From Paramacrobiotus metropolitanus (taxonomy: Eukaryota > Tardigrada > Eutardigrada > Parachela > Macrobiotidae): DNA of 64,000 bases. The stretch lies in assembly GCF_019649055.1 (NCBI RefSeq), contig NW_026570293.1:124001-188000 (forward strand), written 5' to 3'. Positions 1 through 64,000 of this stretch are shown piece after piece (positions within the stretch are counted from its first letter, which is position 1; each line of letters begins with the position of its first letter). Below the pieces are notes generated by a model. That model worked only from the letters and a program-made list of their open reading frames with translations, did no database searches and was not told the origin of the DNA. The position numbers and the translations under genes are program-made.

Positions 1-148
1 AATCGAAGAACGCGAAAAATGCTGATGTTTTGATATATTGTTTCCAATTACGTTGTACCGCAGGTAAAATAAAACACAAGAACGCTCACCGGCCTTTTCG
101 TTGCAGTGACGCCTAGCGTAGCTAGAAATCTAGCAGTCCATATTTTAC

Positions 149-1401
149 TCAGTTAGCCCCAAATAAATGACGCTGCACAGCGTCCCTGGTCTTTGTATGA
201 TTACGCTGCTGTTCCTCTGTATCGACCGGTGCGTCCTTGATGCGCAAACGGCCGAACGGCTCAACTACCGACGTATGCAGTGCTCTCTCTTGGGGCGTGA
301 GGAGTGGGGCATTCGGCATCAGCGGCGTCGACGTCGACGCTGCGCTTGCAACCGGTGCGGACTCAGTTCTCATTATCCGGGGCGACGCTTGTAGTGATTT
401 GGGCGTTGATGACGCTGCCCTGAACAATGGAGGGGTGCCCTTTGATGTGGAGGCCTTCGGTGCCACGGTATCGGCGCGACTGGTACCCTGGCCGCTGCCG
501 GCTCCACTGGCTTCTGCCTCCCGGCGTCCGCTGGTGCTCTGGATCGTCTGCGGCAAATTCCTTAGCGCACGTGCAACTGCGTCGCAGTCGTCATCCGTAT
601 AACGGCTAATGTGTTTCAGAGGTGCGGCCACCACCACCCCTCTCGTGTACAACTTCTCCGCATCAAATTGACCATACCGATACAAAGGGACCAGGACCAG
701 ATTGGGACGGTCCTCGTTAAGCTTTAACAAAAGCGCTTGGGTAAAAGCGTGCCACGGTTGCTCGTCAGCATTGCGCGCATTAGTATCCTTCTCACTGCGT
801 GTCAGCGCGGCATTTAGCATCAAGCAGCCCGCTTCGGCCAGCGGTCGCAAATTAAAATGCTTGGAAATTCTTGTCCCGCCAAGTCTGTCCTGCTCGATGC
901 AGTTGCAGGACACGAAAGTGTCATTCTGTCCTCCATGATTGCCCCACGCCGAATGGAGAATGCGGTATAAATTTTTGGCAGCCGGAACGCCAAATATCTT
1001 GTCTTTGTCTGATTTATCGCCGGTCGGTTTGGGGTTTGGCTGAAAAATATGCCCGTAAGACTCTGTCCACGTACATCCGCCGGCAAATCCTGTGCTCTTG
1101 GCTCTGGGATGGCTTGGCTTTAATGGCTCCATCATAATGAAAATTGCCGTAATACTTTCGTACGGACAATGTGTCCACTGAAACATTGTGTCCCAGCCTG
1201 GACTGGTGTCATTATTATTTTCCATTGCCCTTGCCCATTTTTCATGGCCATGGGCTTGTACGTTTTATGGAGATACTTCATGATGGCTTGGAATTCTGTT
1301 GCGATTCCCTTGGCACTGTTCGGAGCCCACATCCAGCTCCATGATTCATGGACCGTTGCTTTCACCTGGGCGATAAATTCCTCCTCGGATAACTGAGCCA
1401 T
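149..1401 (-). CDS. UDG-fold-like protein, copy 1 (single-base frameshift)
   Basis: The coding sequence starts with an ATG at 1401 and reads about 60 residues; a shift of one base in the TTTT run at 1218-1221 then moves it into a 358-residue frame ending at 149. The core follows the order of family-1 uracil-DNA glycosylase. MFQWT then IFIMMEPL lies where that family has its GQDPYH loop. GVPAAKNLYRIL matches the PPSLxNIYKEL helix, and GCLMLNAALT followed by an Asn and WHAFT matches LLLNxxLT...NSH...W..F. The catalytic Asp loop and the HPSPL loop are not conserved, so glycosylase activity is doubtful. The last ~120 residues are Ser/Ala/Pro/Thr-rich and probably disordered. The frameshift means the gene either uses the internal ATG at about 1225, is a recent pseudogene, or reflects a sequence error. 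The UDG relation is inferred from motif order only. Confidence 0.6.
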
Positions 1402-2399
1402 TGGCAGAATTTAACACATATATTAAGCACTTAATGCTATTCTGTACCTGATAGCGAAGCTGCGGGTGGTGATAATGAACTTAAATTTATATCTGCCACA
1501 AAAAAAATGTGCATGCAAAAAGCAAATCCCGGTAAAATTAGTATGGCTACGAGCCCACTGAAACCAGACAATTAGATGCGCGATGCGGTGCCGGCGATTG
1601 CTCATAATATACGCTCGCGAAGAGTTTTTGAACATCCGTCCGCCGGCAGGCTGTTGTCACCCGGAAATGCGCATTCATGAATCCCCAGAATGACTGTAAT
1701 ATTACTCGTATTACGTCAGCTTTTGCCGGCCTCCAACGCCGTCGCTCAACTGCGCCGTTCCGCTGATGCAGTATCTGTACACGAGGTGAAGTTATGCGTC
1801 ATACAGGTCATACGTGGCCGGAGGGACTGTTGAAGTCTGCTACCGAATCCGTTTTGTACAACGTTTTGCTAGTAATGCACTAACTGTGTGCGCGTTATTT
1901 CCGGTCGGCCGTGCCTGAATTGTATTAGCGCCACACAGGCACGATGTACGGCGTAACGGCTGCAATTACTGCGAACATGCTGCCTGCTAGTGTAGAAATT
2001 AAAACTTTTCCAGTAGAACCGGAAACCTCGCCGGAAGTTATTTGACTATGTTCTCTGTATGCTGCCAGTAGTTGCTGTAAACTCTTTGCACTGATTTTCT
2101 GCTATATACAGTATACAGGTGATGCAGCAAAACCGGCATGATATTGTAATAGACGTTATAATTATAATTACCTTAATACCTAGTATAACATACCGTGTAT
2201 AATAACCAATAAGCACTCTTACTCAAATTTTATTCAGACTGGTGGTACAAAAGTCTTAATTTTTTTTCTCTCACAGTAATTATATACTGATTGTAAAGCC
2301 TCAGCCGACAGTAGAAATAGGCGGCCTTTATTTATGCATGCCGCCGATTTGTTGCTAAAGTGCACAAATTACGGTTCTGATTAGCCGGGTCGTTGGTAT
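1402..2399. other. No gene seen
   Basis: About 1 kb upstream of the first UDG-like copy. No reading frame here resembles a known protein or any other family in the window. It should hold the promoter of that copy, but no clear core element is visible. Confidence 0.5.
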
Positions 2400-2765
2400 T
2401 AAAGATGATAAATGTTGTCTAAGCGGTTCACGATGTGTGACTAGTGACTACCTTCTCTGCAAGCTGGCCCAGCTTGCCATGAACGCAGCGTAACTAGGCA
2501 CTGAGACATATTATCGGAAGCTACCCATTCTATTTCTAAACCTGATTTTACTTTTGTTTCTTCTACCGTTCGTACGGAACGACGTAATAAATAAAGCCTG
2601 CAATTTGGCCGCACAGTAAACCGGTGTTTTTCGATTCTGGTACATAACCGTAATCACAGCTGCTTCGTGGCCCCTTTCCTTTTCCAAACTGAACAGTCGT
2701 TTGCTCCCTGGATGCGCTGAGTAAACAATTCCAGTTGAGATGATTTAAGAATATCGTTTGAGTAC
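2400..2765 (+). repeat. Dispersed repeat R1, copy A
   Basis: This stretch is clearly similar to 38800-39095 and, over a shorter span, to 31830-32032. Shared blocks include ATTATCGG, CCGTTCGTACGG, TTTGGCCGCACAGTAAAC, CGATTCTGG and GAACAGTCGTTTGCTCC. It has no open frame, terminal inverted repeats or LTR signature. The three copies lie at the 3' side of genes, which fits a short non-coding mobile repeat or shared 3' sequence carried along with duplications. Confidence 0.7.
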
Positions 2766-3330
2766 TGATGCGGCCACCGTCGTAGTCCCCGGTGTTGACG
2801 CTGTCCTGAACAGTCCAAGCGTGACCTTTGATGTGCTCGCCCTCGATGTCCCCATTATGTCGGCTGTGCCTTTCCCACTCTGTCCGGCGGCCCCTGACCC
2901 ACTCGTTTCTCCCTCCCGGGACCGGCCGGTCTTCTTAATCGTTTACTGTCGGTCAAATATCGCACGTGCCGCTTTACAGCAGTCATCGGCGTCATAACAG
3001 CCGAGACGCTTAGAATGAGGTGTTTGGACAGCCACGCCACTCGTTCATATTTGTGCCCTTATCAAACACTGGGGACTTATATAACGGGATAAAAATCCAA
3101 TTGAGACGCTCCTCCTAATAATTACGTAATAGCGTTCGGGTAAAAGCTCGCCCCTCGGGTTCTTCGCCAATGCATCGCCTTCGAATTTCCACTATGTTTC
3201 AGTGCAATGTTTAGCAGCATCCTTTGTCAACTTCAGCAGATCAAAGTTCTTTGACAAGGGTGTTCCTTCCAGTCTGTTCTTCTCGATAGAGTCGCAAAGC
3301 TGAAAGGTACCCCTTCCGTCCCACTGCTCA
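2758..3330 (-). pseudogene. UDG-fold-like pseudogene, copy 2
   Basis: On the minus strand this reads fragments matching copy 1: CDSIEKNRLEGTPLSKNFDL (copy 1: CNCIEQDRLGGTRISKHFNL), a decayed version of the alanine/leucine strand that follows, and then the Ser/Thr/Gly-rich tail (copy 1 has GTSRADTV and ASTSKGTPPLFR). In-frame stops and frame changes interrupt it, and the N-terminal half is missing. It is closer to copy 1 than to the copy at 13985-15289, so it looks like a local duplicate that later decayed. Confidence 0.7.
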
Positions 3331-3669
3331 CGGTTGCACAAGCACCATGTCAACAACTTTTTTGCTGTTGAAAATAGAGTTATACTATATAAAACTTACA
3401 AAATTTTTGTATTTTTTACGGGGAAAAATCTCACGGAATTCATGGTTTTGGGAACTGAGACACAAAACTTTTCTACCCAATTTCAATTTACATACACAAA
3501 TGTTTGTGAAGAGGTATCACTTTTTAAAACAATTTTGTTGTATCCAGTAGCAGTTGAAATTGTCTTTCAAACGTCGTTAGCGGTACGACGAGTGGCGAAA
3601 CGAACGATAACAGCAGACGGCCATTTTGTTCAGCCGCCCGGTAACAGAATGCTAGCGGCGCAGTAGTCT

Positions 3670-4140
3670 AGCGGCGCGCGGCCGGATGTTTTAGAGGCGA
3701 TAGGGATGGGCTCCAAATGTAGCTGGGTTGGTGACTGGTGTGGTTTTTGATAACGATAAATTGCAGGCGGGTTGGCATGTCTGCCAGCAAGGCTAACAAG
3801 AAACCGACATGGTCGGAACTCTGAAGGAACTGCAGCACACAAGGCTGATGGTGAGAGTGACCCCTTTGCAGCAGTAATATCGCTGGGGGTACAGCCTTGG
3901 TACAGCTAACAATTGTCAGGTACCCTGAAGGTACTAGTACCATAACAATTGTCAAGTTTTGAAGGAATTAACTGTTATAAATTAACTGGTTAAAGAAGTC
4001 GGAAAGAGGGTTGAATTACAAACAGGCGAGATTCGCAGCCATGAGTTTTTAAAGCAGAACATTTGTTTAGCTATTCAAAGAGGAAATGCCGCTTCTGTTA
4101 TTGGTACTGTGGAAAATGTTGTTTTGTTTAAGTGTAACTG
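3670..4140 (+). pseudogene. Pseudogene of an unrecognised small gene family
   Basis: Two pieces of one family occur here. From 3777 the frame MSASKANKKPTWSEL matches the ORF at 10736 (MPASQVNKKLTWSER) but meets a stop straight after. About 240 bases further on, the frame containing EFLKQNICLAIQRGNAASV ends in a stop at about 4140; it matches C-terminal peptides at 9572-9813 (minus strand) and 50690-50778. DNA similarity to 10670-10810 starts about 90 bases upstream of the ATG. I do not recognise the parent protein. The gene structure of the parent is inferred from the order of the pieces here. Confidence 0.55.
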
Positions 4141-4778
4141 AATCATAATATTGTTATCGCTTGGTTGAAATTTGGAAAAAAAATCTAAAAAAAATTAACT
4201 GTAGCTTACCGGTTAATAGCTGTACCACAGTTACCGGACACCGGTCGCTATAACATTTTCTTACGTACATGGTTTTAAACTTGTCTACCTCCTCAGCTTG
4301 CTTTACCATCAGATCAATTAATTAGGGAGCAGGGAAGCTCTCTGATGTGCTACCAGGTATTGCTTGTCCCTCGCCAAGGCCAGCATGTCACACAGAACAG
4401 GATACAAAATTCGACCCATTATCATTCGCTACCGAACCGAGTAAATGGGCAGTGTATCTCAGGCCTTAGGGTATGGTGCACAGGACTGGCCTTCAAAGAA
4501 AATTAACGTCTTAATTGAATAGTTAAATAAGACAAGCCGTGTGCAAACAACAGTAGCGAAAGCATTCCAAATACACGGTTGCGTTATTCCGGTATTTCTA
4601 GAATCTTTGGTAATGTAGCAAACCGCAGCGTGTGTAAAATATAAAAACCTACTTTTGCGTATATACCGTTAACTGCATTACTACAATTATTATATCAACT
4701 TTCTATAGCAACGAAGCATCAGCGAAAAACTTTCAATTTTGCCTGCCTTGTTCGCCTCAGTATCCTTTTGCTTGCACG
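4141..4778 (+). other. 5' flank of the SIAE-like gene
   Basis: About 640 bases without a credible gene. It should contain the promoter and 5' untranslated region of the gene starting at 4779. An AT-rich run with TAAAATATAAAAAC lies about 140 bases upstream of the ATG, but it is not a convincing TATA box. Confidence 0.4.
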
Positions 4779-7700
4779 ATGAATGGTTTTAATGCTTGTG
4801 ATTATCAGTTCTTTATTCTGTGTACCACAACACTGTTGTATGTGGTTTCGGTCGGCACGGTTCTTTTAAGGACTAATGGCGACGCGGGGACCTTCGCTGC
4901 AGATCACACTTTCAGACTGGCCAATTATTTTCAAGACAGGATGGTTCTGGAGGCAGACATCCCTGGGTCGGTGTTGTGGGGGTATGGAAAGCCAGGTGCC
5001 GAAGTTGAAATTGAACTGCTGGGTGATATTCTACTGACCGGCATCAATGGTAAGCGAACTGGGCAACCCCGCAACCCGTGACATACGTTTCGGGCTTTCC
5101 TGTACTACGTGCGCAAAATGATTATTAAATTTTTCTTTCTGTAGTTTCATATACGGAGGATCTAACTGAGGCTTTCTCCTATAAACATAACGCAAAACGA
5201 TAATTAAAATTCTTTTGTGTATTTCTAACACGACGTACCTCACTGAGGCCGAGCACCGAGCATTGTGAGTTAATGACTAGTGAGACCAATATATAAATGC
5301 AGTTTTATAAAGCCGATTTCTGTCATCGCACTAAGAATCTAAGATCGAGTACTTACTCTGTATTTTGCGGTTGCTACTTGAACGTCAAAACAATGTGCAA
5401 GGAAGGAAGAAGCAACAAAACAAACGATCATGAAAAGAGACAGATCTAGAAGAAATGCAAAAGTATTGCAGGCCATTCTGTCTTAGTTTTCCCAATTTTT
5501 TTTAAACATCGTGGCCTAATGTGGACATTAATTTTGTGGTTAGGGAAAGTCAATCTACCCGAAACACCTATCTGTGCAGCGGCTCCCATCGGGATGCCGG
5601 ACATCGCACATGTTTTATCTAACTTCGAGCAGAGCACTTGTCTCCAGTGTGGCTTTTCCCGTATTTGCGCACTACGTTCCGTAGTGAAGAGTGGTCGGGC
5701 GGAAATATGTGGTGCTATGGCGGCTCCGCGATGAAACAATTTTTGTCATATATTGTTTTTGAACGAGCAATAATAGTACTTCGAATGCTGCCTTATATGG
5801 ACTCCCCTTATATTACTCTCCCTTATCTAGGTTCCCGGCTTGTTAGCAATACCCGTCAAATTAAATTTATCGGATTTATAGCAGAACCCTTTTCTACTTC
5901 TTTCAATCGGATTTACAAGTGAGCACACCAAAGAATTCCGAAATTTCACATCCGAATTATATTTATATATATTATCTATACAATAATATTTTTCATTAAT
6001 TTCAACCGGATTTGTCAATGAACAAACTGAAAAATGCTGAAATTTCATGTCACATTATTTTTTCATGGGGTTCTTAGTGCATTTTTACGGGCGACGTTTA
6101 GAAAGATTTTGAATTTAGAAAGATTTTGAATCTGTCGTTGATGCAACCTGAGCACTTTGAAACAAACTAAATGCTACAAAAGTACTGGCAAAATAAGTAT
6201 TTTAAATAAATCAAAAATTTCAGTCAGGCATAACTCTGATAACAGCTGCGAAAGTGTGAGTAATAACGTAACCGCCCATGTAGAGGGTTGCTCATATTGC
6301 TCGGGAGCCCAGATAAGGGAGAGTAATATAAGGGCCCATATAAGGCAGCATTCGAAGTATGGTAGTTATGGACAACAGTGAACACCGCTCAGTAAATCCA
6401 ATCAAATGAAGAACTTATCCCAATTTAAACTTATTCTTACTGGTAGTTAATAACTAGTTATGTATTTAACAGTATGCTATGTTCGATTTCCACAACAATG
6501 GTATCAGTAATGACTCGTATACAGATGAAGGGCTCTGGAAACAATCTTTGTGGGCTGGTATTCCGACCGGACCGTGGGACATCGACGTGTATCAGAGCGA
6601 ACGAGGCAACTACACTGGTCATGTCGTATTGCGCGATGTTTATTTTGGAGACGTATTTCTGTGCGTCGGTGAGGCCAACATGGCGTTTCCGGTTGCGAAG
6701 GTAAGACATCCTGAACTCCATACTACGGCGCGTCACGCCGCGCTGTTTAATCAGTGGCGGTGTTAATCACATAACAAGCATTTCGCTGGCAGGTGGCTTG
6801 CTGCACGCCAGATATTTTAATGAGAATAACTGTATGTAACTGCTTGGCGGAAGGTGGATAGAAAATGGTCGGTGCAGTAAGGAACAATCTAACTGCGGAG
6901 GCAGTTAGGCATTGCAATAGACGTAGCGTAGTGGCCATCGTTCAAACGCTAACTTCGCGTTAATATCGCTCTACCTGTTCCTTTACATGCTCAATTTGGC
7001 GACAGGTTTGTGCGAGTTCACCAAACGGTGAAAGAATAATATCACAATAGCATGAGCTCATTGTCCTCTGTATTTTGTATAAAAACAGACAGTCGCTGTT
7101 CGTAGAGAGTACGTAGCGTAAGGGTACGTAACCAAACTGTAGGCATTTGACATTTAGAAGTTACCGGAAGATATGCGATACCCTATACTACAATAGTACC
7201 TGTTTTTTTACTCAGTGGACTCTGAGCAGGTGCGTGCTTTCAGGTGCTACATCGCACGCATCTTATATACGCGACAAGATTAATACAGTAGTGTTAGTGT
7301 CAGTACTTATGCTAAGTAATGAAGCGCTACGGGTAGTTAATGAATCTCGAAGTAATTAACGTATGTACTGACCAGATGTTCAATGCTTCGGAAGAACTGG
7401 CGGCATCCTCGGAATTCCCCCTTATCCGACTAATGAGAATCTCACCAGATTCGTCCTTCAGCGCGCTGCCGGAACCACGCATCCTTCAGAACTGGACTAT
7501 AGCGACTCCGGATTCGTTAAAAGACTTTTCTGCACTGTGCTGGGCGACAGGCCGGCGCGTGTCTGAAGATATTCGCAGCCGATTCGGTACGTTTTAGGAG
7601 AAATCTCTACTAAAACCGAAACGATTCTCGACTACTTCACTTAAATAGGTCAAAAGGCTCCCATTGGCTTGATTGGGGCTTATCGAGACGCAGCCTCTCC

Positions 7701-9357
7701 CATTCGCGGCTGGATTCCTCCAAACAGTATTGGGCATTGTACAGGAACTATGCAGCAGCCGGGAACGGATTCCGTGCTGTGGAACGCCATGATTGCCCCG
7801 ATAAAAACACTGCGTTTCACCAGCGTTATCTGGTATCAGGGCGAATCGGATGCCGCCCTGGATGCCGACACCTACGGCTGTCTGTTCAAGGCCATGGTGG
7901 AGGGATGGAGGGGCAATTTCTTCCGGGGTATCGCGCTTCCCTTTGCGGCGGTTTTTCTGACTACTGCTGTCATGCAGCGTTGATTCATTATTATTCCTAT
8001 TTTTCTACTGATTCTGATTGCTGTTTTTATACCATACCGTCGCGCCTGATCCCTTTTTCAATTTTTATGTTTCGTAAAGTATTGTGTATATTACTTTGGT
8101 TGTATGTTTTGGGTTTCTTAACAGAGTTTTTTGGTGTTGGACACCAGAATTTTTTGGTGTTGGACACCAGAATTTTTTGGTGTTGGACACCAGAATTTTT
8201 TGGTGTTGGACACCAGAATTTTTTGGTGTTGGACACCAGAATTCTTTGGCATTGTGCAGCTGGGTACGAGGAATTCTGAAGACGTACCGGGCGCCACCGC
8301 TCAGATACGGTGGGAACAGACGGCCGAGTATGGACAGGTGCCGAATGAAGCTCTGATACTTGTCTTCATGGCCTCAGCGATGGATCTGGCGGACCCCGAG
8401 TCACCGTTTGGCTCGTAAGACGACTGTAGTGTCCCGTAAATGTTCACGCACGTGAGCTTTTCTACTGAAGCCTTAGTAATTTTACTGATCATTCATAACG
8501 TAGCTTTAACTTGTAAAATGTATGCGACAGTTAGTAATGCTTATCTAAGTCGTAAGACGGAGTTTACTGACACAACGTACCGTGACCTTCCGTTATCCAA
8601 TAGACCTACTTGTTGAACATATGAGAACCTAGGCGCTGCGTGACCTTCAATAATACTGTACACAAGCTTACATTGCCGGTTGTGTTTGTATCAGGGAGCT
8701 GCCACGCTACAAAGAAGAGATCGCGCAGCGCTTGCTGGCCGGTATTGTGTCGGTCTTGTACTACCGACACATCCCATTTCAAGGACCTTTCCCGAAACGC
8801 ATACAACTGGGCCCGGATAATGCCTCTCTGTGTATCGAATATGACCAGCAGATAAATTTCACACCGAACGCTGCAAGCAATTTTGAGGTACCAGATTTCC
8901 TTGACCGGCGTTTTCTCCATTGTATACTGTACATGTAAATTATGATAACTCGGTCACGTTAATTTTTGATGAACCCATACGCACATACACTGTATTTATT
9001 GATTCGTTTTCTGCACTTGAATTGCATCATGCAGTAATACGCAGCTAAATTAATTTTTTGTGGCAGATTTGTTGCGATACGCCGATATTCCGCACTGATA
9101 ACTGGAAAGACTGCCGAATTTGGCATAACACCACCAGTCGGCCTAGCCTGTCCGCGGGAAATACAATTGTCGTCTCGACGCCGTGTGCCGGCAACGCATC
9201 GGCCAGTTTTGTGCAGTACGCCTGGGCAGTGACCCCATGTGGATACAAGAATTGTCAAGTCTACGCCACGGATTATCTGGGCGACCCCAAAGGACTGCCG
9301 GGACCACCGTTCGTTCTGCCAACCAACTGGACACGCGACGACTACAACCTAGTCTGA
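4779..9357 (+). CDS. SIAE-like: Sialate O-acetylesterase-like protein, catalytic Ser and His replaced
   Basis: Seven exons join in frame: 4779-5049, 6525-6700, 7376-7586, 7649-7927, 8240-8414, 8695-8887 and 9067-9357. All have GT/AG borders and matching phases, giving about 531 residues (human SIAE is about 523). An N-terminal hydrophobic stretch suggests a secretory or lysosomal signal. Family landmarks appear in order: FRLANYFQDRMVL, VLWGYGKPGAEV, FGDVFLC, SVLWNAMIAPI, VIWYQGESDA, FFGIVQL, AMDL..PESPFGS and a C-terminal YAW..TPCGYKNC. SIAE removes 9-O-acetyl groups from sialic acid. Two active-site positions differ: the nucleophile motif GQSNM reads GEANM, and the WHQTADFG histidine motif reads WEQTAEYG. 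The product is therefore probably not a normal esterase. The starts of exons 2 and 5 are the least certain borders. Confidence 0.9.
8125..8239 (+). repeat. Five-unit 23-bp minisatellite ending at a splice acceptor
   Basis: There are five near-perfect 23-base units, each a T run followed by GGTGTTGGACACCAG. Only the first unit differs, in its first two bases. Each unit contains the inverted repeat GGTGT/ACACC around TGG. The array fills the end of intron 4 of the SIAE-like gene. The CAG of the last unit is the best-fitting acceptor for exon 5, so every unit carries a copy of a possible 3' splice site. Confidence 0.9.
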
Positions 9358-9571
9358 GCAGTAATTGTGTTGATGTCAAAGAGGCTGACGCCTAGCGCGG
9401 GCGGTCTGGGGCAATTTTTTGTACAGTACATTACAGTGCAGTACATTTTCTGTACGGGTGCAGTACACTGGCCATCGCGCGAGAAACTTGTCTATATCAA
9501 CTTTCTAGTTGTGTGCAGGATATTTTATTCTTAAACATACTTTCTTACACAGTCTTAAGAGACTTCACTGA

Positions 9572-9813
9572 TTATACAGCATCAACTGACTCATGCGGTC
9601 TAATCCCAAAGAACATTTGATCTAAATTCGCACCCATCGGTGCCGTTCCCATGACAGATGCCGCATTGCCTCGTTGGATTTTGATGCTGATCCGCTGGCG
9701 CAGGAATTCTGTGGCCCGCTTTTCGCCGGTTTCCTGTTGAATCTTCTGTCCACCTACTGTCATCATGCGGGTTGCTTCCGGTCCAGGCGGTCCAACCGTC
9801 GAAGCCCAAGGCT
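9572..9813 (-). CDS. C-terminal exon of an unrecognised protein
   Basis: On the minus strand a TTTTCAG acceptor is followed at 9813 by an open frame to a stop at 9572. It carries PWASTVGPPGPEATRMM, then GEKRATEFLRQRISIKIQ and RGNAASVMGTAPMG. The central peptide recurs in fragments at about 4055-4140 and 50690-50778, so this is a conserved C-terminus and probably the functional member. It looks like an amphipathic helix with a short tail. The family is not recognised. Upstream exons would lie at higher coordinates, possibly in 10031-10579. Confidence 0.5.
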
Positions 9814-10030
9814 CTGAAAAGGTAGTTTTGCAAGATATTATAGTATTAAACCTTAATCATTTCGGCTTGTACCCGGTAAGCTAGCCTAAACCAAATTTTT
9901 CTACTCACGGGCGAAAATACGGGGCGTATAATTATGACGGAGTCTGACAGAAAACGAAAGAGCCTGAGAAGCTGAGCTGTATCTTTACATGCAGTTCAGT
10001 AAGCTTTAAGGTCGGTATGAAGCACTAAGA

Positions 10031-10579
10031 TTACCCGGGTAGGTGCAGTACTTGTACAGCAAGTGCAGCGCAGTGAGCGCACATACTGGTTACAACCACC
10101 CTTATGCTGTGCGTGAATGCACGCGACGTATCAGAATTGACAGAAGCTGGCCTTAAAGCGCTTTGAATTACACGCGGAAGAGTGCGTTGATGGCTGATGC
10201 CGTACATCGCCAGTCGGCTCAGCGTGGAGACATCCCCATGTCGCAAGTCCACATCTTCCCACGCGGGCACTGCCCCATATTCATCGAAGCCGCTGAACTT
10301 ACACCCATAACAGATGCAGATCCGGTTTTTCCATATGGCGCCCGTACCCAGTGGGAATAAATTACACACTTACAGGAAACAATAGTTGCGAATAGCCCGC
10401 AAATCCCCAGAATAGGACAGAGTGCGCATCCAGCGCGCATGCAAAGCCGTGACCTCTGCTAGTACGTTCCCCGTGGCGGGTGGGAAGTTGTCATTGAGCG
10501 CGTGCACGAAGCGCGTTCGGCCATCGCTGCAGCAGAGGACCACCCGCTGAATGATGATTTGAAGTTTGGAGTTGGTCAA
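10031..10579 (-). CDS. Possible exons of the same minus-strand gene (uncertain)
   Basis: Two protein-like stretches sit on the minus strand. The first, about 10570-10372, reads RVVLCCSDGRTRFVHALNDN and LRAIRNYC and ends at a good GTAAGTG donor. The second, about 10330-10160, contains FSGFDEYGAVPAWEDVDLRH. The phases of the obvious donor and acceptor do not join them in these frames, so either the exon borders or one frame is wrong. The family is not recognised. They lie just upstream, on the same strand, of the exon at 9572-9813 and may belong to it. Confidence 0.3.
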
Positions 10580-10735
10580 CGTTCAGTTCGCGCGACTCAA
10601 ACGTGGGATGCAGTATCAGTTCCTGCTAGTGCGCACGCAGCTGGGGTGTTTCAGAGGCGAGAACAGTGAGCTACAAATGCAGTTCGGTTGGGCCTGTTAT
10701 GGTTTTTGTAAACGATACATGGTAGGCGGGTTGAC

Positions 10736-10990
10736 ATGCCGGCCAGCCAGGTTAACAAGAAACTGACATGGTCGGAGCGCGGGAGGAACTGCAGCACGGT
10801 CAGGCTGAATGCAGCCGCCGAGATGCATTGGCTCAGGAGAGTGACCGCTTTGCAGCACTTTTTGCTGTCTGGATGTGAGCTGCCAACAGCTTTCAAAAGA
10901 GATGCTGACGTGGTCAGCCATGCGGGGATGGTCCGCATGGCGGACCAAGTCAGCACCACGGTGGAGTCTGTAGTGAACAGACTTAACTGA
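10736..10990 (+). CDS. Unrecognised 84-residue ORF
   Basis: This open frame starts MPASQVNKKLTWSER and continues with a helix-rich stretch containing AAAEMHWLRRVTALQHFLLS. The same N-terminus and upstream DNA occur, broken by a stop, at 3777, which suggests that a real gene was duplicated. In that pseudogene the C-terminal peptide RGNAASV follows about 280 bases later, so a further exon may be missing here. No signal peptide or membrane segment is visible and the function is unknown. Confidence 0.35.
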   Translation: MPASQVNKKLTWSERGRNCSTVRLNAAAEMHWLRRVTALQHFLLSGCELPTAFKRDADVVSHAGMVRMADQVSTTVESVVNRLN

Positions 10991-11739
10991 ATGCGTGCAA
11001 CTGTGCTTTGGTAACATCATAACAATGCGCCATTATTAAAGTCGTGATGTTTCAATGCTAATGGAAAATGGTCACTCCGCTTACTCGTATCACCGATAAC
11101 TATTTTTTATTCAATCATAGCGGCTCAGTTGTACTGCGTCTCCGGCGCATGCAAATAAGGCAGTCACCTACAGTTTGTATTTAATGTATTGTCTAAGATA
11201 AAGTAACATAGCAAGATGAATAAAGTCACGATGAATAAAATAAAAGCAGTAGTAAGCGTAGATAAATATGGAGTAGGATTGAACGCATGGTTAAACGTAA
11301 AAGAACACAACATCGGAATGACAAAGTAATAAAAAACAGAGCTCATGCCTCAGATCCAACGAATTCGCTGCATAAGAAACAATCGAATGAAACAAAAACA
11401 GGTAAAGCGAAAGGGAGAAAGCAGCTCCTCCTGATTCCTTTTTCCGTGTTTGTTAAACGTACTGAGTAAAGTCAATTAAATAAAATGAAAAGAACTACGT
11501 GTAAGCCTACACTTTCAGTCAGAAATTCTGGACACTCGGCGCATTATGTACGAATATAGGATCTCGTGCGCATGATTAATTTAATGTCATCAACGTCCGC
11601 TTTAAATTGATAAAGCGCGGCCAATAAACCGGTTCCAAATTTCTTTGGTTTTTATATAATTATCGAGTTGTCGAGATACGTTGTCTATGTGAGTACTGGC
11701 CAGTGAATCCGCTAAATCGGCGACAACTTGATTAGGGCT
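10991..11739. other. AT-rich intergenic DNA, no gene seen
   Basis: Only short, low-complexity frames (Lys/Asn-rich on one strand, Phe/Ile-rich on the other) occur here. No repeat shared with the rest of the window was noticed. Confidence 0.45.
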
Positions 11740-12428
11740 CGCGTCAACCGTACCATACATGTTTCCTTGTGACGTGCTAGGGTAGGTTTGTCCGGGACAC
11801 GAGAGAAAGTCGTCGAGTCCGGATTTCCCTTACTGTCGCTGTCACCAGTTGTGCCAGCACTTTCCACGTGCGTGGTAGTTTCTTTTTCCTGTCTTTCTTT
11901 GTTTTCGAGGATACAAGAAGGAGACGCCTCCAGCGGGTCGGCATTACCTTCGTTGCTATCAAGACTCCTCGCGACCGAAGAAAATTTCTCCTGTGGGACT
12001 AAAATGGGCGTGGCCTTCTGGAGTTGACCCTGTAGCTCCAGTATCGAACGCGCGAATTACTTCATATCGTCGCTGTTATATAAACCTACATGTCCATAAC
12101 GTCCTTTAACCAACTTCCCGCTTGTATAGTACAACGACGCATCTAATTCACAACTTCCATAGAACTGGAAAAGGATCAAATTGGGATGATCACGACTGAG
12201 CCGCGTCAGTAACGCCTCGTAAACGCTTCCCACAGTATTTTCTCACAGTTGTTCTAATCATCACATCGCGTCAACGCAACATTTAGCAGAAAAATTTCAC
12301 CTGTCGCTAACGGCGTTGGATGAGGATCAAACTCCTCTCCAAATGCCAGTTTCAGTGACGCACTGGAACCGTCCAGATGGATGCACTCACATAGTGTCGC
12401 GTCGATATTTTGACTTGCGTTCCTTCTC
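11740..12428 (-). pseudogene. UDG-fold-like pseudogene, copy 3 (C-terminal part)
   Basis: Minus-strand frames match the middle and end of copies 1 and 4: ATLCECIHLDG, FGEEFDPHPTPLATGEIFLL, NVALTRCDD, then WEAF and HPNLILFQFYG after frame changes, followed by an acidic/Ser-rich tail (LDSNEGNADPLEASPS). Stops after TRCDD and later breaks disable it. The N-terminal part does not continue on this strand; it is found in the opposite orientation from 12429. Confidence 0.75.
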
Positions 12429-12665
12429 ATGGAGCCATTAAGACCAAGCAGGTATAATTGTGAGAGCACTGGATTCGCTCTGGGATGCAAGAAAAATAGA
12501 AATGGTTTTGCCTATCCAGGAAACCTCGTCCATATCTTTCAGTCAGGCAAGTATGATCTTGATAAAGGCGCAAAGTTAGGTGTGCCGACCGTCAAGAATG
12601 TAGTTCGGATTCTTCGTTCGGCATGGCACCACAATTCACGGTGGGAGGGGGTGCGTTCTGGTTGA
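12429..12665 (+). pseudogene. Inverted N-terminal part of UDG-fold-like copy 3
   Basis: This open plus-strand stretch reads MEPLRPSRYNCESTGFALGC, then HIFQSGKY, GVPTVKNVVRILRSAW and HHNSRW. It is colinear with MEPLKPS...STGFAGGC...HIFQ...GVPAAKNLYRILHSAW in copy 1. The adjoining remainder of the gene is on the minus strand, so this segment was inverted in place. One breakpoint is at about 12425 and the other just beyond 12665. Confidence 0.75.
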
Positions 12666-12999
12666 ATCGGCTACACTGACAGTTCCACCGCGTCGGTAAC
12701 TGTGACCTTTCTCCCATTTGTTAACAGATCATAAAGTTGAGAGCTTACATATGGGGAAATTGTTACTGTCCATATACGAACCTGCGCATGCGGGTGCAAA
12801 AATTGTATAAAAATATTTAATTATTTTTTCGAAATTCTACTCGCTCCATCAGAATGTGTTTGTAATGCCTGAACAAAATACAGTATACCGTGGATACACT
12901 TAGCAGATTGAGGCTGATATTAGTGCGTGAGAATTTCGTCACCTCCGTAGTGCTTGCATCTGGAAGCCGAAAAACCCAAGTCAATCCCAAGCAGTGCTT

Positions 13000-13281
13000 G
13001 ATTAATTGAGAAGGCGCGCCGCGACCGAAACAAATGTCAGAAGAAAAGGAGGCTATCGCGAAGAAGAAGCACGCCAGAAGGAGGAGCGGCAGAAACATGC
13101 TTTGAAAGCCAAGACGGAGATGTACCGGACGGAAGCCGAACAACAGGCCGAGAAGATCCCCAAGGAGGTGGAGAAGCAGCACGGGCGGGATGTCGGCTTC
13201 CGTCAGGATTTAGTCAGTGAGACCATCGCGGCGCAGAAGAAGCAGGTCGATCTGGAGGCGCAGCTGGCCAAAAAACTGTGA
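13000..13281 (+). pseudogene. CAHS (tardigrade desiccation-tolerance protein) pseudogene
   Basis: The best frame (13006-13281) reads [32 protein letters not shown] and [16 protein letters not shown]. This is the charged coiled-coil core of tardigrade CAHS proteins, where the typical pattern is [31 protein letters not shown]...KREVDLEAKMAKREL. Upstream pieces of the same core lie in other frames (EKARRD near 13006; [10 protein letters not shown] about 30 bases later), so frameshifts have occurred. A stop follows AKKL, and the usual N-terminal and C-terminal parts are absent. Intact CAHS proteins have around 230 residues and form gels or filaments during drying. This copy is a relic. Confidence 0.85.
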
Positions 13282-13984
13282 AAAGGCGTGGGTCAGACGG
13301 CACGATGCGCTTTGAAGAAGCAAAATGACCCGTAAAATGGAATTGCACTGATACGTATTCTGCATGTATTACTGTAATCTTTCTGACTATTTTCCTTTCT
13401 GATAACTTTGTGTGCAGTAATAAATCAACTAACATGAGTTCGTTAGCAAACTTTGGTTCAAATTCCGACACGTTTCCTGTAGCAGATGTTCCAAGGTAAT
13501 ATTACAGGTTACTAGTGCTGTTGGTGGTATACTGCTGTCCAATTCACGCTAGATTGACCTGCGAGTCGTATTCATCATAATAAACCATAAAATAAATTTA
13601 TAATATTATAATTACAGTAAACCATAGTATTTTATAACATAGTACTTTTCATGGTGATCACCACGCATTGAACAATGTTATGCACGAGCATTATTTCACA
13701 AAATTTATCAACTTCTCCTCCGTTCAGCTAACTGAAAGCAAAGTATGACTTAATGCCGCATCTATAACACAGTGCCATAAATTAATGATGATGTTGATAA
13801 ATATGCCCAGTTCAGTGCATCATTTGTATTTGGCAGGTGGAAGGCAGTTTCGACACGGCAATATAGTACGGTGGAATCGGAAGTGAACCACCCAACTCAA
13901 CCGGGTGTGAGCATATCTGCACTCGATGTACATACATGTATTCCTACAAACATAATAACGCGTATTATCAACAATAAACTTTAA
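13282..13984. other. Intergenic, no gene seen
   Basis: About 700 AT-rich bases between the CAHS relic and the 3' end of the UDG-like gene on the opposite strand. It includes TTTAT/ATAAA-rich blocks that could hold the poly(A) site of the minus-strand gene. Nothing else was recognised. Confidence 0.4.
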
Positions 13985-15289
13985 TTATGCTGACACAACC
14001 ATGCTAAGCAAAAATTTACTTTTTTCATGGATCGTCGTCGTCGTCGCCGTCGTTAAAAAGGTCATAGCTTCTTTCATCTTGTGGTAATTAACGAAAGTCG
14101 CTCCCTCTGGTGATGACTCCCGGATTTTCTCTAGCTGATTTTCAATAAGTTGACCTACAAATTCGGATTTTTCCATGGCCAAGTTTCCGCTGTCGTCGTC
14201 ATCGTCATCTGAGACGTCTGTAGCGTCCGAGCAAGAGGCGCTAGATGCGTCAGACTCTTGGTCAGACTCTTGGTCAGACCCATCAGAACTGTCTGTATCA
14301 GAGCGATCATAACCGCGCTCAAATGCACTATCATCATCCGAGCCGTACTTGTTTTCGTAGTTCCAGTCGTCCTGCTTCTTTTGCAAGCGTTGCTGTTCCG
14401 CTTCTTCTTCGTCTTGTCGATCCACTTCTTGCTGCAGGACTGCGGCTGCCAGTTCATCCCACAGCTCCAAAAGTAACCGGACCATAATCTGGATATCGTT
14501 TTTGGTGAAGCGGGACAAATGTTTATTACCGCCCGGGAGCTTGATAACACTCCCGGTTGTATAAAATTCCGACGCGTTGAATTTTTTCCTTCCATGCAAT
14601 TGCACAAGGATTAAATTCGGATACCTCTCGTCTAGGTATTTCAGCAGCGATTTGCCAAAGGCTTCCCACAAATCTCTTTCGCTGTTAGTCTTCTTGTCAC
14701 ATCGTGTTGATGCAATATTTAACAGCAAAGTGCCGCCCTCGGCTAACTCGATTGGATCGAATTTGTCACCAAACTGCAGGTTCATTTCCTTGATGCATTC
14801 GGCATCGCAGATAACAGGATCACTCCTTCTGTCCCAGGAGGCGTTGTGATGTGTTATCGAATGGAAAATTTGGCACAGTTTTCTCACTGTCGGCACTTCA
14901 GCGAGCGCTCCCTTCGAGCCCTGCACCTTGGCTGTCACGCCCGAGGCTAGTCCAAGGCTGACGTAAGTCTTGCATGGCATTAGCGGCTCCATTAGTACAA
15001 AAATGGAGTTTAACTCGTCCAGAGGCGTACAGGTCCAGCGAAACATTACGTCCCATCGGGGACTGATCTCGTTAAATTTCTTCCAAGTGCCGTCCGAAAG
15101 GGGTGTGTACTTTGCGTGTAAATGCTGTAGGATCTCCTCCACGCTGCACTCGGCTTCTACCCCGAACATGATTGCTGTCCATTGTTCATCCGTCACGGTT
15201 TCCTTTACGCGCTCTAGAAACTTTTCATATGACAGCTCATACGTTCCCAGTGCTTCCTTAATTTCTCGCTGGGGATCCTTCATCTGCAA
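13985..15289 (-). CDS. UDG-fold-like protein, copy 4 (intact, acidic C-terminus)
   Basis: A single open exon of 434 residues. After a helical N-terminus, VMFRWTCTPLDELNSIFVLM leads into EPLMPCKTYVSLGLAS, at the place of QVFSWT...VVILGQDPYH...AHGLAFS in family-1 uracil-DNA glycosylases. EVPTVRKLCQIFHS matches the PPSL.NI..EL helix. GGTLLLNIASTR with downstream NSE and WEAF matches GVLLLN..LT...NSH...W..F, and NLILVQLHG matches the LVFLLWG strand. The catalytic Asp is Glu within an unrelated loop, and the HPSPL minor-groove loop is missing (GNKHLSRF). About 100 Asp/Glu/Ser-rich residues follow, then a basic end. Activity on uracil is unlikely; a DNA- or protein-binding role is possible. The family assignment rests on motif order and spacing. 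Confidence 0.75.
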   Translation of the reverse strand: MQMKDPQREIKEALGTYELSYEKFLERVKETVTDEQWTAIMFGVEAECSVEEILQHLHAKYTPLSDGTWKKFNEISPRWDVMFRWTCTPLDELNSIFVLMEPLMPCKTYVSLGLASGVTAKVQGSKGALAEVPTVRKLCQIFHSITHHNASWDRRSDPVICDAECIKEMNLQFGDKFDPIELAEGGTLLLNIASTRCDKKTNSERDLWEAFGKSLLKYLDERYPNLILVQLHGRKKFNASEFYTTGSVIKLPGGNKHLSRFTKNDIQIMVRLLLELWDELAAAVLQQEVDRQDEEEAEQQRLQKKQDDWNYENKYGSDDDSAFERGYDRSDTDSSDGSDQESDQESDASSASCSDATDVSDDDDDDSGNLAMEKSEFVGQLIENQLEKIRESSPEGATFVNYHKMKEAMTFLTTATTTTIHEKSKFLLSMVVSA

Positions 15290-15639
15290 TCAAAATGCAC
15301 CTTCTGGTGATTTTATAGTATTCGATCACATTTGTGTGTTACTATTGTTACCGGATTGTGTACTGAATTTTAACCAGATGTAGAAACCGGTAACATCTGC
15401 GGTACCGTTACACAGCCGTTTTTATTTGTGAGAAAGCAACCATAGGCTCTGTGTTGCTCACTGGCCTCTTGGTGCACCATAAGTACTGACAATGGCACAT
15501 GTCATCGTGAAAGACCATTTAGTAGAACAACAGTCACTACGGCATCAAAATGAACCGGCACCGCAAAGACGGTCTGTGCCTCTCTGGCTTCCCGCTGTCA
15601 CGAACCAGGCCTCCACATAATAACCACATTTTAGGAGGA

Positions 15640-15810
15640 AGTCAGATGGCCGGAAGTGGTCAGCCTAGCCAATCTACTCGCCCTGTGGTGTCAGCTGTGG
15701 CTAGACGTGGCGAAATGCGCCACATCGCCCGCCAGGACTGCTTTAATTAAGGGGCCGGAAGTGATCTGCGGCGCCCATGGCATCATCTCCGCAGCCGGAA
15801 GTGGCCATCG
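15640..15810. promoter_or_regulatory. Cluster of CCGGAAGTG (ETS/GABP-type) sites
   Basis: Three exact CCGGAAGTG sites at 15650-15658, 15755-15763 and 15795-15803, all in one orientation, lie 360-515 bases upstream of the copy 4 start. CCGGAAGTG is the strong ETS/GABP consensus common in housekeeping promoters of animals. The nearby GGCGCCCATGG is also promoter-like. That this is the promoter of copy 4 is inferred from position. Confidence 0.4.
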
Positions 15811-15859
15811 TAGCCGCCTCTACCACACAACAGCGTGTCGTGGGACTGTAAGTGTTTAG

Positions 15860-18800
15860 TGATTGCCTGTCCTTCGTCTGGCGCTTGTCAGGTTTCTGCA
15901 GCTGCACCACAGGAAACAACAGCGATGCCAATTTAATAATGCGAGTATAATATACTCATAATTTTCTGCAGTGATAATACAACGTACTCTGCAATATATA
16001 TGCAGATTTTATTCACTAATGGAAAATATGTCTGGGTTTTAAAAAAATAATAATTGTTTATTGCTACGTAGCTTAATTAAGGTAGCTTGGGAATACGGAG
16101 AATACTCTTTTCTGTCTACAGGCTAAAGCGGCAATACCCGGACCAACCCCATAACCTTCCATGCAACTTGAGTAATACATATACAGCATAAGCGCACAAC
16201 ACTTCACAACTTCGTCGCACATTAAGTTTTAAACGAGCCACTAGGAACAAGTTACGAGAGATAAAACATTGCGGCAAATAATCATAATTATTTAATGATA
16301 TTGATTCTCAATTAATCATATTAATTTATTTCACTTTACTAACGAGTTAGCATATTTAATTTAACGACAAATCTATGTAAAATTGTGCCATCGTGAATCA
16401 GAAATCGTGAACAGCAATTTATCTTCGCTCATCTTAAAATTAGAATTGAGCGATTTGCTGAAAAAATAATATTTAGTTAAAATTTGTTTTGAAAAATTAA
16501 TGAGAGATAAAAATAACAGTACAAAGTTAGGAAGAATACAACAAAAACATCCTTGTCAGTGCAGGGGCCATCAAAAATTGTTTTCAATGCGAGCAACTAT
16601 TTTTCTGAATAAATTACCGTAATTCGTAATTCTAGAATAATCATTGTTACCTTTTGCCGTACTTTGCTTGGTTATTTACTGCAGCAGCCTCATAATTAAT
16701 TCTTCAGTTTCTACTGTAGCACAAATAAACTGTCACTTACTTTCCCAAGTGGTGATCGCAGTATTACGAATTTCCGTCGACGGCTGTTAGCGCAGTAAAA
16801 AAACACGCAATAATAAAACGATGACGATACAATAGAAGATATGCAGCTTTTACTAATGGAAGATTTATCCGGATATTAAAGAAATAATAATTATTTATTT
16901 ATACCAATTTTCAGTACACGCCTGCAAAGCAATTAAAAACTGAATCGCGCTTTGTGGATGAGCAAAACGCAGTAACTGCACGCCACCGTATAGCAATGTG
17001 CTAATAATGTTCAAACTGAAGAATGTGAAACCTGAAAAAACGTGGTACTGCACCGAATGCATTCGGAATCATCGCCTTAAGCGAACTTTGCCAAGCCAGG
17101 CCAAAACGCTGGTCAACAGCATTGGCATCTGTTGCCGGTTGGGTTGATACTGATCACTTAATGTGAGCGTGTTTTCCTTTGAGCACCGCATTGTTCTCCT
17201 TCTCAATTTTATGGATTTATTCATACGTTTCTTTATTCTTAAGCCGGAATTACGTGTTAAACTGCAACACTCATATAGCATTTTCTGACAGCTTTAGCAG
17301 ACTGCCCATCTATCAAAAAGTCTATCACGTGTTAAATAGCTGTTTACTGCTTAATTACGAAAGGCCAAAGAACGTTCTCGGTCATTTCTGCCGCCGTCAA
17401 CAAAGAAAATTCTAGAAACTGCCGACCAAATTTCTCTTCTACGTTTTTCTAGTTGTAGCTTGAAGATCAAAGTCGATTTCTAAATTTCAAAACGTCTTTC
17501 CGGCTTTTACCTGCCAACTCGTAAAGTCCGGCTGCTTATAATATGGCGATAATCAGCATACCGGCATTCAAATCAACTCTCGAATAATTTTTCTGACTGC
17601 CCGGTACATGCGCTTATAAAATATCAGGAGAAAGCTTTACATTTAATAATATAGGATTATTAAATGTAGGATTAAAGACTTGCGATGCTTTCTTGTTTAG
17701 TAAGCGTTTAAGTAAGTTTAAATTTAGGCTGTGTATTTTACTGTTATCTACTGTAACGAATTACATACTTATTTTAATTTATTTGATTCTGTTTTTAGCT
17801 TAGATGTGTTTTTTGAAAATTTAATTCTTTACCTAAACATATTGTTTTTGGATTTTAGTTATTTAATACGTCGTTTAGTGATTTAATGCGTTTTTAACTA
17901 TTCAAGCAGTATAACCATTTTATTATTTATTACTGTTATTATCATTGCTCAATTTAATGCCGCTGTTTGAATACATACTTGTCGAAGCAGATGTCAAGCA
18001 GGTACTAGGTCAATCACTGCAATGGTACAGATGCATGCAAGTGACACAGTCATAAAGGTCATTAATTTTATATAAACTTAATTACAGGCGTCGAACTAAT
18101 AGTATTATTTTAAATGTGTGGATACATAACAATGTGGTGATAAATTTGAGGAGCAAATCATGCGTATCGAACACCTTTTCCGAACACCATAATTCAAACT
18201 CACTTATCCAGAACCAATTATGGCTGGTGCGCCGGTGAGTAAACTCGGTACCTTACTACCTGTTGCAATGTTGCCGGTTTAATACTGACAAGCATTATGC
18301 AAACAACAGCACCGCGGTTTACTTGTAAATCCTGTGTTGTATGCTGGCGCGTGCGTCGTTTGGCTTTTTCTTCAGACCAAAGACGCTGCAAGAGGTCGGC
18401 GTCAGAATTTCAATAAACCACGTATACGCGGCAGCGAAGGCACTACGCTCAATATCGACTCTAGCTGATCGATTTTATGAATTTTCAGGTTCATGCGCTG
18501 ATATTATTTTTGGAAAACGCTTGAAATTTTAAGTGCAATTTATAAGAATTACCGTACGTAATTATAATACTAAAGTTATATGTCCACGTTCGCACTTTGA
18601 TGGACATTATATATATAATAAATGCCTAATATGAGAATATTTTTGGGTTCTTCGTTTTTTTTTTAACGCTACACCATAATCTCGTCGTTAACATGCTGTA
18701 TAGTAAGTAGTATTATGCGGTAGACACAACATTGTTATCTTGTTCAACTTATACGTACAGTACGTATTTTCGTACAAGTACAGAAGCACACGCGCGCGTT

Positions 18801-19187
18801 TCATAATTATGTGCTAATGCTGGAACAATATAAACATAATCAGAATAAAGATATCGAAAATCATGAACACGTTGCACGTACAGTGGAGTAATTATTAAAG
18901 TATTTATAAAGTATTTGTCCTTCATGTGCTACACACCTTAGGTGATACATAAAGGTCACTTATTTTTATAAATAAGCTCACATATGCATTCGAGAATTCG
19001 CTTTCATGTTTTATAAATTAATACAAATTATATGTCATAAGCGCAGAGTAGCTATATCAAAAACTTGAACTGAACCGAGCGGCGTAACTCGGGTACGTGC
19101 ATCCTACAAACAAGAGATACAAACACTTAAAGGTCATTGTTAATGCGCCATAATGTATGTTATGTTGTCTGTCCGCTGTGTATTTGC
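15860..19187. other. AT-rich gene desert
   Basis: About 3.3 kb, rich in TAATTA and TTTATT runs, without a convincing exon on either strand. Two roughly similar AT-rich blocks (near 16000 and 16840, both around ATGCAG.TTT...ACTAATGGAA) may be an old duplication. The end near 19180 borders the last exon of the minus-strand cysteine-rich gene. Confidence 0.5.
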
Positions 19188-21436
19188 TCATTCTTGCCCT
19201 GGCAGCTTCTTCTTGCAGTAGCCCTCGTGGCACACCACCGAGTTGCGAAACGGCAGCGGTACGCGACAAGAGTGGGCTATCGAAAGGTCAGGGAAGAGCA
19301 CGGGATCCTCGCATTCCATACAGTCTCGACTGCTCTGGCATCCTGCATCACAGTTTCTTCGTTGATGTCAGTTTTCTTGGCATGCGGTAATTTATACTTA
19401 TGCGCCGAGGTTTAAATTTATTGAAATATGTGATTAAATAATTTTTTATTAAAATGCCAGTAAAAAATATGCGTAAGAATTATTAAATAATATGCTTGAT
19501 GAAATGCTGGTCTGCATTTTATATTGTTACAGTTACCCGTGTTGATCATTATTAACACATTACTACTCTCTAGTCGCTACCAGCACGTACTAGATCTAAT
19601 ATTAACTAAGAATGACGAAGTGCGTTCACTATTCAGCACTTTTTATAAACAGGTAAGTACATGCATACTTGGTATTCGAGTACATAATTATAAGAATTTC
19701 TCATTGTCATAACAATATATTTCAATAATGACAATCCGCTATTGCAACAACAGTACTAGAGTATTGGGAGTTATTCATTATTAAAAATTTCTGAACATTT
19801 CAAAATGTTTCCAAAGCTGGCCCCGCGCAGCGGGGCCAATATTTCTATAATTTACTAATTCTACGATTTCAAATAATATTATACGAAATATTTGCACAAA
19901 ATAGGCAACATATTTCCACATTCTTAATTTTATTGTTAAATCGAAATTTCATATCTGAAACTCAAAGGGGCGCGCCCTAGCGCTTGTATTGTGTGTAACG
20001 ATAAGAAAATGATAGAAACATTATCATGGAATGGCGTGTAAGAAACTAAGAAGTTAAAATTTACCGTAAATTTACGATTGCACAGTGTCGTTCTACAAAT
20101 ACAATAGCGCAGTTTACTGGCGCTACGCTATTGTAGAGTGGCAGAGTGGCACGGGGCTGCATGGTTTTCGTGAATTATACGAAATTATCGGTCAGTAGGT
20201 ACGTATGTATCGGTACCGACGGTACAGTACGTTATGCATATTATTCGCTGTTGCCGATTGCCGGTGCTCTATTGTATAGGCAGTACAAAGGACAAACTGC
20301 ATGTCGCGCAGTATCTATAACACACTGAAAATTAAATATTCGAAGACATTCATGCTGCTGGCCTACAATAAACATTTCTGTGTAGTGAAAACCAGGTTTA
20401 AACATACAGCCCCTCTTGGCACCTGCCCATCCACCCCTTGGGGGCGATCGCCATAAAATTTCCGTAAGGTTTTTAATGTCAATACTAGATAATATGGGAT
20501 GTACAATGTACGTACTGCGCCAGCATCGTTTGCCCGGCAGCTGCTCCGGTATCTCCACGCAGTGGAAGTCCATGCCGGGGATCGTCAAGCATTCGTCCAG
20601 CGCCTTGCAGGCCAGTGGACCGGTCAGTAGGCACTTGCTATTGGCGCAGTGGTACATCGGCTTGCAGTCGCTGTGCTTCCCGCACATTCCATCTATACAG
20701 CGAATGTCAGCGATACCAAAATTTAATACCAGTAGGCAAAAATTAGCATTTGTTTGCTATCCTTTAATAAGTATCGCAGTACAAGTACAAACCAAGTACC
20801 AAAACAAATGAAGAATGACAGGACAGTGAGGCAAGAAACTAGGGAAACATCATGATGAAAACTTGAAAAGCACAAAAAATGAGACCCAACAATTACAACT
20901 CGTTGGGGGCAAACGCTTACTCCTAAATATAATTCTCCTAATCTCTGGTAAATGCGAAATACATAATATACGTATACGGTTTACAATGTACGGTTTATTA
21001 TCTTTATCATAATTGTACAAGCCCGTCCAACAGCCCTTTGACCGCTGTAAGCGCAGCGCATATAAATCGCGCACAGTAATGCAGATACGTACGTACCCGT
21101 AAATATGTACGTACCCGGTACGTGCGCGTATGCAGCAGTTGGAATTTGCATACAAATTCCAGCTGCTGCATACGCGTACGGATACGCACAGGAGAGATGC
21201 ATAAGCCGATGGTTAGTTGCCGTACCTGTGGACGGGAAATGCGGTGACTCCTTGGGGACGCAGATCTTCCAGGTTTTGTCGCAGCGTGTGCCGACGGGGC
21301 ATTCTTCGATGCGTTCACAGCTCTTGATCTCCTGCGGCATCGCGCTGGTGAAGTAGGCGTGCAGTAAAAAAGACTGCTGCGTCTCCGTTAGCGACGACCA
21401 ATGGTCTTCGTGACCGTTACCGTTGTTGCCGTTACC
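19188..21436 (-). CDS. Secreted cysteine-rich protein, paralog B (5' exon not found)
   Basis: Three exons on the minus strand join with phase-1 introns: about 21436-21226, 20692-20516 and 19342-19188. They encode GNGHEDHWSSLTETQQSFLL, IKSCERIEECPVGTRCDKTW, then MCGKHSDCKPMYHCANSKCL, GMDFHCVEIPEQLPGKRCW, and finally RCQSSRDCMEC and CHEGYCKKKLPGQE before the stop. The repeated C-x(5-6)-C-x(4-5)-C spacing suggests small disulfide-rich domains. The gene at 23578-26164 has the same exons, phases and cysteine spacing. By analogy a signal-peptide exon should lie upstream (above 21436), but I could not identify it. The acceptor at 21436 fits only a phase-0 first exon, so that border is uncertain. The function is unknown, probably extracellular. 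Confidence 0.75.
19818..19838. repeat. GC-rich hairpin
   Basis: TGGCCCCGC and GCGGGGCCA form a perfect 9-bp stem around a GCA loop, inside the AT-rich last intron of the cysteine-rich paralog B. Confidence 0.85.
21125..21176. repeat. Long inverted repeat (23-bp arms)
   Basis: The arms at 21125-21147 and 21154-21176 are complementary at 22 of 23 positions (one G-T pair) around a 6-base GCATAC loop. They lie in an intron of the cysteine-rich paralog B. They could fold as an RNA hairpin or be a small foldback element. Confidence 0.9.
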
Positions 21437-23577
21437 CTGCCAATAGCGTACAAAAATCATAACAGTAGCTGTGACCACTGCATTCTTAGTGTCCCGGTAA
21501 GCAAAATGCAAAAAAAATAATTAAGTGTACTTCGCAAATGAATATTCTATCGACCGGTGATCAGAAGAATGGCGTGCTTATTAAGCAAAGTTGTTAAACG
21601 AGTAGATTTGCAAACAAAATATTATAAGAGCACTTATGTATGCACATAAGGCGAATTAAGCGATCGCCGGCCAGAAACTACTGTTTTTATTAGGCATGCA
21701 AATGTAATACTGTAATCCACTATGAATTTGCGTCTAACCTGCAATATGAGTCAATTTATAATTGATATTTGAAACCCAACAATAACTTCAGAAGCGATTG
21801 GCCACATGATCAAATTAATTTTAAAACTGGGGCATCAGTACCTCAATCCGTATACACTATACACGTGTAACACGTGTATTGCACTGTGCACATAAGTCTC
21901 TACACTGCACTGTAGAAATTAACGTAAGTAATTATTATGATGCTGCGGCACATATGTAATTGTACCTAGTACTTGCCTGTGTGTGCGGCTCTAATTATAT
22001 ACGTACATTGCTGCCGGTTGCCTTGCCATTGACGGCTTCCTCCGCCGCCGGAAGTGGTGTGCCGCTGACGAATGTCAGTCTTATTAGGCAACAAAGAACA
22101 GCGCAGATCAACAGCGACAATGTCGGATCCGTGATACGCCAGTCAGCCATCGCATTACGCGCAATTAATCGCGCTCGCCTTCCGCAAAAACAATACGAAT
22201 CACTTATTAAATCTCTATAGAGAGTGTAAATTCTATGGATTCCCGACGTTAACCAGCCTGATCAGACGGCGATTGCATGTTATATAAAGTCGAATGCACG
22301 GTGTTCCAATGGCGGGAAAAAAGTGCTGCTTAATTGACGCGATATGGCCAGTACGCAAATTAGCTGGCTCCAGTAATCCGATAGGCACTCGGTCACACGC
22401 CGATACCGTTTATGGACACCGCGATCGCGGCATTCTGCGTATACAGTGTTGTGTAGTGGAAATGTCTTTGCACAAACAACCGCGGCGCACGTCCAGGTCA
22501 AGCGCCAGCGAGCCCGACGCGGTGCACTGCAGCACTAGTCCACTTCCGGTTGAGTAACAACCGCCGCACCAGCCGAACGCGTCTGGGGTCAACGATAATA
22601 TACGGTCGCAGCCAGAATGTGGGTGGGCAGGCGTACGAACGCCGCAGCGACATATACTCCCAGAATATCCCGATAAATAAACACCGTCTTCCTGATTTAG
22701 CGCCGGTATATGATAATCGTGGCGCAGTATAGCGCAAAATGGGTGATCGTTCGGCGCCGGATAACAGTCACACGGCTGGATGGGACGAATAATAAACAAA
22801 TCCAAAATAGACAGAATATTATTGCGGCTGTTTACAGGGTGTGTTTTTAACCATTATTGGACGTTTAAGCATGTAGTATCGCGAATGTTTGTATGCCTGT
22901 ACATGTATAGCGTTGTTGCATGATAATACCATGTGATTCTGCAGGCATCGTATCGGTTCGGGATAAAATCGGTGAATAATACATCGAATTTCATGCCAAC
23001 ACATCCAAGAATGTATTTAACTCGTACATTAAACAGCATGTACTGTAGTGTATATAGTGTATGCACATTAAACGGCGGAAGTATTAAAGCCAGTTGGCAG
23101 CAATGACCGCTTGACTCAGGAGATGAGTCAGGGAGAGCCACCGGAAGTGCCGTGCATATGCATTCAGCAGCACGTGGAATTCGGCGATGGCCATCACAGC
23201 TTTCTCATGCACCAGTCAACCACACAAATTTCCCGATAAATATCTTCTTACCATTCTTAATATTATGTAATCGTTACCGCATAAATAACCGTGTTAATAA
23301 ATTTATTCTGTTAATGCTAGAAAATATGCATAGTGTGTTCCATATTCTCGATTAAAATTATTAAATAACGGAATGCTAAAAAAAAGAAAGTATGCATCAC
23401 ATGGCCGAAGTACAGCAGCACCGATTTCCTGATCTTTGATCTTAATGCCGGTAACGAAGGCGGTACAAGCGTGGAAATTATTTTTGCTTCTGTGTTTATC
23501 ACAATATGCATGTATACAGCCGTACAAACAGGCCGGTACGGGATTCTGGTCAGTACCGGAAATCGTTCTTCAGTTGG
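21437..23577. other. Intergenic region between the cysteine-rich paralogs
   Basis: No convincing exon was recognised, though the missing first exon of paralog B should be here. Three CCGGAAGTG sites occur (22048-22056, 22541-22549 on the opposite strand, 23141-23149). A close pair of CACGTG E-boxes lies at about 21860-21880. The region is promoter-like for paralog B. Confidence 0.4.
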
Positions 23578-26164
<2,587 letters not shown>

Positions 26165-26655
26165 TTTTTCACGTTTCACTTATCAGATTGGGAATACCTC
26201 CACAAAAATGCATTTCCTATCCAGGAAAATTTAGGCACGGGCTTGTGTGACTGCCAGTCGCCAGCAAGTCCTTATGTAAACGCAATGTACAGGTGAAACG
26301 ACGGAGAAATTGTAAAATGATTCTCATAAAAATACACCGCAAGACACTGCTTATAACCGCACATTTATTGCTTCTTTCCGCGATAACGTCCGCTTTGACT
26401 CATTGGCGTTTGACGCCAAGAGCCCCACTTTGAATATCGATAAGAAAACCCATAAAAAATCGACCACGCGCTCAACCCACGCAGAAATATAAACCCATAA
26501 AAATGGTAAAAGACTTGAAACAATTCAAACAATTTCAACGAATTATATGCGTATTTAAAACCAGTACAAGAATTCAATATGAACTGTACATCACGATCTG
26601 ACCTAACGAAAGACGAAACGAAACACGTAATTTCTTGTAAAAATGAGCGTGGATT
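26165..26655. other. Intergenic, upstream of paralog A
   Basis: About 490 bases between the ATG of the cysteine-rich gene and the stop of the BAR gene, both on the minus strand. It must hold the 3' end of the BAR gene and the promoter of paralog A. No distinct element was recognised. Confidence 0.4.
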
Positions 26656-28641
26656 TCAGCCGGTGGCGGAGGGCGCCTTGACGATGGAGAGACCCTCCAG
26701 TTGGCGGCGGTAGTACAGCATATCGGCCTCCAACTGCCGTTCGCTGATTGGGACGGCGCGTTGGGATAGCATCTGGTTGATACTGTCGTAAGACGCCGTC
26801 GCGTGCTGCTTCTACATTGAACACAGCAAAAATTCTCAATCATACGACGGCGAGGAAATTAATGGCGTAATAATATTACCACCAGTACTGTACAGGGCAA
26901 ATTTATTTATAAAATATCTTAAGCATTGATTATCAAACAGTGATTACCAAAAACACAGCGATTAAATAATAATGTCTTAATCTTAATCCTTCATAAATGT
27001 AGCTATCAAACATTTTATTAATTTAAATTCCTAAGAAAAAAATTATTCCTCAGTAAAAACAACGGCATTCAGAATGTTTCTGTACATACGTACATACAGA
27101 GTACATACAAGCAATTATGCGTACATATTCAATATTTTTGTTTTGGTATATCGACAACACACTGTTCTTTTATTTGTGCTTGGGGGAATCATCAGTTTAC
27201 CTGAATGTCGGCGAAGGATGCCAGGAGCGGATGGAAGACATCGCCGGATTTTGCAGAAAGAGTGGATAGATCGTGGATCATGCGGCTGTGCATGCTGTCC
27301 AGTGCCACTTCCGTCTCCACAAGATGGCTGCGGATCTATGCCACAAAGCACAAAATTTAAAGAAAAATGATTCACCGTAAAATTCTTATCAATGTCTTGA
27401 TTTTCTATTAATTTATTGTATATTTCTATCAAACTTCTTCATTTAATTGTTATTTCTCTGTCTTGTAATTGTTATTTCTCTGTCTTGCAGACCCATAATT
27501 CATAAATTATTTTCAGTGAATTCTGTAATTATTCAACCAAATTATTTCATTCACTTTCAAACAAATATTTCACACAAAAAGTCCCCGTGTATAATTTTAT
27601 ATATTTATTTTATATATTTCATATTTTTCCATTTACACAAGAAGATGGCTTGTGAATTTAACTCAAAATAAATTGAACTGGATTTAATTGTAAGTTTAAC
27701 ACCCGAATAGAAAAATTAGGTAAAGCTGACGTTAATGTAATCGTGGCTCTACCTCGTTATATTTGGCGGTGGTGACGGAGAATTTCCCCTCTTTCTCCAC
27801 TTTCCTCCACCGAGCCACGGCGCGTTCGTGCTCCTAGCAGTAAAAAATAAATTCAAAAATGCTAAAAAAATCCACGTGCTCCAATAAAAATCCCTAGTCT
27901 CCTGCAAGTTCAGTCGCAAATAATAGCGCATCATACAAGTACCTGTAAAAGCGCCTCCCTTCGTTTCAGCGCCTTGTGATAATTCCCCAGCACATCCAAA
28001 AACCTGCAACACAACATCATGATTCCCCTCTGCTAGAGTTATTTTTGGAAAAATGTTCCGTTGTCTTACTCTTTTATGGGCTTGGAGAGTTGCGCCGAGC
28101 AGCTGGCACTCTGCAAAACAAAACACCATAAATGCACTGGAAGGTTGCGAAGAGAAGGGGTAGTAGGGGGTGTACCAGAGATTTGCAGTGTGCATCGACA
28201 GCGTTCAAACTGGAGGACCAGTTCTTCACCGTGGATTTCAGCTTAGCATCCGCGTGCTTACTGCTGGAGCACAGCGGGGCTTGCAGGAGATCCGAGGCGC
28301 ATTTATTCTCCAGTTTCTGCAACGCTACAACATGGACAACAGTGTGCTGCAGTCAAAGCTCGGATCTGGGAGATGTGTAGTTCGTACCCAGGATAAAGTC
28401 CGTATACTGTTTGACTTGACGCAGGAGTTTCCGCGTGGTGTCCTCCATTCTGTGAAGAGTCAAATAATGATAAACATCATAAACAGCAGCAATTTCTGAC
28501 AGGCATTGAGCTTGTGTAATTGTTGAGGACAGGCAGAAACAGCAGTTTCTAAACGCACCGTTGGATATCGCTCGTCAGCTGCTGGATGCGCTGGCTGGCC
28601 AGGGGCGCGTCGTTCTGCCCACCAGTAGACGGAGACGTCAT
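26656..28641 (-). CDS. BAR-domain protein
   Basis: Eight exons join in frame: 28641-28559, 28449-28388, 28324-28176, 28110-28070, 28003-27943, 27833-27753, 27335-27201 and 26811-26656. Splice borders are consensus and phases match, giving about 255 residues. The protein is almost entirely helical: QRIQQLTSDIQR, MEDTTRKLLRQVKQYTDFIL, SAQLSKPIKEFLDVLGNYHK, ALKRREALLQEHERAVARWR, NEIRSHLVETEVALDSMHSR and DVFHPLLASFADIQKQH. This follows the BAR-domain pattern (L.EPI..F......Y..A...R....EY....K..K......K..E....L..A......M..DL......D....L..F..IQ). BAR dimers sense or shape curved membranes in endocytosis and sorting. No PX or SH3 domain is seen, so a BIN3/Rvs161-like, FAM92-like or diverged sorting nexin relative is possible. 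It is head to head with the BTB gene at 29418. Confidence 0.8.
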
Positions 28642-29048
28642 GATCGTTATAATCCACCGTCAAAATATCACGGGATAATCAGCAGATACAATTGTATCTG
28701 TTGATTATTGTATCTGTTGATTAGAAGTAGAGAAAACTCGCGAAATAACGAACGATCCTGACGATCAGCTCGTCATGCTGGTTAACAGTTAACTGTAGCG
28801 TATCAGCAACCAGCGATCTAGCATCCCTACTGGCCAGCAGAATCCATGGCTGCGTCAGTTCTGGACAAGATTATCATTTTATGGTGTATAATATAAATTA
28901 CGATTTCTAAAGCACCGCGCACACTTCAGCAAGAAATTGTACAACACCGAACTTATGTAGAATCACTGATAAAAGAAAATCTTAAATCATACAGATTTTC
29001 GACTTTTTAGAAAATTTAATTAACTTTGGAAGGCTGATTCTGTCGCAG
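28642..29048. other. Divergent upstream region between the BAR and BTB genes
   Basis: About 400 bases upstream of the minus-strand BAR gene and before the conserved block at 29049. The repeated phrase TGTATCTGTTGATTA occurs near 28700. No core promoter element is certain. Confidence 0.35.
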
Positions 29049-29165
29049 TGCGTACCGCCCAAGTGCAAGCCAAACGGAAGTTTTGTACACGTTGGGTCGG
29101 AGAAGCGCCCGCCGCCTTACGGCGCCATGATGAACATCCGTCCCTTTGCTATAGCTGGCTCCTGA
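29049..29165 (+). other. Conserved exon-like block upstream of BTB gene 1
   Basis: After a GTCGCAG acceptor-like sequence, an open frame to a TGA reads CVPPKCKPNGSFVHV, KRPPPYGAMMNI and PFA. The equivalent stretch at 35310-35423 upstream of BTB gene 2 keeps the same frame open with mostly silent or conservative changes. This could be the last exon of a duplicated neighbouring gene or an upstream ORF. Alternatively it is conserved promoter or leader sequence whose open frame is chance. The peptide is not recognised. Confidence 0.4.
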
Positions 29166-29417
29166 TTTGAAAGATGCACTTGTGACTTGTGATTTGATCA
29201 TTTGGGCTTGTCAGTGGTTTTTGTACAGTACTTTCTAGTTTCCTTGATTCAGAACCTTTTCGATTCTTCATTCTCCTCCCGACTATCCAGTTGTGGTCCT
29301 CTGAGGAGTATGCCATCTAACTTTGTGTGCATCGATTAACCCAAGACGGCCTTTAAGTTGTTCGTAGTGGTGGTGGTTTGGAATTGTCATCATCCAGTGC
29401 GAAATCAGTCCGAACGA

Positions 29418-31672
29418 ATGGCGTCCACACATCCCCCTTCATCGACGCTTCCTGCCGCCGGACTCAACGGCCGCATCAAACAGACTCTAGCCACGGGGGA
29501 ATTGAGTGATGTCAAATTTTCTGTCGGCCGGGATTTCGGCCTGGGATACGTGCAGGTCTTTCCAGCGCACAAGTATGTGCAGCGTTGTTACTTCCTGAAT
29601 ATCTTCCTCGTTTCCTCGTTTCTCATCATGTCGCTCTGCAGGTACATCGTGTGTATTCGCAGCGCGGTCTTCCAGGCCATGTTCTACGGCAGCGTACCGG
29701 AAACAGGCCCGCAGGTCGACATTCCTGATTGTATGCCCGAAGCCTTCGCTAACATGCTCAGGTGCGTGAATGAACATGTTTGACCCGCGCATTATTGTGA
29801 CTGCCTTGGAGGCGGTTCGCAACAAGACGCGTCGCTTCTAAAGCGCACGAGGGATTTTTTTAAAGTGAACTGTATTCGTGTGAAAATCACTTTCTTGTTT
29901 AATCTTATCTATATTTCACGAAAATCTCGGAGCTAAAAATTATATATGAACAAAGTTCAAAGACTTCCGAACCTTGCAGCATTTGCAACCGCTCCGTGCG
30001 GCAGCGTAATATGAATTTTATTTTTATTAGTTTTGAGAATGTCCATTTTATTCCTTCTTGGTTTTCGTTACAAATAATGACGTTCTCTACATTACTGCTA
30101 ATTAGACATTAAGGAAAAATTACAAGGAGGCATTATATATTCTGAATGCGTCGTTTGGAAATCGGGTGATATAAATAATAAAATTAACCGATCAATCTAT
30201 TTTCACGGTAAAAAGTGCGACATAATTTGGGTGCGCGTTATAAACTTGTTGTATGGATGCATACCTTGACACTGATGTTTGGTACTCGTACTTTGTATTA
30301 AATTAAGTTTTGATGCATCATCATGTAATGGGGATACAGCTAGTGCTCAATACTACATAATATAATGATAATATTATGTGTAAGTATCGCGGTTTTCTTG
30401 ATGCAGTTTCATGTACACCGAAGCCGTGGAGAATCTGACCGTGGACAATGTCATCGCGACCATGCGCTGCGCTGACAAGTATGATGTGCCGCAGTTGACC
30501 AGCAAGTGCGCGGGGTTTATCACTACCCACCTGAATCGCGACAACTGTCTGACCTTGTTGGAGCAGGTAGGGTGATCGATAATTTACCATTGGCACAGCT
30601 AGATCAGTTTTTGATATATCCTGCATTTACATCAAAGTACCTTGTTTTTTTTTGTATTCATTGTATTGTTATTGCTGTATGCGTTCTGTATTTTATTCTC
30701 TTAATTGTTTCCGTTATCACTACCGACACCAAAAATGGAGCTGAAGAACCAAATGCGCTAACAGAACTCGCAGACGGTGCTAGCACTCAAATTTATGAGA
30801 ATAATTAATATTATTGGAATATTAGTGGTTATTGTTAATGAGTATTGTTAATGAGTAGCACTTCGTTGCAGGCGATTTACTGGCGGGTGGATGATGATAT
30901 CGTGGAGACGTGCCTGAAGAAGCTGGAGTGGGAGAGCAATGCCATCCTGCAGTCGGAGCAGTTCACCACCATCACACAGGGCACTCTGAAGATGATTCTG
31001 CAGCGCAACCGTCTATGCACGCCGGAGAACGCCATCTACATGGCCGTGGAACGGTACATAGAACATACTGCACATCCATGAATTACATGAAATTGTTGTA
31101 CTATTTCTTACTAATATACATTTAAATGCAGTCAACTTCGCGTATCACTGTCCCAACTGTCGTTATTTAGATGGACGGTGGAGGCGTGCAATCGTCAAGT
31201 TTTGGAACCGTCGACGGCTAACCGGCGTGCGGTGCTGGGCGAGGCGTTGTTCCTGGTCCGCTTCCCGCTCCTGACCGGCGCACAGCTGACTGCCGGTCCC
31301 GGCAAGGTGAGGATGCTTTTTTTGCATTAACTGCATTTTAAATCTTGTTTTTATGGCCTCGAATAAAATTATCTGCCGTAATTCTTTCCTGCTCACCTCG
31401 TGTGTTTTCTTCTGTAGGAGGGCGGCCGTCTCCTGCTGGACAGTGAACTATTGAGCATCTTCCTGTACCAGAACGGCGCCACCAGTACGCCGCTGCCCTT
31501 TCGGACGGACCCCCGCGAACCCGTGGACCTGAGCCATATAAAGCTGCCGCCCATTATAGAAATAAACTTTCCGATCTCGGTCAGCGACCTGTGGCAGCAG
31601 CCGTCCGTGCAGCGTGCCGCAAAGCGCCCGAGAAAGAGACGACGCCCGAACCGACAAGTCGCCTGGTGGTAG
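29418..31672 (+). CDS. BTB-BACK protein 1 (basic C-terminus)
   Basis: Six exons join in frame: 29418-29572, 29642-29761, 30407-30566, 30872-31053, 31171-31306 and 31418-31672, giving 335 residues. The start MASTHPPSSTLPAA is chosen because BTB gene 2 has the same start. The BTB/POZ fold covers about residues 15-125 (GELSDVKFSVG, FPAHKYIVCIRSAVFQAMFY, DIPDCMPEAFANML, MYTEAVENL). A BACK-like helical region follows (CADKYDVPQLTSKC, LEQAIYWRVDDDIVETC, VEACNRQVLEPSTANRR). The layout resembles BTBD1/2/3/6-type proteins, which serve as CUL3 ubiquitin-ligase adaptors. Unlike its two paralogs in this window, the last exon lacks the Tudor-like domain and ends in a basic patch, KRPRKRRRPNRQ, which could be a nuclear localisation signal. 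Confidence 0.88.
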
Positions 31673-31829
31673 ACGCACGCAAATGTATTGCAAATACGCA
31701 GCGTTTCCTAGGGAAACCACGCGTAGGATTGTGGATTTGATTCACGAACAGACGTGGAAAATATGTGTAATGCTTTTTATTACGTTGCTCTCTTTCGCCC
31801 TGCAAATGTTTTTTATATTATTGAAGCGG

Positions 31830-32032
31830 ATTGATGTCTAAGCGGTTCACCAGGTTGTGTCTAACTGTTCTGACCAGCTTCCCATGAGCGCATCATGACT
31901 GCGCACATTGTATTATCGGTAGCTGGCCAACCTGGTTCTTCTTTCGTTTGTACGGGATGTTCTCATTAAATTACGCTGGCGATCTAGCCGCAGAGTGAAC
32001 TGGTGTTTCTCGATTCTGGTAATCGTAATCTA
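31830..32032 (+). repeat. Dispersed repeat R1, copy B (partial)
   Basis: Shorter and more diverged copy of the repeat at 2400-2765 and 38800-39095. It shares TAAGCGGTTCAC, ATTATCGG.AGCT, TTCGT.TGTACGG, GTGAACTGGTGTTTCTCG and ATTCTGG. It lies just 3' of BTB gene 1. Confidence 0.6.
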
Positions 32033-32279
32033 TCGGTTCTGGTATTTTTTGTTTTTGAAGTATTCTACCCCCTCGTGCAGGATATTCTTGATCGTGGTAG
32101 AGAGAAGGCTGAAATAAACAAACTAACTTCAGGAAAATAAAATAAAAAATTAAATAAATTAAAAATAAATAATAAAAAAATAAACATAAATAAATAAAAA
32201 TAAACAAATAAAAATAAGCAAACTGACTGTGTAATCATAGCTGGCTCGTGATCTTGCATATTCCCTTTTACCCTGAACA

Positions 32280-32640
32280 GTACTGTGTGTGAACGCTCCT
32301 CGTGATTCTCTGAGCCGTAAGTCCCGCAACATGCGCGCATTCGACGGAAACATCCTAAAATAACCGAACCGCAGCCCGCTGTTGCCCGTTATAACCAGCC
32401 AGGCTAGTTTGATGTTGAGAATGTGTAGCATAACGGCCAAGGAGTAAAGGCACTTCTCCCAGTTTCCGGTCAAAAATAGTTACGTTTTTCGTTCGTCTCT
32501 ATACTCAGCGCGAAACTATGTGCGCTAACGAAAATCTGCAGAGAAAATTAGAGTCTCCTGCTGATGATAATCATGGTTTAAAAGAACATTAGTGCATAAG
32601 TGGGGCAGGATGATCCATCGCTCCAGGTTTCTGGACATTT
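32280..32640 (-). pseudogene. Pseudogene fragment of the F-box/Tudor-like family
   Basis: On the minus strand LERWIILPHLCTN and NHDYH, then after breaks TGNWEKCLYSLAVMLHILNI, LAWLVITGNSGLRFGYF and EERSHT, match the third exon of the gene at 40398-42943 (LERWIILPHLCSS; AGNWEKCFYSLGIILHFLNI). Stops and frameshifts interrupt it. An AT-rich run of AAATAA units (about 32130-32220) follows at its 3' side. Confidence 0.75.
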
Positions 32641-33129
32641 ACTTCACTTTTGCTCACGTCGAGATCGATCAATAAATTTAGCACTTTTACTCACGAAAGT
32701 AAACCATTGGAACCGACCTGGCGTTGCTTTACTGCACAGTAACACGATTACCGTATGTTACCGTGACCTTACCTTATGGCTTATTGAAATCATGTCCGTC
32801 AAATGTCAGTCACCACGTTACTGTTGAACTACAACTGGATTTTGCCGATCATCTCAAGAAACTAATGATATCATCACTGCCGTTTCATAAAACTGGTGAA
32901 CGATATTTTCGAATATCTTCGACAGTCTTTTGAGAAACGTGAAAACAGTACGAAGAAAAGTTTATGTTGCGGACCGCATTCCCACCAGTTTCGACCGTCA
33001 TCCCGCTTTTGAATACGTCAAATCTATCGGAATCCAATGCGCCATTAACGGAGCTGCCTCTGCCAACACCACCATTAAATCTGGATATTCCACTGTTTGC
33101 CCAACTATCTGTACCGTTATATGCGGCAA
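32641..33129. other. Unassigned stretch next to the LTR element
   Basis: Short open frames occur on both strands (for example plus HHVTVELQLDFADHLKKLMI; minus DVFKSGMTVETGG), but no frame is clearly coding and none matches another family here. It may be a decayed part of the neighbouring pseudogene. The LTR element inserted at its right edge. Confidence 0.3.
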
Positions 33130-33411
33130 TGTGGGATATCTCCCACATACAGGCTGTATGCATGTGCACGCGCTGTACGCATGATCAGAGTATGACTGAC
33201 GTGCGTTCTGGAAGTATCCAGAACGATCTGGAGATGTGATGTCAGACTATTGATTTTTGCGCAGCTGCGCTGCGCAGTGGCAGTATATATGGTGTCGGTT
33301 GTGCTAGCGCAGAGGGAGCTCCTCTGATCAGTGGAATAAAATGCCGGCGCCGAGTCCCGTTGATTAGAGCGTATATACATACGTAGATTTATATGGGGCG
33401 AGCCGCCCGCA
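33130..33411 (+). repeat. 5' LTR
   Basis: 282 bases. It contains the palindrome GCGCAGCTGCGC, a TATATA stretch followed by a G-rich segment, and AATAAA within GGAATAAAATGCC, suitable as promoter and poly(A) signals. Confidence 0.92.
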
Positions 33412-33414
33412 AAT

Positions 33415-33430
33415 TGGTAGCAGATCGTGG
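33415..33430 (+). other. Primer-binding site (initiator-Met tRNA type)
   Basis: TGGTAGCAGATCGTGG. The first ten bases are the exact complement of the animal initiator-Met tRNA 3' end with CCA, and 13 of 16 match overall. The tRNA sequence is from general knowledge. Confidence 0.75.
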
Positions 33431-33817
33431 TTGAGATCTATGTTAACATCAGTTTTCCTCTGACCTTTCATATTTTTCATCTGAATTTTTTTTGTGTGGT
33501 GGCTCGCCCCAGTACGAGCCCATTACGAATCTATACCATCTTTTCCCAATTTTGCCAACACAAGATTATTACCGCCTGAATACGTTCTGCGGTGTTTAGT
33601 TATTCTACCTAACGCGATATTTCATCGGGATTTCACCAACGCATGATTCTAATTCCATCGCCTGCATATGCTGATCAGAAATTCCATCGTTTTTCTTGAC
33701 CTTTTACTAAATGTACTGAACGTATTTTAGTGAACTGTTATTTAACATTATTACCTTAAAATCAATTGAGAAATTTATACGAATAAATGTGACCTTTCAT
33801 AACATTTGACCATCAAC

Positions 33818-34273
33818 ATGGATGCCAAATCTTTGTCACCGGAGCAATACGTACAAGCAATCCACTGCTACTTAAAATCAACCACACCCAATCCAACGTT
33901 TCAAGATTTATTATCTCTTCTCTTCGACTATCTGCCAGAACAGCTGAAACCAACATTTTTTGCCAATTTGCCTGACTCCATCAACACCTTTGTTCAACAG
34001 CTGACTTTTGAGCTGAAGTCAATCCCACCTAATTCACGACCAAGATTATTCTTTCCTGTTCAACAAATCCATGCTGTAAGCCCAACCCCATATAATTTTA
34101 ATGCGATCAAACTACATGTTCTACCAGACCAAGAATCGCACGTCAACACGTCCCAGAAAACTCCGAAGAAACACCATCGCTTTCACGCACGTTCATGTTA
34201 CAATTGCCGCAAGCCAGGACATGAAGCAGCCACATGTAGGAAGCCTATGAATTTGCCCGTATACAGACATTGA
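33818..34273 (+). CDS. gag: Gag-like protein with CCHC zinc knuckle
   Basis: 151 residues starting MDAKSLSPEQYVQ. A helical N-terminal half (FQDLLSLLFDYLPEQLKPTF, a capsid-like pattern) is followed by a single zinc knuckle, CYNCRKPGHEAATC, near the C-terminus. That matches the C-x2-C-x4-H-x4-C nucleocapsid motif of retroelement Gag. It lies in the interior of the LTR element. Gag would package the element RNA; all pol functions are missing. A stop follows soon after the knuckle and no frame downstream resembles pol. Confidence 0.85.
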   Translation: MDAKSLSPEQYVQAIHCYLKSTTPNPTFQDLLSLLFDYLPEQLKPTFFANLPDSINTFVQQLTFELKSIPPNSRPRLFFPVQQIHAVSPTPYNFNAIKLHVLPDQESHVNTSQKTPKKHHRFHARSCYNCRKPGHEAATCRKPMNLPVYRH

Positions 34274-34615
34274 CGAAGTATGGAAGCCATTGATTCGATT
34301 TAGCCTGTGTAGCCCGAGTTGCTTTCGTAGCCTGATAGCTTATGTAGCCAGTTCGGCCAGTGGGGAAATGGAATAATAACGGTTGCAATGCTTCTACTGC
34401 TAAGAAAATGCCTGCCTGTTATTGAGCGGATTCCCATGTGACGATAAACTGCTTTCCAAGACCTACTTCCACTCCAAAAATCAATAAACCTCTACGTTTC
34501 CTGGATGTGCGAGCAATCGTAATCGCAATTTCCTTAACATGTAATGTTTTACTGTCATCGATTTTTTCTAATGTGTGACTACTGTTATACGTGTCGGTTT
34601 AGAAAGGGGGAAGTA

Positions 34616-34897
34616 TGTGGGATATCTCCCACATACAGGCTGTATGCATGTGCACGCGCTGTACGCATGATCAGAGTATGACTGACGTGCGTTCTGGAAG
34701 TATCCAGAACGATCTGGAGATGTGATGTCAGACTATTGATTTTTGCGCAGCTGCGCTGCGCAGTGGCAGTATATATGGTGTCGGTTGTGCTAGCGCAGAG
34801 GGAGCTCCTCTGATCAGTGGAATAAAATGCCGGCGCCGAGTCCCGTTGATTAGAGCGTATATACATACGTAGATTTATATGGGGCGAGCCGCCCGCA
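34616..34897 (+). repeat. 3' LTR
   Basis: 282 bases that appear the same as the 5' LTR. It is preceded by the polypurine tract at 34601-34613. Confidence 0.92.
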
Positions 34898-35309
34898 CAA
34901 TAAACAGAACGTTGCAGAACCTTACTGGCGTACTGAATCGCAGCTACAAAATGGATTTCCTAGTCTTAACTTTTGCACATGATTTTGTTTTAATGATATT
35001 GTGGCGAAAACTACGTTTCTCCAAAAGATGAAACTTTCCTGATATCTATATGCTGTTATTTTATAAAAAACCTGTTTGGGTATTGCGCTAGCGCATTGAA
35101 ACAGCATGTGGTATTATTTAGTTATTAATTTTTGTTTGGCCACGCCCTTTGATTGTCCGCAGATCAAATTATTTTTTAAATTATATGTACTACGATGGTG
35201 TGCTACTGTACGTTTCTACCAAAGATCAGATTTTTTTGAATTTTGACCCGGAAAATGGGCACTGGTAACTGGTAAGATAAATAATTTTTAGAAGGCTGTT
35301 GTGTCGCAA
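34898..35309. other. Intergenic, no gene seen
   Basis: About 410 bases between the LTR element and the conserved block upstream of BTB gene 2. No shared repeat or coding frame was noticed. Confidence 0.4.
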
Positions 35310-35423
35310 TGCGTACCGCCCAAGTGCAAGCCAAACGGAAGTTTTGTGCACGTTTGGTGGGACAAGCGCCCGCCGCCGTACGGCGCCATGATGAACATCT
35401 GTCCCTTTGCTGGCTGGTTTTAG
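35310..35423 (+). other. Conserved exon-like block upstream of BTB gene 2
   Basis: Counterpart of 29049-29165: the same frame (CVPPKCKPNGSFVHV, KRPPPYGAMMNI, PFA) remains open to a TAG. Here the bases before it are GTCGCAA instead of GTCGCAG, so the acceptor seen in the other copy is lost. It lies about 270 bases upstream of the BTB start, as in copy 1 (about 250). Confidence 0.4.
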
Positions 35424-35689
35424 CTGGCTCCTGATCTAACAATTCGCGCTGCCTCTCGTGTTTGTGAATTGCTAGTGACAGCTAGTCACTAGTGAATTTT
35501 TTCTTTTTCACTGAATTTAAAACTCTGTGATTTTTCCTTCTCCTTTCGCCTCTCCAGTTTTGTTCTTCTTAGAAATAACTTTGTGCGCATCGGTTAACTT
35601 GAGAGGGTTGTTTGTAGTGGAACTGTACTGAAGTGAATATTGGAATTGTCATCATCAGTGCGTAAAATCAGTCCGAGCGAAACCAGCGA

Positions 35690-38557
35690 ATGGCGTCCAC
35701 AAATCCTCCTTCCTCGACGGTGCCTGCCGCGAGGCTCAACAGCCGCATCAAACAGACACTGGCCACCGGTGAACTGAGTGATGTGCGATTCTCCGTAGGT
35801 CGGGATTGCGGTCCACAACACGTGCAGGTCTTCCCAGCGCACAAGTAAGTTTAGCATCGAGGGATGCTGTTTTCTTGTTGTAACATTGAACAGAGTTACA
35901 TGTCTTCATATCTGTTTCTTTAACGATCTGCAGGTACATGGTGAGTATCCGCAGCACGGTGTTCCATGCCATGTTCTACGGCAGCGTACCGGAAACAGGC
36001 CCACAGGTCGACATTCCCGACTGCATGCCCGACGCTTTTGCTAATATGCTCAGGTGCGTGAATAAACACTCGCAATTTTGACTGCCTGGTCTGTGCAATT
36101 GGCCGCTTCAAGACGCATTGCTTCTAAATTGCATGAGCGATTTCCATCCTAGTAACCTGTGTTCCTGTGGAAATATTTTTTCTGTCAGAAAATTTTGGGT
36201 TTTTTACGAAAACCTCTAAGCTTAGAATTACACATAACACTTCCGACGCTTGAAGCAGTTGCAACCGCTCGGTGTGGCCGCGTGATGCGAATTTATTCTT
36301 TTAAGTTTTTTTGCAGGAACCATTCCAGGTTGTAAACTAAAAATTAATGGAATTAATTAAAAAATTAAATTAATTAAAAATTAAATGGAATTTAAATTGA
36401 GCGCTTAATTTACGGTAAATAACAATCTATGTACCCTGGTATTCTTGGCGCAGTTTTATGTACACCGAATCCGTGGAGAATCTCGGCATGGAGAATGTCA
36501 TCGTGACCATGCGCTGCGCTGACAAGTACGATTTGCCGCAGCTGACCAGCCAGTGTCTGGATTTTATCGATTCCCAGCTGTGTCCCGATAACTGTCTGAT
36601 CCTGCTAGAGGAGGTACTGATAGAATATCGATAAAAAATTACTTATTTTATCTGCAGCTGCATTTTATAATAATTATTTTGATTTTATGTATCCTGATGA
36701 CAAAATTAATTTATGTTTAATCAGTAATAATTTGATTTCTGGTTTTATTATCATTACGTATTACGTTATTATTCGTTTTACTGTATGTATGTTCTGTTCT
36801 CAATTTTCTTTTATAGTTTTATCCTGTTTCTTTTCTTATTTTTCCATTTTGATAAGGCCAACTAATGCAGCTTGGACGTCTGATTGAGCGCAGACGGTGA
36901 ACGGTTGTTATAATCATAAAATACTTTTAATATTGTATAAAATATTGTAGAATAATAACGGATATATCAAACATTCAAAATAATATGGAATAGTTACTGC
37001 CTAATTGCTGCGTAATTGAATGTACTTAAGTCGCAGCTTTGTTGCAGGCGATTAATGGGCGGCAGGACGGTGTCGTGGAGAAGTGTTTGCAGTTGGTGGA
37101 AGTTGAGAGCGCTGTCATTCTGCAGTCGGAAGAGTTCACGAGCATCGCGCTCGACACATTGAAGTTGATTCTGCAGCGCAACGCCCTGTCCGCGGAAGAA
37201 AACATCATCTACATGGCGGTTGAGAGGTGCCTGGCATTATTATTATTATTATCACGGCACAAGAGCAGACAACCCCAAGGGGACTTCAAGTCTGGTCGAA
37301 CAAGCATTAGCACTAAATTTCTGGAATAGTTATTATTAATGTACTTTTACAATTTTTGGAGACATGAATATCTGAAGTATTATACCGTTAATGTTGCTTA
37401 GATGGGCTGTGGAGGCGTGCAATCAGCAGAATCTGGAATCGACGACGGCAAACCGGCGTGCTGTGCTGGGCGAGGCGTTATTCCTTGTCCGCTTTCCACT
37501 TCTGACCGGCGCGCAACTGGCCGAGGGTCCCGGAAAGGTTGGTCTAGATCTTAAGATTGATTATACTAGTGGTAAAGGGCAATTGCATTTTGGAAACCGA
37601 TGCGCGTCGGGTAACGGAGAAACGCGTAAAAAGTGGTCCATGAGTCAGCGAAAAATTAACAAAAGTAATTTTTACTAATGCTCGACTGTGGTAGGTCTAA
37701 TACCTTTTCAAACAGATTGGTGTTTATTTTAAAAGTTATTTATCGGAGCCGCGGTAAGTGTTTTCGTTCCAGACACATGTAAGTTTTGTAGATCTGTGCA
37801 GGTAAGGCAGGTTGAGTAATTGTTGCGCTTCGACATCGAAGCGCAACGGTCACACGGAAAAGTAAGCTGATAACCCATCCCAGGATTTCGGGTTACCAAT
37901 CAAACCGTTACCTGCTTAAGTGCCATGACGTCACGTTTTTTATCGCGACTGGTGTTTGCGCGCCGCGTAAAGCTTACACAGAGCAATTGACCTGTCCCAG
38001 TGAAACAGTTACCAACTAATTATTGTTTTTTTCTTAGCGGTAATTAACCGGTATTTCTCTTGTGACAGAGCGGCAGTCTCCTTTTGGACAAGGAACTCCT
38101 GAGCATCTTTCTGTATCAGAACGGCGCCGTGACCACACCGCTGCCGTTTCCCATGGAGTACCGCGCGGCGCCGGTCTTGCGCCGGAACCCGACGACATTC
38201 GAGCCCGGTGAGGAAATGTTTGCGCTCAGCGCATCCGGTTACTGGTGGCAGGCGGCCACGATTATCCGTTGGCGCGCGTCGCGCGGCGTCGAAGTGCGGT
38301 GGTGTCATTCGGGGGAGGCCGGCTGTGTGGAGGCCGAGAAGGTGGTGCGAGCGGCGGACATCCTGACGAGCGGACGGACGGTGTACTGCCTGACACCACA
38401 GGGGCCCTCTTGCGATACCTACGTTCGGCCCTATCCCCTGGGCCGGGGGTTGCACCAGGTTCTCTCGCGCGGTCGGGAGGCTTATGCGCCCTTCTCCATG
38501 CTGGCCCTCCACGCGGTGGACGTCGACGCCTGGATGGCCGCACGCGATGTCCGCTGA
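35690..38557 (+). CDS. BTB-BACK protein 2 with C-terminal Tudor/Agenet-like domain
   Basis: Six exons join in frame: 35690-35844, 35934-36053, 36454-36613, 37048-37226, 37402-37537 and 38069-38557, giving 412 residues. Exon sizes and phases match BTB gene 1 except in the last exon. BTB motifs: GELSDVRFSVG, FPAHKYMVSIRSTVFHAMFY and MYTESVENL. BACK-like region: CADKYDLPQLTSQC and VEACNQQNLESTTANRR. The last exon begins like that of gene 1 (SGSLLLDKELLSIFLYQNGA) and then continues with PGEEMFALSASGYWWQAATI, VEVRWCH and VVRAADIL. This resembles a small Tudor/Agenet-type barrel and is shared with BTB gene 3. Such a protein could link a CUL3 ligase to a target with methylated residues, but that is inference. 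Confidence 0.88.
37822..37847. repeat. Perfect 12-bp inverted repeat
   Basis: GTTGCGCTTCGA and TCGAAGCGCAAC flank a CA dinucleotide within intron 5 of BTB gene 2. Confidence 0.95.
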
Positions 38558-38799
38558 TCGACTAGCGGAAGGAGATGGTGCACTAAGGCTTCGCCATGAC
38601 TCATGAGCATTTAATTTGTCTGACTCTATGGAAGAGCATCATGTAATACTTCTTTAATCTACAAATCCAATACCATTTTCCAGTAAAATTGGAATTCGCG
38701 TTCGTGCAGTGATGTGGTTAACAACTACAGATACTTACCGTTGGTATCAAAGCGGAAGTGATGCTGATGAATTGGTTTTTTTTTCTTGATTGCCGGTTG

Positions 38800-39095
38800 T
38801 AACCAGTTACCGTGAGCATATCATGATTAGACACATTATCGGAAGCTGCCCATTCTGTTTCTAAACCTGATTTTAGTTGTGATTCTTCTTCCGTTCGTAC
38901 GGGACGTCGTTCTGATAAAATTAGGCATGCGATCTGGCCGCACAGTAAACTGGTGTTTCGCGATTCTGGAAATCGTAATCATAACTTCTTCGTCACCTCG
39001 CATCCTTTTCCAACCAGAACAGTCGTTTGCTCCATGGAAGAACTGAGTAAGCAGTTCCAGTTGAGATGCTTTAAGGGCATCGTTTTAATAGGAAA
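38800..39095 (+). repeat. Dispersed repeat R1, copy C
   Basis: The copy most similar to 2400-2765, over nearly 300 bases including CCATTCTGTTTCTAAACCTG and AACAGTCGTTTGCTCC. It lies just 3' of BTB gene 2. A second short echo (GCATCGTTTTGATAG) occurs at about 39330. Confidence 0.75.
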
Positions 39096-40397
39096 CTGGT
39101 CGTTATTGGCTTCTTACTTGACTTAAGTTTTCGTTTCCTTCCATGCTTAGACACGAGGCCGTTCAAATTTCTGATTAAACTATGCCTATGATCAGATGTG
39201 TTTTCGTTATAGTTAATCGCATTTGTTGCTGCTGTGTTGACCTGGTGTCCTTTCGACATTCTCCAGTTCGCGCGGACAGAATCGTCCTGGAAGCGTAGAT
39301 TGAACAGTTCGCGTTGAATTGCTCTAACAGCATCGTTTTGATAGAATAAGCGTACTGTAAATTATACTTTTATGTATAGGCCAGGTGATTTATTTCTTGT
39401 GTTTTTATGTAGAGCGATAAATACAGATTCACTGGTTACGCTAAACCTCTTACCACGACCCGACAACGCCCCATTCTTTATGTACGACTGTTTGAGGGCA
39501 CTGTCGGTACTTATGTTGCACAACGTTATAAGACAATTTTTGAACAGCTCACCACCTGCACTTTTACATTTTGTCAAGAGCTGTACAGCTGGAAGGAAGC
39601 CAGTGGTACTGTATCTGTAGTTTAATCTACAATATTCGGCTCGTGGGCAAAAGCAAAAAAATTAAGACACGTACTATGTTTATTTAATTTCAAAGTGAAA
39701 AGGTATGTCACAGCCTGCAGGCATGCTACGGTGTGCAAAAATGTACCATTTTTCGCGTAATGCTAATAATTAGCAAGCTAGCATTCGTGGTCAAATGAGT
39801 CTTAGGAGAATGCCGAGCACCATTACATTTCCGCTCCCAAAGCAAGTAAATACACAGTAACTACGATACTTACTACTCTATCAGAGTTAATGCTTTATTT
39901 CTCAATATGTACTCTATCAGATGGTCGGAAATTCAAATTAGCGAACAGGCTGTCGAGATTCAATGGTGCAGAGAACATACAATTTACTATTCCACAGGTT
40001 TTATTTAACGCATACAGCAGAAAATTACCCAGTGGAGCCTCCTCCAAAATGTGGGAATGCGATCAGTGATCGCTTTAACTGTAGGTTAGTACTGTAGTGT
40101 ATAGCGTATGCAGTGTACGGCACTTGATGTATCGATCGAGCGATGAGCTTGCCAACCGGCTGATCATGGAGTGCAGTATGAACTACGAGTAACAGTCTGG
40201 CACGTACCTCGTATAACAGTATAATTATTAGGAATGCTTATTATTGCTTAATCCTTTGCAGTGCATTACTTCTTTTTGCATTTTGTATTTGGAAGTACTT
40301 ATTTGTATTTTGTTGAGTCAAGCAAGCAGTGATCTTGACCAGCAATAAACATATCTGGATTTAAATCGACCGGCTAGTGATACTAATTATAATTATC
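39096..40397. other. Intergenic, no gene seen
   Basis: About 1.3 kb upstream of the F-box gene. No frame resembles a known family and no promoter element is certain. Confidence 0.45.
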
Positions 40398-42943
40398 ATG
40401 GAGAAGGCGAGTTGCATCGCTCCTCTAATTCGTCCAGCACCTTATTATCCATTTTTACACTGCCGATTCGCGGTTGACGTACTGGAGAACGGAGAAGCTG
40501 TTTATCGTGGATGTGTCTTCGATATCGACGCCAATGGCGCCTTAGTTAAATTCGGCAAAACAAGGAGACCGCAAATTGTACCGTTCCATCGACTACGGGA
40601 AGTGAAAATGGAGTTCGGCGAAGAATGCTGTCTCCCGGAAACCGATTGGAAAGACGTGAAGATCCTCTTTACCAGTGATACAAGCCAGCTGGAATCATGG
40701 CATTCCGGCCGCATTACGAAAGAAATCGGAGTTGATGAGTGGTTTTCTTATACGGAAGTGGAAGTGTTTGTAGCGAAAACACGTCCACAGCGTTGTATAA
40801 CGATGCAGTGCAGAGACGGTGGCGTGATGCAAAGTGTGCGGAGTATCCAGAATCTTGGACCACCAGTGGCGCCCCGCACATTTCGCAAATTAAGGATCTC
40901 CATGCCGAAATCGGTCGCATGGTGCAGGAAAATGCTGGCTGTCGGTTTGCGCCGGTTAAGCCATACTAGCGCGTTTTACAGTAACTGGTTTTTTAGAACC
41001 GGTACAATATTCCTTCGCTGCAATATGGATGATTCGATTCAGGTGTTAGCTAAAAAACCTGATAGACAGCTTCCCCAACGCATCTCCCGAATCCTGGAGC
41101 GCGAAATATTGCCGGAAGTGTGGAAATATCTTGGAAAATTCAACGGACTGGTTCGTTTGGTTGTGGGTGACGTCGTGCACAACCTACTGAACATTGTTGT
41201 GGAACAAGAATGTATGTTTAAACCAGTAACACCAACGACAATGCTAACGGCGTATCGCCGTATTAAGGTACATATATACATAGCCCGCCCAGGCCCGGTA
41301 CATTGTACAAGTTTTCGTGCATGCATTTACTAGTACTTACACTAATTTGTTACCGTTCCACTTCCTTGCAAACCGTTCCGCTTCCCTTAAAGTTATCATG
41401 TCCTGAAGCGTAAGATTTGGTGGGCTTTTTGCCGGCTATAACTATTATGATACTGCTACGCGCAATAACTGCGCACTGCCACTACAGACTACAGTACAGA
41501 AATTTTTAAACTGGAGTTGTGTAATTTCAGATCGGTCTGGCATGAACTGTTCTCCAATGCGATTCGAATATTTGCCATTGGAACTGCAGATCAATATTTG
41601 CACAGACCTGGACGCATACGAACGAGAACGTCTTAAAAGGTCGGTGGTGTGACAGCTGGCGAACAAAGGCTCACGATAGTGAGAGAAGGCTTTATTGTGG
41701 ATAGCAATAAAGTACAGAGAACCAAAACACAAAGGGCTCGATGTGAGCTGTAACATGAAAATCACCGAATGTCAGCTAGTGAATGAGAATGAACGGCACA
41801 TCGAGCCGAAAGCATGGGAAAAGCCTATGCGGCACACTGGGCAAATCCAACACGAGCGAACGAACGCTGATAGGCCGAGATGTGAAAGTGGGGCGTGGCT
41901 CCGCTAAATCGAGGCCGGTGATTGGCCGAGACGTAAGGCTGGGCGGATAGCTGCCTGAGTCGAGGCCGATCTAGTGCGACTCGGTGTGAGTCAGTACACC
42001 GGAAGCGGGACTGTCGCTGGCTGCCTACTCGTAGGCTGCCATAGCGACTGGCCCAACAGTGGAGCATTTGCTTCAAGAGAAAAAAACCAATTTCCTGTGG
42101 TCTTGTTTTATTACTTATTATTATGCTTTGGTATGGTCAGATTTGTAATGCATGCTATGCTGCTAATCAAGGTTTGCTGATCGCTGCCTTCCTCGGTTTC
42201 TTTAGGGTGTCTACGTTTTTCTCTCGCCTACTAACGCTTAGTGCCCTGGAACGATGGATCATCCTGCCACACTTATGCAGTAGTGCCCTCGTTGATCATG
42301 ATTACCACGACCAAAGGTCACTGATTCGCTGCAGTTTCTTGCTAGCGCACATGGTCTCACGCTGGGTACCAAGGCAGACCAAGAGACTGTGTTTGGCCGG
42401 AAACTGGGAAAAGTGCTTCTACTCGTTGGGTATCATACTGCACTTCCTGAACATTAAACTGGACTGGCTGATTATAGCGGATAACGGCGGGCTGCGCTTT
42501 GGTGATTTCATGACGTTCCCGCCGAATAGGCGCATGATGCGGCTACGAGAAGATCATGAAGAGCGTTCACACACAGTGTGGCTGTCTCCCCGTTCTACGA
42601 TGAAATCTGCCGCAATATCCTCCTGAAGAACTGTCGGTTCAGCAGCAGCAAATCACTTTGTTTTGCGGAGACCTTTTGGGGAGAGGAAGTAATATCCCGG
42701 GCTCCATTAAACTGCTGCAATCATCCATTCGACATTAATGTTCCATATTGGTCTTTCAAATTTTTCCCAGTAGCGGAGGACTTTGAGTTGAACTTTTTTG
42801 AGTCAGCAATTCTGAAATTCTGTCCGGAATTGGACGAGGAGAAATTTCAGAGCCTCGTCACATGGCTGGAATTTCTAGTGGAAGAAAACGTCAAGGGACC
42901 AGGCTTTATTTGGGATTACTTTCCTATTATATTTGAAATGTAA
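40398..42943 (+). CDS. F-box protein with N-terminal Tudor/Agenet-like region (frameshift in exon 3)
   Basis: Exon 1 (40398-41267, phase 0) starts MEKASCIAPL and reads FAVDVLENGEAVYRGCVFDI, DANGALVKFG, QIVPFHRLREV, a Tudor/Agenet-like strand pattern; a helical middle (ERDILPEVWKYLG-type segment) follows. Exon 2 (41500-41639) holds an F-box-like peptide, MRFEYLPLELQINICTDLDA then YERERLK. Exon 3 (42242-42943) continues with ALERWIILPHLC, AGNWEKCFYSLGIILHFLNI and, after a shift, PFYDEICRNILLKNC and WLEFLVEENVKGPG. Two extra bases in CAGTGTGG at about 42576-42580 break the frame; without them the exons sum correctly. F-box proteins recruit substrates to SCF ubiquitin ligases. The shift may be a sequence error or recent inactivation. 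Confidence 0.65.
41868..41969 (+). repeat. Two 51-bp imperfect tandem units
   Basis: The units at 41868-41918 and 41919-41969 both begin TGAT(A/T)GGCCGAGA and end (A/G)(A/T)CGAGGCCG(G/A)-like. They lie in intron 2 of the F-box gene, within a GC-rich insert unlike its surroundings. Confidence 0.6.
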
Positions 42944-44894
42944 GCAAAATAACTCGTACGCGAAGAAACTGTATAACTGCAGCAAAAAGCCTTTTGGTGT
43001 GGTGTTTTGGGTTGCACCCCGAGGTCTGCCAGTTGGACTTTCGCGAGTTTCGTCTCTTTTAGGTGGCATCGGGATGCTCCAGAAACGATTTCGGACCTGC
43101 TAAGAATTGTGATCAGTGACCTTTCACGCAGTGCGCCTATTATGCACTCCCTGTTTCTGCTGAAAAGCGTCGATGATGTGGAGTGGAAGTCTTCAAACAG
43201 GTGTTAGCATGACAACATCCTAGTTCCGGTTAAGGAAAACAACATTCTCGACGGTACCGATAACATAAACAGCATTTCCTTGCTGAATCTTTAACATGCC
43301 ACCATACATACTGATCATGATCGTCTTCGACAAACAGGAAAAGCCGTATAGTATTCGCAACGGAGGCCCAGACCATCAAGGAAGGTCCTCCTCATGCAGT
43401 GCTTCCAGAGACCACTACAAACACGCGAACCCGCTGAGCCTGATTGTACCGTTCTTGAAGTGAACTCTCTTAATTGTTCTAAGGTGGATTGTCTTCTATT
43501 AATTTTTCCTGAATTTCTAAAGGGTATGTTTGGCTTCCTTTTTAATGTGTGCATTTTGACGTCCGGAAGCATTCGTACCCCTCACAGGCTAAACATTTCA
43601 TGCTAGATTGTCACCCTAGCCGGATAAGAGATACACAGTGTAGTGACTGTACCTGTTCCGACCTAAATTAAATTAAATCGCTAAAGAGATGTTTTGTTTC
43701 AAATACCGGTGTTTATGGCTTCAACTCTCTCCGGTTTTTTTGGAAAATCTCTCTTTCCCATCTATGTGATGAGCATCTTGTTAGATGTATCCCATGTCCT
43801 GAACGTCATGCTCATTCCTTAATGGTTGATCCATTTTTTATCAATTCAATGTTTCTATCCAATCCTAATTCAATCCAAATGTTTCGTAACCAACAGGACC
43901 AAAGTCGTATCGTCCTAACCGGAAACTGTATCTTCTTGTTTTTGGGCTTCAGCCTGGTCGCCTGCCGCTCTGGTCTTTACGCTGGTATCACTGAAGTACG
44001 CAAGTAAGAACTGGCGAAAGTCGACGCAGGTTACAGACTTATCCGATTGAGCATCTGATCTGAATGAAGTAGCGGCGATACATAACAGAGAAACAGATGA
44101 CCATTTGTTTAAAATGATTGGTACAGTGACCGCCGCTGTGGTGTCACTGGCGAGTCGGTGATAATGGCTTTGCACGAGTGGGTCGGACGGCTGTTCCGTG
44201 TCTGCGCTGTGCCGATCGGCACGCTAGCGGTCCAGGACTCCAGTGTCCAATGAACGCCGTGTGGTGTGCTCATGCATATTGACGATTCTCACTAGGATGG
44301 CGCCCCGTGGCGGTTGGGAGCCGTACGCCCACGCTACGCCCAGAAGTCATCGTAGGCCCATAGCAACACGTGCTTTTCCTGGCATTGTTTAAACAGCGCG
44401 AGTTCGCACATCATTCTGCTTACTAATGCGGCAATCAAATGAAATTAATAGAAAACTAAGCTCTACCAATTGGGCGACACATGCCTGATAAAAAAGTGTA
44501 ATGTGCTCTGTAAATTGTGGGGCGGTGCCGATAACCGTGGTATTACAGAACGCCTCACGTGCAACCGTTTTCGCGTGGTACATGGCGCATGCGCATTTCC
44601 CCTTTTGGCGCACTGCGAAATTTCTGTAATTAGTGACGTCAAAATGACACACTGCCAGTCTGCAGTCCAGGCGAGAATCACGAATTTATGAGAGAGAACA
44701 CTTGGAGACACAAAGAAGGTATCGATTGAGCGACGAATTCACTTGCCATACAGACTTTGCATGTCAGCCTATTGCCGGGTCTAGGTTACCACACATAATT
44801 GTGTTTGACGGTTTATAAAAATTAACATACTTTCTCGAGCCCAGCCAATGATAATCGTGGCCAGTAAAAGCAAAATAATAATCCATTTTTGTAC
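42944..44894. other. Decayed or non-coding region
   Basis: About 2 kb with only short frames. A plus-strand stretch near 43060-43205 (ETISDLLRIVISDLSRSA) looks helical and may be another remnant of the F-box family, but it matches nothing here clearly. No RNA gene was found. Confidence 0.35.
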
Positions 44895-45860
44895 CATGAC
44901 TGAAGCTCTGTATCGTGGATATGTATGTCTGTCACGTCGACGGTCGACGTCAACGGTGCCCTGGTAAAGTTTGGGAGCAGACGGAGACCGCAATTGATAC
45001 CGTTCCATCGGCTACGCGAAACGGAATTTTGCTACAGCAAATACAAAGAATGTCGCCTGCCGGAATTTGATTGGAAAGACGTGAAGAACCTCTGCGCCAG
45101 TGAGGCCAATCATCCGGAATCTTGGCATTTCGGTTGTATAACGATAGAAAATAGAAATCGGTCGAGAAAATAGAAATCGGTACAAAATAGAAATCGGTCC
45201 TGGTTTGCTTATGCGGAAGTAGAAGTGTTTTTCTCGGATATACGCACGCAGCGCTTCGTCATGGTGCAGTACGACATCCACTGTGGCGACAGCCAGGCTG
45301 TGAGCCTGTGCGTTGCAGAAAAAAACTGGACAACCGGTAACGCCGGAAACATTTCGCAGAATAAGCATACCCGAAGCTGATCACCAGAGGGACATGGTGG
45401 TTGTCGCCCTGCGATTGTTGAGCCGTATTAACGCTTTCTACATCGACCGGTACTTCAAGTATTGCTTAACCAGTAGTAAAAAGCATTGAAACTAGTTGAT
45501 GCTTATAGCCACACTATGCCCACAAGCCGATTTATAAAAAATTTTCTGAAGCTGGACACACTTGGCTGAAAAACCCTCTGTACATTATTTAAATTTCTTA
45601 TCTGCAATATCTGTACTTTTATGATTTTATCAAGTTCTCTGGATAATTCCGTTGAGGTGTTAGCCAAGAAACCTGATCAAATCTTTATTCAAGACATCTT
45701 AAAAATCATTGACTGCAAAATTTATCGGAATTAGACTCACCTAGAGAAATATGTTGGAAAAATCAATGGACTTGTTAGTTTTGCTTACAGATGGTGTGGT
45801 GCGCTACTTACTGAGCATGCTGTGGAGGAAGAAAGAAAGTTTGAGGAAACCCCATAGACA
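44895..45860 (+). pseudogene. Pseudogene of the Tudor-like/F-box family (N-terminal part)
   Basis: Matches exon 1 of 40398-42943: ALYRGYV, VDVNGALVKFG, RPQLIPFHRLRET, FDWKDVKNLCASEA (intact gene: TDWKDVKILFTSD), TPETFRRISIPE, and finally LAKKPD, KYVGKINGLVS and VEEERKFEE. It has several frame changes and stops. A 17-18-base tandem triplication (45147-45198) disrupts the middle. Confidence 0.75.
45147..45198 (+). repeat. Three tandem copies of AAAATAGAAATCGGT
   Basis: Three copies with 2-3 base spacers inside the pseudogene, at the place where the intact gene reads AAAGAAATCGGAG. This is a local slippage expansion of coding sequence. Confidence 0.9.
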
Positions 45861-47149
45861 AGTTAGCATTGAGCTCACCCCAGTTTTGGCAAATTCACTT
45901 TTTCTAGGGAAAAGCATTGGTTTAAGCTAGCAAAAACAAGAACGAAGTGAAGCGAATCATGCTAGGAGATAGATCGAGCGCTCCATACGGTTTTCTGACG
46001 GACTGGCCGACTTTTCTGACGGACCGGTTTGTTCTCCGCTGTCTGAAGCTTAGTGGGGGCAGTCGCTTCGTTGCAAGGACAATAAACTTCATTACATTAC
46101 ATACTACTTGGCTTTACTACAATTCAACGTCGGCGACTGAAACGAACTGACAGAAGAATGTTGCAATGAATTTGTGCGATAAGAAACACTAACACCGAAG
46201 ATCTCAATTATTGACATTGTGTTCCTCTGCGATTTCCACTACATCACGGTCCACCGCCATACTTCTAGTTTTCGGTGCGCAACTTATTTCGCTATGTGGT
46301 GAGCTTCTGCTGTGCAACGACGGCGGTACAAACTGTAACCGCGAAAAATACAAACTCACGGCTCACGCCAAGCTGCAGTGTATGCCCACGCTGATAGTGC
46401 GCTAGTTTCGATGTACAGTACCTGTATCGTTATATGCTCAATTTGCAACCTGGCTTGTACACAGCCGCACAGCGCACCACTCCTGCAGATGCGGATGTGT
46501 AAACGGGTGCAGCCGTGATATGCAAACGGCAAGCAAAAGCAAACATGGAAGTTTTCCAGTACTTAACCCATTACGGTAAAATGTGGCAAGAAGCAAAACA
46601 AAGAAAAACGCAGCACCGCATTACAACCTACGCACAATGTATAAAGCAAGGAAAACGTGGCAATGTCATAAGGCTGCACCGCTGCAGCGTTGCTACAAAA
46701 AAACAAACGCGAACTCAATGGCTAGTTCTCAGTCTACACACAAGTCAGAAAGCGGTGGATTACAAACGGGTTTTAATAATAAACCAGTGGCGTCCGCCCT
46801 CCGCTCCGGCACAAATCACTACTTTTCAGAAGGTTCACTTCTCTTCGATCCAAAATAAGTACCACTGTTGTACTTCCCTTGTTCTTGGGAGACCGAAGCT
46901 TTGTATTCCGTATCTTGTGTCATTGGCTGGGCACGGGTTTGCTTGTCACGTATTGAAATACGACGTTTCTTTCAGACTGCTCATAGAGCAACTCATTTAT
47001 TAATATTGCAAATAATCAACAGATAATAATAGCACAATGACAGTTGCTAGGTCAGTACATCACATTCCTTCCCTTCTCATAAAACAAATGTGAAAATCCC
47101 ATTATGGTAATATGTCAAAATAATCACAATTCTTTTCAAAAATAGTATT
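45861..47149. other. No gene seen
   Basis: About 1.3 kb. The stretch 45950-46150 (GACAATAAACTTC, then TTCAACGTCGGCGACTGAA) looks like the end of an LTR, but no partner repeat occurs in the window. Long frames at 46515-47003 lack any recognised motif. Confidence 0.35.
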
Positions 47150-47415
47150 GATGTTATTGCCAGTTTTACAAATTCTTTTCAAGTGCCCTTTACGTCCACA
47201 CTTTTGACATTTACCTCTTTATACCAGCAGTCGTCGGTGTGACGATTTCCACAATGTTGGCAGGCCTGCGCTTTTCCATTGCTGCTGGATTTTTCCCTTT
47301 TAATGGCATATACATTTAACTCCTTGGTTACCATTTTAGCCTTTTCTCTTCCTGCTTCAAACTTCAGGGCACCTTCAAGCATCGCTTTAAAGGTCGTTGG
47401 ATCTTTGGAATTCAT
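47150..47415 (-). pseudogene. Ty3/gypsy-type gag fragment (double zinc knuckle, frameshifted)
   Basis: The minus-strand frame reads ALKFEAGREKAKMVTKELN, then CQHCGNRHTDDCW. A frame change is followed by KCQKCGRKGHLKRIC. Two adjacent CCHC-type knuckles of this kind are typical of gypsy-like Gag (CxxCG..H....C...CxxCGK.GH....C). No LTR, protease or reverse transcriptase was seen nearby, so this is an isolated relic. Confidence 0.75.
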
Positions 47416-48429
47416 ATTATCTTTATGTCTTTTGTTTTACATGTATGATCAAGTACTTACTATAGTGTGAGGAGGACTGGTAACCTACCGTTTGACGTCA
47501 TCACTCTCGCATACACGGAGGCGGCTGCCATGGTGACAGATGCGCGTTTTTTACGGTTTTTGTCAGTTTTCTCAGCATATTTCTTTTCTCTTGTATTTCT
47601 AGCCCCTCATGTTTGGGTTTCTAAATTCAATATGATCTATTAAAATATCAGAAAGCTTTAGAGGAGAAAGGAACTGAGAATATCTTTAAAAAGGGAGAAG
47701 AAAATCTGTGGGCCTATGGTAAGCAATAGCACAGCAGTGCATTCTGTATGCGACAGTGATGACGTAGTCGACCGTTGCAGAGTCGCTTCCCAGTCCTTCT
47801 ACCTATAGTAAGTTCTTGGTATGATGTACTGCATCTGACGAGAATGGCCATAGTAGAACCACTGAGTGTAATTAAGCCGAACGGAAATATCAGACAACAG
47901 TAAACCGTGGCGGTGATATAAAATTGTGCAGTTACTGATCATATTGTACCGCAAATTTATCCAAATTTCGTGCGCTTAAATACAGTGAAAAATACACACT
48001 CCACTACGGAAACAAAAAATACGAAAGCCGCTAGTGGCGTCCCTCTGGCATCAGACCTTGATCCCAGAAACCATTACAACTTAATTGTCAGGCGCTTCAA
48101 ACACGGCTCAAACCGCAAAACTGCAGTTTCCAAGGGTCCCTGGACCCGTTGCCCAGCGTGAAGCGCACACAAACCGAAACCGCACTTCTGTATAGTGCTT
48201 CTGTTAGTTCTGTATAGTCAGCTACGCTCCGGTGCTTATATCGAAATCGCTGGCGGATTAATTTCAAGTGGCTTGAAAACCTCACACCCGCCCATGATTT
48301 ACTGCGGTACGTTGGCGCACACGCAGGTACGCACGAATACGTCATCATACTACCCGCGCGAAGTTGGCTTTTGGGACCGCTTTCGGTATAAGAAGATACG
48401 TCTACAAGGCAAACTGTACTTTCTGTGAT
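47416..48429. other. No gene seen
   Basis: About 1 kb without a convincing exon. Short frames on both strands from 48000 do not match any recognised family. Confidence 0.35.
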
Positions 48430-48625
48430 GTTACTGCAGCATGACAGCGGCGTTACGGCATACTGCATTCGCTATTCGCTTCACGACATTTGCCACCGCA
48501 CATCCGGGCCCTTGATTACGCTGATTATGGCCGTTCCGCTGGATGCCTTGCTGACTACTGGCTGGAGTAATACCGTACCCACAATCCACGCGCCACAAAA
48601 AAACGACCTTTCTTTTACCATATAC
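48430..48625 (+). repeat. Dispersed repeat R2, copy A
   Basis: Shares GACAGC.GCG.TACGG.ATA, GCATTCGCTA, GCACATCCGGG, CTTGATTACGC and GATTATGGC.GTTCCGCTGG with 55060-55265. No open frame spans both copies. Confidence 0.75.
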
Positions 48626-48830
48626 TTCGCCCTCTTTCGTATTGCGGACATTCTCATAACACGCGTTCTGGACATCAGGAACACGGTATTCTCTGCGTTA
48701 TTCCATATTAACATCTTGATAATCTACTTACTAATTAAGCTTGTTTAAGAAGGATATTTATCAGGGAATCATTTGAACAGTTTTTGTCATGTGGAACAGC
48801 GCGGAAAATTCCAAGCCTGTGGTCATTCTG
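48600..48830. pseudogene. Fragments related to the ORF at 53343
   Basis: On the minus strand (48715-48620) IWNNAENTVFLMSRTRVMRM resembles WNYAENTVPCLFLVSS of the frame at 53343-53684. On the plus strand near 48785 VMWNSAENSKPVV is another echo. The parent family is not recognised. Confidence 0.4.
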
Positions 48831-50505
48831 CGCCATTCGAACATGCTGTCCCCGTAAAAGAAAGCGAAGCATCGCCATCTTTTAAGATCCATATTTACAG
48901 TATTATGCTCGTCTGAGTGTCCCATTTAGCCTATTTGCCCAGTTTGCCTATGGATGTCCCGTGACGTGGGGAGGAGGATGTACACCACCCGGTTGCCACG
49001 ATGATGTCCGCCTTCACCTGTAAATACAAAGCGCCGTGTTATTATCTAGTCATCTCTCTACCTGTGATTGGTTGTACGTTAAATCCCTAGCGATGTATGC
49101 CGTGTACTACTGGAAGTCTATATAAGCTCGAGTGTTGTCTAATATCGGTAGCGGTCAGGAATTAGTCTCTTGATTTCTGACATTCTTACTTTTCTGACTT
49201 CCATGTGTCGAGGATTACGATGTGTATTGGATTAAAGGGCTGTATTTTCTAAAGGTGACCTAGAAGTTCGGGATTCGAGTCTAATCATAGCTTTAGGGAA
49301 CCGCAGTATACACGCGCCGCACAGGCCATCGCCTTTATCTAATCCACGTAAAACACCGAGACCGGAAGCGAGAAGTAAGGCATTCGTTCGTGTTTCGCAG
49401 GGCTCCTGATAGGGATTCCTGGTTCCTGACTTTGTACGCATACCGCCATCGATCCTCCAAGTTGTTTTCGCCGTACCAGTTTGAGAGAGAAGAGTGCTCA
49501 TACCGCTAAGCGTGGCTGGGAAGTGGTTATTCAGTCCGGCAGGACAGATTAATACGACACCCGTGCGACACGCTAAGTACTGGCTGGCATATTATCCTGG
49601 CAGAGTGGTGAGTCTAGTGACCAAATAAAAGCTTTGAAATTTTTGTCGTTTATTTTTGCGAGAATGCCCTTAGTGGGAACTGACTGATGGACACAATGCC
49701 GTGAGACTATCTAAAGCAGCTAGTATAATGTTATAATGGCTTTAGTTCATGGCGCCGAGTTTACTGCAGCAGTAAGTCTGTTGGAAGGGAGGACTGGACA
49801 TCTGAAACAATTCAGATTTTAGCCTGGCGTATACCGTTCACAATAAAACCAACAAAAACACACGGAATTCAATGTCATTCCATGCCATTTTTCATGATTT
49901 TCACCGCTGTTGTTTGAATGCCAGGTTATTACTGCGCCAGATACTGTATTTCTCTTTTCATTAACGTTTACGATAAAGCATTACTGACAATTTCCAATAT
50001 AATCACTCATTTAATTTCGTTTCATCGTTTTCAGGACTGCAACTCGGCACTGTTGCTAAAAGCTTAGTTAAAAATATTCGATTTACTGGGGGCAGCCGGT
50101 AATTTTATGCACTTACTCTGTACACAGCGTTTGTTGACAGAACTTTGCTGCAACACTGGCCGCGTATAAAGGTGCCGCTATATCGGAAGAAGTTCTATTG
50201 CCTGTCGAACGCGCTGCACGGCATTCTGATATTGAATGCTTATCGGTTAACTCTTTGCGCTAACGTTGCGTTTGGGCAGAGATCGTCGCGAGTTGTCAAA
50301 AATATGTAAATCAGCTTAGCTTCTTCGTTATTTTCAGGGATTTGCTTTTCGTTCTTCTTCTTTTCTTTATAAGGTGTTCTTCTTCCGCAGGATTGTGTGA
50401 CTTCAGCTGCACCTTACAAATCTGCAGTTTTACCAATATTACGCTTGCGCTGAAAGTGTTATCGAGGATCTGTTAGACCGGTTCTGTTAGTATCCGTTTG
50501 TCCGA
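48831..50505. other. Intergenic, upstream of BTB gene 3
   Basis: About 1.7 kb. TCTATATAAGCTCG at about 49119-49132 is a good TATA-like context, followed by a pyrimidine-rich stretch. No coding frame nearby is convincing. It could be a solo LTR promoter, but no second copy is present here. Confidence 0.35.
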
Positions 50506-52636
50506 ATGGCGTTCACAGATTCGATTGTATCGGCATCTGGTGGACAACGTGATCCTGCCGCGGGGATCAACAGCTGCATCCAAGAGACGCTATTCAGCGG
50601 AGATATGAGCGACGTGAGCTTCGCTGTTGGCGGCGGTGAATTTGGTAATGTGAAGTTCTTCCCAGCTCACAAGTAAGTACACTTTTGAAACAAAACATTT
50701 CTCTAGCAATTCAGCGTGGTAATGCTGCCTCCGTAATCGGTACCGTAGAGAATGTTGTTTCGTTTAACCGTAATTAGATCTTGATATTGTTATCACGCTA
50801 CTGAAATTAAAGGACAGAATATAGTACACTTTTTAGCGGTTCTCTGTGTCATCTTCTCAAACCTCTTCGCTTTGCAGATACATTGTCAGTATTCGCAGCA
50901 CTGAGTTCTATACGATGTTTTACGGCAGCGTACCGGAAAAAGGTCCGCAAGTGGACATTACCGATTGCACTCCCGATGCGTTTGAGAACATGCTCAGGTG
51001 CGTTATGTATCTACTGTATCCGCACGTTATCGGTTATATATTGTGGCTCATTTAAATGTAATCGTGAGGAAATTCATCTTCACTCGCACTGATACGCTTA
51101 CAGTGCGCAACGTGCTCGCGCTCGTTATGTTGTTTGTGTTCGTATACAGATACATGTACACCGATACCGTGGATAAAGATAAATTCACAATGGACAACGT
51201 ATTCCCTACACTGCGCTGTGCAGATAAGTACGATCTGCCGCAACTGGCCGTCATGTGCTTGGGCTTTGTGACTACCCAGTTGAATGCTGATAACGCTTTG
51301 GACACGTTACAGCGGGTAACATTGAAACGGTGACCGCAGGATAATATTCGGGATAACGCTTTTTTTGCAGGCCATCCAGTGGTGCGCTGAGGATATTGTG
51401 GAGACGTGCCTGCAGCTAGTGGACTTGCAGAGCGACGTCATTCTAAACTCAGAGCAGTTCACGACTATCGCACAGGACACGCTGAAGATGATCCTGCAGC
51501 GCGGCACCATATCCGCGGAAGAGTACGCCATCTACTTGGCGGTTGAAAGGTGCATATCAGCTGAGAAATAACTTTGTTTTCGGAATTATTATTTTTATTA
51601 TGAGTATTCGATAATTACTGGCCACTGCCCATTAATTGATCGTAATTTGGCATATTATGACGCACTCTGTAATTGTGTTTAAAATGGGCAGTGGAGGCTT
51701 GTAACCGGGAAACTCTGGAACCAACTGCTGGTAACCGTCGGCAGATGCTTGGCGACGCGTTGTTCCTTGTCCGCTATCCGCTACTGAGTGGCATACAACT
51801 GGCCGAAGGTCCCGTCAAGGTTCGGCCTCTCTTAATACAATTGCATGCTTTTCTCGTTTCAAAAACTTCATAAATCTAAGAGCCATACGCGTTTTCCCAT
51901 CTTTTTGGTCCATACTGCTGGGAAAGGCCACCAACCAGCGAAAGGAGAAGACAAAATTAGAACAAAATAAGTTATAAATTAATATGCTTGAAAAAAATTA
52001 TAATAAACAGCGTTGAATGCAGCTGCTGGACTTCCGGCAGCTGTCGTTGTTCTACAAGGTCAGCTGGTGCCGATGAGCGTAATTCGTTTGTGAAATTAAA
52101 TATCGAAAGCGTTTTGTAACGGATTTTGTAAGCGTTTGCAGAGTGGGCTGCTGTTGGAAAGCGAACTGCTGAGAAGTCTCCTGCACCAGAACGGCGCCGT
52201 GAAGATCCTTCTTCCATTTTCCGCGGAGTGGCGCGGAAGCGCGGGATTCTGCATCGGCCAGCTGCAGCTGAAGCCCGGCAACGAGGTGTTCGCGCTGAGC
52301 CCAGCGGGCGGCTGGTGGCAGCCGGCCAAGATTGTCGGGATGAGACACGGGCGGATTGTGCTGGCATGGTGTGCCAGCAACGAAGAGAGTAGTGTAGCGG
52401 CCGGGAATGTGGTGCGAGCGGCAGATGTCCTAAAGTACGGTCGGTCAGTCTATTGTATGACGAGGGAAGGGTCCAGCCTCGGCGTTTATATGGACTTTAA
52501 GTCAAGTTCTACGCGGCCCCATCACATCCGCTTCGGCTTTCCTGACGTATCTATCTCGTCCCAGCATTTCTTCTCTGAGCTCCTGTTGCACGAAAGTCAA
52601 GTTTCAGCTTGGAAAAAAATTAAAAAAATAGTTTAA
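50506..52636 (+). CDS. BTB-BACK protein 3 with Tudor/Agenet-like domain (one acceptor damaged)
   Basis: Exons homologous to the other BTB genes: 50506-50672, 50878-50997, 51150-51315, 51371-51549, 51684-51819 and 52142-52636, about 420 residues if joined. BTB: GDMSDVSFAVG, FPAHKYIVSIRSTEFYTMFY and RYMYTDTVD. BACK-like: CADKYDLPQLAVMC and VEACNRETLEPTAGNRR. Last exon: SGLLLESELLRSLLHQNGA, PGNEVFALSPAGGWWQPAKI, VVRAADVL and a lysine-rich end. The conserved acceptor of exon 5 (TTAG|A in genes 1 and 2) reads TTAAA|A here, and no AG lies nearby upstream. Using the next AG, at GGGCAG, would shift the frame into a stop. The gene may therefore be inactive, edited, or miscalled by one base. Intron 1 holds an unrelated gene fragment. 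Confidence 0.78.
50690..50778 (+). pseudogene. Fragment of the unrecognised RGNAAS-tail family inside intron 1
   Basis: The open frame KQNISLAIQRGNAASVIGTV...SFNRN ends in a stop. It is nearly the same as the fragment at 4055-4140 and similar to the minus-strand exon at 9572-9813. It sits just after the donor of BTB gene 3 exon 1, so an insertion or retrocopy placed it in the intron. Confidence 0.6.
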
Positions 52637-52844
52637 ATTAAAGAGGATGTCAAGTTTTAATTCTGAACAGCTCGCTGCTTATCTGCAAAGCTCATATCTT
52701 CGCCGCAGACGACTGCATAAACAGATAGAACGTCCGGTATTGAACATCTGTTTGCCCGCGCACGAAAGGGGCTGTCAAATGTCATTGCTGCCGAGTACTA
52801 ATGTAACTAAATTATTTTAATTTAATTTCGATATTTCTCCGCAG

Positions 52845-53684
52845 CCTTATGGTTAGTATCCGATCCCCTGGAACTTTCATGTATGTACACGGACAGCCAG
52901 ACACTAAAATCTTCAAAATTTACGTGAGCACATATAATTCTGATATGCCACCACTACTGTGTAACACGGTAGTGGGGGCACATAACTGCAGCAGCGAAGT
53001 TGAAGCAGTTTCTTCAGGTTCACAGCGTGTTCTTGAAATTCTGAACTAAATTTTAAATTTTCTTGATCTTTTGGAAAAGTGAAAATATGTAATGTCTGGG
53101 AGTGCCCGAAAGCGAAATTGCTTTTAGATGTAGGTATGTATACGCATAATTATCTGGCACCACATCCATATCGTAATTCGTAGCACGTACGTAGGTATTG
53201 CTACGCGTGCTACCGGAAATTATACCGGATGACGGATTCATCATTAAATTTTTGTTTTATTGGAGAAGAATGTGCAAATATCATCAATATTAATACACGA
53301 CGGCCAAATGTGCGAGTATTATAACCCAGTCCAGAATATGTAATGATTTCTGTTGTTCCTTTCAGTACTACGACTGACGACATACTTGTGCGCTATCTCA
53401 TTCCCGACACTTTTACAATACGTACAAATTCGCGGACCGGTTTTTCTCAGCATTGTTGCACATTAAAAAACCTTATATGCGTTTTTAATTTTGTGTACGA
53501 GTATAAAAGCCATACTTATCACGGAATTAGTTTTTGGAAAGTTTGGGTCTTGTGGAACTACGCGGAGAATACAGTACCCTGCCTGTTTCTGGTGTCCAGT
53601 ACGCTAATTCATAGCGTAAAAATTCCGAATGAAGAAAATGTCGAAGTATACGAGTTTAATACAACAAGAAATAAGAAATCCTAA
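52845..53684 (+). CDS. Uncertain two-exon ORF
   Basis: Two open stretches follow acceptor-like sequences: CTCCGCAG at about 52845 (reads VSIRSPGTFMYVHGQP, HNCSSEVEAVSS) and CCTTTCAG at about 53366 (reads DDILVRYLIPDTFTIR, SFWKVWVLWNYAENTV). Relatives of the second occur as fragments near 48600-48830, which suggests a real but unrecognised family. The joining of the two parts is not established. The plus-strand position right after BTB gene 3 could also make them decayed duplicates. Confidence 0.3.
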
Positions 53685-54394
53685 GCGTTACCTGATACCC
53701 ATAAATTTATATAGGAAATAAAGGCACTGAGCATGTTTACTGACGGTCTTCACTAATGCATCGTAAGCCTTCTAGGCATAAAGTATCTTGTAATTTCGTA
53801 TGACCATGAAAATTAATGTTTATATTATGGTACTACTTCGCTTTTATGAGTAACCTCAAATTCCTCAATGGGGGATACCATATACCACTGACATTAGTAT
53901 TGATCGCCAGGAATAAGTCAAACATACAGGGATGACAGGATATAAATTATAGACAGATCAGATCTTGACCAACAGATTGGGACGCATTAACATATCTTAA
54001 CATATCAAAGATACGCCAATTGGATTAACGGATATACAAGCAGATACAAGCGTGTGACCGCACAACATCATATCAACAACCGCCAAGGAACACTCCTCCA
54101 AGAAGCCACATAAATAAATCATCGTAATAATATAAGGGACCATCGCTCGACGATCCCGGCAGATTATATGCATGCAAATACTGGACACTCTCGAAGCTAC
54201 ACAAGCCAACGCAACAAACAGTTAAAGGTGCACGCAAAACACTACCTACAAAAAAAGAACACACGAAGACAAACGGGTGCAGGGGAATTTTGGCAACTGC
54301 TGCAACTGCTGGTGGAGACGCCAACGCGAGGGCGCCTGTATATAATACGTCACAACGAGACCGGCGTGCGGCGGGTTTTGGCAGTGATACAATG
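53685..54394. other. 3' flank of Abd-B
   Basis: About 700 bases between the previous ORF and the Abd-B stop. No exon was recognised. A duplicated CAACTGCTG phrase occurs at about 54296-54312. Confidence 0.4.
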
Positions 54395-57300
54395 CTACGC
54401 TTCTTGCTTATGACTGGAGGAAGTGGAGACGTGCTGCGACGCGGATGTGGAACTGCTGGAGGATTTGTGAGGGTTGGTGCGTTGGGTCTGTTTTTTGGCC
54501 TTCATGCGCCGGTTCTGGAACCTGCAGGAAAATAAATGTACGTTACGACTACAGTCCTTATTACGAGTATTTTCAATTTCTTGATTTCAGTTCCAGCGCC
54601 TTGATTTATTTAAAAATTATTTTAATTCGTATGCCTATTAAATATTATTTTTACGCCGTTTACTCGTACGTGGTAGGGCTACCTAATTTTATTAGATTTG
54701 ATTTTAGAATATTTTTAAATTTAAGATTTTAGATTTTTTTTAAATCAGTAATTCATTCTTGAAAGTATTCAAAATAATTAACAGATGGTTATTTTATTTG
54801 TGATTTTCCTCGTACCAGATTTTGACTTGGCGTTCGGTGAGATTGAGGTTGCGCGAGAGCTCCCAGCGTTTCTGTTTGGTGATGTAGGTATTGTAGAGGT
54901 ACTCCTTCTCCAGCTCCAGGGTCTGGTATTTGCTGTAGGGTTTGCGCTTCTTGCGCATCGTCACCTGACTGGTCCAGTCCAGCGAGGAGAAGCTGTCTGC
55001 AACATACAACACGATTAGACCCGCGGTATGCGCAAATTAGCCATATTACTACTGCGGATTGACAGCAGCGCTACGGTATATCGCATTCGCTACTCGTGCC
55101 CCCACCGCATCCAAACACCAATTTACGACTATTGCCTCTGCACATCCGGGCGCTTGATTACGCCGAATTGCCGATTATGGCTGTTCCGCTGGATGCCTCG
55201 CTGACTACTTGGTTAGAGTAATCCCCGCAATCAACGCGCAACAACGAGTGACCTTTCTTATATCATAATATAGTATTAAACGCATTAATGTAGACAATGT
55301 TGTTATAGAAGGGATCCACGGCTCAAAGAGCCAGAATAGCGATTGCCAAAGCAACCAAACTCCGCTTTACTGATTTATTAAAAAAGCGATGAAAGTAGAA
55401 AGTAGTGGTATTTCGCTGGCGCAATCCATAGTTCAATTTCAATTAATTATTAATTAAATTTATTAATATTGTTTCAATATTTACCAAGTTCGAATGCTGT
55501 TAGTTATTAGAATTATTGTTATGCTGTTGATGTTAATATTAATTACATTTGCCCGTAAAAGGCAAAATGCATGATTGCTTCGTGTACAAAATATTGTGAC
55601 GATCAAGGGAAAGTCAGGGAAATTGGCAGCTTTACTCGCGCACTCTACTCCCGTCCCGCCCCTTCGCTGACCTGACCTCCATCCGAATTCCCGCCACACT
55701 TTGACAGCGCATGTCACTATAATGCTTTACTGTACTCAAAAATCATGCTGAAATCGAATGCACCGCTTTCTTGGTTGATACCAAATACGCCGAATTGTTG
55801 GTTTTGTACAACGCTGATTTTACCCTACAGAAAACTTTCAACTACAGCAAAACCTGTGTATCATGTTCTTGCTCAATTTCGCCCCACACAAGTCCGACAA
55901 ATGCGAGAACGGCAAACAAAGAAGCCGAATAACACACTGACGGCGCTTCCGGCGCATAAATTACCTTGGTAACGAACGACAACGAGAGCTCAGAAAAAAT
56001 GCCCTTCCGCTGATGAAAATACAACGTTACCGACATCGACGAAAACTCTGTTGAATTCTCCGCATTTAAATTAAGCGTTAATAGAGAACATAATTCACGT
56101 TTATGGAAAGAGGTATCGTAAACAAATTAAAACTGCCGGTTACTGACAAATTTTATTGCGCATTTTAGCAGATATTTACGATAAATGTTATGACCGAAGT
56201 GCATTAATGGGATGGACGAAGGTGTTTTATGCTTACAATGTTAAATACATTTTCTGTGTAGTTTAAGCATTTGCGGGTCGCATTAGTCGCGCCATTAGAC
56301 GGTGAGTAGCAGCATTGCCGGGCAAGTGCATTAATCGTCGTAAATTACCTTAAACACTGCAGTCCAACAAGCAATATTGCGGTCATAAATAACCGGCGCA
56401 CAAATTCACACACAGCAACCGCGCGCTCATTTGCAATCCATTCACACTGTACGCATTATAGTGCCGTGCATGCAAATTGCCAATACGTTCTTGATACATT
56501 TCTCGTGCGTCGATTTTCCCAGCGAAATGCATTCTGACACGCACAGACGACGGCGCAGGAAGCATGGCCGAAAAGTGGGGTTTTTATATGGCCATCGTAA
56601 AACGCGGCGCAGCGGACCCGCATCTGCATTCGGCACATGTGTGTGTGTGCGGCACGCAGAGGCCGGATTAGCGTCGCACAATGGCGAAGGAAAATTAGCT
56701 TGCGCTCTTCCCACGCCGTCTGCTTTTTGCTTTTACAAGAAGCCTCAATTTCACAAAATTTTTGTATAAGAAAAACTAAGCATTCTTCTGGAAATTGTCT
56801 TAATGAAAAAATCATTAATTTTATAACATTAATATCTCGTTATCGAAAATTCGTTATATTCTTTGGCATTTTTGCTATTACAAATTTTGTTTAGATATTT
56901 GGTGACGTTTTCGCCGTTTGAATAAACTGTCAAGTCCAATTATTAATCAAAAATAGAGAAGATTTTTAAATAGCACGCATACAAGTTACAACATTAATAA
57001 AAAGATTTAAAACTTATTAAATAATTAACTTCCTTAATTCGTTTATATTTATCTTATATTTACCATCAAAATAATTTCGTTATGATAATTCAGTAGTTTC
57101 GTTTTCCGGTTGATTAAGCCGCCACGTTGTTGTTTGTCCTTGAGACAGGAAATTATTATCTAACGTTATATGATTACCCTGGCTATCACGAAAACGGTTC
57201 TAGTGTACGATAAACCTAGTGATTATGCGGATGCTAATAGATATTATTTCGCTACACTCTCAGCCGTGGCGCTATTGATTTGCAAATAGCTGACCCCGAT

Positions 57301-60300
57301 GGCCAGCATTAAGTAAGCTAGAGAAGACTGCAAAATTCAGCAGAATGCTGTTTCGTGTAGGCAGCGTGGCGTAACAGCGAGCCGCGCTCACGCAGCGCTC
57401 CATACCCGCTTGTCAGGTCGATGACGGCGCGCCATTGTGGCTCGCACCCATAAATCAGCGGACAGATCTCCAACTACATCGAGCTGATTGCGCTCATTTC
57501 CATAATCACAATTACCCCGGTTGCTATCGTATCCACAATCAGCTATTGTGGTCCGTCTAGCGAGCGCGGGCGCGATAAGAACACAAAAGGTCACCTGAAT
57601 GTCTAGAGCGGCCGCTAACGTAGCAGTAAACTTTGCGCTGTATTCTAATAATATAGTAGTGACCTTTGTGATTTATAAATTCACAAACTTTTTTTTAAGG
57701 TGGTAAAAATATTTGTATTAGTACTATTATATTATTAATAATTATTTTTATATAAATTAATAAAATAGTTATCTTATTTTTTAAACTAAAAAAAATTAAA
57801 AGGGTGGGTGTAGTTTTAAGATATATTTTATTACTGAAGTTTTAAAATTTCAAACGGTGTTTGTATTTAAAATATATATTTACAGTAAATGAATTTGATA
57901 TTTAGATAATAAAAGTATTCTGTAGGAAATAAGGTTCATTTAGATTTTGTCTAAGGACAGTAAAAGTGTCTGTTTAAGAGGCCATTAAGTATCGGTCTTG
58001 TAAACATCCCATAAGGAATGCTTCTCGTCGCTGGAAGCCCCGCGGACACGAAACCGTCAAAGCGTTGGCCCGCAATCTAATTGGAAACGGCCCCAACAAC
58101 AACCCGGTTGAACACACTGGCAACCGGCGTTCATCCGTGGCGGATGGCCGTCATAACCGGCATATAAGCACCGCGAGGAGATCCCCGGGTCTGCCGTCGC
58201 CGCATCAACACACCGGCTTGACCAGCCAAGCCGCACTCATGCCACACATGACCGCCCTTAACGGAGGATTCATGAAGTGCTCGGACCCATCCGTGTGCAG
58301 CTGTTTTATGCCCCCTTCATCAACCTGTCCCCCTTTCTGCGCCATTCGAACTGCCAGCGCTATAAAACTACCCGATTGCACATCCGTGAAGAGTGTATAG
58401 TAATGGCTTTTCTGTTTGGTGGATAAACAAGTCCATTTGCCCGGCCAGCCGACAATGGGTTAGGGGATAGAGGCGACAAGAGACCGGGTGTTAATTACCG
58501 CAAGGTGTCCAATTAGCTGGGATACAAGCGATTGGAGGAAGCCGCAACGGCTGCCGCCGTGCGCTATGCGCAGGCTAATTAGGCCGGCTTCGATGGAGGC
58601 CCATAATGAAGCGGTTTATTGGGTAATACACGCAATTTACCAGTCGATTTCGTCCTCGCATTAATTTATTTTACAAGCTGCAGAATAACCGGTATTTGGT
58701 GTTAGCAAGTAATCGTATGACGATCCAGAAAGTTAAATGCTATAAAAAAAACCGAAAGAAATTTTTTTCTGCGTCATAAATGCAAACACGTTTTACTAGC
58801 AAAATTAAAAATTTAATCTGCGGGCACACATGTAATAGGTTACTCCTAGTAGCGATGATAGGTTACTCCCTGTCAAAAAATAAAGAAAAAAAAACACAGT
58901 GCATCGCAGAAAATATTTTTTTTTAATGTTTTGACAAAATCAAATTTAACCTTTTGCAATGATTTATTTCTAAAACGTAAACGATTAGAAATTTCCCTTA
59001 TCTTCGGTAAACGTGTGCAGATCGTTAAGGGTACGGTTTGTATTTATATTACTATTAACGGGCATCTTTTATTCTGCCGCGGCATACTTAACCTCGAAAG
59101 CGTCCGCGACTCTGTGATAAAACGCGGCCCATTGTTTACACTACAGCGGAGACATTTAGGCAGATTTATGGCTAACCATTGCCGCTATAGTAATGTACAG
59201 CGTTTTATGCAGTTATTTTTACACTATAGATTATACTCCATACCCGCGACATTAAGGTGTATTAATATTTTGCCGCTGATGATTTATGAATAAGCATCAC
59301 TATGAGCTGCACTGACGGTCGCATTAGCATTGACGAGTTATTGTTCTAGTTTTATGGGCCACAAAAATGTAAGAAATACCGATAAAAGTAATTGCTCGCG
59401 CTGTACACACCGCGGCCGCAGACTATACGGCCACGTTGAACACGGCTGTATTTCTTTTTTTCTCTGCGCAGCAACAAATTTGCTGCAAATTCCGCCGCTG
59501 GCCACAATCTGCCAGGAAATAACGCAACCAGCCAAACTTTTCCAACTGTCATCTTTTGCAAAACACGCCGAACGTTTAGACGTACGCGGAATTTTTACCA
59601 AACTTGTTCTGAGATATAGCGACGGTGACCTTTGTAAATAAAACCCCGCCATCGTAATTTCCCGGCTAATTGGTGTAGCGGTAAAAGTAAGCAAGGCTTT
59701 TTATGAAGTGTTAGCCAGCGAGTTGAAAGATATACGACCTTAACTGTTTCCTTAAGGCAAACTGTGGAATTTTCAATTACAAGTCTTCGCTTTTCCCGCT
59801 CTGTCGTCGGGTAATGAGAAAAACTGGTCGGAACACTTTCCCCAGCTGCGGTCACCAGTCCGCAATGGTCAACATTAATTTTACATGCAATCAGAGTACT
59901 ACGCGCCACCGTATATTTAAACAGCTGGGCCGAGCCAGAGAACCATAAATTTTTTGCAATATGTATTTCGTCAAGCAGAGTGCATACCATTATATGTCTA
60001 TCGAGTCGTGGGAAACGGCTACGACGCGCGCACCACCCATAAAATGATTGTCTGGTGTTTTGTTTGGAAAATAGAGCAACCAAGTGCTGAATTAAAAAAG
60101 CACACCGGTGCGCTGCTGGTAGTGGCCGCGCTTGGCCGGTCTCGCGGAGGCCAATAATTACGCCGAGAGTAATTATGTGTCGGACCGACTGTGCTCTCTA
60201 ACCTTCCCATGCACCCGAATTCTTTAAAATTTACTCACGATTTATTTTTAAATAATTACAGTATTATAAAAAAATTACGGTTTGTGTGGTTTTACCTGTC

Positions 60301-60728
60301 GGGGAAGGATAGAACGCATTGGACGCGTTCATGGCGCCCACGGACGCCGCATTCACCGCGTTGACCGCCTGCGCCAGCGCCGCCGACTGGTGGAAGTCGC
60401 GGAAGGGGTCGGCGAAGCTGTTACACGCCGAGCCAGCCGCGGCGGCGGCACTGGCCGCAAAATGCCGTGACCTTTCCTCCAGATAGGGATTCCCGGTTAA
60501 ATAGTTGGGGAAGGGGTCGGCCGTCGTGCCGGTCGTGGTCCCAGCCGTCCCGTACCCTCCCGGGTACCCCCAGGTGTGGTGGGCCCCGCCCGCCGTGGCG
60601 CTGAAGGCCGACATGGCCGCCAGATCACCGGCTCCGACGCCCACACCGTGGTGGTGGCTGTAGGCGTGCGGATGGTGCGGCAGGGAGAAGTTTGTCGAGC
60701 CCAGGGTCATTCTAGGGTCCGACGTCAT
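54395..60728 (-). CDS. Abd-B: Abdominal-B Hox transcription factor
   Basis: Three exons on the minus strand join in frame: 60728-60296, 54996-54816 and 54521-54395, giving 246 residues. Exon 1 starts [19 protein letters not shown] and is rich in Ala, Gly and His. Exon 2 reads [40 protein letters not shown] and [17 protein letters not shown]; this is the Abd-B/posterior Hox signature, with the W residue before the homeodomain and RKKRKPYSK. The second intron splits the codon of homeodomain Trp48. Exon 3 continues [11 protein letters not shown] and ends with a Ser/Thr-rich tail. Abd-B specifies posterior body identity and binds TTTATGG-like DNA. All borders are GT-AG and phases agree. The protein is shorter than insect Abd-B, which matches reduced tardigrade Hox genes in general. 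Confidence 0.96.
55060..55265 (+). repeat. Dispersed repeat R2, copy B (in Abd-B intron 1)
   Basis: Counterpart of 48430-48625, immediately upstream of the homeobox exon within the long first intron of Abd-B. It carries GCACATCCGGGCGCTTGATT and GATTATGGCTGTTCCGCTGG. Confidence 0.75.
55266..60295. other. Abd-B intron 1, no internal gene seen
   Basis: About 5 kb of intron without convincing exons on either strand. TTTATGG or its complement occurs at 56100-56106, 57448-57454, 59165-59171, 59351-59357, 59943-59949 and 60037-60043. GC-richer islands (57360-57600, 58020-58600, 59400-59640) alternate with AT-rich DNA, as in enhancer-bearing Hox introns. Enhancer function is inference. Confidence 0.5.
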
Positions 60729-63700
60729 AAATACAACGGATTATGGATTATGGGGCCGGATGATGGCGCATTAACGGGCTAATTACGGTGCCCAATATAA
60801 TGACAAACGAGCAATAATATATTCCACGGTATAAGGAATATAACGCACTCAAGACAGAATGGTAATTGATGGTCAAGTATAAAATGCCATATTAAATATA
60901 ATAGGGCCCTGAAACGTCGCCACTAACGGCACGTTATAATACCGGGGACGATTATAACCCCGGCCGTAATCTGTCGTTTAACTGTCGCAATAATCAAGAA
61001 AGCGCCCGTGATCCGGTAGCGTTGAGCGTTGCTGCTGCTGCTGGGGTATAAAACGGCGAATAATATTATAAAAGGATAGTGCGGTCGTTTAAAAGGAGGA
61101 AAATGTTTTCAGTGTGTCCATTCGGAGCGGCTGGCAAATGGCGGCGATGAGTCGGGTATATGGGGCCGTAACATCTCGCAATAAAACACAAGAGAACGAG
61201 TAAGGATGTTTATTGTATAGTTAACTGTATGTGTCTCAGCCTGGATTCGGTACAGTCGGCTGCTAGCGACGTAAAAAGATCGTTACAGACGGTATTATGG
61301 CGCTTCATTGGACGGCTGTGTGTATATAAAGAAAACCAAGCTGCCTCTCTCTCGTTCTGTGTGTCGTGTACAATACGGCTTTAGTCTTGTACGTGTCGCG
61401 CTGTGCGGGCTGCGTACAGCCGCTGTCGACGCTGTGTATTGCATATGCATATGCGGATATGATGCGACAGGGGCAGCTTTACTGTTAATCCCACCAACGA
61501 CGAATCCCAGAGAGGCGACGCGTACATGGCGACACGGGCCGTTCTGTACATCGTCTTTATTCGTGCTTCGTGCAATAATACATATATCTGTAGTTTGTTT
61601 TAGATTATTAAATAGTAACTATTAATCTTTCGAATAAAAAGCAGTAATTCTTATTACATAATTATTCTGGTATGCTTGCAGTATATAAAAAAAGGGTTAA
61701 AGATTAACCAAATAGAAATATTATTTATTATTATCACCTATCAGGACAAATATGGACAAAGAACAGGATGATTATTCATCAAAAGAATTTTGGTTTCTTT
61801 TAGTTTATTATAAAAATAATTTTCCAGGCTCTTTTGTCAAAGAAATATGCAGCAAAAATGTACTAACAATTTTTATATGTTCCATTTGTGCGACACAGTT
61901 CATGTACAACTCGCATCAAGTTAATAATTCTTTAGATAGACTTAATGTTAAAAATACATCTTCGCCGGTAAGAAGTTAAATACACGGTAAAATGGGCCGT
62001 CGTAAACCGTTCAGCATTTGGCCTTTGTTCAAGACAAACTGACTTTTTCCGCTCGAGAGGAGCTGAGCTAATCTAAATAGGTAAAATCTTTACAACTTAT
62101 CTAGCTGAAGCCGGAGCCGTAAAAAATTTACGACTACATTTTAACAGCAGAACGACGCTGCCCATAGAAAATAAATCGCTTTTAATGCTGCTTCTTATCG
62201 TTCATCAAGCTTGCCAGTTTACTTCGCATTACTCACTTAAATGAAGCCAGTTTCGGCAATGGCTTAGGTTAATAAAACATACCATGCTTTTCAAATTCTA
62301 GTTATTAATACAGCTTTTACTAGCATTCGTTTAAATATCGGTATTTTTAAAAAATTGCAACTGCGGCGGAAAATGATAAGCAATATTTTCTTTATAACGT
62401 AACAAGGAAAACATTTTGCGTATTAATGCAAGTGAGAAAAAAACGATTTATAGAGGTGCACTTGCGTGGATGACGGTGTTTGCACACATGTGTATGCTGA
62501 TTTGATTGTATTTTATGACGGTTTGGTCGGCTGTTGGGAAATTAGCGAGTAAATTGTCGGACAACGAGGCAAGCATTTGTTGTAGTCATATATTATCCGC
62601 GCTTGAAACCTGTACAACGCGCAATCTTAGCAGAGAACCATAAAACGCAGATGGCCATTATCGCAAAGCTAATATTGTCGAAATATTTCTCAAGGTCGTC
62701 TCGTAAATTATCCACCTGTAACAGTCTAACATTCTTCATACAAAACCGGCAAAAAAACCGCACGATAATTTTTAAAATATATTACTGGAAAACAAATAAG
62801 ATTAATCTAAATTAATCATTTTAATGTTTGGACAAAAATTGTATTTTAAATGGGATAAGAAGGCGGTGTATTACATGATTGAAGGGGGCTTCATAAAATC
62901 GCCTAATGTTGGTGTCTGGTATTGATATTGACAAAAGATGTTGGACGCGTATAAATCACAGTTCGGCAGATTGTGCAAAAGGTAGACGAACAGTGGTGTG
63001 TCTGTCAAGGCTTGAATACAAGCGGCAGATAACGTTCTGCTATACACGCTATACATGGACAAAGATGGCGGAGAGCGCAATGGCAACTGGCAAGAGAGTG
63101 CCGGCGAATGAATTATGGCTCTTCTTCACACAACACGTCCAGATAAACGGCCTTATCGCACAGCCGGCCAATTACACGGCCCATCCACGTTGAAACACAT
63201 GCACCGACCGGCCGGTCTTTTTATCAGTCTGTATGCACTGCACTACAGAAATGCGTGTAGCCCGGCCAAACAGGTTTTTGCAACGGTGAACGGTAGGAAA
63301 AACACCGCGATTCACTCGAAGAACGAGTGAGATCGCGGTGCAGGCATATCTAGTGTACACACCACAGATTGGCAAGTACTCCACAATGTACACTCTGTGC
63401 TTTACACACGCTGTCGCAATCAGAACCGGTTTACGTCAATCTTGTTGAGGAAATTTCTAAGGTTTGCACGCATGGAGAATTTTTAGGTAAAGGTAAAAAA
63501 TTACGGACAACTCTTTGTTCCCGACAAGCGGGACAAATTCCGTAAAGGTCACTTTGTAATTAGCTAGAGAAAACCGGAAGGTTCGGTCACTTTCAATAGT
63601 ATAAAATTGAGCACCAACCGAATTATATCAACAATAAATGCATATTATATTTAAAATGATTAAATTTTAAGCCAGAGAGAGTAGTTAGAAAATACGGTTT

Positions 63701-64000
63701 GAGATTGTTAATTAATAAACTGAAAACCACCGTTCGAAAGTTCGCGATGGCTCATGTATAATTGTATATCAAGTAAGAGAAAATGTTGAGTCCAATATAG
63801 AAAAGATAGAAAAGAATTTAGAAAAAGATAAATACGTACATGGTTTTTAAGTAACTTTTAGGTGACTTCTCAGCAAAATGGACATACCGCTTTTATTCTC
63901 TGCGAGTTCTGTTGAAAAAGTAAATCTATACAGTAATTGGTAGATTTATTTATTGTACAGAGTATAAAATATTCCACGATAAAAAAAATTACATTTGAAT
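60729..64000. promoter_or_regulatory. Upstream region of Abd-B, no other gene seen
   Basis: Over 3.2 kb without a convincing exon. The first 500 bases after the Abd-B ATG hold many short GC-rich blocks within AT-rich DNA. A TATA-like GGGGTATAAAACGGCG at about 61044-61059 points away from Abd-B, so it could serve a divergent transcript rather than Abd-B. One CCATAAA site lies at 62638-62644. The Abd-B transcription start cannot be placed from sequence alone. Confidence 0.4.

Follow-up and report, generated by a model that had tools for sequence, protein, structure and literature searches.

Intronless, multi-copy relatives of family-1 uracil-DNA glycosylase with replaced catalytic motifs in the tardigrade Paramacrobiotus metropolitanus

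Family-1 uracil-DNA glycosylase (UDG, UNG) is defined by the water-activating loop GQDPYH with its catalytic Asp (PMC4450493, PMC5538708), and this Asp as well as the catalytic His are called invariant across all UNGs in PMC4450493. A catalysis-independent role is described for Vaccinia D4, the poxvirus UNG, which is part of the polymerase processivity factor (PMC4450493, PMC1936997). For tardigrades, Arg256 of UNG was termed tardigrade-specific (PMC6797769). Since UNG ranks among the strongly conserved repair enzymes, animal paralogues with Glu in place of the catalytic acid and with lost flipping loops deserve attention. In the open-licence PMC literature on tardigrade uracil-DNA glycosylase, screened by title and start of the abstract, no such family was found, which is not proof of its being unpublished.

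The window analysed here, a stretch of 64,000 nucleotides of the Paramacrobiotus metropolitanus genome, carries two long minus-strand genes and two wrecks, which an earlier note had described from the letters alone, and their motifs do occur in the order given there. P1 (13985..15283, minus strand) is an intact UNG-related paralogue with a single open frame of 432 codons counted from the ATG at 15283, a start which is more likely, judged from the sequence, than the TTG at 15289 assumed previously. On the same strand, it contains MEPLMP as catalytic-loop remnant at the position of GQDPYH, with Asp replaced by Glu (14975..14992), the retained uracil-specificity strand LLLN (14717..14728), KHLS with the family-conserved His in the loop standing for HPSPLS, of ambiguous register relative to UNG (14513..14524), and an acidic, Ser/Asp/Glu-rich C-terminal tail of 154 aa characterized by composition only (13988..14449). 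P2 (149..1225, minus strand, 358 codons) comprises an UNG-related core, with the loop remnant MMEPLKP (1115..1135, minus strand), and a basic, Ser/Thr/Pro-rich tail. The protein originally delimited as 149-1401 is not a single frame, since an N-terminal segment of approximately 61 residues (1219..1401, minus strand) is situated in another reading frame, with the frame change inside a variable linker. For the frame changes of P2 and of the copy C42, an assembly error is a possible source. P1 and P2 proteins are 33% identical over 241 positions (E 1e-34). The wreck at 2.7 kb (approximately 2736..3323, minus strand) contains several stops and has lost LLLN and the last-loop His. The wreck at 12 kb is split over both strands, which the earlier note did not recognize: its N-terminal half, with LLMEPLRP still readable, is located on the plus strand (12375..12653), and its C-terminal half, with FLLN and GHVG as well as stops and a frame change, on the minus strand (12006..12403). 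Thus an internal inversion occurred besides decay.

By sequence profile, the family shares common descent with family-1 UDG. A three-member family profile matched 39 distinct PDB sequences (E up to 10), all of them UNG-type glycosylases, with the best E value of 7.4e-7 for 3cxm, presumably the Leishmania UDG. Among these matches, 36 are named uracil-DNA glycosylase and three "glycosylase" (1eug, 2eug, and 4eug, which we take to be E. coli UDG). P2 is the strongest single-protein match to UNG within the family, with all 19 of its PDB matches named UDG (best 7.9e-5). For C94, an intact copy outside the window, on the contig of that name, 16 of 19 matches are so named, the remainder being 1eug, 2eug, and 4eug (best 6.2e-3), and for P1 alone the result is weak (four matches, two of them UDGs, best E 2.1). 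Comparison of the family with an UNG profile by hhalign gave a score of 57.4 versus 23.5 for the top of 200 shuffles (52.7 and E 8.5e-10 in a first run). The proposed resemblance to family-1 UDG is therefore far above chance. All NCBIfam models matched by P2 (4/4) and C94 (5/5) represent uracil-DNA glycosylase, the best family score for the ung models being 27.3 bits, far below the curated score of 162. The significant match is carried by one segment of approximately 60 residues, consisting of the LLLN strand, the next helix, and the next strand. Taken by itself, the N-terminal half gives a marginal match to UNG (9 of 200 shuffles score as high), and the alignment of the isolated C-terminal part departs from the expected diagonal. 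The C42 pieces alone gave neither a significant UNG-profile match nor an NCBIfam match, and a Pfam scan of P1, P2, and C94 gave no PF03167 match. Pfam matches below the cut-off were recorded, e.g., HNOB for P1 (E 0.024), and among the PHROGs phrog_12143 of unknown function was matched by three of four proteins (E 0.006 to 0.11), phrog_1803 by a C42 fragment (0.063), and phrog_35607 by the P1 tail (1).

Except for LLLN, none of the five family-1 motifs appears intact. LLLN itself occurs as LLLN in P1, C94, and C237, LMLN in P2, LCLN in C42, and FLLN in the 12-kb wreck. The loss of GQDPYH and HPSPL claimed in the earlier note is confirmed: GQDPYH is intact in none of the seven copies covering the site, and HPSP was found in none of the nine copies spanning its region. 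The Pro-rich PPPPS is gone too, with EVPTV in P1, GVPAA in P2, GNDTA in C94, and GVPTV in C42 and a window wreck, and Phe158 is kept in 0/7 copies. At the Gly-Ser loop site, the register of which is uncertain, HGR (P1), YRY (P2), and FGS (C94) are present. However, to speak of a core with no catalytic loops was too strong, since three residues persist: xEPxxP with Glu for the catalytic Asp in six of seven copies (the decayed C42 copy reads KP), the uracil-reading Asn in 6/8 (gone from the C103 and 2.7-kb wrecks), and a His in the shorter last loop in 7/9. All five exceptions fall in decayed copies, and the four intact or once-frame-changed genes keep Glu, Asn, and His together. In P1, counted from the TTG at 15289, they are Glu101, Asn191, and His257.

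These residues would be needless in a dead enzyme and count against a pseudo-enzyme. They point to a different reading, which we nevertheless consider unlikely, namely that the proteins are active glycosylases with altered chemistry or specificity, in which Glu would serve for Asp145, Asn204 would read the base, and the new-loop His would replace His268, while loss of Tyr147 and Phe158 may make room in the pocket for thymine or for some larger modified pyrimidine. In human UNG, changes of Tyr147 and Asn204 confer activity on thymine or cytosine. The spacing is compatible with this reading as well, the last-loop His being located 25 residues past the residue aligned with the UNG Trp of WG (hand count in the MAFFT alignment) versus 22 residues from this Trp to the catalytic His in host UNG. 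Against it stand the absence of the Leu-intercalation and Pro-rich loops and the ambiguous register of the His, which MAFFT aligns with Leu272 instead of His268 and hhalign places in a third register. By eye, the surroundings of this His resemble a [KR]HFS helix start.

The multi-copy nature of the family was rightly recognized, as it comprises at least ten loci on six contigs of this genome, including at least six copies on five contigs other than that of the window. Of ten copies, six have decayed, and a frame change is present in another two. Homopolymer read errors were rejected as explanation for the frame breaks of C237, the indels of which comprise 1 to 5 bases and are situated outside long runs. 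A long tail, attributed earlier to each protein and judged disordered from composition alone, holds for P1 and P2 (133 aa), but that of C94 has only 70 aa, and the compositions differ. With so many wrecks and unconserved tails, the family may be seen as functionless paralogues left by a burst of gene copies, with P1 and C94 as the last ones open. This explanation appears distinctly unlikely in view of C94 and its decayed sister C237, for which dN/dS is 0.10 over 352 codons (dS 0.55, dN 0.056), indicating past protein-level selection; their coding DNA is 86.7% identical versus 69% in the 3' flank. Although this test concerns the C94/C237 lineage and not P1 itself, P1 and C94 are still open at 33-38% protein identity, where silent sites are presumably saturated. 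Furthermore, the longest three ATG frames of the window have 432, 358, and 311 codons, and the first two, those of P1 and P2, compare with a maximum of 266 in 50 Markov-resampled windows. Selection maintained one lineage or more, so the proteins probably do something new.

The same genome encodes a canonical UNG (C20:663962-665704), found with TIGR00628, with at least six exons (boundaries set by eye) and with GQDPYH, PPPPS, LLLN, and HPSPLS all intact. A genome without UNG, in which the family would provide the sole UNG genes, was hinted at by PF03167 alone and is rejected by this gene. Its Gly-Ser loop reads WGR, and the Arg at the Ser position probably corresponds to Arg256 according to our own matching of residue numbers, an indirect sign of the tardigrade host. 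The family genes are intronless, and the frames of P1 and C94 run uninterrupted across the five intron places of canonical UNG, which is consistent with an origin as retrocopies of the host gene. In the tree, the family is on very long branches and its placement is uninformative, with an AU p of 0.027 against joining host UNG. The missing union in the tree, together with intronless, dispersed, and multiple copies, would also fit genes that travelled with a mobile element or came from a virus or bacterium, instead of a host duplicate. We regard this as very unlikely, as a search skipping very common words located the 3' flank of C94 nowhere except beside copies of its gene on C237 and C313, and the 5' flank of P1 nowhere except at its own site. 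Inverted repeats are likewise absent from the unit ends of C94 and C237, and no relative was detected in IMG/VR. In these viral contigs, 99 pattern matches to the family query and five to the host UNG query were obtained, none of them confirmed; since host UNG itself gave none, these scans are insensitive.

The members of the family are probably non-catalytic, UNG-related paralogues. As best explanation, to which we give about an even chance with a slight leaning in its favour, they would be UNG-derived, intronless pseudo-glycosylases with an UNG-shaped domain that binds without cleaving and with tails that set location or partners. The strand and helix around LLLN are retained, and the water-activating, Pro-rich, and Leu-intercalation loops are replaced, so that UNG-style base flipping and uracil excision are probably lost. 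Canonical multi-exon UNG presumably continues repair, by which the family copies would have been freed. The predicted domain may bind DNA, a flipped base, or an UNG partner, as the poxvirus D4 provides a precedent for use of the UNG fold apart from catalysis; the UDG mimic or inhibitor target put forward in the earlier note is likewise hypothetical. A UNG-related family that purifying selection maintained in one or more lineages, with an intact UNG still in the genome, would clearly mark a repair enzyme turned to other use, in a group of animals studied for DNA-damage tolerance. It is tempting to speculate on a tardigrade-lineage base enzyme or reader derived from UNG, in which Glu, Asn, and His in a wider, rebuilt pocket recognize and possibly release a non-uracil base, fast-changing tails give each copy its own target, and the whole contributes to DNA-damage tolerance, an idea that we hold to be rather improbable.

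Compared to family-1 UNG, the LLLN strand, the helix with its W..F pattern, and the next strand are significantly similar, and other segments follow in similar order and rough spacing. In contrast, the family has xEPxxP for GQDPYH, a long insert before LLLN, and variable tails, and lacks the Pro-rich loop and HPSPL. Host UNG is a possible source, as it is matched by P2 with 37% identity over 79 residues (E 2e-9), but it differs in its multi-exon structure and its intact GQDPYH, PPPPS, and HPSPLS. A TDG/MUG-type glycosylase of the same genome (C14:899627-900088), identified by PF03167, has the superfamily in common with the family, but carries a GFNPG motif and an SSSPRG loop, whereas the family matched UNG models and chains and none of TDG type. 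No D4 entry was recognized among the 39 PDB matches of the family profile. Vaccinia D4 resembles the family as proposed here in being a diverged UNG with a catalysis-independent function, but is described as retaining the catalytic Asp and His (PMC4450493).

Two long genes related to family-1 uracil-DNA glycosylase (UNG) are located on the minus strand of the window. P1 (13985-15283) is intact with 432 codons from its ATG, and P2 consists of a core with tail (149-1225, 358 codons) and an N-terminal segment in a different frame (1219-1401); the two proteins are 33% identical across 241 positions (E 1e-34). Decayed copies occur at ~2736-3323 (minus) and ~12006-12653, the two halves of the latter on opposite strands, which indicates an inversion breakpoint inside the gene. 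Searches of the assembly (169.8 Mb, 533 contigs) with P1, P2, and the C94 and C42 proteins revealed at least 10 copies on six contigs: C73, which carries the window at 124001-188000 (four), C42 (two, in tandem), and C94, C237, C313, and C103 (one each). Two copies, P1 and that on C94, are intact, two more (P2 and one from C42) each carry a single frame change, and six are decayed or fragmentary.

The region between the UNG-like copies of the window (~4779-9800) contains exons recognised by eye as similar to a sialate O-acetylesterase (VIWYQGESDA), and a 23-bp tandem repeat, TTTGGTGTTGGACACCAGAATTT, with an inverted repeat per unit (8130-8244) appears by eye to lie inside this esterase-like gene. 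A large protein family without Pfam hit over the cut-off comprises two plus-strand frames of the window (38084-38557 and 52136-52636, membership judged by eye) and L029 of C94 (5296-5664, minus), the latter with at least 81 matches in the genome and clusters on C76, C103, C182, C133, C94, C237, and others; among the six contigs that bear UNG-like copies, it is present on four, C73, C94, C103, and C237. The frame at 33806-34273 (plus) ends with a zinc-knuckle-like CCHC motif under the Pfam cut-off, perhaps a retroelement gag remnant. Two cysteine-rich minus-strand frames (20241-20687 and 24673-25209, the second with a DUF7107 match under the cut-off), related by eye, perhaps represent a small secreted-protein family.

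A profile of P2, P1, and C94 matched 39 distinct PDB sequences at E up to 10 (best 7.4e-7), 36 named uracil-DNA glycosylase (UDG) and three only "glycosylase", which we take to be E. coli UDG entries. Searched alone, P2 and C94 matched UDGs in 19 of 19 cases each (best E 7.9e-5 and 6.2e-3, respectively; for C94 including the three "glycosylase" entries), and P1 in two of four (best E just 2.1). Among matched NCBIfam models, all far under curated cut-offs, UDG accounted for 4/4 (P2), 5/5 (C94), and 2/4 (P1); the C42 fragment had no match. In hhalign, the six-row family alignment scored 52.7 against 32 bacterial UNGs plus the host UNG in the first run, 57.4 with gappy columns removed, and 61.3 against the bacterial rows alone. 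Due to these database matches, with only glycosylases returned by the PDB profile comparison, and to hhalign scores above those of 200 column-shuffled profiles, whose maximum is 23.5, and of the reversed profile (14.0), homology to UNG is secure at the level of sequence profiles, and the resemblance to family-1 UDG described in the earlier note is supported. The match is carried by a single segment comprising the LLLN strand, the helix after it, and the strand that follows. The N-terminal half alone, which places the family EP on the UNG DP, scored 18.8 (as high in 9 of 200 shuffles, two on the same diagonal). The C-terminal part alone matches a different place, the FFGxKxFS helix, with a score equalled by 1 of 200 shuffles, so that any register of the last loop relative to UNG is tentative.

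Judged by the five UNG motifs as defined from PMC5538708 and a table in PMC4450493, GQDPYH is present in none of the seven copies covering the site, which reads xEPxxP with Glu in six and has Lys in the decayed C42 copy. Only VP or less is left of the Pro-rich loop, Phe158 of GLCFSV is absent (0/7), and HPSP is found in none of nine copies. The LLLN Asn persists in six of eight copies, except for Asp in the C103 fragment and the decayed window copy at 2.7 kb, from which the strand is gone. The last loop, which is shortened, contains a His in seven of nine copies (Asn in C237, Arg in the 2.7-kb copy). The earlier note's statement that catalytic loops are missing holds for the loop sequences, but it overlooked the persistent Glu, Asn, and His. 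All three are present in the four intact or once-frame-changed genes, every exception being a decayed copy. The main rival explanation, a glycosylase of altered specificity, would work through these residues; we consider it rather improbable.

Selection was estimated for three pairs, P1 having no close sister. C94 and C237 gave a dN/dS of 0.10 (dS 0.55, dN 0.056; 352 codons), despite the stops and frame-breaking indels that C237 carries today. For C94 and C313, whose first half is poorly aligned, it is 0.43 across all 248 codons and 0.19 when confined to the second half; for the C42 tandem pair it is 0.37. Identity between C94 and C237 is 86.7% in coding DNA and 69% in the 3' flank. The flanks appear low-copy in a search that passes over highly frequent words, and neither the C94 nor the C237 unit is bordered by inverted repeats; the genes thus form a family that spread by duplication and is not an obvious mobile element.

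The genome also contains a TDG-type gene (C14) and a canonical UNG (C20:663962-665704) with at least six exons, in which GQDPYH, PPPPS, LLLN, and HPSPLS are intact and the Gly-Ser loop reads Gly-Arg. If our own residue count is correct, the Arg of this WGR is Arg256, described as tardigrade-specific in PMC6797769, and would support the tardigrade host assumed in the earlier note. None of the five introns in the canonical UNG domain occurs in P1 or C94, which suggests an origin by retrocopy. The three family members included in a 36-row tree group as a single clade with very long branches. Strong long-branch attraction affects this tree, in which joining them to the host UNG is mildly rejected (AU p 0.027); we take it as uninformative, yet it gives no support to a host origin. 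IMG/VR was scanned twice and yielded no relative, and these scans are insensitive, since the host UNG itself had no match there.

The tails are acidic in P1, basic and Ser/Thr/Pro-rich in P2, and short in C94. We lean slightly towards a pseudo-glycosylase, in which a UNG domain without flipping loops would bind DNA or a UNG partner and the tails would determine the partners. A precedent for a UNG role independent of catalysis is given by vaccinia D4, as described in PMC4450493.
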